Part shown: one piece after another, positions 1 to 64,000 of the stretch
How the letters are laid out: each line of letters starts with the position of its first letter
How positions within the stretch are numbered: the first letter of the stretch is position 1
NCBI RefSeq assembly: GCF_030814995.1
Contig: NZ_JAUSVX010000002.1
Coordinates: forward strand, 62,001 to 126,000
DNA from: Labrys wisconsinensis
GTDB lineage: Bacteria > Pseudomonadota > Alphaproteobacteria > Rhizobiales > Labraceae
Reading direction: 5' to 3'
Length of the DNA: 64,000 nucleotides
Position numbers and translations under genes: made by a program
Notes under the pieces: generated by a model
Databases searched by the model: none
What the model was told of the DNA's origin: nothing
The model's input: the letters and a program-made list of their open reading frames with translations, nothing else

Positions 1-268
1 CCGCCGGCCAGATCACGTCCGCCTGCAGGGGATCGCTGGTCGACTTCAGGCCGAAGCCGATGTCGAGCGAGCCCTTGTAGACGAAGCTGCACTTGGCGCT
101 GTGTGCGGTGCAGAACTCCTGCACCAGCGGCTCCAGCGGCTTGTTCTCCGAGCCGGCGACGATGGTGATGTCCGGGCCCGGGCGCGAGCAGGAGGCGAGG
201 GCGCCGGCAAGCACAGGGATGGCGAGGGCGAGCCGCAGGAAGCGCGCGAAGCCCGCTCCAGGCCGCAT
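1..268 (-). CDS. Substrate-binding lipoprotein, N-terminal part (truncated by window edge)
   Basis: The reading frame from ATG at 268 runs off the left edge (89 codons visible). The N-terminus has an arginine-containing n-region, a hydrophobic stretch and a lipobox ending Leu-Ala-Ser-Cys at about residues 24-27, so the mature protein is probably a periplasmic lipoprotein. After the cysteine comes a strand typical of periplasmic binding proteins (DITIVAGSENKPLEPLV), followed by a bound-substrate-like segment ending DVIWPA. In related bacteria a substrate-binding plus von Willebrand A protein often sits beside a TelA homologue; the VWA part would lie outside the window. A GTG at 307 in the same frame overlaps the telA stop as GTGA and would add 13 residues, so the start is uncertain. 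The substrate is unknown. Confidence 0.72.
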   Translation of the reverse strand, partial: MRPGAGFARFLRLALAIPVLAGALASCSRPGPDITIVAGSENKPLEPLVQEFCTAHSAKCSFVYKGSLDIGFGLKSTSDPLQADVIWPA

Positions 269-308
269 GGCGGTCCGCGCCGTCACGATGGCGGTCCGCG
301 CCGTCACG
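267..308. repeat. Perfect 21-bp tandem duplication at a gene junction
   Basis: Two identical 21-bp copies lie head to tail at 267-287 and 288-308 (unit begins atggcggtccgcg). They cover the telA stop codon and the start region of the next gene. The unit is a multiple of three, so it repeats the peptide TARTA(I/M)V without shifting frame. Confidence 0.9.
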
Positions 309-1374
309 CCGACGCGCTCGCCAGGGCGGTCCGCAATTCGCCGGTGAGCTGCTCCATGCGCTGCTCCGCCTCGGCACGCTTCTGGCGGCCCTGCCGCTGC
401 ACGGCCAGCACGCCGTTGACGGTGTCGATGAGGTCGCGGTTGGTCTTCTCCAGCGTTGCGATGTCGATGATGCCGCGCTGGGCCTGCTTCTCGATCTCGA
501 TCGCCTGCGTCTTCATCATGTCGGAGGCTTGGCGCATCATCTGGTTGGTGGCGTCGGTGACCGTCTTCTGCAGGTCGAGCGCGGCGGACTGGCGGGTCAG
601 GCCGAGCAGCAGCACCATCTTCTGCTTCCAGACCGGGATGGTGAGCTCGGTCGTCGCCTGCAGGTTCTCGATCAGCGTCTCGTCGCCGGCCTGGACCACG
701 CGGATCTGCGGCAATTGCTGGATGCCGATCTGGCGGGCCTGCTGGAGATAGAAGACGCGCTTCTCCAGCCGGTCGAGCCCCTGGGCGGCGTCCTGGTAAT
801 CCTGCGCGGCCATCAGGCCGTCGCCGCCGGCCTGCGCCGTATCGGCCCGCGTCTTCAGCTCCGCCAGGCGGCCGGCCCGGAAGTCGGCGGCGAAGGCCTT
901 GCCGGCCTCGATATGGGCCTCGAGCGCCTGGATCGAGCGCTTGGTCTCCTCGTGCAGGTCGTCGAGCAGGGAGATGTCGCGGCGCAGGTCGTCCTTGTGC
1001 CTGTCGAGCTGGATGTTGATGCCCTCGATCTGGCCGGCGACGTCCTCGAAGCGGCCGACGAAGCGGCGCAGCCGGCTCTCGGCCGAGGAGATCAGCTTCT
1101 CGAAGAAGCCGGCCTTCTGCACCTGCGCCGGATCGAGGCCGCGCGCCTTCTCGATCACGTCGAGCAGGAGCTTGCCGGTGTCGCCCATCTCCCGGTTGCG
1201 GGTCTGGGCGAGGATCCGGTCGGCGAAGGCGGTGACGTCGCGCTGGGCCTTCTCGCCGAAGCCGGTCACCAGCGCCCGGTCGCCGAGGTCGATTCCCCCC
1301 TTGATCTCAGCCACCAGGGCTGGGTTGGCGACGACCGCCGGCAGCGTCGACGATGGGGCTGGGGTTTCGGCCAT
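304..1374 (-). CDS. telA: TelA-family toxic anion resistance protein
   Basis: This 356-residue cytoplasmic protein is rich in helix and coiled coil, with many Glu/Arg/Gln-rich heptad-like segments and no membrane span. It matches the TelA (tellurite or toxic-anion resistance) family in length and in the C-terminal pattern IPVWKQKMVLLLGLTRQ followed by a long helix. The biochemical role of TelA is not settled; members are linked to stress and envelope tolerance. I chose the ATG at 1374 because GGGAG lies a few bases upstream; frame-compatible Met codons at 1395 and 1500 would only add low-quality sequence. It probably forms an operon with the downstream lipoprotein, which starts within a few dozen bases or overlaps the stop. 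Confidence 0.85.
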   Translation of the reverse strand: MAETPAPSSTLPAVVANPALVAEIKGGIDLGDRALVTGFGEKAQRDVTAFADRILAQTRNREMGDTGKLLLDVIEKARGLDPAQVQKAGFFEKLISSAESRLRRFVGRFEDVAGQIEGINIQLDRHKDDLRRDISLLDDLHEETKRSIQALEAHIEAGKAFAADFRAGRLAELKTRADTAQAGGDGLMAAQDYQDAAQGLDRLEKRVFYLQQARQIGIQQLPQIRVVQAGDETLIENLQATTELTIPVWKQKMVLLLGLTRQSAALDLQKTVTDATNQMMRQASDMMKTQAIEIEKQAQRGIIDIATLEKTNRDLIDTVNGVLAVQRQGRQKRAEAEQRMEQLTGELRTALASASA

Positions 1375-1465
1375 GAGGTGGTCTCCCGCTCGCATTATCG
1401 TCGCGGCAATTACGACAGCTCCATGACAGGCATGTGATCCCAGAGTTCCCGCCCAACCAGCTTCT

Positions 1466-1555
1466 CGTGGCTTTCGCCACGATTGATTTTGCATTTCCAA
1501 TGCAAAATCAATGCTGCTCAGAGTCCTGGATGCAAGCAGGTTCGGAGAACCTGCT
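1466..1555. promoter_or_regulatory. Divergent regulatory region with two long perfect inverted repeats
   Basis: The gap between telA (minus) and the phosphatidyltransferase gene (plus) holds three inverted repeats. CGTGGC/GCCACG lies at 1466-1481. A 31-bp palindrome at 1482-1512 has 14-bp arms (ATTGATTTTGCATT and its complement, spacer TCC). A 21-bp palindrome at 1535-1555 has 9-bp arms (AGCAGGTTC, spacer GGA). The middle one is strikingly AT-rich for this genome. They could be operators for divergent promoters or transcribed hairpins. I do not recognise a cognate regulator. Confidence 0.6.
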
Positions 1556-1624
1556 GAGCGCGAAATCTGCCGAGTCGACCGTGCAAACCGCTATGATGGG
1601 CCAAAGCAGCCGCGCCGATCCACC

Positions 1625-2161
1625 ATGTCCGTGACGATTCCCAACCTGATCACCATCGCCCGGTTCTGCCTCGCCCCGGTCGTGGTCTGGTGCATCGTCG
1701 AGGGGGAATGGCACTGGGCCTTCTGGCTGTTCGTCGCTGCCGGCGCCTCCGACGGCATCGACGGCTTCATCGCCAAGCGCTTCGACCAGCGCTCCGAGCT
1801 CGGTGCGGCGATCGATCCGCTGGCCGACAAGGTGCTGCTGATCTCCATCTTCGTCTCGCTCGGCATCGCCGGGGAGCTGGCGCTGTGGCTGGTCATCCTG
1901 GTGGTGTTCCGCGACCTGATGATCATCAGCGGCGTCGTGCTGGCCCGCTTCCTCGACAAGCCCGTCGCCATCGCGCCGTCCCTGGTGTCCAAGCTCAACA
2001 CGGCGGTGCAGATCGGCTTCGTCGGCCTCATCCTGTTCCTCAAGGGTTTCGGCTTCGAGCTGCCGGACGTGACGGCGGCGGGGGCGGTGGCCGTCGCGGC
2101 CTTGACCGTCGCTTCGACGCTCCCCTATCTGCGGCAATGGCTGCGCCACATGGCGGGCTGA
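1625..2161 (+). CDS. CDP-alcohol phosphatidyltransferase family protein
   Basis: A 178-residue integral membrane enzyme of phospholipid synthesis that transfers a phosphatidyl group from a CDP-activated lipid to an alcohol. The family signature is complete at about residues 40-66: DGIDGFIAKR, then G-x3-D-x3-D within ELGAAIDPLAD, which supplies the metal-binding aspartates. Several hydrophobic helices follow. Substrate (glycerol phosphate or phosphatidylglycerol) cannot be decided from the motif, so I give no symbol. The ATG at 1625 gives MSVTIPNLITIAR, the usual N-terminus; the frame stays open upstream to 1511 but that extension is not family-like. It is followed after 13 bases by an AI-2E-type permease and then hdaA. 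Confidence 0.9.
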   Translation: MSVTIPNLITIARFCLAPVVVWCIVEGEWHWAFWLFVAAGASDGIDGFIAKRFDQRSELGAAIDPLADKVLLISIFVSLGIAGELALWLVILVVFRDLMIISGVVLARFLDKPVAIAPSLVSKLNTAVQIGFVGLILFLKGFGFELPDVTAAGAVAVAALTVASTLPYLRQWLRHMAG

Positions 2162-2174
2162 CCCGGAGTTGCGC

Positions 2175-3269
2175 ATGACCTTCCAGCGCCAGCTTGCCTT
2201 CTGGATCGGCGCGCTCGTCGTGCTGGTGCTGCTGCTGTGGCTGCTCAGCGGCGTGATGCTGCCCTTCGTCGCCGGCATCGTCGTGGCCTATTTCCTCAAT
2301 CCCGTGGCGGACCGCTTCGTGCGCCTGGGCCTGCCGCGCTGGGCGGCGGCGAGCGTGATCCTGCTCATCTTCGTCATGATCTTCGTCACGGCGCTGCTGC
2401 TGCTGGTGCCGATCCTGGGCGACCAGCTCGCCGGCTTCCGGGCGCGCCTGCCCTCCTATATCTCCTCGCTCCAGCGCATCCTGGCCGAGCTCAACTCGGG
2501 CTGGCTCGGCACGCTGATCGGCGACAGGCTGCCGGACATCCAGAAATCCCTGGCCGATTCGGTCGGGCAGGGCGCCTCGATGCTGGGCTCCTTCGTCGCC
2601 TCGATCTGGTCGGGAGGGCAGGCGATCTTCAGCGTCATCAGCGTGCTGGTGGTGACGCCCGTTGTCGCCTTCTACATCCTGCTCGACTGGAACCGCATGG
2701 TCGGCACGGTGGACAACTGGCTGCCGCGCCAGCACGTCGCCACCATCCGCGGCATCGCCGGCGACATCGACCGCGCCATCGCCGGCTTCGTGCGCGGCCA
2801 GGCGACGGTGTGCCTGCTGCTCGGCCTGTTCTACGGCACCGGCCTCAGCGTGGTCGGCCTCAGCTTCGGCTTCCTGATCGGCCTGTGCGCCGGCTTCGTC
2901 TCCTTCATCCCCTATGTCGGCTCGATCCTGGGCTTCGTCGTCGCCATGGGCGTGGCGCTGGTGCAGTCCTGGCCGGGCTGGCACCTGCCCGCCCTGGTGG
3001 CGGTGGTATTCGGGATCGGCCAGTTCCTGGAAGGCAACATCCTGTCGCCGCGGCTGGTCGGCTCCTCGGTCGGGCTGCATCCGGTCTGGCTGATGTTCGC
3101 GCTGCTGGCCGCCGGCTCGCTGTTCGGCTTCGTCGGCCTCATGGTGGCCGTGCCGGTCGCCGCCGCGATCGGCGTGCTGGTGCGCTTCGCGCTCGGCCGC
3201 TATCTCGACAGCCCGCTCTATACCGGCGAGGCTCCGGCCGCGCCGGCGAAGGCGGAGGTGGCGGAGTGA
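2175..3269 (+). CDS. AI-2E family transporter (PerM/YdiK-type membrane protein)
   Basis: A 364-residue inner-membrane protein with about eight predicted helices and the family layout: two N-terminal helices, a soluble segment (about residues 75-150, LAGFRARLPSYISSLQ), then a C-terminal helix group including PYVGSILGF and the conserved EGNILSPRLVG block near residue 295. Members are called autoinducer-2 exporters, but most have other or unknown roles. ATG at 2175 is preceded by CGGAG with good spacing; a TTG two codons earlier is less likely. It overlaps hdaA by four bases (GTGA). Confidence 0.88.
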   Translation: MTFQRQLAFWIGALVVLVLLLWLLSGVMLPFVAGIVVAYFLNPVADRFVRLGLPRWAAASVILLIFVMIFVTALLLLVPILGDQLAGFRARLPSYISSLQRILAELNSGWLGTLIGDRLPDIQKSLADSVGQGASMLGSFVASIWSGGQAIFSVISVLVVTPVVAFYILLDWNRMVGTVDNWLPRQHVATIRGIAGDIDRAIAGFVRGQATVCLLLGLFYGTGLSVVGLSFGFLIGLCAGFVSFIPYVGSILGFVVAMGVALVQSWPGWHLPALVAVVFGIGQFLEGNILSPRLVGSSVGLHPVWLMFALLAAGSLFGFVGLMVAVPVAAAIGVLVRFALGRYLDSPLYTGEAPAAPAKAEVAE

Positions 3270-3943
3270 GGCCGCCGGTCCGCCAGCTGCCGCTCGATCT
3301 GGCGCAGGAGCCGGCGCAGGGGCGCGAGGACTTCCTGGTCTCCGCCTCCAACGAGGCCGCCTATGCCCTGGTCGAGAGCTGGCCGGACTGGCCGGAGCGG
3401 CGCGCGCTGCTGGTCGGGCCGCCGGGCTCGGGCAAGACCCATCTGGCGGCGATCTGGGCACAGACCGCCGTGGCCGCGGTCTGCGATGCCGCGGCCCTCG
3501 ATGAGGCCGACGTGCCGGGTCTCGTCGAGGGCGGGGCGCTGGCGCTGGAGAATGCCGAGCGCATCGGCGCACGGGAGACGGCGCTGTTCCATCTCCTCAA
3601 CCTCGCCCGCGAATCCGGCACGGCGCTGCTGATCACCGCACGGGACCTGCCGGGCCGTTGGGGCCTTGCCATTCCCGACCTGCTGTCGCGCCTCAGGGCG
3701 TTGCCGACGGTGACGATCGCCCCGCCCGACGACCTGCTGCTGCGCTCGCTTCTGGTCAAGCTCTTCGTCGACCGGCAACTGGTGGTCGACACCGGCGTCA
3801 TCGACTATCTCGCCCTGCATATCGACCGCTCCTTCGACGCGGCCAGCCGGGCCGTGGCGGGGCTCGACCGCGAGGCGCTGGCGCGCGGGCGCCGCATCAC
3901 CCGGGCGATGGCGGCCGACGTGCTGGCCGCGGCGGAGCGATAG
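3266..3943 (+). CDS. hdaA: HdaA, DnaA-homologous regulator of replication initiation
   Basis: This 225-residue protein is a AAA+ relative of DnaA without the DNA-binding domain. Hda proteins join the sliding clamp and trigger hydrolysis of DnaA-bound ATP after initiation (RIDA). The N-terminus carries a clamp-binding motif, QLPLDL at residues 7-12. Walker A is GPPGSGKTH at 51-59; the Walker B position reads ALALEN, a weakened form. The GTG start at 3266 overlaps the previous stop as GTGA and places the clamp motif at the extreme N-terminus as in known Hda proteins. Its position after the membrane genes and before ppk is the usual arrangement in Hyphomicrobiales. Confidence 0.88.
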   Translation: MRPPVRQLPLDLAQEPAQGREDFLVSASNEAAYALVESWPDWPERRALLVGPPGSGKTHLAAIWAQTAVAAVCDAAALDEADVPGLVEGGALALENAERIGARETALFHLLNLARESGTALLITARDLPGRWGLAIPDLLSRLRALPTVTIAPPDDLLLRSLLVKLFVDRQLVVDTGVIDYLALHIDRSFDAASRAVAGLDREALARGRRITRAMAADVLAAAER

Positions 3944-4045
3944 TGCGCGGTTCCGGTTGACGCCGCGCCAGCCTCGGCCTGTGATACACGATCGTCGCAA
4001 TCGCGTCGTATTCAAGTCTGTGATGCCTGTGTCGGGAGCTCGATC

Positions 4046-6271
4046 ATGACGGAGAAGGGCAGGGCGGCGGCAAAGGTCGCCGAGGTCGCCGAAGCCGAGG
4101 AGCTGCCCGTGGAAACCCCGCCCACGGCTCCGGCCAAGGATGCGACGCCGCTGTCCGAGCTGCCCGAACGCTTCATCAATCGCGAGCTCTCCTGGCTGCA
4201 GTTCAATCGCCGCGTGCTGGAGGAGGCCTCGAACAAGAGCCATCCGCTCTTGGAGCAGCTGCGCTTCCTGTCGATCTCGGCCAGCAATCTCGACGAGTTC
4301 TTCATGGTGCGCGTCGCCGGCCTGGTCGGGCAGGTGCGCGAGGGCGTGGCCGTCAAGAGCCCGGACGGGCTGACGCCGGCCGAGCAGCTGACGCGGATCT
4401 CCGAAGCGGTGTCGCGCCTGGCCTCGGACCAGCAGAAGCGCTGGACGGAGCTGCGCGACGACCTGCTGCTCGAAGGCATCGTGCTGGCCGAGGCGAGCGA
4501 CCTGACCAAGCACGAGAAGCTCTGGCTGGACGAATATTTCCTCGGCCATGTCTTCCCGATCCTGACGCCGCTCGCCGTCGATCCCGCCCACCCCTTCCCC
4601 TTCATCCCCAATCTCGGCTTCACCATCGCGCTGCAGCTCGCCCGCATCGGCGACGGCCGTGGCCTCAACGCCCTGATCCGAGTGCCGAACAAGGTGGAGC
4701 GCTTCATCCGCCTGCCCGACTTCGCCGACACCGGCGCGGCGCGCTTCATCGCCCTGGAGAACGTGGCGGTGATGTTCATCGGCAAGCTCTTTCCCGGCTA
4801 CACCGTCCAGGGACAGGGCTCGTTCCGCCTGGTGCGCGATTCCGACATCGAGATCGAGGAAGAGGCCGAGGACCTGGTGCTCGAGTTCGAGACGGCGCTG
4901 AAGCAGCGCCGCCGCGGCGTCGTGATCCGGCTCGAGATCGATGCTGCGATGCCCGACGCCATCCGCCAGTTCGTCTCAGAGGAGCTCGACGTCAGCGAGG
5001 ACGCGATCTTCCGCGTCGCCGGGATGCTCGGGCTCAACGAATTGTCGCAGCTGGTGGCGCTCGACCGGCCCGACCTCAAGTTCGCGCCCTATACGCCGCG
5101 CTTCCCCGAGCGGGTGCGCGACCACGGCACCGACGCCTTCGCCGCGATCCGCCAGAAGGACATCGTCGTCCATCACCCCTACGAATCCTTCGACGTGGTG
5201 GTGCAGTTCCTGCAGCAGGCGGCGCGCGATCCCAATGTCGTGGCGGTCAAGCAGACGCTCTACCGCACCTCCTCCAACAGCCCGATCGTCAAGGCGCTGG
5301 CCGAGGCGGCCGAAGCCGGCAAGTCGGTGACGGCGCTGGTCGAGCTCAAGGCGCGCTTCGACGAGGAGGCCAATATCCGCTGGGCCCGCGACCTCGAGCG
5401 GGCCGGCGTGCAGGTGGTGTTCGGCTTCGTCGAACTGAAGACCCACGCCAAGCTGTCGATGGTGGTGCGGCGCGAGATGGGCCAGCTGGTCTCCTATTGC
5501 CACGTCGGCACCGGCAACTACCATCCGATCACCGCCAAGATCTACACGGACCTGTCCTTCTTCACCGCCGACCCGGTGATCGGCCGGGACGTGGCGCGCA
5601 TCTTCAACTTCATCACCGGCTATGCCGAGCCGGCGGAGCTGGAGCGCATGGCGGTCTCGCCGGTGTCGCTGAAGAAGCGCATCCTCGAGCACATCCGCGG
5701 GGAGATCGAGCACGCCAAGGCAGGCCGGCCCGCGGCGATATGGGGCAAGTGCAACTCGCTGGTCGACCCCGTGGTGATCGACGCCATGTACGAGGCGAGC
5801 CGGGCGGGGGTGCAGATCGACCTCGTCGTGCGCGGCATCTGCTGCCTCAGGCCCGGCGTGCCCGGCCTGTCCGACAACATCCGGGTCAAGTCGATCGTCG
5901 GCCGCTTCCTCGAGCACGGCCGCATCTACGCCTTCGGCAGCGGCTACGGGCTGCCGCATCCCAAGGCCGCGGTCTACATCTCCTCGGCCGACCTGATGCA
6001 GCGCAATCTCGACCGGCGCGTCGAGGCGCTGTGCCCGATCCTCAATCCGACGGTGCACGAGCAGATCCTCGACCAGATCATGGTCGCCAATCTTATCGAC
6101 AACCAGCAGAGCTGGCGCATCTTGCCCGACGGTGACTCGCAACGCATAGTCCCGCCCGCGGGCGAGGAGCCGTTCAACGCCCACAACTATTTCATGACCA
6201 ACCCGAGTCTGTCCGGCCGTGGAAAATCACTCAAGCACAGCTCTCCCCGCAGCCTTCTCAAGCGGCGCTGA
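4046..6271 (+). CDS. ppk: Polyphosphate kinase 1
   Basis: A 741-residue enzyme that reversibly transfers the terminal phosphate of ATP to polyphosphate. The N-terminal domain begins with the hallmark [12 protein letters not shown] after a charged leader of about 40 residues. The catalytic half holds two histidines in the expected family contexts: THAKL (His about 467, the likely phosphorylated residue) and LEHGRIYAF (His about 624), plus [10 protein letters not shown] between them. Length is near the usual 690-730 plus the leader. The ATG follows GGGAG. It is paired with the exopolyphosphatase gene directly downstream, giving a synthesis/degradation pair for polyphosphate. Confidence 0.95.
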
Positions 6272-7817
6272 CGCTGTGAAGCCGGGGGATCCGGACTTCG
6301 CCCAGGGGCGAATCTGCCAGGGCCCCCCGATCGCCACCATCGACATCGGCTCCAACTCCGTCCGCCTGGTCGCCTATGAGGGGCTGACGCGCAGCCCGAC
6401 GGCGATCTTCAACGAGAAGGCGATGTGCGGCCTCGGCCGTTCGGTGGCGATCACCCGCCATCTCGACAAGAGCGCCGTGGCCAAGGCGCTGGCGGCCCTG
6501 CGCCGGTTCCGGGCCCTCTGCGACACGATGGGGGTGAAGCAGCTCTATGTGATGGCCACCGCCGCCGCGCGCGACGCCGAGGATGGCGAGGCCTTCATCC
6601 GCGAGGCCGAGGCGATATGCCGGGCGCCGATCGAGGTCCTGTCGGGCAAGCGCGAGGCCAAGCTCTCGGCCTATGGCGTCGTCTCCGGCATCTACAAGCC
6701 GGACGGCGTGGTCGGGGACATGGGCGGCGGCTCGCTGGAGCTGATCGACGTGCACCTGCATCGGCTCGGCGCCGGCATGACCACGCCGCTCGGCGGCATC
6801 GCCCTGCAGGACGCCGCCGGCGCGTCGATCCGCAACGCCGAGAAGATCATCAGGACGGTTCTGGCCAAGGCCGAGCCGCTGGCGCTGCTCAAGGATCGCT
6901 CCTTCTACGCCGTGGGCGGCACCTGGCGCTCCCTGGCCAAGCTGCATATGTCGCAGCACGGCTATCCCCTGCACGTGATGCACGGCTACACCGTGCCGGC
7001 CCGCGACATGCTCGATTTCTGCCGGCTGGTGACGCGGGTCGATTCGGACACGCTCGTCGGCAAGGAAGCGGTGTCGGCCGGGCGCCTGCCGCTGCTCGCC
7101 TATGGCGCGGCCGTGCTGGCCGAGATCATCCGCGCCGGCAAGCCCAGGGACATCGTGGTCTCGGCCATGGGCGTGCGCGAAGGCCTGCTCTACACGCTGC
7201 TCGACGAGGAGACGCGCAAGCAGGACCCGCTGATCGCCGCGGCGAGCGAGCTCAATATCCTGCGCTCGCGCTCGCCGCGCCATGGCGAGGAGCTCTCAGC
7301 CTGGAGCAGCCGCTTCATGGCCTCGACCGGCCTGGACGAGACGGCGGAGGAGAAGCGCCTGCGCCACGCGGCCTGCCTGGTCGCCGATATCGGCTGGCGT
7401 GCGCACCCCGACTATCGCGGCGAGCAGAGCCTCAACGTCATCGCCAATGCCGCCTTCGTCGGCATCGACCATCACGGCCGCGCCTATATCGCGCTGGCGA
7501 ACTTCTTCCGTCATGTCGGCCTCGGCGACGACGAATTGTCGCCTCGGATCCGCGAGGTGGCGAGCACCCGCATCCTCGACCGCGCCCGCATCCTCGGCGC
7601 GCTGATGCGCGTCGGCTACATCCTCTCCGCCGCCATGCCCGGCGTGCTGCCGCGCGCTCCCTTGCATGTCGAGCGCGGCCGCCTGGTGCTGGACCTGCCG
7701 GCCGACCTGGAGGGGCTGGCCGGCGACCGCCTGACCAGCCGCATGAAGGCGCTGGGCAAGCTGATCGGCCGCGAGCCGCTGGTGCGTGTCGCGGAGCTGC
7801 GCGCGGCGGCGGAGTAG
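6219..7817 (+). CDS. ppx: Exopolyphosphatase / Ppx-GppA phosphatase family
   Basis: An enzyme of 532 residues (from GTG 6219) of the ASKHA fold that releases phosphate from polyphosphate ends or hydrolyses pppGpp. The first phosphate-binding loop is [14 protein letters not shown] at about residues 37-50 and the second is [13 protein letters not shown] near residue 165. A C-terminal HD-like segment follows ([12 protein letters not shown]). The frame opens 53 bases inside ppk; a second GTG at 6276, four bases after the ppk stop, would shorten the protein by 19 residues without touching the domain. Neither start has a strong ribosome binding site. Co-transcription with ppk is likely. Confidence 0.9.
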
Positions 7818-7908
7818 CGTCCGCGCCGCCGGCCTACCACCCGAAAGGTACATACGAGGCCCGGCACCGCCGCTAGCCTGCTGCCCTCACCATCCCTCCG
7901 GAGAGCGC

Positions 7909-7980
7909 ATGGGCATGCCGGCAGATCGCGACGTCGAGACCTCCACCGCCTCGCCACGGCGCGGCCGCCGGGCGGCATAG
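7909..7980 (+). CDS. Possible 23-residue leader peptide upstream of an SDR gene
   Basis: A short frame starts at ATG 7909 directly after GGAGAGCGC, a credible ribosome binding site, and ends with TAG eight bases before the SDR start. The product would be MGMPADRDVETSTASPRRGR plus three residues, with a basic end. No family is recognisable. It may be a translated leader, or the binding site may be fortuitous in an otherwise untranslated 5' region. Confidence 0.25.
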   Translation: MGMPADRDVETSTASPRRGRRAA

Positions 7981-7988
7981 GTGCTGCC

Positions 7989-8750
7989 ATGATCCTGCAG
8001 GACCGGGTGGCGATCGTCACCGGCGCCGGCTCGGGCATCGGCCGGGCCGGCGCTCTCGCCATGGCGCGCGAGGGCGCGGCCGTCGTGGTGGCCGACCGCA
8101 GCGCCGCGGCCGGAGAGGCCACGGCAGCGGCCATCCTCGCCGAGGGCGGGCGTGCCGAGGCGCAGGCGACCGAGGTCGCCGACGACGCCGCGCTCGCGGG
8201 CCTGGTCGAAGGCACGCTGGCGCGGCACGGCCGCATCGACATCCTGCACAACCATGCCGGCATCCAGGTGGGCGGACCGCTCACCACGGTCGAGCCCGAG
8301 GGCATGGACGCGTCCTGGCGGGTCAACGTCCGCGCCCATTTCATGGCGGCGCGGCTGGTCATGCCGGCGATGATCGCCCAGGGCGGCGGCGTCATCCTCA
8401 ACACCGCCTCCAATTCCGGCGTGTTCTACGACCGGGAGATGATCGCCTACACCACCTCCAAGCATGCGGTGGTGGCGATGACCCGCCAGATGGCCCTGGA
8501 CTATGCCAGGCACCGCGTGCGGGTGAACGCGCTCTGCCCGGGCTGGGTCGACACGCCCTTCAACGCGCCGTTCATCGCCCAGATGGGCGGGCGCTCGGCG
8601 ATCGAGGCCTATGTCCGCGAGCGGATCCCGATGGGGCGCTGGGCCAGCGCCGAGGAGGTGGCCGAGGCCATCCTGTTCCTGGTCTCGGACCGCTCCTCCT
8701 TCGTCACCGGCCACGCCCTGGTGGTCGACGGCGGCGAGAGCATCGCCTGA
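7989..8750 (+). CDS. SDR family NAD(P)-dependent oxidoreductase
   Basis: A 253-residue classical short-chain dehydrogenase. The cofactor-binding motif is TGAGSGIG at about residues 12-19; D37 region VVADRS after the second strand suggests NAD preference. The catalytic set is present: Asn in VNVRA, Ser in NTASNSG, Tyr and Lys in YTTSKHA. The usual NNAG motif reads HNHAG here, with the second Asn replaced by His, an uncommon variant. The end AEAILFLVSDRSSFVTGHALVVDGG is standard. The substrate is unknown. It stands alone between ppx and rnd, so context does not help. Confidence 0.9.
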   Translation: MILQDRVAIVTGAGSGIGRAGALAMAREGAAVVVADRSAAAGEATAAAILAEGGRAEAQATEVADDAALAGLVEGTLARHGRIDILHNHAGIQVGGPLTTVEPEGMDASWRVNVRAHFMAARLVMPAMIAQGGGVILNTASNSGVFYDREMIAYTTSKHAVVAMTRQMALDYARHRVRVNALCPGWVDTPFNAPFIAQMGGRSAIEAYVRERIPMGRWASAEEVAEAILFLVSDRSSFVTGHALVVDGGESIA

Positions 8751-8765
8751 GCGGGGAGGGGCGGC

Positions 8766-9917
8766 TCACCGCTCGATGGCGGTGACCCGGCCCTTCTCGA
8801 TGGCCAGCGCCAGCTTGCCGCGCTTCAAGGCCAGCGCCTTCTCGCCGAACAATTCGCGCCGCCAGCCGTGCAGGGCCGGCACGTCGGCCTCGTCATTGTC
8901 GGCGATCAGGTCGAGGTCGTCGGTGGTGGCGATCACCTTGGCAGCGACGCCCTGGCGCTCCGAGACCATCTTGAGCAGCACCTTGAGCAGCTCGACCGTG
9001 GCGCCGGCGCCGTTGGCGGCGATGCGGGGCGGCGCCTTGACCGGCAGGGTGGCGGGATCGCGCGTCATGCCGGCCTTGACCGCGTCGATCAGGTCGAGGC
9101 CGCTCCTGGAGCGTTCCCATCCCTTCGGAATCATGCGGATCCCCGCCAGCTTCTCCGGCGTGTCGGGGGCCTGCAGCGCGATCTCGATGATGGCATCGTC
9201 CTTCAGCACCCGCGAGCGCGGCACGTTCTTGGTCTGGGCCTCGCGCTCGCGCCAGGCCGACACCTCGACCAGGATGGCGAGGTCGCGCGGCTTGCGGATC
9301 CGCCCGCCGATGCGCTTCCAGGCATCCTCCGGCGGCTGGCGATAGGTCTCGGGCGAGGTCAGGACCGCCATCTCGTCCTGCATCCAATGGGCGCGCTTGC
9401 GCTTCTCCAGCTGGGCGGCGAGCTTCAGGTAGACGTCGCGCAGATGGGTGACGTCGGAGATGGCGTAGACGATCTGCGCCTCGGTCAGCGGCCGCTTCGA
9501 CCAGTCGGTGAAGCGCGAGGACTTGTCGATATGGGCGCCGGTCAGGCGCTGCACCAGCTGGTCGTAGGCGATGCTGTCGCCATAGCCGAGCACCATGGCC
9601 GCGACCTGGGTGTCGAACACCGGCGCCGGGATGAACTTGGCCATGTGCCAGACGATCTCGATGTCCTGGCGCGCGGCATGGTAGACCTTGAGCACCGCCT
9701 CGTTGCGCAGAAGCGCGTTGAGCGGCTCGAGGTCGATGCCCTCGGCGAGGGCGTCGACGATCACTGCCTCCTCCGGACTCGCGACCTGGACGACGCAGAG
9801 CTTCGGCCAGAACGTCGTCTCGCGCAGGAATTCCGTGTCGACCGTCACGAAGGGATGTTGCGCCAGACGGGCGCAGGCATCGGTGAGATCGGCGGTGGTG
9901 GTGATGATCGAGGTCAT
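8766..9917 (-). CDS. rnd: Ribonuclease D
   Basis: A 383-residue 3'-to-5' exoribonuclease involved in tRNA 3' processing. The DEDDy residues are visible: D and E in VDTEFL (about residues 23-26), D in [11 protein letters not shown] (near 80), and Tyr with Asp in [11 protein letters not shown] (near 150). The C-terminal half carries HRDC-like helical segments. The ATG at 9917 gives [11 protein letters not shown], the conserved N-terminus; the 19-codon upstream extension is not conserved in character. It is convergent with the SDR gene and divergent from aspS. Confidence 0.93.
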
Positions 9918-10147
9918 TGCATGAACGGATTGCGGCAGACCTGTGCTTATCGGACAGGCGAGGCCGCGAGGCAAGCGCGGGTTGAAGGTCCAGGGGCGAT
10001 GGCAGGGGCTTTTCTGGTGCCCGCGAGCGGGAATCGCCGCCTTCGCCGGCGGTGGGGCGGCCAGCGAGCCTTGACGATGCCGGACGCTTGGGCTCTATGG
10101 CCGCAACGATCGAGAGCCCGCGAAAGACGCACCCGAAAGACGCCGCC

Positions 10148-11956
10148 ATGCATCGCTACCGTTCCCACACCTGCGGAGACCTGCGCGCCGAGCATGTCGG
10201 CCGGGATGTGCGCCTGTCCGGCTGGTGCCACCGCATCCGCGACCACGGCGGCGTGCTGTTCATCGACGTGCGTGACCATTACGGCCTGACGCAATGCGTG
10301 GTCGACCCGGATTCGCCGGCCTTCGCGCAGGCGGAGAAGCTGCGCTCTGAATGGGTGGTGCGGCTCGACGGCAAGCTGCGCCTGCGCCCGCCGGGCACCG
10401 AGAACCGGGACATGCCGACCGGCCTGGTCGAGCTCTATGTCGCCGAGATCGAGGTGCTGGGCCCGGCGGCGGAGCTGCCGCTGCCGGTGTTCGGCGAGCA
10501 GGACTATCCGGAGGAGACGCGGCTGAAATACCGTTTCCTCGATCTGCGGCGCGAGCGCATCCACAACAACATCATCCTGCGCGGCCAGGTGATCGACGCC
10601 ATGCGCACCCGCATGAAGGCGGCCGGCTTCAACGAGTTCCAGACGCCGATCCTCACGGCGTCCTCGCCTGAGGGCGCGCGCGACTTCCTGGTGCCCTCGC
10701 GCATCCATCCCGGCAAGTTCTACGCCCTGCCGCAGGCGCCGCAGCAATACAAGCAGCTCCTGATGATGGCGGGCTTCGACCGCTATTTCCAGATCGCGCC
10801 CTGCTTCCGCGACGAGGACCCGCGCGCCGACCGCCTGCCCGGCGAGTTCTACCAGCTCGACGTCGAAATGAGCTTCGTCACGCAGGAAGACGTGTTCGAG
10901 ACCATGGAGCCGGTGATATCGGCGATCTTCGAGCAGTTCGGCAAGGGCAAGCCGGTGACGAAGGCCTGGCCGCGCATCCCCTATGCCGAGGCCATGGCGA
11001 AGTACGGCACCGACAAGCCGGACCTGCGCAACCCCCTGGTGATCCAGGATGCCTCGGAGCATTTCCGCGGCTCGAACTTCAAGGTGTTCGCGCGCCTGCT
11101 GGAGGACCCGGCCAACCGCATCTGGGCGATTCCCGGGCCGACCGGCGGCCAGAGGACCTTCTGCGACCGCATGAACGCCTGGGCCCAGAGCGAGGGCCAG
11201 CCGGGCATGGGCTACATCCTCTATTTCGACCGGGCCACCGACGAGACGACGAAGGCCGCCGATCCCGAGGCGACCGGCGTCGGCGCGCGCGGGCCGATCG
11301 CCAACAATATCGGGCCGGAGCGAGCCGAGGCGATCCGCCTGCAGCTCGGGCTCAAGGCCGGGGATGCGGCCTTCTTCGTCGCCGGCAACCCGGACAAGTT
11401 CGTCAAGTTCGCCGGCATGGCGCGCACCAGGATCGGCACCGATCTCAAGCTGGTCGACGAGGACCGGTTCGAGCTCGCCTGGATCGTCGACTTCCCGATG
11501 TACGAGTGGAACGAGGACGAGAAGAAGGTCGACTTCTCCCACAACCCGTTCTCCATGCCGCAGGGCGGGCTCGAGGCGCTGAAGAGCCAGGATCCGTTGT
11601 CGCTCAAGGCGTTCCAGTACGACATTGCCTGCAACGGCTTCGAGATCGCCTCGGGCGGCATCCGCAACCATCGCCCCGATGCGATGGTGAAGGCGTTCGA
11701 GATCGCTGGCTATGGCGAGGAGACGGTGGTCGAGCGCTTCGGAGGCATGTACCGGGCCTTCCAGTACGGCGCCCCGCCCCATGGCGGCATGGCGGCGGGC
11801 GTCGACCGTATCATCATGCTGCTGGCCGGCGAGCAGAACCTGCGCGAGGTGGCGCTGTTCCCGATGAACCAGCGGGCCGAGGACATCCTGATGGGCGCGC
11901 CCTCCGAGGCGACGACCAAGCAGCTGCGCGAGCTGCACATCCGCCCGCTCCTGTGA
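10148..11956 (+). CDS. aspS: Aspartyl-tRNA synthetase (bacterial type)
   Basis: A 602-residue class IIb synthetase. The N-terminal OB-fold anticodon domain contains [17 protein letters not shown]. The catalytic domain has the conserved [13 protein letters not shown] segment near residue 198, motif 2 ([10 protein letters not shown]) and motif 3 ([13 protein letters not shown]) at the C-terminus, with the bacterial GAD insertion between. In some alphaproteobacteria AspRS also charges tRNA-Asn as part of an amidotransferase route; the sequence alone does not settle that. The ATG at 10148 matches the family start; the frame opens earlier (10052) without conserved residues. Confidence 0.96.
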
Positions 11957-12070
11957 CCCGGGCCGGCGCGACGGCAGGGCTGCCCGACGGGCGAGCCGCC
12001 GGGGCCTGCGGGCCCTGTGGCCGCGCCTGCGCGCGGTCCGGCGTCTCGCGCCCTTCGATAGGCCTGTGAC

Positions 12071-12868
12071 ATGACATCAGCCCCGCTGCCGCTCTCCTGC
12101 TATATCCGCACCCTCAACGAGGAACGGATCATCGGGCGCTGCATCGAGGCGGCGAGGCAGGTCGCCGCCGAGGTCGTCATCGTCGATTCCGGCTCCACCG
12201 ACCGCACCGTCGAGATCGCGGAATCCCTCGGAGCGCGGGTGTTCCGGCAGCCATGGCTGGGCAATGGCGGCCAGAAGCGGTGCGGCGAGCAGCATTGCCG
12301 CTTCGACTGGCTCCTCGACCTCGACGCCGACGAGGTCGTCTCGCCCGAGCTGGCGGGCGAGATCCGGGCCCTGTTCGCGGCTGGCGAGCCGAAGCTGCCC
12401 GTGCACGAGATGTGCCTGGTCACCGTGCCGCCGCTCGGCACGCCCTGGTACGGCTTCTGGCTCTCCTATCGCCGCAAGCTCTACGACCGGCGGGTGGTGC
12501 GCATGCCCGACCACAAGGCCTGGGACCAGCTGGAGGTGCCGGCCGGCATCTCGGTCGGCCGGCTCAAGGGCGGCCTGCTCCACTATTCCTTCCGGGACAT
12601 CGCCCATATCGTGCAGAAGCTCAACCGCGTCAGCACGGTGCGGGCACGGGAGGGAAACAAGAAATCGCAGGCGGTCCTGGCGCTGCGCATCGTGTTCGGC
12701 CTGCCGTTCTATTTCTGCAAGCCCTTCATCTTGAAGCAGCTCTGGCGGGCCGGCATCTATGGCGTCGCCCTGGCCGGCGTCTTCGCCTTCGGCCGCTGGC
12801 TGCGCGATGTGAAGATGTACGAAGACTTCCTGGTGGCGAGCAAGGGCACCGATGCCGATCGCCCGTAG
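12071..12868 (+). CDS. Family 2 glycosyltransferase (WaaE/KdtX-like)
   Basis: A 265-residue GT-A fold transferase. It opens with the nucleotide-sugar strand LSCYIRTLNEERIIGRC, has VIVDSGSTDRTVEIA near residue 40 and the metal-binding D-x-D within LDLDADEVV near residue 85. The C-terminal region has a hydrophobic segment that may anchor it to the inner face of the membrane. The pattern resembles LPS-core glucosyltransferases of the WaaE/KdtX group. It is first of five glycosyltransferase genes running in one direction, which suggests a role in LPS core or surface polysaccharide assembly; acceptor and sugar are inferred, not seen. Confidence 0.87.
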   Translation: MTSAPLPLSCYIRTLNEERIIGRCIEAARQVAAEVVIVDSGSTDRTVEIAESLGARVFRQPWLGNGGQKRCGEQHCRFDWLLDLDADEVVSPELAGEIRALFAAGEPKLPVHEMCLVTVPPLGTPWYGFWLSYRRKLYDRRVVRMPDHKAWDQLEVPAGISVGRLKGGLLHYSFRDIAHIVQKLNRVSTVRAREGNKKSQAVLALRIVFGLPFYFCKPFILKQLWRAGIYGVALAGVFAFGRWLRDVKMYEDFLVASKGTDADRP

Positions 12869-12895
12869 TCGCCACCTTGTTCAGGATCGCGGGCG

Positions 12896-13945
12896 GTGGC
12901 CAGAATTTTCAACATGATGCTGGGATACCGCCGCGGCGGCGTCGAACGCATGGCCGCGGTGTATCACAGAATGCTCGCGGCCGAAGGCCATGACGTGACG
13001 ACGATCGGACATCCCCAGGGCTGGGTGCGCGACCTGCTGCCCGAGGGGGCCGACTTCATCGGCGCGGCGCCGCTGTCGGCCTATGATCCGCGCTTGAACG
13101 CAGCCCTTCGTCGCCATGTCCGCGAGGCTCGGCCCGACATCATCCTGGCCCATTCCAACCGGGCGCAGTCCTATGCCGTGCGGCTGGACGGTGTCTTGCG
13201 CGTCGCCGTGCAGCACAATTTCCGGCTGAAGAAGCGGATTCGGCGCTTGGACGGCCTGATCGCGGTCTCGCCGGAGATCGGCGAGGCAGTCCGGCGCCGC
13301 TTCGGCACCGTGGCCGTCGAAGTCGTGCCCAACGCCCTGGACATCACGCCGGTCGCGGAAAGGCCGCCCAGGCGCAAGCCGATCGTCATCGGCGCGATCG
13401 GGCGATTGCATGGGGCGAAAGGGTTCGACGTGCTGATCCGGGCCTTGGCCACGCCCGGCCTCGCCAGCCGCGATTGGCGCCTCGTGGTGGGAGGCGAGGG
13501 GCCCGAGCTGGGGGCGCTGCAGAGCCTCGCGAAGCGATTGGGATTGGCCGACCGGATCACGTTCTCCGGCTGGATTTCCGACGTATCCGGCTTCTTCAGC
13601 GCCATCGACCTCTATGTCATGCCGTCACGCCTGGAGCCGTTCGGCCTGACCCTGATCGAGGCGCTCGCCGCTGCCGTGCCGACCGTCGTCACGGACACAT
13701 CCGGAACGCGGGACATCGTCCGCGGCCGCGAGGTCGCCCTGGTCGTCCCGCTCGAGGATCCCGAGGCGACGGGCCTGGCGATCCGGCGGTTGATCGAGGA
13801 CGAGGCGCTGGCGGTCCGCCTGGGCGAGGCGGGGCGGCGCTATGCCGCGTCCGCCTATGGGCCGCAGACCATCGGACCGGTGCTGTCAGCCGTGGTTGGG
13901 CGCTTCCTCGCGTCGAGCGTGCCGATCCGTGTTTCGGCGGCGTGA
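12896..13945 (+). CDS. Family 4 glycosyltransferase
   Basis: A 349-residue GT-B retaining transferase starting at GTG 12896 (ARIFNMMLGYRRGGVERM), where the glycine loop binds the acceptor side. The C-terminal donor domain holds AIGRLHGAKGFDVLIRAL and the E-x7-E motif EPFGLTLIE. It follows the GT2 gene by 27 bases and is probably co-transcribed. A surface-polysaccharide role is inferred from the cluster. Confidence 0.87.
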   Translation: MARIFNMMLGYRRGGVERMAAVYHRMLAAEGHDVTTIGHPQGWVRDLLPEGADFIGAAPLSAYDPRLNAALRRHVREARPDIILAHSNRAQSYAVRLDGVLRVAVQHNFRLKKRIRRLDGLIAVSPEIGEAVRRRFGTVAVEVVPNALDITPVAERPPRRKPIVIGAIGRLHGAKGFDVLIRALATPGLASRDWRLVVGGEGPELGALQSLAKRLGLADRITFSGWISDVSGFFSAIDLYVMPSRLEPFGLTLIEALAAAVPTVVTDTSGTRDIVRGREVALVVPLEDPEATGLAIRRLIEDEALAVRLGEAGRRYAASAYGPQTIGPVLSAVVGRFLASSVPIRVSAA

Positions 13946-14050
13946 GGGGCGCGGAGAGCCGCTGCTGGCCTCCTCGAGACCGTGGATTTCGAGATGCCCC
14001 GGCACCGCGCGCCCGACGGGCCGATGCCCCGTCCACGATCCCGAGCCGAG

Positions 14051-14078
14051 CTTCCCGAAACGCGCTTCCCGAAACGCG
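14051..14078. repeat. 14-bp tandem repeat in the inter-glycosyltransferase gap
   Basis: The unit cttcccgaaacgcg occurs twice without mismatch at 14051-14064 and 14065-14078, followed by a degenerate start of a third copy (cttctcgg). It lies in the 168-base gap before the next glycosyltransferase. No function is evident. Confidence 0.75.
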
Positions 14079-14113
14079 CTTCTCGGTGCCTCGGCCCGCG
14101 CAAAATCGGGTTG

Positions 14114-15286
14114 ATGGAGCCGGCCAGCTTATATATGAATCGCGCCGCTCTTCAGAAAAATGGCGTTACTTTGAAGATACCTCCCTTCAACGGGTCGCTT
14201 GACCCGCCACTTCGTGTCGCGATCATCATGCCGCGCGGCATGTTCTTCGGACCCGAGCAGGCAACTTCTATCGACTTGTGTGTTCGAGACTTTGTAGGTG
14301 GCAGTCGATTTTCTAAGAGCACAACCGTATTTGCGGACTCGATTGCACGACCTTTCAGGGATATCGACGTTGAGCTCGTCCCGCATTCCGTGCGGCGGAC
14401 GCATGCCCTGCGGATAGGATGGCTCTGGTGGCGCCTGCGCCGCTCAGCCCCTGACGTCGTGGTGGCGCACCACCATCTGCCGACCGCAGCATGGCTGGCC
14501 CGTCTGCTGCCCGGCGTCCCCGTTCTGTTTCATGTCCATAATTTCATCAAGGCCAAGGCCGGCCGCGCCCATCGCCATCGAGTGCGGCAGTTCGGGAGGC
14601 TGGCCGGTGTGATCTGCGTGAGCGATGCCGTCCGCGGCGCCTTCGAACGCGACTATCCGCAGACGACGCGCGCCGTGACCGTGCACAACGGCCTCGATGT
14701 CGGCGCGTGGGAGCCCGCGACGGCGCGCGACAGGACAATCTTGCTGGTTGCCCGCGCCGCTCCGGTGAAAGGCATTCGCGAGGCGGTCATGGCGCTGCGG
14801 GAGGTGCTGCCGCGCCATCCCGGCTGGCGCGCCGTTCTGATCTTGAGCGAGAAGCACGTCGAGCCCGCGTTCAGCGCCGAGATCGAGGCGATGGCGGGGA
14901 AGGATGGCTCGATTGCGATCCGCTGGCAGCTGCCGTTTTCCGAGATCAAGAACGCGACCGAGCAGGCTGCCATCGCGATGGTGCCTTCGGTCTGGGAGGA
15001 GCCGTTCGGGCGCACGGCCCTCGAGGCGCATGCCGGCGGAGCGGCACTGATCTCGTCCGGCACCGGAGGCTTGCGCGAGGTCAGCGATGATGCCGCGGTC
15101 TATCTGTCGGAGGTCACGGCCACGCAGCTCGCCGCGGAGCTCGAAGCTCTGATCGTCGATCCAGATCTACGGCAGACGCTTGGTGCGAAGGGGCTTTCCA
15201 GGGCACGCGTCTTCGATCTCCTCGAGGTCAGCAAAAGGCTCGACGCCGTCTATGAGAGCGTCAAGTCCTCAAAGGCAAGAACATGA
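14114..15286 (+). CDS. Family 4 glycosyltransferase, locally atypical base composition
   Basis: A 390-residue GT-B transferase. The N-terminal domain begins around LRVAIIMPRGMFFGPEQAT; the donor domain has TILLVARAAPVKGIREA and the E-x7-E signature in EEPFGRTALE. The start is unsure: ATG 14114 (MEPASLYM) or ATG 14135 (MNRAALQ); the frame is open back to 13982. The first 250 bases are far less GC-rich than the rest of the window (28 of 60 bases are G or C at 14281-14340) and use A/T-ending codons freely, suggesting this gene or its 5' part was acquired. It overlaps the next gene as ATGA. Confidence 0.83.
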   Translation: MEPASLYMNRAALQKNGVTLKIPPFNGSLDPPLRVAIIMPRGMFFGPEQATSIDLCVRDFVGGSRFSKSTTVFADSIARPFRDIDVELVPHSVRRTHALRIGWLWWRLRRSAPDVVVAHHHLPTAAWLARLLPGVPVLFHVHNFIKAKAGRAHRHRVRQFGRLAGVICVSDAVRGAFERDYPQTTRAVTVHNGLDVGAWEPATARDRTILLVARAAPVKGIREAVMALREVLPRHPGWRAVLILSEKHVEPAFSAEIEAMAGKDGSIAIRWQLPFSEIKNATEQAAIAMVPSVWEEPFGRTALEAHAGGAALISSGTGGLREVSDDAAVYLSEVTATQLAAELEALIVDPDLRQTLGAKGLSRARVFDLLEVSKRLDAVYESVKSSKART

Positions 15287-16350
15287 CGTCCAACGCAGTC
15301 TGCGTCTTTTGCGACGACAATTATTATCCGCCGGCCGACATCCTCTGCCGGCAGCTCGCGGCGGAGGCCGACAAGACTTTCGATGTCTTCCTGTTTGTCG
15401 AGGGACGGAACGAGCGCCATGCGGAACGGGCGGAGCGGGCGCCCTATTTCGTGCGTCGTATCGACATGGACACGCTCATCCCGCCGGGCGCGCAGTTCAG
15501 CCGACGGATTTCGCGGCCCGCCTACAACAGGCTGTTCATGGGCCTGCTGCTGGAAGAACGCTATACGAAGGCGCTCTATCTCGACTGTGACGTCGCCGTC
15601 TGGGGACCTGTCTCGGCGCTGTTCGATCTCGACTTGCAGGGAGCCCCGCTCGCGGCGGTGCAGGACTGCGGCTTCGTCAAGCAAGGGACACCCGAGATCC
15701 GGAAACGATGGAACGACTATCTCGCATCGGTGGAGATTCCGGATGGGCAGCGCTACTTCAATTCCGGCATGCTGCTCGCCGATCTCACCGCCTGGCGTGC
15801 CCGTGACATGGCGGGGCTGATGGCCGGCTACATGGCCCGGCACGGGGCGCGGCTCACGGGCATGGATCAGGATACGCTCAACTTCATCTTTCAAGGCGAG
15901 TGGGCGGAGCTGTCGCCGCGGTGGAACTTCCAGCTCCTCTGGTCGGGCTTCGGGCTGGAAGAGGCGATCGATACGCGCATCTTCCATTATGTCGACAACA
16001 TCAAGCCTTGGCACGACCTCGTCTTCACCTGGGGCTCCCACCACATGGAGGATTTCAACCAGCGCCTCCAGACCGCGGCCTGGCCGGATTTCGTGGTCGG
16101 TGCCCGTCGGGCCGATCACTCCAAGCGCTTCGTGAAGTGGCGGCTGCGGCAGGCCCTGCGATGGATTCCGCTGGTGGGACAGCGTTTCGAGCGCGAGAAC
16201 CGGCAGCGGCGGCAATATCGGGATCTGACGATCGCCCATGTGCTGCAGGCGCTGCAGGACGAGCGCTATCTCGATGTGAGAGCGGGCCTGACCGCGATCG
16301 ACCCCATGGCCATCACCAAGCTCGCGCAGAACCGCGTGCGCGAGATATGA
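15283..16350 (+). CDS. Family 8 glycosyltransferase (LgtC/WaaJ-like)
   Basis: A 355-residue retaining GT-A transferase. The metal-binding D-x-D is in YLDCDVAVWG near residue 105, followed by the family elements YFNSGMLLADL and MDQDTLNFIFQG, and a C-terminal HYVDNIKPWHD block that matches the GT8 pattern of a His binding the donor phosphates. GT8 enzymes add galactose or glucose to LPS core sugars. The start ATG overlaps the previous stop, and its own stop overlaps the next start (ATGA), so the three genes are translated as a unit. Confidence 0.9.
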   Translation: MTSNAVCVFCDDNYYPPADILCRQLAAEADKTFDVFLFVEGRNERHAERAERAPYFVRRIDMDTLIPPGAQFSRRISRPAYNRLFMGLLLEERYTKALYLDCDVAVWGPVSALFDLDLQGAPLAAVQDCGFVKQGTPEIRKRWNDYLASVEIPDGQRYFNSGMLLADLTAWRARDMAGLMAGYMARHGARLTGMDQDTLNFIFQGEWAELSPRWNFQLLWSGFGLEEAIDTRIFHYVDNIKPWHDLVFTWGSHHMEDFNQRLQTAAWPDFVVGARRADHSKRFVKWRLRQALRWIPLVGQRFERENRQRRQYRDLTIAHVLQALQDERYLDVRAGLTAIDPMAITKLAQNRVREI

Positions 16351-17408
16351 GCCCGTCGATGCAACGCTGCGCGGTGATCGCGCCCTATGCCACGCAAGGT
16401 GGCGTGACGTCCGCCTTTTTCACCAGCCTGGAATTGGTTCGCCGCGCGGGGTTCGAGCCGGTCGCCGTTGCCGACCGCGACGCTCTGTTCCTCCACCGGT
16501 TGAAGGACACGGGGGATGCGTTTCACGTGCTCCCCCGTCTGGCGGCGGGCGGAAGGCTGGCCGGCGGCATTGCCGGCTGGCGGCTCGGGCGCCTGCTGCG
16601 CCGGTTGCAGCCGGCCCTGGTATTGGCCCATAACGGTCGCTTCGTCGGCGCCTTGAAGCGGTGGTGTCCCGGCCTGCCGGTGGTCGGCGTCGTCCATGCC
16701 GGCAAGCCCGGTCGCTTCCTGCCGGCCGATCGTTTGATCACGGTCAACCACAACCAGCGGGCAGCCTTGCTGGCGCTGGGCTATGAGGCGCGGCGTGTCG
16801 TCCAGATCGACAACGTGCTGCCCGTCGATGCCGTGCCGCCCTTCGTGGGCCGCCCCTGGCACGAGCCGCCGGCGATCGGCACGCTTCGCATTCTCGAACA
16901 TGCGAAGGGTGTCGATGTCCTCATCGCCGCGGCGGCCCTGCTCAAGGCGCAGGGGCAGGCCTTCAAGCTGCATGTCGGCGGCACCGGCAGCGAGGAGGGC
17001 AGGCTGAAAGCGGAGGTGAAGCGGCTGGGGTTGGACGACCATGTCCGGTTCCACGGATGGGTCTCACCGCAGCAGCCCTTCCTCGAGAGCATCGATGTCT
17101 ATGTCCTGCCGTCGCGTCACGAAACATTCGGAATTGCCATTCTCGAAGCCCAGGCGGCCGGCCTTCCCGTGATCTCGAGCCGCTGCGAGGGCCCGGAAGC
17201 CATCATTCGCGACAAGGAAACCGGTATTCTGGTCGAACCCGACAATCCCGCCGCGCTTGCGGCCGCGATCGGATCCGTGCTCGAGAACCGCGAGATGGCC
17301 GCGGCCCTGGCCAGGGCGGGCCACGACCAATGCGGCCGCGACTTCGTTCTTCCGGCGATTTCAGGTGCTTACGGGTCCGTTCTCCACGCCGCGCTCAACG
17401 AGGGCTGA
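16347..17408 (+). CDS. Family 4 glycosyltransferase
   Basis: A 353-residue GT-B transferase. The N-terminus VIAPYATQGGVTSAFF contains the acceptor-side glycine turn; the donor domain has LRILEHAKGVDVLIAAA and the E-x7-E motif in HETFGIAILE, then the typical EGPEAIIRDKETGILVEPDN. ATG 16347 overlaps the GT8 stop by four bases. It is the last gene of the glycosyltransferase run. No flippase, polymerase or ligase gene accompanies the cluster. Confidence 0.88.
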   Translation: MSPSMQRCAVIAPYATQGGVTSAFFTSLELVRRAGFEPVAVADRDALFLHRLKDTGDAFHVLPRLAAGGRLAGGIAGWRLGRLLRRLQPALVLAHNGRFVGALKRWCPGLPVVGVVHAGKPGRFLPADRLITVNHNQRAALLALGYEARRVVQIDNVLPVDAVPPFVGRPWHEPPAIGTLRILEHAKGVDVLIAAAALLKAQGQAFKLHVGGTGSEEGRLKAEVKRLGLDDHVRFHGWVSPQQPFLESIDVYVLPSRHETFGIAILEAQAAGLPVISSRCEGPEAIIRDKETGILVEPDNPAALAAAIGSVLENREMAAALARAGHDQCGRDFVLPAISGAYGSVLHAALNEG

Positions 17409-17850
17409 ATAGCGTCGCGGGTACTTCACCCACGGCCGAGCCAGGCTCATCGGCACGAGGCCCGTGCGTGATGCACGGCGAGGCCGAGCCCTGTTCTCGC
17501 CGGCACCGGGCTGTCTCGATGCGATGACGCCCCTCCGCAAGCCGATCGATAGCAGCCGATGCATCACGACGGCGGGCTTCAGCCCGGCTGAAGGGCGGTG
17601 GCGAACGCGTCCGGGAGAGCGATTGTCCGACATGCCGGCACAGCCGGAAAGCGTCGCGGGATGAAGACCCCCCGCGGCCGCGGTCCGCCACCCCGGATTG
17701 CATCCGCCCGGATGGTTCCGGGCCCCTTATGCATCGGTTATTGAACCTGTTATGCTGACATGCAATTCGAAAGAAGCAGAATGCGATTCTTCCCGAGGCC
17801 GGAATCCCATGCACGATCAGGCCGGGAGGAGTCCCGCGAAAGGTGAGCAG
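17409..17850. other. Intergenic region, 442 bp, between glycosyltransferases and an IclR gene
   Basis: No convincing gene. No hairpin with a T-run follows the glycosyltransferase stop. The right part is AT-richer and holds a 9-bp direct repeat, ATGCAATTC (17760-17768) and ATGCGATTC (17781-17789), spaced exactly 21 bp, about two helical turns. It lies 60-90 bp upstream of the IclR start and could be an operator or part of the promoter. Confidence 0.45.
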
Positions 17851-18633
17851 ATGAGTGCCCTGCAGCTTGGTACGCTCGAAAAGGCCGCCAAGATACTCGA
17901 TCTCTACAATGAAAATGCCGAGAGTTTCACGTTTTCGGAGATTGTGAAGAAGACGGAGCTGGAGAAAGGCTCCGTCCAGCGCTTGTTGTTCACGCTTCAG
18001 AATCTGGGTTTTCTCAGGAAGCATCAGAAATACAAGCGCTACGCCCTGTCGCCCAAATTCATTTCCTTCGCCGTGTCGTTCTGCCAGTCGGATCCCCTGA
18101 TGATCCAGGCGCTGAAATATGTCGAACCGCTGGCGCGCCAGACCACCGAGGCGGTGAGCGTCGCGCTGATGGACGGCGTCAACGTGTTCTACCTCAACCG
18201 CATTCCGAACCTGGTCAGCCATGACTTCGCGCTCCTGCCCGTCCGACGCTACGCCTTCTGCACGGCCGCCGGGCGGGCGATGCTGTCCTGCATGTCGGAT
18301 GCGGACGTCGACCGGGTCCTCAGCCACTCGCCGATGCTGCGCCTCACCAGCCGGACCATCATCGATCCCGACGAGATCCGGCGCTTGCTCGTCGTTGCCC
18401 GGCAGGAGGGGATCGCCGTGCAGGACGGCGAGGTGCTGGAGAACGAGATCGGCATCGCCGCGCCGATCCTCGGCGACGGCGGCGTGCCGGTGGCGGCGGT
18501 GACGATGTCGCTCGACAAGGCCGAGTTCACGCTGGAGAGCGCGATCGCGCGCTACAGCGCCCTGGTGCAGACGGCAGCGCGCGACATGTCCAACCCGGCG
18601 CTGTCGGCGAGCCGCTTTCCGCCCTCCTGGTGA
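17851..18633 (+). CDS. IclR family transcriptional regulator
   Basis: A 260-residue regulator. The N-terminal winged helix-turn-helix covers about residues 5-65 (AAKILDLYNENAESFTFSEI, then EKGSVQRLLFTLQNLGFLRK); the rest is the IclR effector-binding domain with YLNRIPN and GIAAPILGDGGVPVAA. ATG 17851 has AAGGTGAG just upstream; an ATG at 17809 in frame is less well placed. The gene ends 10 bases from the convergent end of a twelve-gene catabolic cluster and is the obvious candidate regulator of it. The effector is unknown. Confidence 0.9.
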   Translation: MSALQLGTLEKAAKILDLYNENAESFTFSEIVKKTELEKGSVQRLLFTLQNLGFLRKHQKYKRYALSPKFISFAVSFCQSDPLMIQALKYVEPLARQTTEAVSVALMDGVNVFYLNRIPNLVSHDFALLPVRRYAFCTAAGRAMLSCMSDADVDRVLSHSPMLRLTSRTIIDPDEIRRLLVVARQEGIAVQDGEVLENEIGIAAPILGDGGVPVAAVTMSLDKAEFTLESAIARYSALVQTAARDMSNPALSASRFPPSW

Positions 18634-18643
18634 GCGCGGCCAG

Positions 18644-19462
18644 TCAGGCGAGCCCGAGGATGCGCCGGCTCTCGTCCGGCGTGGCCGGGCGGCGGTTCGC
18701 CGGGATCCGGGCGAGCACATCCTGCACCAGGTCGCCATTGTCGCGGGCGATGCGGCCGTCCGCGCAGGCAAAGCCGTTCTCGAAGCCGATGCGCAGATGG
18801 CCGCCGGCGCTGGCGGCGGCATCGAGCACGCTGTGCCCCCGCGCGCCGAAGGCGCAGGCCATCCAGGTGGCGCCGGCCGGCGCGAAGGCGTCCAGCGCCT
18901 CGGCGTCCGCGGCGTCCTCGCCGTAGCGGCCGACCACGTAGAGGACGCGCGGCTCGGCATCCGGCACGATGCCGCGGCGGACAGCATGGTCCAGCGCCGC
19001 CGCGTCGGCGGCGTCATACAGGATGTATTGCAGCGCCACCGCCTCGCGGCTGCACCAGGCCAGCAGGCCGGCGCGCTCGCCGTCGCTCAGCTCGGGGCGG
19101 GCGATCTCGCGCCATGCCAGCGAGACGGCCCGCGGCCGGGCGGCGCGCAGGAACGCCGCCTGCTCGGGGGCGGCGTAGCGCCCGGCCGCCTCGGTGGTGG
19201 TCTGCACGAGCGCGCGGTCGCCGACGCGGCGCAGAAGCGCCGCCTCCAGCGCTCGCGCCGCCTCGGCGTCGAGGATGTGGCGACCGTCGGGCGCGCGCAC
19301 ATGGACATGCAGCATCGTGGCTCCGGCTTCGACACAGGCCAGGCACGCCTCGACGATCTCGTCGCGGGTGATCGGCAGGGCGGGGTGGTCGGCCTTGCCG
19401 GCTCGCGCGCCGTTGGGCGCAGCCGCGAGCACCAGCGGCGTCGGGGGCGACGTCGGGCTCAT
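18644..19462 (-). CDS. BKACE / DUF849-type beta-keto acid cleavage enzyme
   Basis: A 272-residue TIM-barrel protein of the family that cleaves a beta-keto acid with acetyl-CoA to give acetoacetate and a new CoA ester (examples: 3-keto-5-aminohexanoate and dehydrocarnitine cleavage enzymes). The zinc-binding HVHVR motif follows EAGATMLH near residue 60, and the C-terminal acidic ligand is in IGFENGF near residue 235. The protein is shorter than the common 290-310 residues and its N-terminal loop (NGARAGKADHPALPIT) departs from the usual form, so substrate may differ. It is the distal gene of the minus-strand cluster. Confidence 0.82.
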   Translation of the reverse strand: MSPTSPPTPLVLAAAPNGARAGKADHPALPITRDEIVEACLACVEAGATMLHVHVRAPDGRHILDAEAARALEAALLRRVGDRALVQTTTEAAGRYAAPEQAAFLRAARPRAVSLAWREIARPELSDGERAGLLAWCSREAVALQYILYDAADAAALDHAVRRGIVPDAEPRVLYVVGRYGEDAADAEALDAFAPAGATWMACAFGARGHSVLDAAASAGGHLRIGFENGFACADGRIARDNGDLVQDVLARIPANRRPATPDESRRILGLA

Positions 19463-19490
19463 GGGCAGACGACGGTGGGGCAGGCGGCGC

Positions 19491-19844
19491 TCACGTCCGT
19501 GCCCGCTCGAACAGCTGGAAGACGGTGCCCTCCGGGTCGGCGGCCGTGACCGTGCGGCCATGCTCGCCCATGTCCCTGCGGCCGAGGATGCGTCCGCCGG
19601 CCGCCTCGATGCGCTCGCAGAGAGCCGGGAGAGCATCGACCTCGAACACGACCACCGCGCCGCGCACACCCGCGGGCGCCTCCTCCGGCGCGGCGATGGC
19701 GAAGTTGGCGCCGGCGTCGAACTGGACCCAGCGCTCGCCGTCGGCGAACTTGACGGGCAGGCCGAGCGCCGTCTCGTAGAAGGCCCTGGTGTGCGCCACG
19801 TCGCCGACGACGTGATAGCTGTTCTGGAGGCGTTTGACCGTCAT
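19491..19844 (-). CDS. VOC (glyoxalase/bleomycin resistance) family protein
   Basis: A 117-residue single VOC module: paired beta-alpha-beta-beta-beta units with TRAFYETALGLPV near residue 18, FDAGANFAIA in the middle, and the final EGTVFQLFER where a metal-binding Glu or substrate residue normally sits. It may be a small dioxygenase, isomerase or lyase, or only bind a ligand. It is 11 bases downstream of the aminotransferase gene and 28 bases upstream of the BKACE gene in the same operon. Confidence 0.82.
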   Translation of the reverse strand: MTVKRLQNSYHVVGDVAHTRAFYETALGLPVKFADGERWVQFDAGANFAIAAPEEAPAGVRGAVVVFEVDALPALCERIEAAGGRILGRRDMGEHGRTVTAADPEGTVFQLFERART

Positions 19845-19855
19845 CCCCGCTCTCC

Positions 19856-21205
19856 TCAGGATGCCGCTGCGGCGCCGCGGATCTCGGCGATCGATCGGTC
19901 GACGGCACGGCCGAGCTTCTCGACGATCTCGTCGAGCTGCGGCTCCTCCAGGATATAGGGCGGCGCCAGCAGCACGTGGTCGCCCGCGCGACCGTCGAGG
20001 GTGCCGCCGGAGGGATAGCACATCAGGCCTTCGTGCATCGCGTTGGCCTTGATCCGGGCATGCAGCCGCAGGGCGGGATCGAAGGGCAGCTTGGCTGCCT
20101 TGTCCGCCACGAATTCGAGGCCCCAGAACAGGCCGCGGCCGCGGATGTCGCCGACATGCTCATGGTGCTGGAACACCTGGCGCAGGCGCGACGCCAGGCC
20201 GGCGCCGAGCTCGCGGACGCGGGCGAGCAGGTTCTCCTCGGCGATGGCGCGCTGCACGGCGAGCGCGCCGGCGCAGGCCGCCGCGTGGCCGACATAGGTG
20301 TGCCCGTGATGGAAGAAGCCGGACCCGGCGAGGATGGCCTCGTAGACCTTCGACGAGGCGATCATCGCGCCGATCGGCTGGTAGCCGGCGCCCAGCCCCT
20401 TGGCCACGGTGACGATGTCGGGCACCATCCCCTCCTGCTCGCAGGCGAACAGCGTGCCGGTGCGGCCCATGCCGCACATCACCTCGTCCAGGATGAGCAG
20501 GATGCCGTGCCGGTCGCACACCTCGCGCAGGCGCTGGAAATAGCCCGGCACCGCCGGCACGGCCCCGAGCGTTGCGCCCGAGACGGTCTCGGCGACGAAG
20601 CCGATCACCGTCTCGGCGCCGAGCCGCTCGATCGTGGCGTCGAGCTCGCGGGCGAGGCGCTCGCCATAGGCCTGCGCGGTCTCGCCGGCCTGCTGGTCGC
20701 GATAGGCATAGCAGGGCGAGACATGCTCGACGTCGATGAGCAGCGGCTCGAACAGGGTCCGCCGGCCGAGATTGCCGCCGACGGCGAGCGCTCCCAGGGT
20801 GTTGCCGTGATAGCTCTGGCGCCGGGCGATGAACCGGCGCCGCTGCGGCTCGCCGCGCTCGACGAAATATTGCCGCGCCAGCTTGAGCGCCGCCTCGATC
20901 GCCTCCGAGCCGCCCGAGACGAAGTAGACATGGTCGAGCCCCGGCGGGGCGCTCTCGGCCAGCAGATCGGCGAGCGCCTCGGCCGCGGGCGTGGTGAAGA
21001 ACGAGGTATGGGCGAAGGGGAGCGCGTCGAGCTGCGCCTTGATCGCCGCGATCACGCCGGCATGGGAGTGGCCGAGGCAGGAGACCGCCGCGCCGCCGGA
21101 GGCGTCGAGATAGCGCTTGCCGTCGGCATCGAGGACATAGGCGCCTTCGCCGCCGACGGCGACGGGATAGGCTTGCCGCGGCATGCGATGGAAGACGTGG
21201 CTCAT
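19856..21205 (-). CDS. Class III PLP-dependent aminotransferase
   Basis: A 449-residue fold-type I transaminase of the omega-amino acid:pyruvate/GABA group. The PLP-lysine is Lys269 in VTVAKGLGAG; the ring-nitrogen Asp is D240 in LILDEVMCG; the phosphate loop is VSGGSEAIEAALK near residue 97; SYHGNT near 131 stacks on the ring. The group moves terminal or secondary amines to pyruvate or 2-oxoglutarate. ATG 21205 overlaps the flavin reductase stop (ATGA). In context it probably removes the amino group of a transported amine. Confidence 0.9.
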   Translation of the reverse strand: MSHVFHRMPRQAYPVAVGGEGAYVLDADGKRYLDASGGAAVSCLGHSHAGVIAAIKAQLDALPFAHTSFFTTPAAEALADLLAESAPPGLDHVYFVSGGSEAIEAALKLARQYFVERGEPQRRRFIARRQSYHGNTLGALAVGGNLGRRTLFEPLLIDVEHVSPCYAYRDQQAGETAQAYGERLARELDATIERLGAETVIGFVAETVSGATLGAVPAVPGYFQRLREVCDRHGILLILDEVMCGMGRTGTLFACEQEGMVPDIVTVAKGLGAGYQPIGAMIASSKVYEAILAGSGFFHHGHTYVGHAAACAGALAVQRAIAEENLLARVRELGAGLASRLRQVFQHHEHVGDIRGRGLFWGLEFVADKAAKLPFDPALRLHARIKANAMHEGLMCYPSGGTLDGRAGDHVLLAPPYILEEPQLDEIVEKLGRAVDRSIAEIRGAAAAS

Positions 21206-21822
21206 GGCGACGGGTCCGCTGGCTTTGGAGGGGTGGGCTGCATATCCGGGAGGGGCTGGAGGCCGTGGAAGCCGCCGCCATGATAGACGAGGGGGCGATC
21301 GCCGTCGCCGGCCGTGACGGTGGTGACGACGCCGACCACCACGACGTGCGAGAACAGTGGGATCAGGCGGGCCGCGCGGCAGTCGACATGGCAGAGGGCG
21401 CCGGCGAGGCGGGGCGCTCCGCCCGGCGCGGGCGCCCAATCCACCAGGGTCGAGCGAGGCGCGGGGCCCAGCCGCCCGGCGAAGGCCTCGGCCGCATGGA
21501 GCTGATGCTCGCCGAGGAGATGGACGGTGAACCGGCGCGCCTCGCGCAGCGCCTCCAGCATGCGCGCGCCCTGGCGGATCGACACCAGCAGGGATGGCGG
21601 GGCCATGGAGAGCGACGTGACGGAGGTGGCGGTAAGGCCGACGATGTCCGGCCCCCGTCCGACCGTCACGGCGCAGACGCCGCCGGCCAGCCGGCGCATG
21701 CCGAGCCGGAAGGCGTCGGCGAGGTCGTCGGGCTCGGCCTCCTCCCTGCGGCCGGCGTCCGCGGCCGCGAGCCAGGGATCCTCGTCGAGGATCTCGCCCG
21801 GTGGTCCCGCGAAGCCGTCCAT
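21202..21822 (-). CDS. Flavin reductase family protein (partner of LLM monooxygenase)
   Basis: A 206-residue FMN-binding split-barrel reductase. After an acidic leader of about 40 residues it shows the family blocks LAGGVCAVTVGRG, IVGLTATSVTSLSMAPPSLL and HLLGEHQLHAAEAFAG, and near the end LVYHGGGFHGL. Such enzymes pass reduced FMN to a two-component monooxygenase. ATG 21822 shares one base with the stop of the LLM oxidoreductase gene (TGATG), so the two are translationally coupled; this strongly suggests a two-component flavin monooxygenase. Confidence 0.87.
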   Translation of the reverse strand: MDGFAGPPGEILDEDPWLAAADAGRREEAEPDDLADAFRLGMRRLAGGVCAVTVGRGPDIVGLTATSVTSLSMAPPSLLVSIRQGARMLEALREARRFTVHLLGEHQLHAAEAFAGRLGPAPRSTLVDWAPAPGGAPRLAGALCHVDCRAARLIPLFSHVVVVGVVTTVTAGDGDRPLVYHGGGFHGLQPLPDMQPTPPKPADPSP

Positions 21823-22889
21823 CACGCCACCGCGTCCGCCGGCTGCCTGGTGTCGGCGGCCAGGGCCTTGGTCACCAGCGGCATCACCTCGGCGCCGAAG
21901 CGTTCCATGGAGCGCAGCACGGCGCGGGACCCCAGGCCCGCGGGCCACATGAAACAGCTGAGGTCGGTGATGCCGATGGTGCGGATCTCGTGGACCAGGC
22001 GCTCGGCGACGGTTTCCGGCGCGCCGACGGGCAGGCCGGCGAGGATCGCCTCGAGCGTCGGCTCGCCGGCGACGGGACGGTCCTGGATGACATGGCCGTC
22101 CAGCACCTGGGCGCCGACGCGCATGTGGCCGGCGCAGCGTCCGGCATAGCGGATGCCTTCGGCGACCTTCATCAGCTCGGCCTTGTCGTCGGAGACGAAG
22201 ACATAGCGCTGGGCGGCGAAGCGTCGTCCGGCGAGATCGTAGCCGGCCTCGGCATATTGCCGGGCGACATGGTCGTGCAGCGACGTCAGCGCGGCGGTGT
22301 CGCCCCAGCCGACGGTGCAGAACGGGACGGCGTCGGTCGCCACCGCATGATGGATGGTGGGGGCCGACCAGGAGACGAAGAAGGTCTCGAGCCGGCGCGG
22401 ATGGTAGAGCCGGATGGCCTGCGGCACGTCGGGCAGCTGGTACATCCGGCCGGCATGCTGGAAGCGGTTGTGGTGCACCGCCTGGTCGATGATCTGCCAG
22501 ATCTCGAGCATGCGCTCCTGGCGCTCGGCGAGATCGGCGCCGAACGCGTCGAACTCGAAGCGCTGGTAGCCGGACCCGATGCCGAGCACCGCACGCCCCC
22601 GGCTCAGCTGGTCGAGCAGCGCGACCTCCTCGGCGACGCGGATCGGATTGTAGAGCGGCGCCACGATGACGGCCGGGCCGAGGCGGATGCGACGCGTCTC
22701 GCGCGCCACGGCCGCCGCCATCATCAGCGGCGAGGGGCAGAGGCTGTAGTTGGAGAAGTGATGCTCGGCGAACCAGGCGATGTCGAAGCCGAGGGCGTCG
22801 GCGAGCCTGGCGCATTCGATGGTGCCTTCGAAGACCTCGCGCTGCTCCAGGCCGTGCTGATTCATCAGGTTGAACAGACCGAACCGCAT
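21822..22889 (-). CDS. LLM-class flavin-dependent monooxygenase
   Basis: A 355-residue bacterial-luciferase-like TIM barrel. Family marks: MRFGLFNLMNQ strand, LGFDIAWFAEHHF near residue 33, SPLMMAAAVARETRRIRLG, and YNPIRVAEEVALLDQLSRGR followed by GIGSGYQRFEF. It uses reduced FMN, most likely from the coupled reductase, to oxygenate an unknown substrate. The upstream 110-base gap contains a candidate operator (22927-22941) shared with the head of the cluster. Confidence 0.9.
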   Translation of the reverse strand: MRFGLFNLMNQHGLEQREVFEGTIECARLADALGFDIAWFAEHHFSNYSLCPSPLMMAAAVARETRRIRLGPAVIVAPLYNPIRVAEEVALLDQLSRGRAVLGIGSGYQRFEFDAFGADLAERQERMLEIWQIIDQAVHHNRFQHAGRMYQLPDVPQAIRLYHPRRLETFFVSWSAPTIHHAVATDAVPFCTVGWGDTAALTSLHDHVARQYAEAGYDLAGRRFAAQRYVFVSDDKAELMKVAEGIRYAGRCAGHMRVGAQVLDGHVIQDRPVAGEPTLEAILAGLPVGAPETVAERLVHEIRTIGITDLSCFMWPAGLGSRAVLRSMERFGAEVMPLVTKALAADTRQPADAVA

Positions 22890-22926
22890 TCGACGTTCTC
22901 CTTATCACATAGTAGTAAAAAGTTAT

Positions 22927-22941
22927 CGATATTCGATATCA
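22927..22941. promoter_or_regulatory. Candidate operator, site 1 of a shared AT-rich motif
   Basis: The stretch TCGATATTCGATATC lies 38-52 bp upstream of the LLM gene start. It repeats CGATAT and resembles TTGATATTTGATAC at 29538-29551 ahead of the first gene of the cluster (11 of 14 positions equal). Both stand out against GC-rich surroundings. IclR regulators often bind AT-rich partly symmetrical sites, and one IclR gene adjoins the cluster, so this is a reasonable but unproven operator. Confidence 0.45.
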
Positions 22942-22999
22942 TCGTCAAGAGGCCGAGCGCAAGGGCGCCCGGTCCTCCGTCGTGTCGGAGCAGGCCGGC

Positions 23000-23758
23000 T
23001 CAGATGCCGACGATCACCTCGCCACCATTGGGGCTGATCACCTGGCCGGTGATGAAGTCGGCCTGGGGCGAGGCGAGGAAGGCGACGGTGTAGGAGAGCT
23101 CCCGCGGCTCGGCGTAGCGGCCGAGCGGCACGCGCGCGACCTTCTGGGCCATCTTTGCCTCGATGTCGGGCTGGGCCAGCACCATCTCGGTGACCACGCC
23201 CCCGGGCGCGACCGCGTTGACGTGGATGTTCCAGGGCGCGAGCTCCTTGGCCCAGGCCTTGGTGAGGCCGAGGAGCGCGGCCTTCGCGCCGCAATAGGGC
23301 GAGGCGTAGTGGTGCCCCACCATGCCCCAGATCGAGGAGATGTTGATGATCTTGCCGCGCCGCTGCCGCTTCATCGTCGGCACGACGGCGCGGGTGGCGA
23401 AGAAGCTGCCTTTGACGTGCACGGCGAAGGTGCGGTCGAACTCCGCTTCGGTCACGTCCTCGATCACCGGCTCGCCGCCGATGCCGGCATTGTTGACCAG
23501 GATGTCGATGCGGCCGAGCCGCGCGGCGAGCTCGCCGAGGAGCGCCGTCAGCCGCTCCGTGTCGGCGACGTCGCAGGCCAGGGCCGTCGCCTCGCCGCCG
23601 CTCTCGCGCACCAGGGCCGCCGTCTCCTCCGCCTTGTCGCCGCGGATGTCCTGGGCCACGATCCCTGCGCCGCGCTCGGCGAGCAGCAGCGCATGGGCCC
23701 GCCCCATGCCGGCGCCGGCGCCGGTGATGACGGCGATGCTTCCTTCCAGTTCACGCAT
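23000..23758 (-). CDS. SDR family oxidoreductase (tandem paralogue 1)
   Basis: A 252-residue classical SDR. TGAGAGMG binds the cofactor at about residues 12-19, with VAQDIRG after the second strand; NNAG is intact; Ser in NISSIWG and Tyr/Lys in YCGAKAA form the active site. The C-terminus reads TGQVISPNGG instead of the usual VDGG ending. It is strongly similar to the neighbouring SDR (23896-24651), for example in AALLGLTKAWAKELAPW, so the pair looks like a tandem duplication. It may oxidise the beta-hydroxyl of the cluster substrate. Confidence 0.9.
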   Translation of the reverse strand: MRELEGSIAVITGAGAGMGRAHALLLAERGAGIVAQDIRGDKAEETAALVRESGGEATALACDVADTERLTALLGELAARLGRIDILVNNAGIGGEPVIEDVTEAEFDRTFAVHVKGSFFATRAVVPTMKRQRRGKIINISSIWGMVGHHYASPYCGAKAALLGLTKAWAKELAPWNIHVNAVAPGGVVTEMVLAQPDIEAKMAQKVARVPLGRYAEPRELSYTVAFLASPQADFITGQVISPNGGEVIVGI

Positions 23759-23895
23759 GATCCGCTCCTTTGCTGGCGGGCACTCCGCCTCGCGGCGCCC
23801 GTCCGATATCAGTGCCCGGTGGGCATGGCTCCGCCTTCGCCGCACCGCGGTGCGACGTCGGCTCGCGGCGCCGGCGGCTTCGGCCGGGCCGCCGT

Positions 23896-24651
23896 TCAGA
23901 ATCCGACGACCGTCTTGCCCCCGTTCGGACTGATCACCTGGCCGGTGATGAAGCCGGCCTCCTCGCTGGCCAGGAAGGCCAGGCTGGAGGCGATCTCCTC
24001 CGGCTGGGCCCAGCGGCCGAGCGGCACCTCCAGCTCCTCCCGCCGCACGCCCTCGGCGCCGAGCGTCTCCAGGACCATCCGGCTCCAGACCCCGCCGGGC
24101 GCGATGGCGTTGACGGTGATGCCCCAGGGCGCGAGCTCCTTGGCCCAGGCCTTGGTCAGGCCGAGCAGGGCGGCCTTGGCGGCGATGTAGTCGGAGGCGA
24201 GGGTGTGGCCCGCCTGCGCCCAGCGCGAGGAGATGTTGACGATGCGGCCCCAGCGCTGCGCCTTCATGGCCGGGACGGCCGCCCGGGCGCAGAAGAAGCT
24301 ACCCTTGACGTGGATGCCGATCATCCGGTCGAAGGCCGCGGCGTCGATCGCCTCGATCGGACGGTCGATGCCGATGCCGGCATTGTTCACCACGATGTCG
24401 ATGCGGCCGAAACGCCCCATCAGGCTCTGGGCCATCCGGTCGATGGCGGCGACGTCGGCGATGTCGAAGCCGCAGGCCACGGCCGTGCCGCCATCCGCCG
24501 CGATCGCCCCGGCCGTCTCGCCGAGGCCGACCTCGTCGATGTCCTGCAGGGCCACGGCGGCACCGAGCGCCGCCAGGCGCAGCGCATGGGCTCGGCCCAT
24601 GCCCGATGCGGCGCCGGTGACGATCGCAACTCTTCCGGCAAGGCCCGTCAT
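23896..24651 (-). CDS. SDR family oxidoreductase (tandem paralogue 2)
   Basis: A 251-residue classical SDR with TGAASGMG at about residues 12-19, LQDIDEVG after strand two (NAD-type Asp), NNAG, Ser in NISSRWA, and Tyr/Lys in YIAAKAA. It ends TGQVISPNGGKTVVGF, sharing the ISPNGG variant with its neighbour. The start overlaps the stop of the ABC ATPase gene (ATGA). A 137-base gap with two GC hairpins (TGCCC/GGGCA at 23813-23825 and CGCACCG/CGGTGCG at 23841-23854) separates it from the next SDR. Confidence 0.9.
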   Translation of the reverse strand: MTGLAGRVAIVTGAASGMGRAHALRLAALGAAVALQDIDEVGLGETAGAIAADGGTAVACGFDIADVAAIDRMAQSLMGRFGRIDIVVNNAGIGIDRPIEAIDAAAFDRMIGIHVKGSFFCARAAVPAMKAQRWGRIVNISSRWAQAGHTLASDYIAAKAALLGLTKAWAKELAPWGITVNAIAPGGVWSRMVLETLGAEGVRREELEVPLGRWAQPEEIASSLAFLASEEAGFITGQVISPNGGKTVVGF

Positions 24652-25790
24652 GGCGTCGTCTCCCCCGCGACCAGCAGCGCGTCCCGGCGCCCCCAGCCGA
24701 CCGCGACACGTTCGCCGCAGGGCATCAGCATGATGTCCGGCCGCGAGGGGATGCGGACCACCAGGAGGAGGTCGCTGGCCTCGAGCCGCACCCGGTAGCG
24801 CACGCTGCCGGTGGTGTAGACCACGTCCTCGACCGTGCCCTGGAAGACATTGTCGAGGCCGCGGGCTTCGGGGCCGAGCACGATGTTCTCCGGCCTGATG
24901 CACAGGACGCTGCCCTCGCCATGGCCCGGCGGGGCGCTGGCACGCACCCTGAGGCCGCCGGCCGTCTCGACCAGGGCCTCCTCGCCTTCGCGCCAGACCA
25001 GGGCGGCGACCGGCAGCAGGCTCGCCTCCCCGAGGAAGCTGGCGACGAAGGGCGTCGCCGGGCGCTCGTAGAGGCCGCGCGGCGAGGCGACCTGCTCCAG
25101 CCGGCCGCCGCGCATGATGGCGATGCGGTCGGCCATGAAGGCGGCCTCGTGCTGGTCGTGCGTCACATAGATCACCGTCACGCCGAGCGCGGACTGGAAC
25201 TTCTTGATCTCCTCCTGCATCTCCTCGCGCAGGTTCTTGTCGAGGGCGCCCAGCGGCTCGTCCATCAGCAGGAGGAGCGGGTCGTAGACCGCCGCCCGCG
25301 CCAGGGCGACGCGCTGCTGCTGGCCGCCCGACAGCTGGCTCGGCCGCCGCTCGCTCAGAGCCTCGAGCCGCACCATGGCCAGCATGCGCGAGACCCGCGC
25401 GGCGATCTCCGCCCTGGGGCATCCGCGCATGCGCAGGGGGAAGGCGATGTTCTCCGCCACGCTCATGTGCGGGAAGAGGGCGTAGTTCTGGAACACCATG
25501 CCGAAATTGCGCCGATAGGGCGGGATCGCCACCACGTCGGCGCCAGCGACCCGGATCGCTCCGGCCGACGGCGGCACGAAGCCGGCGGTGATGCCGAGCA
25601 GGGTCGACTTGCCCGATCCGCTCGGCCCGATGATGGCGAAAAATTCGCCGGCCTCGATGCGCAGGGTGGTCGGCCGCAGCGCCTCGAAGTCGCCATAGGT
25701 CTTGGCGACGTCCTCGAACTCGACGACGGCGCCGTGAGCGGTGGGGGCGGCGACCATCGGCGGGGCCTCGATCGTGAAATGCTGGTTCAC
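24648..25790 (-). CDS. ABC transporter ATP-binding protein, PotA type
   Basis: A 380-residue ATPase of the spermidine/putrescine-type importers. Walker A is GPSGSGKST, signature LSGGQQQRVALARA, Walker B LLLLMDEPLGALD, H-loop THDQHEA; a C-terminal TOBE regulatory domain follows (SVLCIRPENIVLGPEA). The GTG at 25790 overlaps the permease stop as GTGA and follows AGGGGGA; Met 11 codons on is an alternative. It powers the importer made of the two permeases and the binding protein just upstream. Confidence 0.92.
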   Translation of the reverse strand: MNQHFTIEAPPMVAAPTAHGAVVEFEDVAKTYGDFEALRPTTLRIEAGEFFAIIGPSGSGKSTLLGITAGFVPPSAGAIRVAGADVVAIPPYRRNFGMVFQNYALFPHMSVAENIAFPLRMRGCPRAEIAARVSRMLAMVRLEALSERRPSQLSGGQQQRVALARAAVYDPLLLLMDEPLGALDKNLREEMQEEIKKFQSALGVTVIYVTHDQHEAAFMADRIAIMRGGRLEQVASPRGLYERPATPFVASFLGEASLLPVAALVWREGEEALVETAGGLRVRASAPPGHGEGSVLCIRPENIVLGPEARGLDNVFQGTVEDVVYTTGSVRYRVRLEASDLLLVVRIPSRPDIMLMPCGERVAVGWGRRDALLVAGETTP

Positions 25791-26608
25791 CGTAACGTCC
25801 CCCTGCTTCTTCTGGCGCCGTGGCGATCGACCAGGGCCGCGACGACCAGGAGGCCGAGGGTCAGGGCCAGCAGCACCGTGGTCGCGGCGGCGATGAGCGG
25901 CGTCATCTGGTAGTTGAGCTGCTCCCACAGGAGCCGCGGCACGGTGCGGGTCAGCGGGCTGGTGAGGAAGATCGCCAGGATCAGCTCGTCGAACGAGAAG
26001 GTGAAGGCGAAGATGAAGCCCAGGACCACGCCGACACGGATCATCGGGAATGTGACGAATCGGAAGGTGTTCCAGGGGTTGGCCCCGAGCGTCATGGCCG
26101 CGAGCTCGTAGGTCGGCGCATAGCTGCGCAGCGACGCCGCCACGGTGACGAACACCAGCGGCATGCAGACCACGGCGTGGCCGAGCAGGATGGCGGGATA
26201 GCTGCCGTTGAGGCCGAGACGCACCATGACGGGGAAGAGGCCGATCGCCAGCACGATCTGCGGCAGCACCAGCGGCGCGATCATCAGGGCCGAGAGGGCG
26301 CGCCGCCCGGGAAGCCGGCCGCGCACCAGGGCAAGGGCCGCGAGCGTGCCGAAGACCGTCGCCAGGCAGGCAGCGGGGATGCCGATGCGGATGCTGTTGA
26401 CGATGGCGATGCGATAGTCGGGGCTGGCGGCGAAGGCCTCGTACCAGCGCAGCGACAGGCCCGGCGGCGGGAAGCTGAGGAAGGGCTCGCTGCTGAACGA
26501 CAGCGGCACGATCACCAGCGTCGGCACCACGAGATAGACCAGCACCAGCACGGCGAAGCCGGTGATGCCGGCGCCGAGGACGCGCCAGGCGGCGGGCAGG
26601 TTCGACAT
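25787..26608 (-). CDS. ABC transporter permease, PotC type
   Basis: A 273-residue inner-membrane permease with six predicted helices. The ATPase-contact (EAA) loop is present as ELAAMTLGANPWNTFRFVTFP near residue 175. It starts at ATG 26608, sharing one base with the stop of the other permease gene (TGATG). The polar loop with LSFSSEPFLSFPPPGLSLRWY is typical of PotC-like subunits. Confidence 0.92.
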   Translation of the reverse strand: MSNLPAAWRVLGAGITGFAVLVLVYLVVPTLVIVPLSFSSEPFLSFPPPGLSLRWYEAFAASPDYRIAIVNSIRIGIPAACLATVFGTLAALALVRGRLPGRRALSALMIAPLVLPQIVLAIGLFPVMVRLGLNGSYPAILLGHAVVCMPLVFVTVAASLRSYAPTYELAAMTLGANPWNTFRFVTFPMIRVGVVLGFIFAFTFSFDELILAIFLTSPLTRTVPRLLWEQLNYQMTPLIAAATTVLLALTLGLLVVAALVDRHGARRSRGTLR

Positions 26609-27516
26609 CAGGCGACCTCCCCGCTCGGCCGGCCGCCCGCCAGGCGGGTGGCGGCCCGCTCGTAGACGACGAAGAGCACGCAGGTCAGGGCCAGCACGAT
26701 GGTCGCCAGCGCCGAGGCCAGCGGCCAGTCCAAGAGGCGCGAGGCCTGCTGCTCGATGAGCACCGCGATCATGGTCCGCTGGCCGCCGAGCAGCGCCGGC
26801 GTGATGTAGAAGCCGAGCGACGAGATGAAGACCAGCACCGAGCCGGCGCTGACCCCCGACATCGACAGGGGCAGGTAGACATGGACGAACTGGCGCCAGG
26901 GATTGGCGCCGAGGACCGCGGCCGCGCGCAGGACGGTGCCGTCGATGCCGCGCATGGCATTGAGCAGCGGCAGGATCATGAAGGGCAGCATGATGTGGAT
27001 CATCGCGATCTGCATGCCGACGCCGTCGGTCATCAGCTTCAGCGGCCGGTCGATCAGGCCGGTGCCGATCAGCATGTCGTTGAGCACGCCGCGGCGCTGC
27101 AGGATGACGATCCAGGCATAGGTGCGGATCACCGTCGAGGTCCAGAACGGCACCAGGACCAGCGCGAGGCACAGGTGAAGCAGCCCGCCGCTGGCGCGGC
27201 TCACCATGAAGGCCACGGGATAGCCGAGGACCAGCGTCGCGAGCGTGACCAGGAGCGCGGTCCAGAACGTGTAGATGACGACCGCGAGGGTCGCCTGGTT
27301 CGTCAGGATCGCCGCATATTGGCCGAACAGGGTGGCGGAGCCGGAGAAGCTCTGCGCCACCACCACCGCGAGCGGCAGCACGAAGAAGGCGGCGAGGAGC
27401 GCCAGGGGCAGGAGCAGGAGCAGGGCATTGCCCCGCCCCGGCGTCCAGGGGCGTTGCCGCGCGTGGCCGCGGCCGTCGGCGGCGAGCCGCGCGCCATGTT
27501 GCAGCGTCACGCTCAT
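26608..27516 (-). CDS. ABC transporter permease, PotB type
   Basis: A 302-residue permease: a cytoplasmic arginine-rich leader of about 28 residues, then six helices. The EAA loop is RAAAVLGANPWRQFVHVYLP near residue 200. Features such as WTSTVIRTYAWIVILQ place it with PotB-type subunits. It begins four bases after the binding-protein gene and overlaps the next permease by one base. Confidence 0.92.
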   Translation of the reverse strand: MSVTLQHGARLAADGRGHARQRPWTPGRGNALLLLLPLALLAAFFVLPLAVVVAQSFSGSATLFGQYAAILTNQATLAVVIYTFWTALLVTLATLVLGYPVAFMVSRASGGLLHLCLALVLVPFWTSTVIRTYAWIVILQRRGVLNDMLIGTGLIDRPLKLMTDGVGMQIAMIHIMLPFMILPLLNAMRGIDGTVLRAAAVLGANPWRQFVHVYLPLSMSGVSAGSVLVFISSLGFYITPALLGGQRTMIAVLIEQQASRLLDWPLASALATIVLALTCVLFVVYERAATRLAGGRPSGEVA

Positions 27517-27520
27517 GCGC

Positions 27521-28609
27521 TCAGCCGAGCAGCCAGGCGTTGAAGCGGTCGAAGACCTTTGGCCCGGACTCCGCCCAGTAGTCGAAGTCCTGGAACACGG
27601 CCGTCTTGCCGTTCTCCGGCGAGTTCGGCAGCAGGGCGCGCTCGGCCGGGTCGAGCAGCTCGAAGGCCTTGGTGTTCACGGGGCCGTAGGGAATCGACTT
27701 GGAGAAGGTCGCCTGGTTCTGGGCGTCCATCATGTTGGCCAGGAACTCCATGGCCAGCTTCTTGTTGCGCGCTCCCTTGGGAATGACCATGGCGTCGCAG
27801 ACATAGAGGGCGTTGTCGAAGGTGTAGTCGACCGGGGCGCCGTCCTTCTTGGCCTTGAACAGGCGTCCGTTCCAGGTGGTGCCGACGTCGACCTCGCCGG
27901 CGATCAGCAATTGGGCGCCCTGCGCGCCGGAGGTCCACCAGGTCAGGTCCGGCTTGATGGTGTCGAGGCCCTTGAAGGCGCGGTCGAGGTCGATCGGATA
28001 GAGCTTGTCGCGCGCCTGGCCGAGGCCCATCGCCGCCACTTCCAGCGTCTGGGGCGCCAGCTTCCACAGGCTGCGCTGCCCCGGCTTGGCCTTGGCGTCG
28101 AAGAATTCCGCCCAGTCCTTCGGGCGGGACTGCGCGTCGAAGCTGCGGGTGTTCCAGGCCATGACATAGGCGGCGACGTCGGCGAGGAGGTAGTGCTCGC
28201 GGGCGGCCTGCGGCAGCAGCACGGACTTGTCGATGACGCCGTAGTCGATCGGCTCCAGCAGGCCGAGCCTGGCCAGCGCCGCGGCCTCGGTCGCGTCGAT
28301 GTTGAGGACGTCGACATCGACGGCGTTGTTCTCGACCATCGCCTTGACGCGGGCGGCGTCCATGTAGGGCGCGCCGAGGATCTGGATGCCGGTCTTGGCC
28401 TTGAACGTATCGAAATAGGCCGGCTTGTAGGCCTCCTCCAGCGCGCCGCCGGAATTGGGAACGGTCATCGTCGAGGGCTGGGCGCGCAGCACGGCGGGCG
28501 CGCCGATCGCCGCGCCGGCAAGCCCGGCGGCGACGCCGGTGAGCAGGCTGCGGCGGCTGAGAGTGTATCGGCGAGCGCTCGGCGGTTGCGGAGCAATGTG
28601 GTCGACCAT
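27521..28609 (-). CDS. Extracellular solute-binding protein, PotD type, Tat-exported
   Basis: A 362-residue periplasmic receptor. The N-terminus has a twin-arginine signal (LSRRSLLTG, residues 17-25) then a hydrophobic stretch ending APAVLRAQP, so it is probably exported folded. The mature part has the two-lobe binding protein pattern with VPNSGGALEEAYKP at the start and YLLADVAAYVMAWNTRSF in the hinge region, seen in polyamine/Fe-type receptors. The ligand is unknown; the rest of the cluster suggests an amine. AAGGGGA precedes the ATG. Confidence 0.9.
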   Translation of the reverse strand: MVDHIAPQPPSARRYTLSRRSLLTGVAAGLAGAAIGAPAVLRAQPSTMTVPNSGGALEEAYKPAYFDTFKAKTGIQILGAPYMDAARVKAMVENNAVDVDVLNIDATEAAALARLGLLEPIDYGVIDKSVLLPQAAREHYLLADVAAYVMAWNTRSFDAQSRPKDWAEFFDAKAKPGQRSLWKLAPQTLEVAAMGLGQARDKLYPIDLDRAFKGLDTIKPDLTWWTSGAQGAQLLIAGEVDVGTTWNGRLFKAKKDGAPVDYTFDNALYVCDAMVIPKGARNKKLAMEFLANMMDAQNQATFSKSIPYGPVNTKAFELLDPAERALLPNSPENGKTAVFQDFDYWAESGPKVFDRFNAWLLG

Positions 28610-28639
28610 CGGATTTCCCCTTCTGTGGATGGTTGCATT

Positions 28640-28662
28640 GCAGGCGCAGATCCTGCGCCTGC
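28640..28662 (-). other. Intra-operon hairpin upstream of the binding-protein gene
   Basis: A perfect inverted repeat with 10-bp arms (GCAGGCGCAG, spacer ATC) sits between the leading SDR gene and the binding-protein gene, 31 bases from the latter's start. There is no T-run, so it is more likely an mRNA processing or stabilising element, as often seen near binding-protein genes, than a strong terminator. Confidence 0.5.
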
Positions 28663-28706
28663 CGCGGGCCGCTGCTTCTGGCGACGGCTGGCCCGCATCT
28701 TCGACG

Positions 28707-29456
28707 TCACGCCATCAGGATGCCCCCGCTGGCGATGACGGTCTCGCCGGTCATGTAGCGGTTGCGGGGGCCGGCGAGGAAGCCGACCACCTCGGCGATG
28801 TCCTCCGGCGCGGCCACGCGGCCGAGCGGGGTGGAGCGGGCGAGGTCCTCGTAGATGCCGAGCTGGCGAAGGTTCGGCGTGTCGATCGGCCCGGGCGACA
28901 CCGCGTTGACCAGGATGCCCTCCGGCGCCAGCTCCTGGGCGAAGGACTTGGTGAAGCTGATGACGCCGGCCTTGGCTGCGGCGTAGTGCGCGTTCTTCGC
29001 ATAGGGGATGTAGGCATCGATCGAGGCGATCGAGACGATCCGGCCGGCCCGGCGCGGCTGCATGTGCCGGGCCGCCGCGACCGTCATGTGGAACATCGCC
29101 CTGAGATTGACGTCGAACACGTAGTCCCAGGTCTCGTCGTCGATCTCCAGGATCGGCTTGCGCGGATAGACGCCGGCATTGTTGACCAGGATGTCGACGC
29201 CGCCGAGCCGTTCCGCCGCTTCGCCGAAGGCGCGATGGGCGTCGGCCCGGCGGCGGATGTCGCCGGCGACGCCGTGCGCCCGGCCCCGGCCGCCGAGACT
29301 CGAGACGGCCGTCTCGAGGCCCGCCTCGTCGATGTCGATCAGGGCCACGGTCGCACCACGCTCGGCCAGCAGCCGCGATATGGCCAGGCCCAGGCCCTTC
29401 ACGCCGCCGGTGATCACGGCGGTCTTGCCCTCCAATTCGGTCGTGCCGGTGGTCAT
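28707..29456 (-). CDS. SDR family oxidoreductase, first gene of the catabolic cluster
   Basis: A 249-residue classical SDR: cofactor loop TGGVKGLG at about residues 16-23, LIDIDEAG after strand two (NAD-type), NNAG at about 91-94, Ser in SIASIDA, Tyr/Lys in YAAAKAG. The last strand reads TGETVIASGG. It differs clearly from the two downstream SDRs, so it should act on a different step. ATG 29456 is preceded by AGAGGGGACCC. It is separated from the transporter genes by 97 bases holding a hairpin. Confidence 0.9.
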   Translation of the reverse strand: MTTGTTELEGKTAVITGGVKGLGLAISRLLAERGATVALIDIDEAGLETAVSSLGGRGRAHGVAGDIRRRADAHRAFGEAAERLGGVDILVNNAGVYPRKPILEIDDETWDYVFDVNLRAMFHMTVAAARHMQPRRAGRIVSIASIDAYIPYAKNAHYAAAKAGVISFTKSFAQELAPEGILVNAVSPGPIDTPNLRQLGIYEDLARSTPLGRVAAPEDIAEVVGFLAGPRNRYMTGETVIASGGILMA

Positions 29457-29769
29457 GGGTCCCCTCTGTCGCAGGCTTGATATCACCGACGACCGACCGC
29501 CTCGTGGGTCTTTATGATCGTCATTCGATAATTAGTATTGATATTTGATACTTTCGCGATTGCAAGCCTTTTGTTGCCACGTCAGGCGCGGTCATGGAGC
29601 CTCGGTAACGGCCGGCGGCGGGGACGAGCGGGCGCCTGCGGGGGGCCCCGCTTCGATGGGCGCGGCCGGCGGAGGGCTGCGCCGGCCGCAGGGCTGAATT
29701 CCGTTGCCCTCGGCGGCGGCGGTTCTGTAAGGATGCGCCCATCTTCGGAACGACCAGCGGGCCGCCAGC
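29457..29769. other. Divergent intergenic region, 313 bp
   Basis: This gap separates the head of the minus-strand cluster from the malic enzyme gene. The left third (29515-29560) is distinctly AT-rich and holds the candidate operator listed separately; the remainder is very GC-rich with no recognisable gene. Promoters for both directions must lie here, but I see no clean -35/-10 pair. Confidence 0.5.
29535..29551. promoter_or_regulatory. Candidate operator, site 2 of a shared AT-rich motif
   Basis: GTATTGATATTTGATAC has imperfect two-fold symmetry (GTAT at one end, ATAC at the other) and contains TTGATATTTGATAC, which matches the site at 22927-22941 in 11 of 14 positions. It lies 79-95 bp upstream of the first SDR gene of the cluster. 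An upstream GATAAT-like stretch at 29527-29532 adds to the AT-rich patch. Confidence 0.45.
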
Positions 29770-32055
<2,286 letters not shown>

Positions 32056-32353
32056 GGCGGCGCGCCGGAGAATAGTCGCGTCGAACGCGACGTCGGCCAA
32101 TCCCCTCCCCCTTGCGGGGAGGGGCAGGAGTGGGGGTGGTGCGGAGTGAGGTGAATCGGCCTGCAGAGGGGCGCCTTGTGACGCACGCTGCGCTCTATCC
32201 TGATGGACCCCCAGCCCCTTACCCCTCCCCACAAGGGGGAGGGGAACGGCAAGCGTTGCGCGTTCATCGACGATGGTCGCGTCCTGCCCGATCCCATGTG
32301 GCAGACGCTCTATGTCGATTCGCCTATCTCCGGACGGCTCCTCAGGCGGGCCG
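32056..32353. repeat. Intergenic palindromic repeat pair between convergent genes
   Basis: The 298-base gap after maeB holds a hairpin GTCGCGT/ACGCGAC (32075-32091) and two G/C palindromes of the same type in mirrored orientation: CCCCTCCCCCTTGCGGGGAGGGG-like at 32102-32124 and CCCCTCCCCACAAGGGGGAG-like at 32222-32244. The two enclose about 100 bases. This resembles the short repeated extragenic palindromes scattered in Hyphomicrobiales genomes. Such structures can act as transcription barriers between convergent genes. No gene is visible. Confidence 0.7.
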
Positions 32354-33418
32354 TCACTTCGCCGGGAAGATCCAGAGCGACTTTTCGGGGATCGCGATGT
32401 GGCAGGGGCCGGGGGCACGGTCGGCGGTGTCATAGGCGCGGAACACCGTCTCGCCGACCTTGCAGACCAGCTCCTGGCGGTCGCCGAGGAAGAGCGTGTC
32501 GACGATGTCGGCCGGGATGCGCCCGGGGCCGGCCTCGTCGCTGACGGCGAGACGCTCGAGCCGGGCGATGGCGACGACGGCATCCCCCGGCTTGACCGCC
32601 GCCTGGCTGCGGCCCCGGAGCTCCTGCCCGGCGATCGCGACCACGGCGGTCTCGCCCTCCACCCGCACCACCTTGGCGTCGAACCGGTTGTTCGAGCCCA
32701 TGAATTCCGCCGCGAACAGGCTGGCCGGCCGCTCGTAGATGTCGCGCGGGCTGCCGTCCTGCTCGATCTGGCCGCCGTTGAGCAGGAGGATGCGGTCGGC
32801 GAGCGCCATGGCCTCGACCTGGTCGTGGGTGACGCAGATCGCAGTCAGCCCCAGCGCGTTGATCAATTGCCGGAGCCAGACGCGCGCCTCCTCGCGCAGC
32901 TTGGCGTCGAGGTTGGAGAGCGGCTCGTCGAGGAGGATCATCTTCGGCTCGTAGACCAGCGCGCGGGCGAGGGCGACGCGCTGCTGCTGGCCGCCGGAGA
33001 GCTGGTGCGGATAGCGCTCGGCGAGCGCGCCGAGGCCGATGCCCGAAAGCGCCTGGCCGACGCGCCGCTCGATGTCGGCGCGGGCGACGTTGCGCAGCTT
33101 CAGGGGGTAGCCGACATTCTCCGCCACCGTCTTGTGCGGCCAGAGCGCATAGGACTGGAACACCAGGCCGAGCCCGCGCGCCTCCGGCTGCACGACGATG
33201 CCCTTGTCGGCGTCGTAGAGCGGCGTGCCGGCCATGGCGATGCGCCCGGCATAGGGCTGCTCCAGCCCGGCGATGGCGCGCAGCAGCGTGGTCTTGCCCG
33301 AGCCGGAGGCGCCGAGCAGCGCCAGGATGCGGCCGCGCTCGGCGGCGAAGGATACGCCCTTGAGCACGTCCACCGGGCCGTAGCGCAGCCTGAGCTTGTC
33401 GACGATGATTTCAGCCAT
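32354..33418 (-). CDS. ABC transporter ATP-binding protein, FbpC/AfuC type
   Basis: A 354-residue ATPase with Walker A GASGSGKTT, signature LSGGQQQRVALARA, Walker B MILLDEPLSNLD, H-loop THDQVEA, and a C-terminal TOBE-like regulatory domain. The ATG at 33418 overlaps the permease stop by eight bases. It is the energy subunit of the importer encoded just upstream. FbpC/AfuC-type ATPases serve ferric iron or sugar-phosphate importers. Confidence 0.92.
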   Translation of the reverse strand: MAEIIVDKLRLRYGPVDVLKGVSFAAERGRILALLGASGSGKTTLLRAIAGLEQPYAGRIAMAGTPLYDADKGIVVQPEARGLGLVFQSYALWPHKTVAENVGYPLKLRNVARADIERRVGQALSGIGLGALAERYPHQLSGGQQQRVALARALVYEPKMILLDEPLSNLDAKLREEARVWLRQLINALGLTAICVTHDQVEAMALADRILLLNGGQIEQDGSPRDIYERPASLFAAEFMGSNNRFDAKVVRVEGETAVVAIAGQELRGRSQAAVKPGDAVVAIARLERLAVSDEAGPGRIPADIVDTLFLGDRQELVCKVGETVFRAYDTADRAPGPCHIAIPEKSLWIFPAK

Positions 33419-35096
33419 TGAGGCGCACTCCGAAACGGATGGCGAGGGCAAGGCCTCCCACGATGATGAGGGTGTTGATGACCGCGAGCGCCGAGACGAG
33501 GTCGATGGCGCCGGTGCCCCAGAGCGAGACCATCAGCGAGCCGATCACCTCGGTTCCCGGCCCGAGCAGGTAGACACCGGTCGAATATTCGCGCGCGAAG
33601 ATCAGGAAGACCAGCAGCCAGGCCGCGAACAGGCCGTTGCGGGCGAGCGGCAGCGTGATGTCGCGGGCGACGCGGCCCTGCGGCGCCCCGACCGAGCGGC
33701 CCGCCTCCTCCAGCTCCGGGCCGATCTGCACCAGCGTGCCGGAGATCATCCTGAGGCCATAGGCGAACCAGACCACGGCATAGGCGAGCCAGATCGACAC
33801 CATGGTCTCGCGCAGCGGCGACAGCGGCCGGATGAACAGGAACAGCCACAGCATGGCCAGGCCCGCCACGATGCCCGGCATGGCGCGCGGCACCATGGCG
33901 ATGGCGTCGATCGCCTGGGCGAGCGGCGAGCGCCAGCGGTGCATGGCGACGGCGATCAGCGCGTAGACGCCGACCGCGACGGCGCCGCCGATCACGCCGA
34001 TGCCGAGCGTGTTGAGGATGGCGCGCACCACGTTGGGATAGTCGGCCATCTCGCGATAATGGTCGAGCGTCAGGACGCTGGTGAGGTCGACGCCTTCGCC
34101 CCAGCCGGAGACGAAGGAGCGCAGGGTGATGCCGGCGAGCGGGATCAGCACCGTCACGCCGAACCAGGCCGCCACCGCCGCGAAGGCCGGCCAGCGCCAG
34201 GCGCCGAGCCGGATCTTCTGGTGGCGGGAGGCCTTGCCGCGCATCGAGACATAGCGGTCGGCATGCTTCATCAGGCCGCGCTGCAGCAGGATCAGCGGCA
34301 CGGCGACGAGGATGATCGCCACCACGACAACGGCCATCAGCTGGTAGGACGGCACGCCGAGCTTGTTGGTGAGCTTGTAGAGATAGGTGGAGAGCACCAG
34401 CACGCCCTGCGGATCGCCGAGGACCAGCGGCAGGCCGAAGAGCTCGAAGCCGAGGAAGAAGATCAGCACGGCGGCATAGAGCACGATCGGCAGGATCATC
34501 GGCAGGCTGACGGTGAAGGCGACCCGCCAGGGCCCGGCGCCGGCGACGCGCGCCGCCTCCTCGATGTCGGAGCCGAGATTGCGCAGCGCTGCCGAGGCAT
34601 AGAGATAGACGTGCGGCACATGGGTCAGGCCGGCGATGACGGCGATCGAGGCGACGGAATAGAGCCGCCAGGGCACGAAGCCGAGGAGGCTCTTGGCGGC
34701 GATCGAGACGAAGCCGACCGGCCCCAGCGTCACGACATAGCCGAAGGACAGGACCACCGCCGACATGAACACCGGCACCAGCACCAGCGGCTCCAGGATG
34801 CGGCGGCCGGGAATGTCGGTGCGGGTGATCAGGAAGGCGAGGCCGACGCCGATCGGCACGGCGATCGCCGTCATGACCAGCGCGATCAGGGCCGAGGTCG
34901 AGAAGGCCTGCCAGAAGTCGTCGTCCTCCCAGACGAACTGGTAGGCCGAGAGCGTCAGGTGGGTGCGGGGCTGGAAGAACGGCCCGGACAGGAAGCTCTG
35001 GTAGAGGATGAGGACGACCGGGGCGAGGACGACGAGCGCCGTCAGGAGCAGCGTCGTGATCCTGAAGGTCCGGAAAGTCAGCGGGTTGGCTGTCAT
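33411..35096 (-). CDS. Two-domain ABC transporter permease, FbpB/AfuB type
   Basis: A 561-residue membrane protein with about 12 predicted helices, a fusion of two permease domains. Two EAA loops are visible: EEAARVAGAGPWRVAFTVSLP near residue 208 and EEAGRSVGAPQGRVARDITLP near 485. Fused permeases are the rule for the ferric/sugar-phosphate class. The charged middle linker has RYVSMRGKASRHQ. A 177-base gap with only GC-rich sequence separates it from the binding-protein gene. Confidence 0.92.
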   Translation of the reverse strand: MTANPLTFRTFRITTLLLTALVVLAPVVLILYQSFLSGPFFQPRTHLTLSAYQFVWEDDDFWQAFSTSALIALVMTAIAVPIGVGLAFLITRTDIPGRRILEPLVLVPVFMSAVVLSFGYVVTLGPVGFVSIAAKSLLGFVPWRLYSVASIAVIAGLTHVPHVYLYASAALRNLGSDIEEAARVAGAGPWRVAFTVSLPMILPIVLYAAVLIFFLGFELFGLPLVLGDPQGVLVLSTYLYKLTNKLGVPSYQLMAVVVVAIILVAVPLILLQRGLMKHADRYVSMRGKASRHQKIRLGAWRWPAFAAVAAWFGVTVLIPLAGITLRSFVSGWGEGVDLTSVLTLDHYREMADYPNVVRAILNTLGIGVIGGAVAVGVYALIAVAMHRWRSPLAQAIDAIAMVPRAMPGIVAGLAMLWLFLFIRPLSPLRETMVSIWLAYAVVWFAYGLRMISGTLVQIGPELEEAGRSVGAPQGRVARDITLPLARNGLFAAWLLVFLIFAREYSTGVYLLGPGTEVIGSLMVSLWGTGAIDLVSALAVINTLIIVGGLALAIRFGVRLNG

Positions 35097-35273
35097 GGCG
35101 TTGGATCCGTCGGTGCGGCCGCGGCCGCGGGCCCGGAGCGATGGGCCGGCGCCGATGACCGGTGCGGCCGCATGGGTTCCGGCGCGGCGGCGGGCGCCGC
35201 CGGTGTCGGGAAGGGATCGGAGGGACCCGCCGCCGCGCGGCGGCCGGCACCGTTCAGGCGGCGAGCCGGCGGC

Positions 35274-36380
35274 TCACTCGCCCTTCATCGCCTTCTGCCA
35301 GTCCTTCAGGAAGCGCAGGCGCTTGACCTGATCGAGGCCGTCGAGCAGCGAGTCGTCGAGGGCGATGGCTCGGGTGACGTCGCCGGCGGCCGCCTCGACC
35401 GTCTTGGTCGTCGCCGGCCCGTCGACATCCTCGCGCACGGCATAGAGCTTGGCGTCGTTGGCGATGATGGTCTGGGCGCGCTTCGACAGGAGATAGTCGG
35501 CGAAGACGCGGCCGGCATTGGGGTTCTTGGCCTGCTCGGGCACCGAGACGGCGCGGCTGGTGAGCAGCGTGTAGTCCTTGGGATAGACGATGCCGAGATT
35601 GGGGTCCTTGGCCTGGCGCGCCAGGGCATAGGAGCCGAAGATGCCGTAGGCCATCAGGTGCTCGCCGGACGTCACCTTCTCGATCATGGCGCCGGCCGAG
35701 GTGTAGAGCTTGATCGAGGCCTTGCCGAAGGCCTTGTTCAGCGCCCAGGCATCCTTGTCGGCCTTCTCGTCCTGGTTGAAGAAGTAGAAGCCGACGCCCG
35801 AACGCTCGGGATCGTAGGCGGCGATCTTCTCCTTCAGCGCGTCCGTCTTGCCCTGGACGATCTGCAGCAGGTCCGCGTGCGAGGTCGGCACGCTGTCGGC
35901 CGGCAGCAGGCGCTTGTTGTAGACGAAGGTCACCGGCTCGGCCGTCGTGGCGTAGACGGTGTTCTTGTAGTTCGCCCAGGCCGGCAGGGCGTTGGCCTCG
36001 GGCGATTCGTAGGTGGCGGCGTAGCCGTCGGCCGCCAGCTTGATCTGCAGGTCCGGGGCGGAGGACCAGGTGACGTCGGCCGTGCCCTGGCCGGAGGCGA
36101 CCTCGGCGATCAGGCGGTTGTAGAGCTCGGTGGAGTTGAGGTCGGTGTACTCGACCTTGATGCCGGGGAAGGCCGCCTCGAAATCCTTGACCAGCACGGC
36201 GGCCTGGGCCGCGTCCGTGGTCGAATAGACCGTGACCTTGCCCTCCTTCACCGCGGCGTCGACCAGGGCCTGGTAGGAGGCGGGATAGCCGGCGGGCGCC
36301 TCGGCCGCAAGGGCCGGGCCGGCCAGCAGGATGCCGGAGACGATCGCTGCGGCCTTGGCTTTTTCGATGAAATGGACCAT
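35274..36380 (-). CDS. Extracellular solute-binding protein, FbpA/AfuA type
   Basis: A 368-residue periplasmic receptor with a Sec signal peptide (cleavage near ALAAEA, residue 25). The mature protein opens KVTVYSTTDAAQAAVLVKDFEAAFPGIKVEY, the class pattern for Fe(III) and sugar-phosphate receptors. I do not see the paired tyrosines (YY) that bind iron in FbpA, which makes a ligand other than free Fe(III) plausible; AfuA-like proteins bind sugar phosphates. GAGGAGGAAAG precedes the ATG. It is divergent from the two-component operon. Confidence 0.9.
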   Translation of the reverse strand: MVHFIEKAKAAAIVSGILLAGPALAAEAPAGYPASYQALVDAAVKEGKVTVYSTTDAAQAAVLVKDFEAAFPGIKVEYTDLNSTELYNRLIAEVASGQGTADVTWSSAPDLQIKLAADGYAATYESPEANALPAWANYKNTVYATTAEPVTFVYNKRLLPADSVPTSHADLLQIVQGKTDALKEKIAAYDPERSGVGFYFFNQDEKADKDAWALNKAFGKASIKLYTSAGAMIEKVTSGEHLMAYGIFGSYALARQAKDPNLGIVYPKDYTLLTSRAVSVPEQAKNPNAGRVFADYLLSKRAQTIIANDAKLYAVREDVDGPATTKTVEAAAGDVTRAIALDDSLLDGLDQVKRLRFLKDWQKAMKGE

Positions 36381-36479
36381 CGCTTTCCTCCTCGAAAGGC
36401 CGATCTTGTCGTCGGCCGAGGCGGCTTCTAGCCTTCGAACCTGTCACCAACCTATCGCCGACCGGCCGCTCGGGGGGCC

Positions 36480-37151
36480 ATGCGCATCTTGCTCGTCGAG
36501 GATACGGAAGATCTCGGGCAGGCGCTGTTCCAGCATTTCCTGACCGAGGGCCATGCCGTCGACTGGGCGCGGACCGGCCCGGACGCGGAGGCCTTCCTGC
36601 GCGCGCAGGCCTATGACGCCATCCTGCTCGACCTCGGCATTCCCGACCTCAGCGGCACCGAGCTCCTGAAGGACCTGCGCCGGCGCCGGGACACGACCCC
36701 GGTCCTGGTGATGACCGCGCGGGCGCTGATGGAGGACAAGCTGGCGCATTTCGAGCTCGGCGCCGACGACTACCTGCTGAAGCCCTTCGACCTGCGCGAG
36801 CTCGACGCGCGGCTGAACGCGCTGATGCGGCGGCTGAACGGGCTCGCCGCCTCCTCGGTGCGGTTCGGCAACTTCACCTTCGACGGCAAGGCCAGGCGCG
36901 CCGCGATCGACGGCGTGCCGATCGAGCTCGGGCGCCGGGAATTCCGGCTCCTGGAATATTTCGTCTCCACCCGCGGGCGGATCGCCTCGAAGGAGCAGAT
37001 CTTCGACCGCCTGTTCGGCATGGAGGACGAGGCGGGGCTCAACGTCGTCGAGCTCTACGTCTCCCGGCTGCGGCGCAAGCTGGAGGGCAGCCGGTTCACC
37101 ATCCGCACCATCCGCGGCCTCGGCTATGTCGCGGAGGTCGAGGGTGAGTAG
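36480..37151 (+). CDS. Response regulator, OmpR family
   Basis: A 223-residue regulator: receiver domain residues 1-120 with acidic pocket E7-D8, phospho-acceptor Asp51 in LLDLGIPD and Lys101 in LLKPFD; winged-helix DNA-binding domain from about 125 (LGRREFRLLEYF, VVELYVSRLRRKL, IRTIRGLGYVAE). CGGGGGG precedes the start. The stop overlaps the kinase start by eight bases. It probably controls the divergent ABC importer and its own operon across the 99-base gap. Confidence 0.94.
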   Translation: MRILLVEDTEDLGQALFQHFLTEGHAVDWARTGPDAEAFLRAQAYDAILLDLGIPDLSGTELLKDLRRRRDTTPVLVMTARALMEDKLAHFELGADDYLLKPFDLRELDARLNALMRRLNGLAASSVRFGNFTFDGKARRAAIDGVPIELGRREFRLLEYFVSTRGRIASKEQIFDRLFGMEDEAGLNVVELYVSRLRRKLEGSRFTIRTIRGLGYVAEVEGE

Positions 37152-38529
37152 CGCCTACTCGATCCGCCGGCGGCTGCTCCTGCGCATCGGCGGGACGCTC
37201 GTGGTCCTGCTCGCGGTGATCGCCTTCGGCTTCGCGCGCTATGCGGAGGAGGCGGCGCGGCGCTCCTTCGACCAGCTGCTCTCGGCCTCGGCGCTCACCA
37301 TCGCCGGCTCGATGCGCCTCGACGGCGGCGGGCTCACCGCCGACGTGCCGACCGCCGCCTTCGCCATGCTGGCGGCGGCGCGGGACGACCGCGTCTTCTA
37401 CCGGCTCCTCGACGATGACGGGCGCACCGTCACCGGCTATGCCGACCTGCCCTTCGTGCAGCCCGGGCCGGACCGCGACCAGGCGTTCTACGACGCGGAC
37501 TATCGCGGCTTCGCCGTGCGGACCGTGGCGGTCCGGCGGCTGCTGACCTCGGGCGTGCGGGCGCGGTGGGGAACGGTGCTGGTGGCGCAGACCACCGGGG
37601 CCCGGGACCGGCTGACCTCGGAGCTGTCCGACCGCACGCTGCTGGCGCTGCTCGCCATGGCGGCCGTGGCGGCGATGCTGATCCTCCTCGGCGTCGCCGA
37701 CACGCTGAAGCCGGTCGTGGCGCTGAAGTCGCGGATCGAGGGGCGCGACCCCACCGATTTCTCGCCGATCGCCGACCTCGTCCCCGACGAGGTCGAGCCG
37801 CTGAAGGCCGCGCTCAATGCGCTCCTGACCCGGTTCAAGACCTCGCTGGACGAGACCCGCTCCTTCCTGGCGGACGCGGCGCACCAGCTGCGCACGCCGC
37901 TGGCCAGCCTGATGGGCCAGACCGAGCTCGCCCTGCGGGAGGCCGGCTCCGGCGCGATGGCCGAACGTCTCGGCCGCATCGACCGCAATGTCCGCCTCGC
38001 CGCCCGCATCGTCGACCAGCTCCTCAGCGACGCCAGCGTCTCGAACCGCCTGGAATCGACACCCAAGGAGCCGGTCGACCTCGTCCACCTCGCCGCCGAG
38101 GTGATCAACGACCTCGTCGGCGGCGCCGGTGCCCATGCGATCCGCCTCTATGTCGAGGACGACGTCGTCGATCCCATGGTCCGGGCCGATGCCGGCTCGC
38201 TCGCCGAGGCGCTGCGCAACCTGATCGACAATGCGATGAAATATGCGCCGCCGGCGGCGCCGATCGACGTCTCCATCGCCGGGGCGGCCGGGGACGGGCT
38301 GGTCCTCACCGTCGCCGATCGCGGTCCCGGCATCCGCGCGGCCGATCGCCCGCGCGTGCTCGGCCGGTTCGAGCGCGGCGATGCGGCGCGGGCGCCCGTC
38401 GGCAGCGGGCTCGGCCTCGCGATCGTGGCGCGGGTCGTGGCCGCGCATGGCGGGCAGCTCGCCCTGCGTGACCGCGCGGGCGGGGGCCTCGCCGCCGAGA
38501 TCACGCTGCGTCGCGACGCCAAGGGGTGA
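37144..38529 (+). CDS. Sensor histidine kinase, TctE/QseC-like
   Basis: A 461-residue membrane kinase. One helix near residues 12-30, a periplasmic sensor of about 130 residues, a second helix near 165-185, then the phospho-acceptor His247 in DAAHQLRTPLASLMG and the ATPase domain with NLIDNAMKYAP (N box), VADRGPGIR (G1) and GSGLGLAIV (G2). The GTG start at 37144 overlaps the regulator gene; its stop overlaps the next start (GTGA). The short sensor has TctE-type features and may detect ligand through the binding protein encoded next. Confidence 0.92.
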   Translation: MSSAYSIRRRLLLRIGGTLVVLLAVIAFGFARYAEEAARRSFDQLLSASALTIAGSMRLDGGGLTADVPTAAFAMLAAARDDRVFYRLLDDDGRTVTGYADLPFVQPGPDRDQAFYDADYRGFAVRTVAVRRLLTSGVRARWGTVLVAQTTGARDRLTSELSDRTLLALLAMAAVAAMLILLGVADTLKPVVALKSRIEGRDPTDFSPIADLVPDEVEPLKAALNALLTRFKTSLDETRSFLADAAHQLRTPLASLMGQTELALREAGSGAMAERLGRIDRNVRLAARIVDQLLSDASVSNRLESTPKEPVDLVHLAAEVINDLVGGAGAHAIRLYVEDDVVDPMVRADAGSLAEALRNLIDNAMKYAPPAAPIDVSIAGAAGDGLVLTVADRGPGIRAADRPRVLGRFERGDAARAPVGSGLGLAIVARVVAAHGGQLALRDRAGGGLAAEITLRRDAKG

Positions 38530-39587
38530 GGGCGATGCTGCGACGGATCGCCCTCATCCTTCTGCTGCTGGCCGGCCCGGTGCCGGCCGCGGCCCAATCG
38601 CTGACCATTGCCGGGGTGACCGACACCGCGACCTTCCGCCCGGTGATCGAGGCCTTCCGCAAGCTGCATCCGCAGATCACGGTCGAGTATCACGAATATG
38701 AGTCGATCCCCCTGGACGAGGGCCTGCGGCAGGGCACGCTGACGCCGCCGCCGGACCTCGTCATCAGCTCCGCGGTCGACCGGCAGTTCAAGGCGGTCAA
38801 TGACGGGCTGGCCCGGCCCTATCGCTCCGAGCAGACCAGGGCGCTGCCGGACTGGGCGCGCTTTGCCGACGAGGCTTTCGGCTTCACCTTCGAGCCCCTG
38901 GTGTTCGTCGCCAACCGCCGGCTCTTTCCCGACGGCAGGCCGCCGTCCAGCCGTGCCGCCCTTCTCGACTATCTCGAAGCCGCGCCGACCCGGCGGATCG
39001 CCACCTATGACCCGCTGACCAGCGGCGTCGGCTACCTCGTCGCCAACATGGACCTGGCGACCAACAGCCAGTTCGCCGCCTTCATCGGCCGCTCGGCGCA
39101 GAACGGGCTCTCGACCTTCGCCTCGTCGCTGGAGATCCTGCAGGAGGTTGCCGCCGGCCGCTCGGCGATCGCCTTCAACGTGCTCGGCTCCTATGCGGCG
39201 GGCTGGAAGGCTGCCGGCGCCGACATCGAGATCGTCTACCCCGTCGACTATACCTTCGCACTGATGCGCGTCGCGCTCATCCCCCGGGGCGCGCGCGAGC
39301 CCCGCTCGGCCGAGCTGTTCCTCGACTTCCTGCTGTCGGAGCAAGGCCAGACCGTGCTGACGCGCGACGGCAACCTGCCGGCGATCCGCAGCATTCCCGG
39401 GCCCTATGCCAGCGAGCGCACGATCCGGGAGAGCGCGGCCGGGCCGATCCGGATCATCGGCCTGGACGCGACGCTGCTGGCCATGGCCGACGACCTGCAC
39501 CGGCGCTCGTTCGAGACGTTCTGGCGCTCGCTGGTCGAGACCGGCACCCGCGGCCGAGCGGCGGCGCGCGCCTCGCCCGGGCCGTGA
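38526..39587 (+). CDS. Periplasmic substrate-binding protein linked to the two-component system
   Basis: A 353-residue secreted binding protein (GTG 38526, or ATG 38535 three codons later). Signal peptide ends near PAAAQS (about residue 25). The mature part has SLTIAGVTDTATFRPVIEAF, VEYHEYES, TYDPLTSGVGYLVANMD and a C-terminal lobe typical of Fe/sugar-phosphate-type receptors. It has no permease beside it on this strand and is translationally coupled to the kinase, like PgtC in the phosphoglycerate sensing system. It probably presents a ligand to the kinase, although delivery to the divergent importer is also possible. Confidence 0.85.
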   Translation: MRAMLRRIALILLLLAGPVPAAAQSLTIAGVTDTATFRPVIEAFRKLHPQITVEYHEYESIPLDEGLRQGTLTPPPDLVISSAVDRQFKAVNDGLARPYRSEQTRALPDWARFADEAFGFTFEPLVFVANRRLFPDGRPPSSRAALLDYLEAAPTRRIATYDPLTSGVGYLVANMDLATNSQFAAFIGRSAQNGLSTFASSLEILQEVAAGRSAIAFNVLGSYAAGWKAAGADIEIVYPVDYTFALMRVALIPRGAREPRSAELFLDFLLSEQGQTVLTRDGNLPAIRSIPGPYASERTIRESAAGPIRIIGLDATLLAMADDLHRRSFETFWRSLVETGTRGRAAARASPGP

Positions 39588-39797
39588 TCCCGGCCCGGGC
39601 CGAATGGTCCGGAGCCGCGGGCGCGATCTCGCCGCTGCCGACGCGGGCGGCGTCAACAGGGGAATCCGCGATCCCGGTTCATCGGTTTCATCGTCGTCAT
39701 GGTCCGGCCCGGATGGGTGTCCGCACCGCGAGCGCAGCGCGCTCGAGCCAGGGCTGGTTCGTTGTGAGAAATAGATGTTTCGCACGGCGCCCGGCGA

Positions 39798-41414
39798 TCA
39801 GGGAAGGCCGCGCATGAGCGAGACGGCGCGGTCGGACAGCGCCATGGTCGGGGCGTTGGTGTTGGCGGAGACGAGCTTCGGCATGGCGGAGGCGTCGACG
39901 ACGCGCAGGCCGGCGATGCCGCGCACCTTGAGATCCGGCGTCAGCACGGCGTCGGGATCATCGTCGCTGCCCATCCGGCAGGTGCCGACCGGGTGGTAGT
40001 CGGTCTTCACGGTGCGCCGGATATGCGCGTCGAGCGCGGCATCATCCGTTTCGGCGGCCCCGGGCAGGATCTCCTCGCGCACGATCTCGCGAAGCGGCGC
40101 CTGGGCGAGGATCTCGCGCGCGGTGCGCAGGCCCTCGCGCAGATGGCGGATGTCGTCGGGATGGCCGAGATAGTTCGGATTGACGAGCGGCGCGTCGGCG
40201 GGATCGGCGGAGCGCAGCCTGACCCAGCCGGTCGAGCGCGGCCGCAGCAGCACGGCGTGCAGCGTGATGCCGTCGATGTCGGGCACGCCGCGCACATCCT
40301 TGTCGATGTAGCTCGTCTTCGGCACGCACCAGATCTGGACGACCGGATCGCCGGTGCCGTCCTCGGGCACGTGATAGGAGCAGGCCTCGACGCCGTTGGT
40401 GGCCACGCGCCCCGATCCGAACAGGACATATTGAAGGCCGTTCAGGATCATGCGGACGCCGCGGTCCTGCCTGAAATAGCCGAGGGAGCCGACCGTCCGC
40501 GCAGCGAGGGGCGCTCCGGCATGGTCCTGCAGGTTGCGCCCGACGCCCGGCAGGTTCGCCTTGACGGCGATGCCGAGCCTGCGCAGCGCGTCCGCCGGGC
40601 CGATGCCCGAGAGCATCAGCAGCTTCGGGGAGACGAAGGCGCCGGCGGCGAGCAGCACCTCGCCATCGGCGCGGGCCGTGAGGCTCCGCCCGTCCAGGGC
40701 ATAGTCGACGCCGACGGCGCGATCGTTCTCGATGATGATGCGGTCGACCCGGGCGCCGGTGACGATCGTCAGCCGGTCATCCCCGGCGAGCGGCGCGATG
40801 AAGGCGTCGACCGCGCTGCAGCGCCGGCCGTTCGCCGCGGTCACCTGGACATAGCCGACCCCGGACGGATCCCCCTGGTTGAAGTCCGGCGTGAAGGGCA
40901 TCCCCAGCGCCTGCACCGCCTTGACGTAGAGATGGCTCATCTCGCAGGTGAAGCCGGGATAGGACACCTCGAGCGCGCCGCTTGCGCCGTGGAAGCGGTT
41001 GTTGAAGCGCTGATTGCGCTCCATCCGCGTGAAATGCGGCAGGATCGTCGCCCAGGACCAGAGGTCGGTCCTGGCGATCGCGCCCCAGGCGTCATAGTCG
41101 GCGGCGCGGCCGCGCATATAGCCCTGTGCATTGATGCTGCTGCCGCCGCCGAGCACATGGCCCTGGGGGATGACCTGCACGCGCCCGCCGAGCTGCTCCT
41201 GCGGCACGGTGTGGTGCTGGGTGAGGTAGCGCGAGCCGCCGAGGATCCGGCTGAAGCCGGCCGGTGCGCGCAGGATGAAGGCGCCGTACTGGCCGCCGGC
41301 CTCGAGCAGCAGCACGCGTGCGCCGAATTCGCCGACGAGGCGCGAAGCGGCGACGCACCCCGCGCTGCCGCCGCCGACGATGATGTAGTCGAAGCTCCGG
41401 GCCGTCCCCGTCAT
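39798..41414 (-). CDS. GMC family FAD-dependent oxidoreductase (choline dehydrogenase-like)
   Basis: A 538-residue flavoprotein. FAD is bound by DYIIVGGGSAGCVAA at residues 9-23 and the second GMC block GHVLGGGSSINAQGYMRG near residue 84; the active-site His is in DYHPVGTCRMG near residue 473. The final segment LRVVDASAMPKLVSANTNAP is the C-terminal signature. Members oxidise alcohols, including sugar alcohols and choline. Start ATG overlaps the preceding gene by four bases; it is the last gene of the operon that begins at 45206. Confidence 0.92.
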   Translation of the reverse strand: MTGTARSFDYIIVGGGSAGCVAASRLVGEFGARVLLLEAGGQYGAFILRAPAGFSRILGGSRYLTQHHTVPQEQLGGRVQVIPQGHVLGGGSSINAQGYMRGRAADYDAWGAIARTDLWSWATILPHFTRMERNQRFNNRFHGASGALEVSYPGFTCEMSHLYVKAVQALGMPFTPDFNQGDPSGVGYVQVTAANGRRCSAVDAFIAPLAGDDRLTIVTGARVDRIIIENDRAVGVDYALDGRSLTARADGEVLLAAGAFVSPKLLMLSGIGPADALRRLGIAVKANLPGVGRNLQDHAGAPLAARTVGSLGYFRQDRGVRMILNGLQYVLFGSGRVATNGVEACSYHVPEDGTGDPVVQIWCVPKTSYIDKDVRGVPDIDGITLHAVLLRPRSTGWVRLRSADPADAPLVNPNYLGHPDDIRHLREGLRTAREILAQAPLREIVREEILPGAAETDDAALDAHIRRTVKTDYHPVGTCRMGSDDDPDAVLTPDLKVRGIAGLRVVDASAMPKLVSANTNAPTMALSDRAVSLMRGLP

Positions 41415-42388
41415 CGACGGGCGCTCCGGACCTCGGCCGTCGCCCGATCGAGGCCGCGGAGATAGCCGATGGCGAAGATATGGCCCTGCATGCCGTAGCC
41501 TTCCGGCGAATCGCTCTCGTCGGTGGCGAGGAGCGGCGCGTGGTCGCTGCGGACGTATCCGTCGAATCCGATCTCATGCAGCTTGCGGAAGATGGCGACG
41601 AGGTCCGTCTGGCCCTCGTCCGGAAAGGTCTCGATGAAGTCGGTCAGCGTTCCCGAAATGTCGCGGACATGAACATAGGCGATGCGACCCTGATAGCGCT
41701 CGACGAGGCCGACGATGTCGGCACCCATCTCGGCGAAGCACCCGACGCAGAAGGTCAGGGCATTGGCCGGGCTGGGCGAGAAGGCCAGCAGCCGGTCGAA
41801 GCTCTCCTGCCGGTCCATGATCCGCTCGAGCCCGCAGAGCGGCGAGAGCGGCGGATCGTCCGGATGCATGGCAAGCTTCACGCCCGCCGCCTCGGCCGCC
41901 GGCAGGACCGCGCGCAGGAAGCGCTCGAGGTTCTCCCACATCCGCTCGCGGGGGATCGGCGTCTCGCCATGCGGCATGGTGCCCGGCCCGACGTCGGCGA
42001 GGCGGAAGCCGCTGGTCGGGGCGCCGCCGCGCGCCTTCGCCTGGAACGTGGTCCGCACGACCATCGCGTCCTCGCTCACCTGCGGCATGAAGTTGTAGGC
42101 GATCACCTCGACGCCGAGCGCGCCGAGATGGCCGATGATCCGCTTGTAGCGCTCGGTCTGCTCGGCCGCGCCCTCCTTGCCGAGCACGATGCGGTCGATG
42201 GCCGGCCCGGATTCGGCGATTCTCCAGGGCAGGCCGTATCGGGCATAGTGGTCGCGCAGGGCGCGAAGGGCGTCGCGGTCGTCCGGCAGGCCGTGCATGT
42301 CGTAGTGGACGGCATAGTCCGCGCCGAGCTGCTTGAGGGCGCGCAGGCGCTTCTCGGTCGGCGGCGTGGCAACGATGGTGAGCTTCAT
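41411..42388 (-). CDS. Mannonate dehydratase-like sugar isomerase/dehydratase (UxuA family)
   Basis: A 325-residue TIM-barrel enzyme. Metal-ligand contexts of UxuA are present: HPDDPP at 175-180, FCVGCF with Cys214/217, HVRD at 240-243 and SDHAP at 281-285; DEGQ at 257-260 fits the substrate lid. The protein is shorter than typical UxuA (about 350-395), so it may act on a related sugar acid. It sits 22 bases after the M81 gene and overlaps the GMC gene. Confidence 0.84.
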   Translation of the reverse strand: MKLTIVATPPTEKRLRALKQLGADYAVHYDMHGLPDDRDALRALRDHYARYGLPWRIAESGPAIDRIVLGKEGAAEQTERYKRIIGHLGALGVEVIAYNFMPQVSEDAMVVRTTFQAKARGGAPTSGFRLADVGPGTMPHGETPIPRERMWENLERFLRAVLPAAEAAGVKLAMHPDDPPLSPLCGLERIMDRQESFDRLLAFSPSPANALTFCVGCFAEMGADIVGLVERYQGRIAYVHVRDISGTLTDFIETFPDEGQTDLVAIFRKLHEIGFDGYVRSDHAPLLATDESDSPEGYGMQGHIFAIGYLRGLDRATAEVRSARR

Positions 42389-42410
42389 CGGGGGTCCCCG
42401 GCGCGCGGCG

Positions 42411-43883
42411 TCAGATCGGGTCGAGCGGATAGAGCGGCCGGGTCGCCCTGGTGAAGGGGATGCGGCGCATGTCGGGCGCAGTCGGTCCGGGCGTGTTCGC
42501 GACCAGGATGCGCGCCGCCGCCGGGCCGAAGCTCTGGCGAAAATGCGAGGGCGACTTCACGAAGACGAGGGCGGCATCCTCGAGCGGCAGGCCCTGCGAG
42601 ACGTACATCGCCTTGTCCCATTCCATGGAAGGCTGGCTGCGGACGAGCAGGCGGATGCCCCCGATGGCGATCACCGCGGTCGGCCCCATGCAGAGCTCGA
42701 GGCCGTTGGGCCCGCCATCGGTCATCCGGTAGCGACCGTCGGAGAGGTGCAGGACCATGCCGACGATCGTGACCGGCAGCCCCTCGACATGCGAAAAGGC
42801 GTGGCCGACCGGGAGCCTGACGGCTGCGCCGACCCCGGCTTGCGCGGCCGCCGCGACGGCCGGGGGATCGCAGAGCGTGAGATAGGACAGCCGCGCGGAC
42901 TTGTCGGCGCCGCCGGCGATCAGCGCCTCCAGCACGGCCGGACTGTCGGCCGCCGAGCCGCCGGTCGGAGCATCGCCGGCATCGCTGACCAGCGTCATTC
43001 CCGGTCCCGCCAGGCCGATGCGGATCGCCTGGTCGAGCGGCGTCAGCTCGGGGAAGAAGTCGGCCCGATGCTGCCACATCGTCTCCGCTAGGCTCTCCGC
43101 CGCCTCGCCGGCGGCCGCCGGATCGTCGGCGCAGACCAGCGCGGCGAAGCCGAGATCGGGCACGTCGATCCAGGGCTGTACGGGGAAGAGAGCGGCGTGG
43201 ATGACCGCGCCCGACTGCTCCATCGCCCGTGCGGCCAGCGCGATCGGGCGGAACGGTCCGTCGGTCGTGCGGGTGCAGACCGGGCTGACCAGGAGGGGGC
43301 GCTTGGCAAGCGCCATGGCCGGCATGGGCCGGCGTCCCGCGACGACGTCGACCAGCAGACGGGCCGTGCGCTCGCCCGTCTCGAACATGTCGATATGCGG
43401 GTACGCGCGATAGCCGATATGGAAGACGTCCGGCTGCAGCATCAGCGGCGTGATATGGCCGTGAAGGTCGAGGCTGACGCCGATCGGCGTGCCCGGCGGC
43501 AGGATGTCACGCATCCGGGCGATGATCTCGCCGTCGCCGTCTGGCTGGTCCTCGACCACGAGCGCACCGTGGAGCGCCAGCAGAAGCCCGTCGACGGGAC
43601 CGGCTGCGCGCAGCCGCTCCTCCATCTCGCCGACGAGCGCATCGAAGGCGGCGCGCGTCACCGTGCCGCTCGCCGCGGCATAGGCGGCGAGGAGCGACAC
43701 TGGCTCGACGCCGGCCTCCGCGAGCACGGCGAGAAAGCCCGGCACCTCGGTGCGGGCGTCGCCGTATCCGGTCAGGATCTCGTCGCCGCGATGGAGGTAG
43801 TAGCTCTCGAAGGTCGCCAGGGTGGTCGGCAGGGGCGAGAAGCTGTTGCTCTCCTGCATGAGCGAGGCGATGGCGATGCGCAT
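42411..43883 (-). CDS. M81 family metallopeptidase (MlrC-like)
   Basis: A 490-residue protein of the MlrC family, first known from microcystin breakdown but widespread in soil bacteria with unknown substrates. Conserved blocks: IASLMQESNSFSP at the N-terminus, LLALHGALV at 101-109, SLDLHGHIT at 137-145 (His and Asp ligands for zinc), GYRAYPHIDM near 165 and SDAGDAPTGGSA in the C-terminal domain. ATG 43883 begins MRIAIASL, the family start. It may hydrolyse an amide or small peptide bond in this pathway. Confidence 0.9.
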   Translation of the reverse strand: MRIAIASLMQESNSFSPLPTTLATFESYYLHRGDEILTGYGDARTEVPGFLAVLAEAGVEPVSLLAAYAAASGTVTRAAFDALVGEMEERLRAAGPVDGLLLALHGALVVEDQPDGDGEIIARMRDILPPGTPIGVSLDLHGHITPLMLQPDVFHIGYRAYPHIDMFETGERTARLLVDVVAGRRPMPAMALAKRPLLVSPVCTRTTDGPFRPIALAARAMEQSGAVIHAALFPVQPWIDVPDLGFAALVCADDPAAAGEAAESLAETMWQHRADFFPELTPLDQAIRIGLAGPGMTLVSDAGDAPTGGSAADSPAVLEALIAGGADKSARLSYLTLCDPPAVAAAAQAGVGAAVRLPVGHAFSHVEGLPVTIVGMVLHLSDGRYRMTDGGPNGLELCMGPTAVIAIGGIRLLVRSQPSMEWDKAMYVSQGLPLEDAALVFVKSPSHFRQSFGPAAARILVANTPGPTAPDMRRIPFTRATRPLYPLDPI

Positions 43884-43910
43884 GCGATGGTGCTCCCGCG
43901 CCGGCATCGT

Positions 43911-45206
43911 TCAAAGGCCGGCGAGCGACGCCCTGACGCCGTCGATCGTCTCGTCGATCACCGCGTCGCCATGCGTCGTCGAAATGAACCAGGCGCCGCG
44001 CTCGAGCACGCGGACGCCGTGCTGCAGCAGCCGCGTCGTCAGCCGCACATAGCCGGCGCGGTCCACGCCGATAATATCGCGGAAGTTGCGCGGCGGGCTC
44101 GTCAGCCCGAAGCCGACATGGAAGATCTGCGGAAAGCCGGTGACGGTGGCGGAGAGGCCGGCGTCGCGCAGCGCGGCCGCGACGCCCGTCATGAGCCGAT
44201 GTCCCTGCCGCTCGAGCTGCTCATAGGTGCCCGGCGCCTGCAGCGATCTCAACGTCGCCACCGTCGCCGCCATGGTGATGGCTTGAGAATTGTAGGTGCC
44301 GCCGTGCATCACCTTCCTGCCGGTCGCGAACTCGTCCATGAGCGCGGCGGACCCGGCGAGGCCGGCGACGGGGAAGCCGTTCGCCACCGCCTTGCCGAAG
44401 ATGGTGAGGTCGGGCGTCACGCCGAGCCGCGCCTGCGTGCCGCCCGGACCGACGCGGAAGCCGGTGATGACCTCGTCGAAGATCAGGATCGTCCCGGCCT
44501 TGCGGCACGCGGCGCGCACGCCTTCGAGATAGCCGGGCTCCGGGAAGATCGCGCCGGTGTTGCACATCGCCGGCTCCATGATGACGGCGGCGACGTCGCC
44601 ACGCCCGAGCCGGTCCTCGACGAGGTCGAGCCGGTTCCAGGACAGCACCTCGATGAGCTGGCCGGCATGCGCGTCCTGCCCGGCCGTGCCCGCCTGCGGC
44701 ACCGGCGTCCGCTCCGCGCCCATGCCGTCGGGGGTGGGCGCGACGCTCCACAGAATATTGTCGAGCCAGCCGTGATAATGGCCTTCGAACTTGACGATGG
44801 TGCCGCGGCCGGTGACGGCGCGCGCGAGCCGGAGCGCCGCCTGCACCGCCTCGGTGCCGGAGGAGCTGAAACGCACGCGCTCGGCGCAGGGAAGCATGCC
44901 GCAGACGAGCTCGGCCGCCTCGAACTCCACCTCGCTCTGGCCGCCGAAGAGAATGCCGCGCTCGAGCTGCCGGCGCACGGCCTCGACCACCGGCTCGGGC
45001 CGATGGCCGAGGATCATCGGCCCCATGCCGAGGTAATAGTCGATCAGGCGGTTGCCGTCGACGTCGTGCAGGAAAGGGCCTTCGGCATGGTCGAAGACGA
45101 GCGGCGTCGGCGCAATTCCCAGGCGAAAATTGCTGCTCACGCCGCCGGGCAGAAACTGCGAGGCCTCTCGGATACGGTCGACCGAGCGGTGGAAGCTGAA
45201 GTTCAC
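43911..45206 (-). CDS. Class III aminotransferase, glutamate-1-semialdehyde aminomutase-like
   Basis: A 431-residue PLP enzyme. PLP-lysine Lys272 in IFGKAVANGFP, Asp244 in LIFDEVITGFR, phosphate loop SSSGTEAVQAALR at 114-126, and EGHYHGW at 141-147, all in the arrangement of HemL. A heme role is unlikely here because the gene sits in a catabolic operon under a divergent IclR gene; it is more likely an aminotransferase or mutase for a beta- or omega-amino substrate. First gene of the minus-strand operon. Confidence 0.88.
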   Translation of the reverse strand: MNFSFHRSVDRIREASQFLPGGVSSNFRLGIAPTPLVFDHAEGPFLHDVDGNRLIDYYLGMGPMILGHRPEPVVEAVRRQLERGILFGGQSEVEFEAAELVCGMLPCAERVRFSSSGTEAVQAALRLARAVTGRGTIVKFEGHYHGWLDNILWSVAPTPDGMGAERTPVPQAGTAGQDAHAGQLIEVLSWNRLDLVEDRLGRGDVAAVIMEPAMCNTGAIFPEPGYLEGVRAACRKAGTILIFDEVITGFRVGPGGTQARLGVTPDLTIFGKAVANGFPVAGLAGSAALMDEFATGRKVMHGGTYNSQAITMAATVATLRSLQAPGTYEQLERQGHRLMTGVAAALRDAGLSATVTGFPQIFHVGFGLTSPPRNFRDIIGVDRAGYVRLTTRLLQHGVRVLERGAWFISTTHGDAVIDETIDGVRASLAGL

Positions 45207-45221
45207 GGCACTTGTCCCGCT

Positions 45222-45256
45222 ATGGATTGGCTGCCATCATCCACCACAGTATCCAT
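45222..45256. promoter_or_regulatory. Candidate IclR operator in the divergent promoter
   Basis: The 89-base gap between the aminotransferase and IclR genes contains ATGGAT at 45222-45227 and its complement ATCCAT at 45251-45256, with another ATCCA at 45239-45243. The position between divergent genes fits an operator bound by the adjacent IclR protein. The arms are short, so chance is not excluded. Confidence 0.33.
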
Positions 45257-45295
45257 TTCGTGTCAAGAAAGGCACGTTTCTTCAGGAGAAACAAC

Positions 45296-46120
45296 ATGGC
45301 CGCCACGGAGCCGGAGAGCGACCTGGACGATCGATATCTCGTCCAGCCCGTTCTGAAGGCGATGCAGGTCCTGCAGCTGATCTGCGAGGCCGCCGAGCCG
45401 TTGACGCTCAATCAGCTCGTGCGAGAGGCCGGCCTGCCGAAGACCACGGTCTTCCGTTACCTGAAGACGCTGTCGACGATCGGCTTCATCGAGCACGACC
45501 CCGAGGCCGACCGCTACCGGCCCGGCCTCGGGCTCTGGCACCTCTCCCACGCCAGCGGCGCCTACGAGACGCTGAGGCAGGTCTGCCGGCCCCACATGAA
45601 GCGGCTCCGCCAGCGCTTCAACGAGACCATCAATCTCGGCGTGCTGTCGGGCGGCGAGGTCTTCTACCTCGACGTGCTGGAAAGCGAGCGGTCGCTGCGC
45701 ATGCAGTCGAGCATCGGCGCGACGGACGCCCTGCACAGCACCTCGCTCGGTAAGGTCTTCCTCGCGTTCAGCCCCCCCGAGCGGCGTGAGCTGCTGATTC
45801 CGAAGACCTTGCCGCGCCGCACGGCGAACACGATCACCGACCGCGTGGCCCTTGTCGAGCAGCTCGCCATCATTCGCACGACGGGCTACGCCATAGAGAT
45901 CGGCGAGAACGAGGAAGGCTCCTACTGCATCGCCACCCCGATCTGCGACAGCCGCAACGCGGCCGTTGCCGCCATGAGCCTGTCGGCGCCGATCTCCCGC
46001 TATGACGAGGGGGCGCGGCAGGCGATCTGCGCGGGCCTGATCGCGGCGACGAACGAGGTCGGCCGCATCCTGCGCGGGGAGGTCGGCGACGCCGGCGCCG
46101 ATGCCAAGGCGGTTGCCTGA
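45296..46120 (+). CDS. IclR family transcriptional regulator
   Basis: A 274-residue regulator: winged helix from about 15 to 80 (AMQVLQLICEAAEPLTLNQL, PKTTVFRYLKTLSTIGFIE), effector domain after that (VFYLDVLESERSLRM, TSLGKVFLAF, IATPICDSRNAAVAAMS). ATG 45296 has CAGGAGAA upstream; the frame is open back to 45212 but that DNA is the divergent promoter. It likely controls the aminotransferase operon on one side and the importer/SDR genes on the other. Confidence 0.91.
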   Translation: MAATEPESDLDDRYLVQPVLKAMQVLQLICEAAEPLTLNQLVREAGLPKTTVFRYLKTLSTIGFIEHDPEADRYRPGLGLWHLSHASGAYETLRQVCRPHMKRLRQRFNETINLGVLSGGEVFYLDVLESERSLRMQSSIGATDALHSTSLGKVFLAFSPPERRELLIPKTLPRRTANTITDRVALVEQLAIIRTTGYAIEIGENEEGSYCIATPICDSRNAAVAAMSLSAPISRYDEGARQAICAGLIAATNEVGRILRGEVGDAGADAKAVA

Positions 46121-46168
46121 GCGGGCGCGCGAGCGGGACTTTCCCCTTGACGCCGCCGGGTTCATGAT

Positions 46169-46182
46169 GAAACAAATATTTC
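46169..46182. promoter_or_regulatory. AT-rich imperfect palindrome ahead of the sugar importer
   Basis: GAAACAAATATTTC lies 12 bases upstream of the ATPase gene start in an otherwise GC-rich gap, next to TTCGT-ctc-ACGAA (46180-46192). TTGACG at 46147-46152 may be a -35 element. The layout suggests a local promoter/operator in the gap after the IclR gene. Confidence 0.3.
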
Positions 46183-46194
46183 GTCTCACGAACC

Positions 46195-47016
46195 ATGGGT
46201 GGGCCGGGAGTGGAAAGCTCAGGAACCAGACGGCAGGCCGGGCAACGGTCCGCATTCGTCATCGAGGCGGTGGACATCACCAAGCGCTATGGCCATGTGC
46301 AGGCGCTTGCGGGGGCGAGCCTGCAGGTCAGGCCCGGTGAGGTCCTCGCCCTGGTCGGCGACAACGGCGCCGGCAAGTCGACCCTGACCAAGGTGATCTG
46401 CGGCGCTCTGGCGCCGGATGGCGGCACGCTCTCCTTCTGGGGCGAGGCCACCAGGGTGACGTCGACCCGCCATGCCCAGGACCTGGGGGTCGAGACGGTC
46501 TATCAGGACCTGGCGCTGGCGCCGGATCTTTCGGTGGCGGAGAACATGTTCCTCGGCCGCGAGCCGATCCGCCGCGGCGTCTTCGGCGGCTGGCCGGCGG
46601 CGCTCGATCGCCGCAGGATGCGGGAGGCCGCCCGGGACGCCATCAAGACCGCAGGGATCACGACGCTCAGCAGCGTCGACCGTTCGGTGCGCGATCTCTC
46701 CGGCGGTCAGCGGCAGGCGATCGCCGTGGCCCGTGCCGTGATGTGGGCGACGAGCGCCATCCTCATGGACGAGCCGACGGCCGCGCTCGGGACCAAGCAG
46801 ACCGACATCGTCTACGACTCGATCCGCTCCGCCGCCGCGCGCGGGCTCGCCATCCTCGTGATCTCGCACGACATCCCGAAGATGCTGGGCCTTGCCGACC
46901 GTGTCGCGGTGATGCGGCAGGGCCGGACCATCGCCAATCTGCCGGCCCGCGATCTGACGATCAGCGATGTCGTCACGCTCATGCTGGGCGGAACGGCGAG
47001 AGGGGAGGCGGCATGA
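46195..47016 (+). CDS. Sugar ABC transporter ATP-binding protein, single-domain (FrcA-like)
   Basis: A 273-residue ATPase with Walker A GDNGAGKST near residue 55, signature LSGGQRQAIAVARA, Walker B AILMDEPTAALG and H-loop ISHDI. Pentose/hexose ATPases such as RbsA carry two such domains; this one carries a single domain, like the fructose importer FrcA of rhizobia, and presumably works as a homodimer. About 20 non-conserved residues precede the domain. Its stop overlaps the permease start (ATGA). Confidence 0.9.
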   Translation: MGGPGVESSGTRRQAGQRSAFVIEAVDITKRYGHVQALAGASLQVRPGEVLALVGDNGAGKSTLTKVICGALAPDGGTLSFWGEATRVTSTRHAQDLGVETVYQDLALAPDLSVAENMFLGREPIRRGVFGGWPAALDRRRMREAARDAIKTAGITTLSSVDRSVRDLSGGQRQAIAVARAVMWATSAILMDEPTAALGTKQTDIVYDSIRSAAARGLAILVISHDIPKMLGLADRVAVMRQGRTIANLPARDLTISDVVTLMLGGTARGEAA

Positions 47017-48080
47017 CGAACGTGGCCCAGCCTTCGCCTGCCCAGCCTTCGCCCGCCGGGCCGGCCGGATTGCCCGGCCGCTTCGCCGCCGCCCTGCGCT
47101 CGACCCCGGTCGGGATGGCGGTGGTCGTCCTGGCTCTGGTCATCGTCTTCGGCCTGCTCTCGCCGAACGGCGCCTTCTTCCGCGTCAGCAACCTCAGCAC
47201 CATCACGCTCAACGTGTCGGTGACGATGCTGCTCGCCGTCGGCATCACCTTCGTGCTGGCGGCCGGCGAGCTCGATCTTTCCATCGGCTCCAACGTGGTG
47301 CTGTCGTCGGTCGTCGCCGCGCAGGTTCTGGTCGGCCTGTCCGGCACGACCGAGCAGGTCCGCGCCGGCGACTATCCCGACCTGCCGCTCGGCATCGTCG
47401 CCGGGGCGATCGCCAGCATCCTCGCCGGAACGCTGTTCGGGGCGATCAACGGCTTCCTGGTCACGCGGCTGCGGATCAGCTCCTTCATCGTGACGCTCGG
47501 CACCATGGGCATCGGCACGGGCCTCGCCTATGTCGTCAGCAATGGCGTGAACGTGCCCAACGTGCCGCGGGTGCTGCAGACGAGCTTCGGCATCCAGAAG
47601 CTGTTCGGCATCGTGCCCTATCCGATGATCGTCGTCCTGATCATCTCCGGTGCGCTCTGGTACACGCTGCGCTCGACGCGCTTCGGCCTGCATACGCTGG
47701 CGATCGGCTCGTCGCGCGAAGCGGCCGAGCGCGCCGGCATCCGCTCGTCGCGCCATGTCATGGCGCTCTTCGTCATGATGGGCGCGCTCGCCGGCATCGC
47801 CGCGGTCCTGGACCTCACCCGCTTCGCCACGACGAATATCGGCGGCCACCAGACCACGGCGCTCGCCGCCATCGCCGCCGTCGTCATCGGCGGCACCAGC
47901 CTTTTCGGCGGCCGTGCGACGATTGCCGGCTCGATGGTCGCCTCGCTGATCCCGGTCGTCCTGGGCACCGGGCTCGTCATTCTCGGGGTGCCATCCTTCT
48001 ATCAGCTCATCGTCGTCGGCACGATCCTGATCGCGGCGGTCTTCGTCGACCAGCGAAGGCGGGACCGTCTCAGCGCATAG
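47013..48080 (+). CDS. Sugar ABC transporter permease (RbsC/FrcC type)
   Basis: A 355-residue membrane protein with about nine to ten helices. The family marks are VAAGELDLSIGSNVVLSS near residue 90, FGAINGFLVTRLRISSFIVTLGTM, and IGGTSLFGGRATIAGSM near the C-terminus. It partners the single-domain ATPase, with which it is translationally coupled, and the binding protein encoded 66 bases downstream. Confidence 0.92.
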   Translation: MTNVAQPSPAQPSPAGPAGLPGRFAAALRSTPVGMAVVVLALVIVFGLLSPNGAFFRVSNLSTITLNVSVTMLLAVGITFVLAAGELDLSIGSNVVLSSVVAAQVLVGLSGTTEQVRAGDYPDLPLGIVAGAIASILAGTLFGAINGFLVTRLRISSFIVTLGTMGIGTGLAYVVSNGVNVPNVPRVLQTSFGIQKLFGIVPYPMIVVLIISGALWYTLRSTRFGLHTLAIGSSREAAERAGIRSSRHVMALFVMMGALAGIAAVLDLTRFATTNIGGHQTTALAAIAAVVIGGTSLFGGRATIAGSMVASLIPVVLGTGLVILGVPSFYQLIVVGTILIAAVFVDQRRRDRLSA

Positions 48081-48146
48081 GGAAGCCGGTGCCGATCAAA
48101 GACCGGGGTCTCCCGGAACCAGCAAGAAAAGCAGGGGAACAATGCC

Positions 48147-49118
48147 ATGACCAGCCCATTGAAACATCTCGCTCTCGCCTTCGGGCTTTCCACCGTCCTC
48201 GCCTCGGGACCGGCTTCGGCCGCCGGGGAGAAGATCGAATTCGTCGCCGGGATGGTGGGCATTCCATTCTACACCACGATGGAATGCGGTGCGCGCGATG
48301 CGGCCAGGGATCTCGGGGTCGCGCTGAACTGGCAGGGCGCGCCCCAGTGGGACATCAACCTGCAGATGCCGATCCTGCAGGCGGCGATCGAACGGAGCCC
48401 GAACGGCATGGTGCTGGCGCCCAATGATCCGGACGCGCTGATCACCATCGTCGACGACCTCGTGAAGAACCGGAAGGTGCCGGTGGTCACCGTCGACGGC
48501 AGCCTCAACCAGCCGGTCGACGTCCAGAACATCCGCACCGACAATCTCACCGCCGGCGGACTGGCGGCCGAGGCCATGGCAAAGGCGATCGGCGGCGAGG
48601 GCACGGTCCTGGTCGTCGCGCTCAATCCCGGCGTCGTCGGCAACCAGCAGCGCGCCGACGGCTTCGTCAAGGTGCTGAAGGAGAAGTATCCGAAGATTAC
48701 CGTGCTGCCGATCGAATATCCCGGCACCGACCAGAACAAGGCGGCCGAGGTGGTCTCCGCCGCGCTGCAGGCCCATCCGGACCTGAAGGGCATCTACACC
48801 ACCCATTCCAATGCCGCCGTCGGCACGTCGTCCGCCGTGATCGGCGCGGGCCTCGGCGGCAAGGTCAAGATCATCGCCTATGACGCCGATCCCCAGCAGG
48901 TGCGCGATCTCAAGGCCGGCATCTACGACGCCCTGGTCGTGCAATCGCCCTATATCGAGGGCTACGACTCCGTGAAGCTCGTCACGCGCATCCTGCGCGG
49001 CGAGGTCGACCCGACGAAGGTGGAGAAGGTCAGCTATCCGCCGATGGTCGTCGCGACGCGCGACAATCTCGACAAGCCCGAGGTCAGGAAGAACCTCTAC
49101 GTCGACGCCTGCCGGTAG
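48147..49118 (+). CDS. Sugar ABC transporter substrate-binding protein (RbsB/FrcB type)
   Basis: A 323-residue periplasmic protein. Signal peptide ends near ASAAGE (residue 26). The mature part follows the pulsatile ribose-binding pattern: IEFVAGMVGIPFYTTMECGARDAA, GMVLAPNDPDALITIVDDL, VPVVTVDGSLNQ, and KIIAYDADPQQVRDLKAG in the second lobe. Ligand unknown but of carbohydrate type by family. GGGGAACAATGCC precedes the start. Confidence 0.92.
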   Translation: MTSPLKHLALAFGLSTVLASGPASAAGEKIEFVAGMVGIPFYTTMECGARDAARDLGVALNWQGAPQWDINLQMPILQAAIERSPNGMVLAPNDPDALITIVDDLVKNRKVPVVTVDGSLNQPVDVQNIRTDNLTAGGLAAEAMAKAIGGEGTVLVVALNPGVVGNQQRADGFVKVLKEKYPKITVLPIEYPGTDQNKAAEVVSAALQAHPDLKGIYTTHSNAAVGTSSAVIGAGLGGKVKIIAYDADPQQVRDLKAGIYDALVVQSPYIEGYDSVKLVTRILRGEVDPTKVEKVSYPPMVVATRDNLDKPEVRKNLYVDACR

Positions 49119-49208
49119 CGCGAGCGCGGGGGCGGCCGGATGCCGCCCCCGTCCCGGCGCGCCGACAGGAGCCTGCGGGGCGTGAAGATGCGATCTCTTG
49201 GGGGAGAC

Positions 49209-50003
49209 ATGGGCGAGGGGCAGGAACGGGCCGCCATCGTGACGGGCGCCGGCACGGGGATCGGCCAGGCCATCGCGCTGACGCTGGCGCAATCCGGCAT
49301 CCGCACGCTGATCGTGGGCCGCCGGCCCGAGCCGCTCCGGGAGACGGTCGCCCGCTCGCCGGAGGCGAACCGGATCGTCGCCATCTGCGCCGATATCGCC
49401 GACCCCGCCGGCCGGGCCAGCACCGTCGAGGCCGCCCTCGACCGATTCGGCCGCATCGACATCCTCGTCAACAATGCCGGCGTCTCCTCCATCGCGCCGC
49501 TGCTGTCTTCGACCGAAGCGGAATGGCGCCGCGTCATGGCGACCAATGTCGACGCCGCCTTCTTCATGGCGCAGGCCGTGCTGCCCTCGATGCGCGAACG
49601 CCAGTGGGGCCGCATCGTCAATATCGGCTCGGTCTACGGCGCGCTCGCGCTCAATGCTTCGCTCTACGACGCCTTCGGCGACGAAGGCGCCCTCGGGCCG
49701 AAGCGCCAGCCGGCCTATCACACGTCGAAGGGCGCTGTCCTCAACCTGACCCGCGACCTCGCCGCCGCGGTCGCGCGCTGGAAGATCACCGTCAACACGG
49801 TCAGCCCGGGCATGGTGATCACCGAGCAGTCCGACGGGCTCCTGTCGCCCGAGGTCGAGCGCAAGCTGTGCGACATGACCCCGCTCGGACGCTTCGGCAA
49901 GCCGGAAGAGATCGCCTTCGCCGTGCGCTTCCTCGCCTCCGACGAGGCGGCCTTCATCACCGGCGAGGAGATCCGTGTCGATGGCGGCTGGACCATCTGG
50001 TAG
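49209..50003 (+). CDS. SDR family oxidoreductase
   Basis: A 264-residue classical SDR: TGAGTGIG at about residues 12-19, Arg-rich VGRRPE after strand two (NADP-like), NNAG, Ser in NIGSVYG, then an insertion of about 20 residues before Tyr/Lys in YHTSKGA. It ends EEIRVDGGWTIW. The insertion (NASLYDAFGDEGALGPKRQP) is longer than in most SDRs and should form part of the substrate pocket. ATG 49209 follows TGGGGGAGAC. It lies 90 bases after the binding-protein gene. Confidence 0.9.
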   Translation: MGEGQERAAIVTGAGTGIGQAIALTLAQSGIRTLIVGRRPEPLRETVARSPEANRIVAICADIADPAGRASTVEAALDRFGRIDILVNNAGVSSIAPLLSSTEAEWRRVMATNVDAAFFMAQAVLPSMRERQWGRIVNIGSVYGALALNASLYDAFGDEGALGPKRQPAYHTSKGAVLNLTRDLAAAVARWKITVNTVSPGMVITEQSDGLLSPEVERKLCDMTPLGRFGKPEEIAFAVRFLASDEAAFITGEEIRVDGGWTIW

Positions 50004-50028
50004 CCGCCCGCCCATGGGAGTGACCGAC

Positions 50029-50808
50029 ATGCCCGGCGATCCGCGTCGCCTCGACGGGGAGGTGGCGCTCGTGACCGGCGCGGCGCGCAATATCGGCGCC
50101 GCCACCGCGCTGCGCCTCGCCGCCGCGGGCGCGGCGGTCGCCGTCCATCATCATTCGGCGTCCTCGCGCGACGATGCCGAGGCGGTCGCCGCGCAGATCC
50201 TGTCCGGCGGCGGCAGAGCCATCGCCGTCGAGGCCGACATCGCCTCGGAGGCCGCCGTCACCGCCATGGTCGCTGCGGTGGACGCGGCTCTCGGCGGCCC
50301 GACCATCCTCGTGAACAACGCGGCGGCGTCTGTCGTGGGCGCCCGGCCCTGGACCGATCTCGCGCCCGACGATTGGGACCGGGTGCTGCGGACCAATGTC
50401 ACCGGGGCGTTTCTGTGCGCCCGCGCCGCCTACCCCTTCATGCGCGCACGCGGGCGCGGCCGGATCGTCACCATGGGATCCGTGCGCAGTCCGCTCGGGC
50501 GCCCGGGCAATGCCCACTACACGGCGTCCAAGAGCGCGCTCGAGGGCATGGGGCGCGTGCTGGCCCGGGAAATGGGCATCGACGGCATAACGGTCAACAC
50601 GATCATCGTCGGGGCGATCCGCACGCCTGCGGAGGCAGCCTATGGCGATGCCGCCGAGATCGACGGGGCCCTCCTCGAGCTGCAGGCGATCAAGCGGCGG
50701 GGCGAGCCCGAAGACGTCGCCGGGCTCGTCGCCTTCCTCGCCTCGCACGAAGCGGGCTTCATCACCGGCCAGTCGATCGTCGTCGACGGCGGGTGGGTGA
50801 TGCATTGA
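50029..50808 (+). CDS. SDR family oxidoreductase
   Basis: A 259-residue SDR with cofactor loop TGAARNIG at about residues 14-21, HHHSASSR after strand two, a variant NNAA in place of NNAG, Ser in TMGSVRS and Tyr/Lys in YTASKSA. The end QSIVVDGGWVMH is standard. ATG 50029 has GGGAG eight bases upstream; ATG 50014 is an in-frame alternative. Together with the preceding SDR it may carry out successive oxidations of the imported sugar or polyol. Confidence 0.88.
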   Translation: MPGDPRRLDGEVALVTGAARNIGAATALRLAAAGAAVAVHHHSASSRDDAEAVAAQILSGGGRAIAVEADIASEAAVTAMVAAVDAALGGPTILVNNAAASVVGARPWTDLAPDDWDRVLRTNVTGAFLCARAAYPFMRARGRGRIVTMGSVRSPLGRPGNAHYTASKSALEGMGRVLAREMGIDGITVNTIIVGAIRTPAEAAYGDAAEIDGALLELQAIKRRGEPEDVAGLVAFLASHEAGFITGQSIVVDGGWVMH

Positions 50809-50850
50809 CCGGTCGCCGCCGCTTCACGCGAGCGGCAGGAAGACGCGACG

Positions 50851-52830
50851 TCACTTGTTGGCGGTCGCCTCCACCTGCACCGCCTTCTTCACCAGCTCCA
50901 GCGAGGCCTGGTCGCCGTTGCCGAGCTGGGACAGGGCCAGCGCCGGGATCGGCTCGAGCGTGCCGATCACCAGGTTGAAGGACTTGGGATCGGTGATGAA
51001 GGCCTTGACCGCGGCACCGAGCTTGTGGCCGGCATCCGCCATGCCGAGCCCGGCGATGATGCCGCCCTCGATCTGCCGTGCCGCCTGGTCGGCGAGGGCG
51101 GCGCGCGTCAGCTTCTGCTCCGTGGCGGTTCGGTCGACCAGCTTGCCGAAGGCGCCGCCGTCGGTCAGCGCCAGGGTGAGGCCGCGAAAGTCCAGCGTGG
51201 CGAGCGCGGCCTCGGCGGTCTGCGGGTCCTCGAACACGCTCCTCGGCACGCCGCCGAAGGAGCCGCCGACCTCGATCTTGCCGATGCCGTCGATGTCGAG
51301 CGAGACCGGGCCGAGCCGCAGGGTCTGATCGGACTCCGTCCAGGCCGCGTCGAGCACGCTGTTGATGGTGAGCGTGCCGAGGCCGAGCGACTTGAAGCCG
51401 TCGCGGGCCTCGGCGTCGTCGATGGCATCGACCGGCATGCTGAAGCCGGCGATGCGGCCCTTGATCTCGCTCGGCGCGAAGCCGACCCATTGCGGCGCAT
51501 CGACGGTGAAGCCGCCGATGGAAAAGGCGCCCTTGCCGGGGACGGTGACGTCGAGATCGGCCATGGCGATGCCGGCGAGGCGGGGCTTGGGATATTGCTC
51601 CAGCGGCAGCGTCTCCGGCGATTCGCCCCGGGCGATCCTGTCGAGCATGGGATCGAGGCCCTCGATGCTGAAGCCCCGGATGGCGAAGGAGCCGAGCTGC
51701 AGGTCGCCGCCTTGCGGGTCGTCGGTCACCGCGAACTCGCCCAGGCGGATCTCGCCAATGCTGGTGCCGGCGAAGTTCTCGAGCCGGAACAGGCCGATCT
51801 CGACCGGGGGCTTGCCCTTCTCCGACACGTCGAGCCCGCGCATCTCCAGCGAGCCGATCTCGAAGGATTTCAGCAGGCCGCGGAAGAAGGCCACGGCCTC
51901 GGCGGGATTCTTGTCGCCGAACTGCGGGTCGGCCGCCATGCGCGCCAGCAGCGCCGCGAGCTGCGACGGCTTCATCGGCGGCGGTCCGATCTTGACGTCG
52001 CTGCCGCTGATGCCCTCGATCGTCATCGCCATGGTGTCGGAGCCGAGCGAGAGCTTCTCGAGGGAGAAGCTCTTGTAGACCGGCTGCTTGCCGACCGGCG
52101 CCGCTGCCGCGAGGGAATCGTCGAGCCAGGCGGCGTAGGCGTTGAAATCGAGCGCGTCGATCGCCATTCGCCCGACCGACATCCGCGTGCCCGCCGCGCC
52201 GCTGGCGGTGGTGCCCTGGTCGAGGCCCGCCACGGTCACGGCGTCGATGCGGCCGGCGTCGACGCCGGTGAGAACCGTGTCGCGATAGATCACCTCGGAG
52301 GTGATGCCGTTGACGCTGGTCTTCATCGACAGCGACGGGATGGTGATCGATTTGGCCTTGGCCGCGAGCAGCCAGGCGGCGAGCGGCGGCAGCCCCCCGG
52401 GCTTGCCGGCGGCGCTGAGCGTCCCGGACGAGGGCAGCGGCGCGGCGACGGCGGCGAGCGTCGCCTTGTCCACGGTGACCACCATGTCCGGGCCGCCCCG
52501 GGCCGTGGTGGTCAGCCCCTCGATGCCGATGGAGGTGGCCTTCAGCGTCTGGCCGGCGGCCTCCATGCCCTGGACCACGATCCTGCGCACGGCGATGGTC
52601 GTGCCGCTCGCGCCGGGATAGGCGATGCGCACGTCGGACAGGGTGACGCCGCCCTGGCCCGTCTCGGTCGCGCCGATGGTGACGGCGGGGCCGGCGTTCT
52701 GGACGCCGGCATCCTCGGCGCCGGCCGGCAGGGACGCGGCGGCGAGCAGGCCGCCGGCGACCAGCGAGGCGGCGACGCCGCGGCGAATCCTGGCCCCGAG
52801 GCGGCCGGCCCGAGCGGAGAAGGGTGTCAT
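50851..52830 (-). CDS. Large exported protein of unknown function with repeated beta-rich segments
   Basis: A 659-residue protein. An arginine-rich n-region, hydrophobic core and PAGAED near residue 38 form a Sec signal peptide; no other membrane span is evident, so it is probably periplasmic. The body is built of recurring strands of the kind xxVxIGxxxIxGFxVE and SLDIDGIGKIEVGGSFGG, alternating with short helices, which recalls AsmA- or DUF945-like lipid-handling folds without a clear match. It is well composed (no low-complexity shadow) and codon use is normal. Function unknown. It is convergent with the SDR gene and followed upstream by a PfkB kinase gene in the same direction. Confidence 0.8.
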   Translation of the reverse strand: MTPFSARAGRLGARIRRGVAASLVAGGLLAAASLPAGAEDAGVQNAGPAVTIGATETGQGGVTLSDVRIAYPGASGTTIAVRRIVVQGMEAAGQTLKATSIGIEGLTTTARGGPDMVVTVDKATLAAVAAPLPSSGTLSAAGKPGGLPPLAAWLLAAKAKSITIPSLSMKTSVNGITSEVIYRDTVLTGVDAGRIDAVTVAGLDQGTTASGAAGTRMSVGRMAIDALDFNAYAAWLDDSLAAAAPVGKQPVYKSFSLEKLSLGSDTMAMTIEGISGSDVKIGPPPMKPSQLAALLARMAADPQFGDKNPAEAVAFFRGLLKSFEIGSLEMRGLDVSEKGKPPVEIGLFRLENFAGTSIGEIRLGEFAVTDDPQGGDLQLGSFAIRGFSIEGLDPMLDRIARGESPETLPLEQYPKPRLAGIAMADLDVTVPGKGAFSIGGFTVDAPQWVGFAPSEIKGRIAGFSMPVDAIDDAEARDGFKSLGLGTLTINSVLDAAWTESDQTLRLGPVSLDIDGIGKIEVGGSFGGVPRSVFEDPQTAEAALATLDFRGLTLALTDGGAFGKLVDRTATEQKLTRAALADQAARQIEGGIIAGLGMADAGHKLGAAVKAFITDPKSFNLVIGTLEPIPALALSQLGNGDQASLELVKKAVQVEATANK

Positions 52831-52968
52831 CGGCGTCCTGGCCTCCCTGCATGCGCGGCCGGATCGCGCCCGGCGGCGGCAGCTTATCACGGCCGCCGAG
52901 CCTGCGCCGCCGGGGTGGCAGCGGCGGGCATCGGCGATGAGGTCGCAGGCTCCCGAGCGCCGAGCGGC

Positions 52969-53862
52969 TCAGGCCGCGGGCTGGAACCGGGTCTCGACCG
53001 CCTCGACATCGTTGCGGGTCGGCAGCTTCGCCTCGTTGCCGAGGAACTGGATGGCATGGGTCGAGGCGGCGCGGGCGAAGCGAAAATGATCCTCCCAGCG
53101 CGACAGCGGGCGCGACAGGTAGGAATACATGTAGGCGCCGTGGAAGATGTCGCCGGCGCCGTTGGTGTCGACCACCGCGGCGCGCGGCACCACCAGCGCC
53201 GGCATGCGCTGCACCCGGCCGCTCTCGTCGTACCAGAGCATGCCGCGCTCGCCCTGCGTCACGCCGCCGACCTTGACGCCCCGGCTCTTGAGATAGTCGA
53301 GCATGGCGGCGTCGGAGAGGTCCATCTGCTCGCACAGGCGCTCGGCGACCACGGCCACGTCGACATGGCCGAGCAGCTCGTCGGTGTTGGAGCGCAGGCC
53401 GCCGCCGTCGAGCGACACGAGACGGCCGAGCTTGCGGAACTCCTGGGCATAGTGGAGCGCGGCATCGGCGAGATGGCCGTCGAGATGCAGCGCCCGGCAG
53501 GAGCTGAGGTTGAGATGCGGGAAGGGGTGGAGATATTCGTCGTCGCGGGCGCGCACGATGGCGCGCTTGCCGTCCTTGGGCATGATGAAGGACAGCGAGG
53601 AGCGCTTCACCTTCCGCGGATGCACCGAGATGCCGTACTTGGCCGCCATGTCCAGGAACATGCGGCCGAGCCAGTCGTTGGAGTTGGTGGTGATCAGGTC
53701 CGGGATCACGCCGAGCTTGGCGCAGCAGAAGGCGGCCGTGGTGGCGTTGCCGCCGAAGGCGACGGCATAGTCCTTGGCCACCGATTTCTCGTCGCCTTGC
53801 GGCAAGCTGTCCGCCACGAAGGTCACGTCGATATAGGCGTGGCCGATGAACAGCGCTTCCAT
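52969..53862 (-). CDS. PfkB family carbohydrate/nucleoside kinase
   Basis: A 297-residue ribokinase-fold kinase. N-terminal FIGHAYIDVTFVADSLPQGDE and AVAFGGNATTAA bind substrate; the C-terminal anion hole and catalytic Asp are in DTNGAGDIFHGA near residue 238. The family includes adenosine, ribose and sulfofructose kinases; the substrate is not determinable by eye. ATG 53862 is preceded by GGAGCGATGCCCC. A 138-base gap separates it from the exported-protein gene downstream. Confidence 0.9.
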   Translation of the reverse strand: MEALFIGHAYIDVTFVADSLPQGDEKSVAKDYAVAFGGNATTAAFCCAKLGVIPDLITTNSNDWLGRMFLDMAAKYGISVHPRKVKRSSLSFIMPKDGKRAIVRARDDEYLHPFPHLNLSSCRALHLDGHLADAALHYAQEFRKLGRLVSLDGGGLRSNTDELLGHVDVAVVAERLCEQMDLSDAAMLDYLKSRGVKVGGVTQGERGMLWYDESGRVQRMPALVVPRAAVVDTNGAGDIFHGAYMYSYLSRPLSRWEDHFRFARAASTHAIQFLGNEAKLPTRNDVEAVETRFQPAA

Positions 53863-54168
53863 GGGGCATCGCTCCGGAAGAAACAATATCCCCCACCGAT
53901 TAATCGTCGCGGCGCGTGCGCGCAATATCATTTCGCATCTGCGAAGGAGACCGTGGGGTTGTGCCGGTGCAACAGCTTGGCTGAAACCGGTGCGCAGGGC
54001 TTGAGTGTGGCGGCAATTGGGACATATCACATACATGGCCTGTATGGCGTTGGGGCCGAACCGTCCCGCTTTCGGGGCGATCAGGCTTTGCCACGATGCC
54101 GCGCGGCGGGGGACGCGCGGCGGGTCCGGCTGACGTTCGTTGTGATCACTCTGGTGGAGGACACCCCT
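53863..54168. other. Divergent intergenic region, 306 bp
   Basis: Between the kinase gene (minus) and the lipoprotein gene (plus). It has AT-rich patches (near 53885-53940 and 54015-54040, for example acatatcacatacatgg) that could be promoters for each direction. No gene, long repeat or hairpin is convincing. Confidence 0.45.
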
Positions 54169-54438
54169 ATGAGAAAACTTCTTCTCGTCGCAGCCGCAGG
54201 CCTGGCCCTGGCGGGATGCAGCGAATATTCGCAGTCCGACCGTACCCTCGGCGGCGCTGCGATCGGCGCGGGCAGCGGCGCGCTCATCGGCGGCCTGGCC
54301 ACCCGTTCGGCGGGCGGAGCGATCGTCGGCGGCGTCCTCGGCGGCGCGGCCGGGGCGATCATCGGCTCCGAGACCACGCCGCGCGCCTGCTGGGCCCGCG
54401 ACTATTACGGCCGCCGCTACCGGGTGCGCTGCCCGTAA
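54169..54438 (+). CDS. Small lipoprotein with glycine-zipper domain
   Basis: An 89-residue lipoprotein. The signal peptide ends at the lipobox LAGC (Cys about 17). The mature protein has a Gly-zipper region (LGGAAIGAGSGALIGGLAT and GGVLGGAAGAIIGSE), which packs as a membrane-interacting hairpin, then a short C-terminal tail ARDYYGRRYRVRCP. Such proteins are common in Hyphomicrobiales outer membranes and are often stress-related. GGTGGAGG lies upstream of the ATG. Confidence 0.85.
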   Translation: MRKLLLVAAAGLALAGCSEYSQSDRTLGGAAIGAGSGALIGGLATRSAGGAIVGGVLGGAAGAIIGSETTPRACWARDYYGRRYRVRCP

Positions 54439-54465
54439 GACGCCGTCCTTTCCGGCCGTTTCAGG

Positions 54466-54491
54466 GACCCGCGCGAGCTTTCGCGCGGGTC
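54466..54491 (+). terminator. Hairpin terminator after the lipoprotein gene
   Basis: A perfect stem of 11 bp (GACCCGCGCGA, loop GCTT) begins 28 bases after the stop codon. The T-run after it is poor (tcgccatgt), which is common for terminators in GC-rich alphaproteobacteria. Confidence 0.6.
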
Positions 54492-54624
54492 TCGCCATGT
54501 CTGGGCCCCGGCCGATGACGGCAAATCCCGGGGCCGCGCGGTCGAGGCGTCAGCCCGCCGATCGCGCGTCGCGCCGTGCCATCGCGGCCCGGCGGCGCTA
54601 TGATCGGGCAAAGGGGGGAATCGG

Positions 54625-56067
54625 TTGCTTCCGCACGACGCCAGTTCCTGGGCGATAGCGCTCTACGTCTCGGAATGGCTGATCCGACTCGCCATGGTCG
54701 TGATCGTGCCGTTCCGGCGCTCGCCCGACGCGGCCCGCGGTTGGCTGCTCCTGGTGCTGTTCGCGCCCTGGCCGGCTCTGGTGCTCTATTGGCTGATCGG
54801 CCGGCCGACCTTCCCGCGCTGGCGGCGCGAGCGGGTGAAGCGCCTGCCCGAGCTGCTCGGCGCCACCGCGGCGCAGATCGCCCGGCTGACCCGGACCGAG
54901 GCGGCGCAGCTGCCGGCGCGGGCGGCGCGGGCGGCGACGCTGGTGCGCAATATCGGCCAGATGCCGGTGGTCGAGGGCAACAGCGTCGACCTCCTGCCGG
55001 ATTACCAGGGCACGATCGACAGGCTGGTCACCGATATCGACAGCGCCCGCTTCCATGTCCATCTCCTGTTCTACATCTTCGCCGACGATGCGACCGGCGG
55101 CCGGGTGATGGAGGCGCTGCGGCGGGCCGCCGCCCGCGGCGTCGCCTGCCGGGTGCTGATCGACGCGCTGGGCTCGCGCCCCTGGATCGACAAGGTCCGG
55201 GCGCGGCTGGCGGCCGACAACGTGGCGGTGCACGCGGCGCTGCCGGTCAGCATCTTCCGCCGCAAATCGGCGCGTGCCGACCTGCGCAACCACCGCAAGA
55301 TCGCCGTCATCGACGGGCGCGTCGGCTATGCCGGCTCCCAGAACATCGTCGATCCCAGCTTTCGCCCCGGCATCGTCAACAAGGAGCTGATGGTGCGCGT
55401 GCGCGGGCCGGTGGTGCTCGAGCTGCAATCGGTGTTCATCGCCGACTGGTTCCTGGAGACCGACGAGGTCCTGGACGGCGCGCACCAGGAGCTGCTGCCC
55501 GGTCCCGTCCTCGCCGGGCAGGTGCCGGCCCAGGTGCTGCCGAGCGGCCCCGACTATCCCGGCGCCGGCATCCAGAACCTGATCGTGGCGGCGATCCACA
55601 CCGCTCGCGAGCGGGTGGTGATCGCCACGCCCTATTTCGTGCCGAGCGAGCCGCTGCTCGACGCGCTGCAGACGGCGGTGCTGCGCGGCGTCGAGATCCA
55701 CCTCTTCGTGTCGCGCGTCACCGACCAGGAGCTGGTCCGTCTGGCCCAGCGCTCGTACTACGCCCAGCTGATGGCGGCCGGCGTGCAGATCAGGCTCTAC
55801 CGCGACGGGCTGCTGCACGCCAAGAACCTGTCGATCGACGACGACCTGGCGGTGATCGGCTCCAGCAATGTCGACATCCGCTCCTTCGTGCTCAACTCGG
55901 AGGTGACGCTGGTGTTCTACGACCGCGAGGTCTCGGCGCGGCTGCGGGCCGAGCAGGACCGCTATTTCGCCGCCAGCGACCTCCTGCTGCCGGACGAATG
56001 GGACAGGCGGCCCTTCGCCGTGAAGATCGCCGAGAATTTCGGGCGACTCGTCAGCCCGCTGCTCTGA
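54625..56067 (+). CDS. cls: Cardiolipin synthase, phospholipase D type
   Basis: A 480-residue membrane-bound enzyme that joins two phosphatidylglycerols to cardiolipin. Two N-terminal helices (residues 8-55) precede two HKD motifs: NHRKIAVIDGRVGYAGSQN near residue 228 and LHAKNLSIDDDLAVIGSSN near 405. The start is TTG at 54625 with GGGGGGAA upstream. A separate CDP-alcohol-type enzyme occurs at 1625; the two are not paralogues. It is convergent with the MFS gene only ten bases away. Confidence 0.93.
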   Translation: MLPHDASSWAIALYVSEWLIRLAMVVIVPFRRSPDAARGWLLLVLFAPWPALVLYWLIGRPTFPRWRRERVKRLPELLGATAAQIARLTRTEAAQLPARAARAATLVRNIGQMPVVEGNSVDLLPDYQGTIDRLVTDIDSARFHVHLLFYIFADDATGGRVMEALRRAAARGVACRVLIDALGSRPWIDKVRARLAADNVAVHAALPVSIFRRKSARADLRNHRKIAVIDGRVGYAGSQNIVDPSFRPGIVNKELMVRVRGPVVLELQSVFIADWFLETDEVLDGAHQELLPGPVLAGQVPAQVLPSGPDYPGAGIQNLIVAAIHTARERVVIATPYFVPSEPLLDALQTAVLRGVEIHLFVSRVTDQELVRLAQRSYYAQLMAAGVQIRLYRDGLLHAKNLSIDDDLAVIGSSNVDIRSFVLNSEVTLVFYDREVSARLRAEQDRYFAASDLLLPDEWDRRPFAVKIAENFGRLVSPLL

Positions 56068-56077
56068 TTCGGCAGCG

Positions 56078-57691
56078 TCACGAAGCCCCGCGCGCGGCGC
56101 GGTTCGCCGGCAGGGCGGCAATGAGCAGAAGGCAGACGAAGGCGCCGGCGGCAGCGGCCAGGAAGCCGTCGATATAGGCGAGCACCGCCGCCTGCCTGGC
56201 GATGGCCGAGGCGAGCAGGTTCGTCGCCTGGGCGCCGGCGACGGCGAGATCGGAGGTGTGCGCCCCGACGGCGTTGCGATAGGCGGCCAGCCGGTCGGCC
56301 GTGAGGCTGGCAAGGCTGTCGACATGCAGGCCGATCAGGTTGGAGTGGATCTGCTCGCGCTGGCGCACGAAGGTCTGCATGAACGCCGTGCCGATCTCGC
56401 CGCCGAACAGGCGGCTCGTCTGCAGCAGCGTCCCGATGGTCAGCGCATCGGCCGGGTTGATCGCCTGCACCACCAGGACCACGAGCGCGGTCAGGGCGAA
56501 GGACTGGCCGAGGGCCTGCACGATCTGCGACTGCAGGAAGTCGCCGGTCGCCCAGACGCTGGTCAATTGGGCGGCCATCAGGCAGGCGGCACCGACCAGG
56601 GCGGTGCCCGCCGCCAGGACCAGGCGCCCGTCGAGGCGCGACAGGAGATAGCCGAGCGGCAGGACGATGGCGAACTGGGGGAGGGCGATCCAGAGCAGAA
56701 CCGAGCCGACCTGCAGCTCGCGGAAGTTCTGCACGGTCTGGAGATAGTTCGGAATGATGTAGCTGGTCGACAGGATGATGAAGCGATAGCCGGCGAGAAG
56801 CAGCATCAGGAGGACGAGGTGGTGCTGCATCAGCAGGCGGAGATTGAGGAAGGGGGTGCGCGTGACCCAGAGCTCGCGCACGACGAAGGCGGTGGTGACC
56901 AGGCCGCCCGATATCAGGAGCCCGTTGACCAGCCCGTTGTTGATCCAGTCGAGGCGGTTGCCCTGGTCCAGGCCGGCATAGAGCAGGCTGAAGCCGAGCG
57001 CGGCATAGGCCAGGCCCGGCCAGTCGAGATGGGCGAGCAGCTCCGTCTTCACGCTCTCGCGCGGGATGCCGTACCACACGCAGGCGAACATCAGCGGAAG
57101 CGCGCCGCAATATTGCCAATCGATCCATCGCCACGAGAGATTGTCGGAATACCACCCCTCCAGGGAGGCGGCCACATTCTGCGAAAGCTCCGAGTTCATG
57201 GCGTAGATCGCGATGCCGTAGACGACCAGGCGCGCCGGCAGGCTGCGGGCGATGAAGCTGATCGTCAGCGGAATGAAGGTCCCGGAGCCGGCTCCGGCCA
57301 GGAACTGCGCCGCCAGGAAGGCGGAGAGGTTCGGCGACAGCGGCGCCAGCAGGCTGGAGACGAAAAAAAGGATGATGCCGAGCAGCAGGACCCGCCTGAC
57401 GCCCAGGATCGCGCCGAGATAGGGACAGCAGACGCCGACCATCATCTGGCCGATGCCGAAGCTCGTGGTCATCCAGGCCCCTTCGTCGAAGCCGAGATGC
57501 AGGCCGCCGCGCAGGTCGGCGATGCCCAGGCTCGTCACCCGGGTGCCGAGCGTGGCCATGATGGAACCCAGGAGCACGCCGGCGATGCCGACATAGGGCC
57601 GCAGCGTGTCGGCGCTCAGGCGCGGATGGGCATGCGCGACCGGATGGAGCGCCCGGCCGACGACGGTGACGGGAGCGAGATGGAGACTCAC
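56078..57691 (-). CDS. MFS drug/toxin efflux transporter, DHA2 (EmrB) type
   Basis: A 537-residue transporter with 14 predicted helices. The family pattern includes LGSIMATLGTRVTSLGIADLRGGLH in helix 1, DEGAWMTTSFGIGQM, and a central LDWPGLAY segment. The GTG start at 57691 overlaps the stop of the membrane-fusion gene (GTGA). EmrB-type pumps work with an EmrA adaptor and TolC to move hydrophobic compounds across both membranes. Confidence 0.92.
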   Translation of the reverse strand: MSLHLAPVTVVGRALHPVAHAHPRLSADTLRPYVGIAGVLLGSIMATLGTRVTSLGIADLRGGLHLGFDEGAWMTTSFGIGQMMVGVCCPYLGAILGVRRVLLLGIILFFVSSLLAPLSPNLSAFLAAQFLAGAGSGTFIPLTISFIARSLPARLVVYGIAIYAMNSELSQNVAASLEGWYSDNLSWRWIDWQYCGALPLMFACVWYGIPRESVKTELLAHLDWPGLAYAALGFSLLYAGLDQGNRLDWINNGLVNGLLISGGLVTTAFVVRELWVTRTPFLNLRLLMQHHLVLLMLLLAGYRFIILSTSYIIPNYLQTVQNFRELQVGSVLLWIALPQFAIVLPLGYLLSRLDGRLVLAAGTALVGAACLMAAQLTSVWATGDFLQSQIVQALGQSFALTALVVLVVQAINPADALTIGTLLQTSRLFGGEIGTAFMQTFVRQREQIHSNLIGLHVDSLASLTADRLAAYRNAVGAHTSDLAVAGAQATNLLASAIARQAAVLAYIDGFLAAAAGAFVCLLLIAALPANRAARGAS

Positions 57692-58806
57692 GGCTTGGCC
57701 GTCGCGGCGCCGTCGCCGGTATCGATCGTGGCCTCGACCGACAATCCGGGCCGCACCAGGCTGCCGAGCGCCGGGTTGGCGTCCAGCACGATCTTGACGG
57801 GCACGCGCTGCACGACCTTGGTGAAGTTGCCGGTGGCGTTGTCGGGCGGCAGCAGCGCGAAGGTGCTGCCGGTGCCGGGCGACCAGCTCTCGACATGGCC
57901 GGTCAGCGCGAGGTCGGGGAAGGCATCGACGGCGACGCGCGCGGCCTGGCCGACGCGGACATTGGTCATCTGGGTTTCCTTGTAGTTCGCGACGACCCAG
58001 ACGTTCGGCAGCGGCACCACGGCGATGATCTGCGTCCCGACATTGACGAACTGGCCCGGGCGCACCTGGCGCTGGCCGACCAGGCCGTCGGCCGGCGAGA
58101 CGATGCGGGTATAGTTGAGGTTGTTGGTCGCCAGCGTGACCTGGGCCTCCGCCGCCTGGATCTGCGCCTCGATCTGCTTCTGTTGCATGTCGAGGCCGGC
58201 GAGGATGGCCTTCTGCTGGTCGAGCTGGGCTTCGTTCAGCGATTTCTGCGCGGCGGCGCGCCTTGCATTGGCGTCCGCCTGCTCGACGAATTGCTGGGTC
58301 CCGGCCGTGCCCGCGGCCAGGAGCGTCCGCTGGCGCTTGGCTTCGAGCTGGTAGCGCACGAGGTCCGCGTCCGACGCCTCGATATTGGCGCCGGCCTGGC
58401 GGATGAGCGCGGCCTGCACATCCTTCTGGTTGGCGATGTTGGCCAGCGAGGCCTGCGCCGCGGCGAGGTTGGCCTTGGCCAGGGCGAGCTGCGCCTGATA
58501 GTCGGATGGATCGATCTGCGCGATGAGATCGTTCTTGCGGACCGTCTGGTAGTCGCCGACGGCGACATCGGTGATGTAGCCCGACACGTGCGCCGCGAGC
58601 GGGGTGACGTCGCCCGCCACGAACGCATCGTCCGTGGTGGCAAATCGGGCCGAGCCGGTCCATCGGTTCCAATGCCCGGCGACATACCAGACCAGCCAGG
58701 CCGCGACGATGAGAAAGGCGACGCGCAGGGCTGGATAGAGCCATCGGGTCCATGGGATTGTCCCGGAGGCCCCGGCCACTGCCTGCTTCTCCGCCACGTC
58801 GGTCAT
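57688..58806 (-). CDS. HlyD/EmrA family membrane fusion protein
   Basis: A 372-residue periplasmic adaptor: short cytoplasmic leader, one helix at about residues 25-45, the biotinyl-lipoyl half-motif TTDDAFVAGDVTPLAAHVSG near 65, a long coiled coil (about 110-230, rich in Ala/Gln), then VSPADGLVGQRQVRPGQFVN. It couples the EmrB-type pump to the outer-membrane channel. ATG 58806 gives MTDVAEKQ; the frame is open upstream to 58986 without conserved sequence. Confidence 0.92.
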   Translation of the reverse strand: MTDVAEKQAVAGASGTIPWTRWLYPALRVAFLIVAAWLVWYVAGHWNRWTGSARFATTDDAFVAGDVTPLAAHVSGYITDVAVGDYQTVRKNDLIAQIDPSDYQAQLALAKANLAAAQASLANIANQKDVQAALIRQAGANIEASDADLVRYQLEAKRQRTLLAAGTAGTQQFVEQADANARRAAAQKSLNEAQLDQQKAILAGLDMQQKQIEAQIQAAEAQVTLATNNLNYTRIVSPADGLVGQRQVRPGQFVNVGTQIIAVVPLPNVWVVANYKETQMTNVRVGQAARVAVDAFPDLALTGHVESWSPGTGSTFALLPPDNATGNFTKVVQRVPVKIVLDANPALGSLVRPGLSVEATIDTGDGAATAKP

Positions 58807-58919
58807 GCCGCACCCCGGCCAGTTGGAACGATCATCCCGGGCCGGAGCCATCGGCTCCGGTCCGTGCTGCAAGCCGCCCTCGAGGGCGGGCCCGCCCCCA
58901 GGCCCACGCAGAAATGCTA

Positions 58920-58971
58920 GTGTTGTGCTTCCGACGCTTGGTCCCCGACCATTGTGTTGGAAGCACAACAC
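58920..58971. repeat. Nested inverted repeat (cruciform-like)
   Basis: Outer arms GTGTTGTGCTTCC (58920-58932) and its complement (58959-58971) are perfect over 13 bp. Inside the 26-base loop is a second perfect inverted repeat, TGGTC-CCC-GACCA (58939-58951). It is 110-170 bp upstream of the emrA-like start and may be an operator or a transcribed hairpin. Confidence 0.65.
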
Positions 58972-59002
58972 AAAGCATTGAACCAACTAGGGTTCCGGGC
59001 TG

Positions 59003-59021
59003 ACGGTTCGGAACGAACCGT
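59003..59021. promoter_or_regulatory. Perfect 19-bp palindrome, candidate TetR-type operator
   Basis: ACGGTTCG-GAA-CGAACCGT has 8-bp perfect arms. A related smaller inverted repeat GAACC-N6-GGTTC lies at 58980-58995. Symmetrical sites of this size are typical for TetR or MarR repressors of efflux pumps. It is about 200 bp upstream of the efflux genes. Confidence 0.5.
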
Positions 59022-59183
59022 TAGAGTCGGAACACTAGCGCGAGACCGCGCGGGCTTCCATCCGCACGATCGCCGTCGCCGAGCCGAGAATGTCACGCGT
59101 GTCGCGATGCCGCCAGAAAGATGCGTGCCGTTCCTCGCGACATCGTCGACGTCGCGTTGCGGCGGGAGGGCAGGGCGCTCCGC

Positions 59184-60728
59184 TCAGGTCGAGATCTCGT
59201 CGATCTCGGCGGCCGGCTCCTCCAGGCGGACGTCGTAGCCCCACAAGGTGCGGATATGGGCCAGCACCTGGTCGCGGCTGCGCGGCCCCAGGCCGACGCC
59301 GTTGCGGGCGTCGTGGCGCAGCACGAGCTGGCGGTTGCCGAGCAGGTCGACGTCCACCACCTGGATGTCCGGCTCGGCCGCGGTGACGTCGTAGCTGTCG
59401 GCGAGGGCGTTGCGCACCCGGCGATAGCCCTCGTCGTCGTGGATGGCCTCGATCCGATACTGCGGATCGGCCGCCTTGTCGGACAGCACGAACAGCTTGA
59501 ACCGGCGGATGAGGTTCGGGCTGAGGAACTGGCGGATGAAGGATTCGTCGCGGTAATTGGCCCAGACGTGCTTGAGCGTGCCGCACCAGTCGCCATTGCC
59601 GGCGATGTCGGGAAACCACTCGCGGTCCTCCGGCGTCGGCGCCATGCAGATGCGCTCGATGTCCTGCATCATGGCAAAGCCGAGGGCATAGGGGTTCATG
59701 CCGCCATAGCGCGGATCGTCGAAGGGGGGCTGGAACACCACGTTGGAATGGCTGTGCAGGATCTCCAGCAGCGCACCTTCCGAGATCAGGCCCTTGTCGA
59801 AGAGCCGGTTGACGATGGTGTAATGGACGAAGGTGGCGCAGCCCTCGTTCATCACCTTGGTCTGGCGCTGCGGGTAGAAATATTGCGCCAGGTTGCGGAC
59901 GATGCGCAGCAGCTCGCGCTGCCAGTCCTGCAGCACGGGGCTGGTCTTCTCCAGGAAGTAGAGCAGGTTCTCCTCCGGCAGCCGCAGGCGCCGCTTGCGC
60001 TCGCGCGCCTCCTGCTCGCTCAGCGTCGGCTCGCCCTGCGGCGAGGCGTTCGGCACGGTGCGCCAGAGGTCGCTATAGGTCCTGGCCTCGTGCTGCAGGC
60101 GCTCGCGCCGGCGCCGCTCATATTCCCCCATCTTCAGCTTGGCCGGGCGCTTGTAGCGGAACATGCCCTGGTTCATCAGCGCATGGGCGGCGTCGAGCAC
60201 GCTCTCCACCGCGCCGAAGCCGTGGCGCTCCTCGCACTCCGCCACATAGTGCTTGGCGAAGTCGAGATAGTCGAGGATGCCGTCCGGATCGGTCCATTGC
60301 TGGAAGAGGTAGTTGTTCTTGTAGAAATGGTTGTGGCCGAACGCCGCGTGCGCCAGCACCAGCGTCTGCATCGCCATGGTGTTCTCCTCCATGTAATAGC
60401 TGATACATGGATTGGAGTTGATGACGATCTCGTAGGCCAGCGCCTGGTAGCCCTTGCGGTACAGCGTCTCGTCGCGGACGAACTTCTTGCCGAACGACCA
60501 GTGCGCATACATCAGCGGCATGCCGATGGAGCAATAGGCATCGAGCATCTGCTCGGCCGAGATGATCTCGATCTGGTTGGGGAAGACCTCGAGGCCGAGC
60601 TCGCCGACGGCGATCTCCTCGATCGCCTCGAACACGCGCTGCATGGTCGGGAAGGTCCAGTCCGCGGCGTTGAAGAGCGGCCCGGAGCCGGCGGCCGGCG
60701 GCCGGTCGACGTGGATCGGGCTCGTCAT
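59184..60728 (-). CDS. spoVR: SpoVR family protein (YcgB)
   Basis: A 514-residue cytoplasmic protein with the family blocks YAHWSFGKKFVRDE near residue 75, EIVINSNPCISYYMEEN near 100, HNHFYKNNY near 133 and MNEGCATFVHYTI near 295. Its molecular role is unknown. It is named after a sporulation gene but in proteobacteria it accompanies PrkA and YeaH in a stress/starvation operon. ATG 60728 overlaps the YeaH stop (ATGA). No terminator is evident after its stop. Confidence 0.95.
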   Translation of the reverse strand: MTSPIHVDRPPAAGSGPLFNAADWTFPTMQRVFEAIEEIAVGELGLEVFPNQIEIISAEQMLDAYCSIGMPLMYAHWSFGKKFVRDETLYRKGYQALAYEIVINSNPCISYYMEENTMAMQTLVLAHAAFGHNHFYKNNYLFQQWTDPDGILDYLDFAKHYVAECEERHGFGAVESVLDAAHALMNQGMFRYKRPAKLKMGEYERRRRERLQHEARTYSDLWRTVPNASPQGEPTLSEQEARERKRRLRLPEENLLYFLEKTSPVLQDWQRELLRIVRNLAQYFYPQRQTKVMNEGCATFVHYTIVNRLFDKGLISEGALLEILHSHSNVVFQPPFDDPRYGGMNPYALGFAMMQDIERICMAPTPEDREWFPDIAGNGDWCGTLKHVWANYRDESFIRQFLSPNLIRRFKLFVLSDKAADPQYRIEAIHDDEGYRRVRNALADSYDVTAAEPDIQVVDVDLLGNRQLVLRHDARNGVGLGPRSRDQVLAHIRTLWGYDVRLEEPAAEIDEIST

Positions 60729-62041
60729 CGCGTGGCCTTCTGGTTCTGCTTGGCGAAGAGCTCGCGGAACACGGGGTAGATGTCGGCCCGGCCGCCGACC
60801 TGCTTCATGGCGAAGTTGGCGGCCTGCAGGGGCAAGGCGGCATAGCCGCGCCACAGCTCCTTGCCGCTGGTCGGCGCGGTGCGGTTGTCGTCGTCGCGCC
60901 GGTCGGCGATCTCGATATAGGCGTAGTACTGGGACAGCGGCAGGATCTCGTTGAGAAGCAGCGCCACGCAGCCGGCCGTGTCGCTGGAGGAATTGTCGCC
61001 GTCGGATGCCTGGGCGCAATAGATGTTCCACTCGGCCACGGGATAGCGCCGCTCGCGGATCTCGAGCATCTTCTTCAGCGCGGCGCTGACCACCGTGCCG
61101 CCGGACTCGCGACCGTAGAAGAATTCCTGCTCGTCGACCTCCGCCGCCTCGTGGGTGTGGCGGACGAAGACCAGCTCGACCCGGTCGTAGCGGCGCTTCA
61201 GGAACAGGTGCAGCAGGATGAAGAAGCGCTTGGCGAGGTCCTTCTCGCGCTCGCCCATCGAGGCGGAGACGTCCATCAGGCAGAACATCACCGCCTTGGT
61301 GCGCGGCACCGGCCGGGGCTCGAACCGGTTGTAGCGCACGTCGATCGGGTCGATGTAGGGGATGGCGCGCTGCAGGCGCCGCAGCCGCTCCAGCTCGGCG
61401 GTGGCCACGACCCGGCGCTGCCGGTCGGCGCCGTCGAGGGGCTCCTTCTCCGACAGCGCCGTGATCTCCTCATCGAGGCGGCGGATCTGCTCGGTGGTCG
61501 GGCGGCGCAGCGCGAGCCGGCGGCTGAGGCTGTGGCGCATGGTGCGCAGCACGTTGAGGTTGGGCGTGGTGCCGTCGTTGGAATAGCCCGCGCGCCTCGG
61601 CTCGCTGCCGCTCGTGTCCTTGAGCGAGGCCTTGATCATGTCGGGCAGCTCGAGGTCCTCAAACAGGATGTCGAGGAACTCGTCCTCCGACAGCATGAAG
61701 ACGAACTTGTCCTCCTCCGAGCCCGAGGGCGAGGCGTCCCGGCCGGACCCGCCGCCGCCCGACGGCGGCTTGTCGATCTGGTCGCCGGTGACGAACTCCT
61801 TGTTGCCGGGGAAGACCCGTTCGCGGTCGCCGCCGGAATCGGAGAGCTGGAACTGCGGCTCGCCGATGCCCTTGGCCGGGATCGACACCGAGCCGCCCTT
61901 GGCGGCATCGGCGATGGCCCGGTCCCGGACCGCCCTGTCGACGGCGTCCCGCACCTGCCCGCGCGTGCGCTGCAGGAAGCGTTGGCGATTGCCCAGGCTC
62001 TTATCCCGTGGATTGAGCCGGCGGTCGATGAATTGCGGCAT
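60725..62041 (-). CDS. yeaH: YeaH/YhbH family protein (DUF444) with VWA-like MIDAS motif
   Basis: A 438-residue protein. The N-terminus (FIDRRLNPRDKSLGNRQRFL) and the glycine/serine-rich linker (about 90-110) are typical. The C-terminal half is a von Willebrand A-like domain with the metal site DVSAS at 257-261 in CLMDVSASMG and SGGTVVSAAL later. It may bridge PrkA and SpoVR. The gap to prkA is only 19 bases. Confidence 0.94.
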   Translation of the reverse strand: MPQFIDRRLNPRDKSLGNRQRFLQRTRGQVRDAVDRAVRDRAIADAAKGGSVSIPAKGIGEPQFQLSDSGGDRERVFPGNKEFVTGDQIDKPPSGGGGSGRDASPSGSEEDKFVFMLSEDEFLDILFEDLELPDMIKASLKDTSGSEPRRAGYSNDGTTPNLNVLRTMRHSLSRRLALRRPTTEQIRRLDEEITALSEKEPLDGADRQRRVVATAELERLRRLQRAIPYIDPIDVRYNRFEPRPVPRTKAVMFCLMDVSASMGEREKDLAKRFFILLHLFLKRRYDRVELVFVRHTHEAAEVDEQEFFYGRESGGTVVSAALKKMLEIRERRYPVAEWNIYCAQASDGDNSSSDTAGCVALLLNEILPLSQYYAYIEIADRRDDDNRTAPTSGKELWRGYAALPLQAANFAMKQVGGRADIYPVFRELFAKQNQKATR

Positions 62042-62060
62042 GGTCGATACTCACTGCCCT

Positions 62061-64000
62061 TCACCCGGCCTTGTTGACCCGCATGTACCATTCAACCAGC
62101 CGGCGGACCTGCCGTTCCGTGTAGCCGCGCGTCATCATCCGCTTGAGGAAGTCGGCGTGCTGCTTCTCGGTCTTCGAGTCCTTCTTGGTGCCGAAGCTGA
62201 TGATCGGCAGAAGGTCCTCGACCTGGCTGAACATGCGCTTCTCGATGACCTCCCTGATCTTCTCGTAGCTGGTCCAGGACGGGTTGCGCCCCTGATTGCC
62301 CGCCCGGGCCCGCAGGGCGAACTTGACGATCTCGTTGCGGAAGTCCTTGGGATTGGCGATGCCGGCCGGCTTCTCGATCTTGGAGAGCTCGCCGTCGAGG
62401 ATCTGGCGGTCGAACACCTGGCCGGTGTCGGCGTCCTTGAAGTCCTGCTCCTCGATCCAGGCGTCGGCATAGGCGATGTAGCGGTCGAACAGGTTCTGGC
62501 CGTACTCGCTGTAGGATTCGATATAGGCCTTCTGGATCTCGCGGCCGATGAACTCGGCATAGCGCGGCGCCAGGGCCGACTTGATGAAGTCGAGATAGCG
62601 CTGCTCGACCTCCTTGGGGTACTGCTCGCGCTTGAGCGCCTGCTCGAGCACATACATCAGGTGCACGGGGTCGGCGGCGATCTCCTCGGTGTCGTAGTTG
62701 AAGGTCTCGGACAGCACCTTGAAGGCGAAGCGCGTCGAGATGCCGGTCATGCCCTCGGACACGCCGGCCGCCTCGCGATATTCCTGGATCGACTTGGCCT
62801 TCGGGTCCGTGTCCTTCAGGTTGTCGCCGTTGTAGACCCGCATCTTGGAGAAGAGCGGCGAGTTCTGGTGCTCCTTGAGGCGCGAGAGCACGCAGAAGCG
62901 GCTGAGGATCTCCAGCACCTCCGGCGCGCAGGGGGCGTCGCTGAGCTCGCTGCCTTCCAGCAGCTTGGCGTAGATCATCGCCTCCTCGTTGACGCGCAGG
63001 CAGTAGGGGACCTTGACCACGCAGATGCGGTCGAGGAAGGCCTCGTTGTTCTTGTTGTTCTTGAACTGCTCCCATTCCGATTCGTTGGAATGGGCGAGGA
63101 CGATGCCCTGGAAGGGCAGGCCGCCGATATTCTCCGTGCCGGCGTAGTTTCCCTCCTGCGTCGCGGTCAGCAGGGGGTGCAGCACCTTGATCGGCGCCTT
63201 GAACATCTCGACGAACTCGAGCAGGCCCTGCGTGGTGCGGTTGAGGCCGCCGGAATAGCTGTAGGCGTCCGGATCGTTCTGGGCGTAGTGCTCGAGCTTG
63301 CGGATGTCGATCTTGCCGACCAGGGCGGAGATGTCCTGGTTGTTCTCGTCGCCCGGCTCGGTCTTGGCGACGTTGATCTGGCGCAGCTTGGAGGGGTAGA
63401 GCCGCACCACGGAGAACTTGGAGATGTCGCCGTCGAACTGGTCGAGCCGCTTGGCGGCCCAGGGCGAGCAGATGCCGGTCAGGCGGCGGCGGGCGATGCC
63501 GTAATGGCTCTCCAGGACCTCGCCCATCGTCTCCGGCTTGAACAGGCCGAGGGGCGATTCGAAGATCGGGCTGATCTCGTTGCCGGCGGCCAGCACGTAG
63601 ATCGGCTGCGTCTCCATCAGCTGCTTCAGCCGCTCGGCCAGCGAGGACTTGCCGCCGCCGACCGGGCCGAGGAGGTAGAGGATCTGCTTGCGCTCCTCCA
63701 GCCCCTGCGCCGCATGCTGGAAATAGCTGACCACGCGCTGGATCGTGTCCTCCATGCCGAAAAAGCCGGTCATGGTCGGATAGATCTTGATTGTCCTGTT
63801 CAGGAAGATCCGGCCCAGGCGCAGATCCGTGCTGGTATCGAGCACGATCGGTTCGCCGATGGCGGAGACCATCCGTTCGGCTGCCGTTGCATACATCCCG
63901 GGATTATCTCGGCAGCCCGCAAGGTAATCCGTGAGGCTCATGAACTCTCGTCTCTCCCGCTCATAGGCGGATGAGAAGAGGTTGAATATTTCAGCACTCT
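62061..64000 (-). CDS. prkA: PrkA/YeaG family AAA+ serine protein kinase, start beyond the window edge
   Basis: At least 646 residues. The AAA+ core has Walker A GPVGGGKSS in YLLGPVGGGKSSLAERLK; the C-terminal part includes FVEMFKAPIKVLHPLLTATQ, NNKNNEAFLDR and the kinase-like tail NPSWTSYEKIREVIE. The Met at 63941 is probably internal: the frame continues to base 64000 as IFNLFSSAYERERREFMSL, which aligns with the N-terminus of E. coli YeaG (IFDHYRQRYEAAKDEEFTL). The true start should lie only a few codons outside. In E. coli the operon responds to nitrogen limitation and stationary phase. Confidence 0.95.
   Translation of the reverse strand, partial: SAEIFNLFSSAYERERREFMSLTDYLAGCRDNPGMYATAAERMVSAIGEPIVLDTSTDLRLGRIFLNRTIKIYPTMTGFFGMEDTIQRVVSYFQHAAQGLEERKQILYLLGPVGGGKSSLAERLKQLMETQPIYVLAAGNEISPIFESPLGLFKPETMGEVLESHYGIARRRLTGICSPWAAKRLDQFDGDISKFSVVRLYPSKLRQINVAKTEPGDENNQDISALVGKIDIRKLEHYAQNDPDAYSYSGGLNRTTQGLLEFVEMFKAPIKVLHPLLTATQEGNYAGTENIGGLPFQGIVLAHSNESEWEQFKNNKNNEAFLDRICVVKVPYCLRVNEEAMIYAKLLEGSELSDAPCAPEVLEILSRFCVLSRLKEHQNSPLFSKMRVYNGDNLKDTDPKAKSIQEYREAAGVSEGMTGISTRFAFKVLSETFNYDTEEIAADPVHLMYVLEQALKREQYPKEVEQRYLDFIKSALAPRYAEFIGREIQKAYIESYSEYGQNLFDRYIAYADAWIEEQDFKDADTGQVFDRQILDGELSKIEKPAGIANPKDFRNEIVKFALRARAGNQGRNPSWTSYEKIREVIEKRMFSQVEDLLPIISFGTKKDSKTEKQHADFLKRMMTRGYTERQVRRLVEWYMRVNKAG

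Follow-up and report, generated by a model that had tools for sequence, protein, structure and literature searches.

Several described systems share components with the locus analysed here. Among DUF849 proteins, groups G6 and G7 of Bastard et al. lack BKACE activity; G6 decarboxylates and G7 was inactive on all tested substrates (summarised in PMC4922564). BsfD, a DUF849 protein of flavophos biosynthesis, has an altered active site and performs chemistry other than BKACE cleavage (PMC12871164). Kat is the 3-aminobutyryl-CoA transaminase of a variant lysine fermentation that also involves Kce (PMC3149608). In progesterone degradation, a luciferase-like monooxygenase (LLM) encoded in the pdc cluster acts as a Baeyer-Villiger monooxygenase (PMC12239570), and the residues lining the GABA site of iGABASnFR2 have been defined (PMC12999171). 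Within the portions of the literature that could be searched, no published pathway combining a BKACE, an LLM and a Pot-type importer was found, in agreement with the original prediction, which knew of no described pathway with this gene set. A search with S. meliloti locus tags yielded just two papers, one on nitrogen stress and one on Hfq.

The window, a 64,000-nucleotide stretch of Labrys wisconsinensis DNA, contains a cluster of twelve minus-strand genes at 18644-29456. Transcription begins with the short-chain dehydrogenase SDR1 (28707-29456; PF13561/PF00106, with GGVKGLG and YAAAK motifs), which is followed by a Pot-type periplasmic solute-binding protein of the GABA/opine-receptor branch (27521-28609; PF13416), a PotB-type permease (26608-27516; PF00528; best NCBIfam match PotB, 167 bits and below the cut-off of 348), a PotC-type permease (25787-26608; PF00528; PotC, 139 bits and below the cut-off of 326) and a PotA-type ATPase (24648-25790; PF00005 and TOBE_2; TIGR01187 potA, 356.4 bits against 355.6). 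Next are SDR2 (23896-24651; PF13561; YIAAK motif) and the similar SDR3 (23000-23758; PF13561; YCGAK motif), the FMN-dependent LLM (21822-22889; PF00296, 191 bits) and a flavin reductase that is its likely partner (21202-21822; PF01613; HpaC-like structures). The class III aminotransferase AT3 (19856-21205; PF00202), a VOC protein of glyoxalase fold (19491-19844; PF00903, PF18029) and a BKACE homologue (18644-19462) complete the cluster. Intergenic gaps range from -4 to 28 bases, with the exception of three gaps of 97, 137 and 110. An IclR-family regulator on the plus strand (17851-18633; IclR_C and HTH_IclR; PcaR/PcaU model, 141 bits and below the cut-off of 285) converges on the cluster. Analysis of open reading frames and starts, Pfam matches and gap lengths thus bears out both the near-continuous coupling of twelve genes and the converging IclR gene of the original prediction, which had also staked itself on conservation of the neighbourhood. 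The core gene order recurs in seven further type I loci and in 16 related type II loci.

Type I comprises the loci in which the core order ends in an IclR gene, namely the window and L046, L047 and L095-L099 (n=8); an RpiR-family gene is present in 14 of the 16 type II loci. The order from SDR1 to the LLM and the converging IclR gene are repeated in all seven other type I loci, with the order in L095 followed only from the contig end, starting in PotB, and one SDR fewer between the ATPase and the LLM in L098. The IclR gene lies at the cluster end in 8/8. Because seven other loci keep this arrangement, a chance assembly of genes is rejected. The flavin reductase is present in 7/8 type I loci and absent from one, while the VOC gene is absent from 4/8, AT3 from 3/8 and the BKACE gene from 7/8. 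Since the locus scan worked with two peptide patterns and retained the best 80 of 498 relatives, more clusters may exist. Three sets of loci are close relatives rather than independent cases (L096/L097, L107/L124 and L100-L102). Of the 385 genomes of the class searched, only the window's own gave a match at or below 1e-85. As judged by homology and gene order, the cluster is a real, conserved uptake-and-oxidation gene set and a rare accessory module.

A putative promoter and operator region upstream of SDR1 (29517-29566, minus strand) contains the operator-like sequence TATCAAATATCAATA at 29536-29550, within a block conserved in the seven type I loci aligned. A second operator-like region is located upstream of the LLM (22903-22938, no strand assigned), with TATCGAATATCGATA at 22924-22938 on the minus strand and another copy bearing one mismatch at 22903-22917 on the plus strand. 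The 15-base motif was built from the SDR1-upstream alignment and relaxed by one base after the LLM site of the window was seen; it is therefore present by construction upstream of SDR1 in 7/7 type I loci that hold that end. With zero or one mismatch it also lies upstream of the LLM in 6/8 type I loci, the two without it there being L096 and L097. All three matches in the window fall inside the cluster (shuffled mean 0.00, 100 shuffles). As background, 40 other loci totalling 755,423 bases contain nine matches, and the type II loci, with 294,087 bases, contain four. Part of this conservation is due to common descent. The occurrence of the motif upstream of both SDR1 and the LLM suggests that the cluster is one regulon with putative operators, presumably under IclR control.

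The closest solved structures to the receptor are the GABA sensors 9d57 and 6dgv, followed by 4eq7/4euo. In the alignment, four of the eight residues lining the iGABASnFR2 GABA site are retained (W202, R205, D228 and Y264), and four are changed (W9 to Ser, T13 to Leu, F100 to Asp and F102 to Ala). The Trp, Arg and Tyr contacts are kept in 24/24 cluster receptors aligned and the Asp in 22/24. By this alignment, the receptor retains the contacts to the amine and the carboxylate of GABA, while the rest of its pocket is altered. A strict polyamine importer is rejected, since the receptor does not reach the curated PotD and PotF models (50 bits against 582, and 22 against 636). Together with the conserved neighbourhood, the proximity to GABA sensors and receptors supports the uptake-and-degradation reading of the original prediction, and the cluster probably imports and breaks down a small amine, or an amino acid.

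The Bac_luciferase domain (PF00296) of the LLM lies beside the flavin reductase (PF01613), the arrangement of a two-component system. Of the 31 NCBIfam models that the LLM matches, 25 are listed, and it stays below the cut-off of each (best 125 bits against 413); the known types among those listed (SsuD, SfnG, NtaA, luciferase alpha and beta) are not reached. An esterase or lactonase is expected after a Baeyer-Villiger step, and none is encoded among the twelve cluster genes. NtaA-type monooxygenases cleave carbon-nitrogen bonds, and RidA hydrolyses imines and enamines. An alternative, which we consider unlikely, is an opine-like or N-substituted amino acid as the substrate. NtaA-style cleavage by the LLM would then release a primary amine, on which AT3 would act, together with a polyol or oxo fragment that would go to the SDRs. 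The agropine and mannopine receptors are among the solved relatives of the window receptor, an NtaA-family LLM or a homologue neighbours three related clusters (L096, L097 and L131, the first two being close relatives), and a RidA family protein is encoded in L038 and L110. However, the opine receptors score below the GABA receptors, and the window LLM, which scores 28.7 bits where the cut-off is 279.7, falls outside the NtaA family.

The BKACE homologue belongs to PF05853 (177 bits against a cut-off of 24.8), and the zinc ligands His46, His48 and Glu230 together with Arg226 are present in the window protein and in 71/71 others aligned (Kce numbering). Conversely, Glu141, Glu143 and Asp231, invariant in 22/22 canonical members, are replaced by Gln, Ile and Asn in the window protein and 49 others (50/50 subfamily members). 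Since residue 231 served to define the two groups, the information lies in the perfect split at 141 and 143; Tyr145 was dropped as a subfamily marker because it changes to Phe among canonical members. Glu143 and Asp231 are reportedly catalytic in Kce, and a literature search found no source for its catalytic residues. Four NCBIfam models are matched, none over its cut-off (best NF052387, 102 bits against 382). In the route of the original prediction, which resembles carnitine breakdown, an SDR oxidises an imported beta-hydroxy amino acid, and BKACE then uses acetyl-CoA to cleave the resulting beta-keto acid. The family membership and the retained zinc site are consistent with this route, and in two closely related type II clusters (L107 and L124) a BKACE gene that is canonical by residue comparison directly follows the LLM, which favours ordinary BKACE chemistry in those clusters. 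For the window, the residue changes, the low model scores and the presence of the gene in just one of eight type I loci render acetyl-CoA-dependent cleavage doubtful. This key step is not supported, the canonical route is rejected on the residue comparison, and we regard the carnitine-like reading as improbable. The protein belongs to a distinct DUF849 subfamily that is missing the acidic residues usual in the family, and its function is probably other than beta-keto acid cleavage. Given its absence from 7/8 type I clusters, the gene may have joined the cluster late or be unconnected with it.

AT3 matches NF005685 (PRK07483 class III aminotransferase; 765 bits against a cut-off of 485), a model that specifies no substrate. 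An AT3 relative adjoins the subfamily BKACE in 13/22 loci compared with 1/20 canonical controls (Fisher p = 2.3e-4); these loci were picked by BKACE matches and span up to 20 kb, some being much shorter (L024, L025, L077, L083, L232, L233 and L238), and the controls L183, L240 and L241 were dropped for want of a usable match. No AT3 was found in the other 9/22 subfamily loci. The subfamily BKACE is present in 15 of 40 loci picked by AT3; these 40 were selected among the top-scoring places in a listing that covers 159 of 397 genomes. Across all compared loci, including those picked otherwise, AT3 occurs in 38/49 subfamily and 3/22 canonical loci (L107, L124 and L228). It is quite improbable that the substrate is an aminosulfonate or substituted taurine, converted by AT3 to sulfoacetaldehyde that sulfoacetaldehyde acetyltransferase (Xsc) removes: Xsc is encoded beside RidA and AT3 in a Bosea type II cluster (L110; TIGR03457, 921 bits against 676), with a broken xsc copy in an Ochrobactrum cluster (L038), a Limimaricola xsc about 9 kb from an AT3/BKACE pair and one over-cut-off xsc elsewhere in the window's genome, but it is found in just 2/16 type II loci and 0/40 AT3 loci, on which counts the sulfonate pathway is rejected as a general explanation, its single type I match has 25% identity (L047), and no match lies within the window.

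The best explanation of the locus as a whole, which we advance tentatively and rate slightly short of probable, is an IclR regulon that combines amine uptake, oxidation by the SDRs and the LLM, AT3 and an acetyl-CoA-independent BKACE homologue. The receptor would capture a small zwitterion, bigger or more polar than GABA, that carries an amine together with a carboxylate or a comparable anion. The SDRs would oxidise at least one substrate hydroxyl to a ketone. The LLM, supplied with reduced FMN by the flavin reductase, would insert oxygen next to a carbon that bears a carbonyl or an amine and thereby break the skeleton, and AT3 would strip the primary amine off the fragment to yield an oxo acid or aldehyde. 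The window version carries as an extra last gene the non-canonical BKACE homologue, elsewhere often found with AT3-type transaminases; rather than carrying out an acetyl-CoA-dependent Claisen cleavage, this protein would act on what AT3 produces, its most likely role being that of a zinc-dependent decarboxylase or carbon-carbon lyase with a beta-oxo acid as substrate. A possible role for the VOC protein is to isomerise a reactive carbonyl or render it harmless. A broader proposal, which we regard as evenly poised, is that the Gln141/Ile143/Asn231 subfamily is a separate acetyl-CoA-independent enzyme that regularly partners PRK07483-type transaminases across the alphaproteobacteria, and that the window cluster is a new oxygenase-dependent route for breaking down an undescribed amino compound, with this pair built in.

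Subfamily proteins are named '3-keto-5-aminohexanoate cleavage protein' in 12/13 plasmid records opened, a name that, judging from the residues, is probably wrong. The thirteenth record has no annotation at the subfamily protein. The frequent transaminase partner offers a direct route to the true reaction of non-BKACE DUF849 proteins, and the cluster, with its receptor, candidate operators and regulator, opens the way to finding the substrate through ligand screening.

Compared with known systems, the receptor is Pot-type like the GABA receptors Atu4243 and Pf622 (PDB 4euo, 9d57, 6dgv) and shares their Trp, Arg, Asp and Tyr contacts, but differs at four others, among them two Phe residues replaced by Asp and Ala. 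Clusters of the L059, L112, L115 and L134 type, which with others carry a different ABC importer, likewise unite homologues of SDR1, the LLM, the flavin reductase and the VOC protein; unlike the window, they encode a second divergent LLM and lack AT3, and the importer is of the branched-chain type where typed (L059). The pdc-cluster LLM also has a luciferase-like domain and is expected to need a flavin reductase, a likeness at the domain level, whereas the pdc cluster is a steroid cluster without an amine importer. Kat resembles AT3 as a class III aminotransferase in one pathway with a BKACE (Kce), but uses a CoA ester made by true Kce, whereas AT3 is PRK07483-type and paired with a non-canonical homologue. 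BsfD is likewise a DUF849 protein whose active site is altered, although at other residues, and it still uses acetyl-CoA and serves phosphonate biosynthesis. Groups G6 and G7, as summarised, provide a precedent for DUF849 proteins without BKACE activity. With Kce and its relatives the window protein has PF05853, the zinc ligands and the Arg226 position in common, but its subfamily is set apart by Gln/Ile/Asn at 141/143/231, by NCBIfam scores below every cut-off and by its frequent pairing with AT3.

The twelve minus-strand genes at 18644-29456 and the converging IclR gene are present as originally described (ORF/start analysis, Pfam); the window spans 62001-126000 of contig C2 in an 8.93-Mb genome of 55 contigs. 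The best-supported account is that of a rare, probably IclR-controlled regulon for some amino compound, in which the BKACE homologue (DUF849) is an added partner of the class III aminotransferase (AT3), comes from a distinct subfamily and probably acts differently. The divergent malic enzyme/phosphate acetyltransferase fusion gene upstream (29770-32055; Pfam) is taken to be unrelated to the cluster. Neighbourhood conservation had been set beforehand as a test of the original prediction and was borne out: the cluster recurs in other genomes, so a lack of conservation does not count against it.

The recurrence is sparse. Among 397 genomes of the order, close orthologues of the luciferase-like monooxygenase (LLM) were found only in the window's own genome (G000), G094 (79% identity) and G008 (75%), and 22 further genomes hold more distant matches at no more than 45%. 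A class-wide search of 385 genomes gave no match at E ≤1e-85 besides the window's own genome, and no close LLM match was found in four other genomes of the genus (best 7e-81, 42%, in G004). A scan of one genome per species (84,980 species; two peptide patterns), from which the best 80 matches, representing 77 loci, were kept, added Geminicoccus flavidas (L095, 78%), Aestuariivirga sp. YIM B02566 (L096, 77%), Rhizobiales bacterium Y(2018) (L097, 77%), Methylocapsa sp. S129 (L098, 73%) and a Rhizobiaceae MAG (L099, 70%). Within contig limits, the order SDR1-receptor-PotB-PotC-PotA-SDR2-SDR3-LLM with a converging IclR gene is common to the eight loci of this type (type I); the L095 contig begins inside PotB, and L098 carries a single SDR after the ATPase. 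The flavin reductase is present in seven of the eight, AT3 in five, VOC in four and BKACE in the window alone.

A conserved block lies upstream of SDR1 (29517-29566; DNA alignment of seven type I loci). The motif TATCNNATANYAATA, drawn from this block, has three sites in the 64,000-base window at up to one mismatch, against a mean of 0.00 in 100 shuffles. All three fall within the cluster, one upstream of SDR1 and two in the SDR3-LLM gap; sites upstream of SDR1 are found by construction, whereas those upstream of LLM are not. At the same tolerance, the looser TATCNNATANYNATA occurs upstream of LLM in six of eight type I loci (not in L096 or L097); in L095 and L099 it also lies close to the start of the IclR gene. 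For comparison, it has nine matches in 755,423 bases from 40 other loci and four in the 294,087 bases of the 16 type II loci. From its placement, the motif is read as a putative IclR operator at two promoters, probably bound by the IclR protein; such an arrangement would make LLM-flavin reductase-AT3-VOC-BKACE a second transcript.

The type II loci (L038, L051, L052, L100-L102, L104, L105, L107-L110, L113, L114, L124 and L141) encode an LLM 40-45% identical to that of the window in the order SDR1-receptor-PotB-PotC-PotA-SDR-(SDR)-LLM; eight other loci with only parts of the set were left out of this count. The L114 contig stops at SDR1, and on the Ochrobactrum plasmid (L038) the enzyme half lies apart from the transporter half. 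Of the 16, 12 have AT3 next to the cluster and 14 have an RpiR-family gene there; an NADPH-dependent FMN reductase family member lies downstream in eight. Genes for xsc and RidA adjoin AT3 in the Bosea cluster (L110:2-2166), and L038 carries a broken xsc copy (11700-13500). Contig C8 of the window's genome carries xsc and, near it, an aminotransferase gene resembling AT3 (34% identity) at L180:9845-15781; they possibly represent a separate taurine pathway. A related cluster in L138, with LLM and a Pot importer, has no SDR match; after it, within 11111-15848, come two genes, one of the proline racemase family (11111-12058) and one for a DAO-family FAD-dependent oxidoreductase (14577-15848). An NtaA-family LLM gene or homologue adjoins three clusters (L096:12532-13824, L097 and L131), the L096 copy scoring 586 bits with TIGR03860.

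The original prediction had BKACE cleave a beta-keto acid made by an SDR. This step is unsupported as written: besides its presence in one of eight type I loci, the window homologue lacks the canonical Glu141, Glu143 and Asp231 (Kce numbering). In Kce, Glu143 and Asp231 are reported to act in catalysis. With the Pfam BKACE model the window homologue scores 178 bits, about half as much as two others in the genome (334 and 354 bits); one further match, the fourth, has 75 bits. When it was aligned with 71 other sequences from the loci retrieved, 50 of the 72, itself included, carried Gln/Ile/Asn and 22 the canonical Glu/Glu/Asp. The same 50 have Glu (Ser in one) instead of a loop Gly, and both His, Glu230 and Arg226 are kept in all 72. 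The Asp is retained in the five solved members compared (Kce, 3lot, 3chv, 3no5 and 3fa5). BsfD belongs to DUF849, has an altered active site and is shown to perform new chemistry (PMC12871164); groups G6 and G7 of DUF849 are described as not being BKACEs (PMC4922564).

The Gln/Ile/Asn subfamily is linked to AT3. In loci picked by BKACE matches, an AT3 relative (at least 50% identity, same locus, up to 20 kb) accompanies 13 of 22 subfamily members versus 1 of 20 canonical ones, at 6 kb in that single case (Fisher p = 2.3e-4), and a subfamily member stands next to AT3 in 15 of 40 loci chosen by AT3. Two neighbour families recurring in those 40 (14 and 10 loci; neighbour clustering) are read as a putative TRAP permease and TAXI receptor. 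The pair lies on eleven plasmid loci, with an RpiR-family gene in all but L088; two more (L037 and L091) carry the subfamily without AT3. Importers differ among the loci with the pair: S. meliloti has a Pot-like one, L093 a TAXI-family TRAP transporter, and L088 and L090 have other ABC types. In L086, L087, L089 and L094, on plasmids of rhizobia and Paracoccus, the pair comes with a GlnHPQ importer and a C45 peptidase, a hint that the substrates there are N-acylated or peptide-linked. Because the two genes recur together, AT3 and the BKACE homologue probably share one compound as their target; in the window, the pair has probably been combined with the oxygenase cluster.

The cleavage idea is kept alive for two closely related type II loci, L107 and L124, in which a 110-residue protein and then a BKACE with canonical residues come directly after LLM (11098-12260 in each), which is evidence that LLM can be followed by chemistry of beta-keto acids. 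The L107 copy is of the 3-oxoadipate type (NF053568, 490 bits), and the small protein before it has no Pfam or NCBIfam match. As for the oxygenase, the window LLM passes no NCBIfam cut-off among the models listed (best 125 bits versus 413), and its nearest structures are alkanal monooxygenase/luciferase. Cleavage of a C-N bond is a rival to Baeyer-Villiger oxidation, for which there is precedent (PMC12239570) but for whose ester product no hydrolase is encoded among the twelve genes. Twelve scanned loci (L112, L115, L120, L122, L125, L126, L129, L132, L134-L136 and L139) combine a related LLM with two ABC ATPase genes and with homologues of SDR1, the flavin reductase and VOC; so does L059, where the importer is of the branched-chain type. 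Since SDR, LLM, reductase and VOC recur together with other importers, they look like a reusable oxidation module. The recurrent cluster of these 13 loci includes a divergent LLM pair and an ABC importer. More clusters of LLM and SDR genes, accompanied by other ABC genes, lie in the window's genome (L060, C11:66000-85999; L061, C4:122000-141999), their LLMs 35-40% identical to that of the window.

The closest solved structures to the receptor are GABA sensors and 4eq7/4euo, the latter being Atu4243 of Agrobacterium (PMC6829864); agropine and mannopine receptors rank lower. The GABA contacts described for iGABASnFR2 are W9, T13, F100, Y102, W202, R205, D228 and Y264 (PMC12999171). In the pocket alignment, the window receptor retains W202, R205, D228 and Y264, whereas W9 is replaced by Ser, T13 by Leu, F100 by Asp and F102 (Tyr in the sensor) by Ala. 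The new acidic pocket residue is Asp in 22 of 24 cluster receptors and Glu in two. From these residues, we infer that the ligand would be a zwitterion resembling an amino acid and exceeding GABA in size or polarity.
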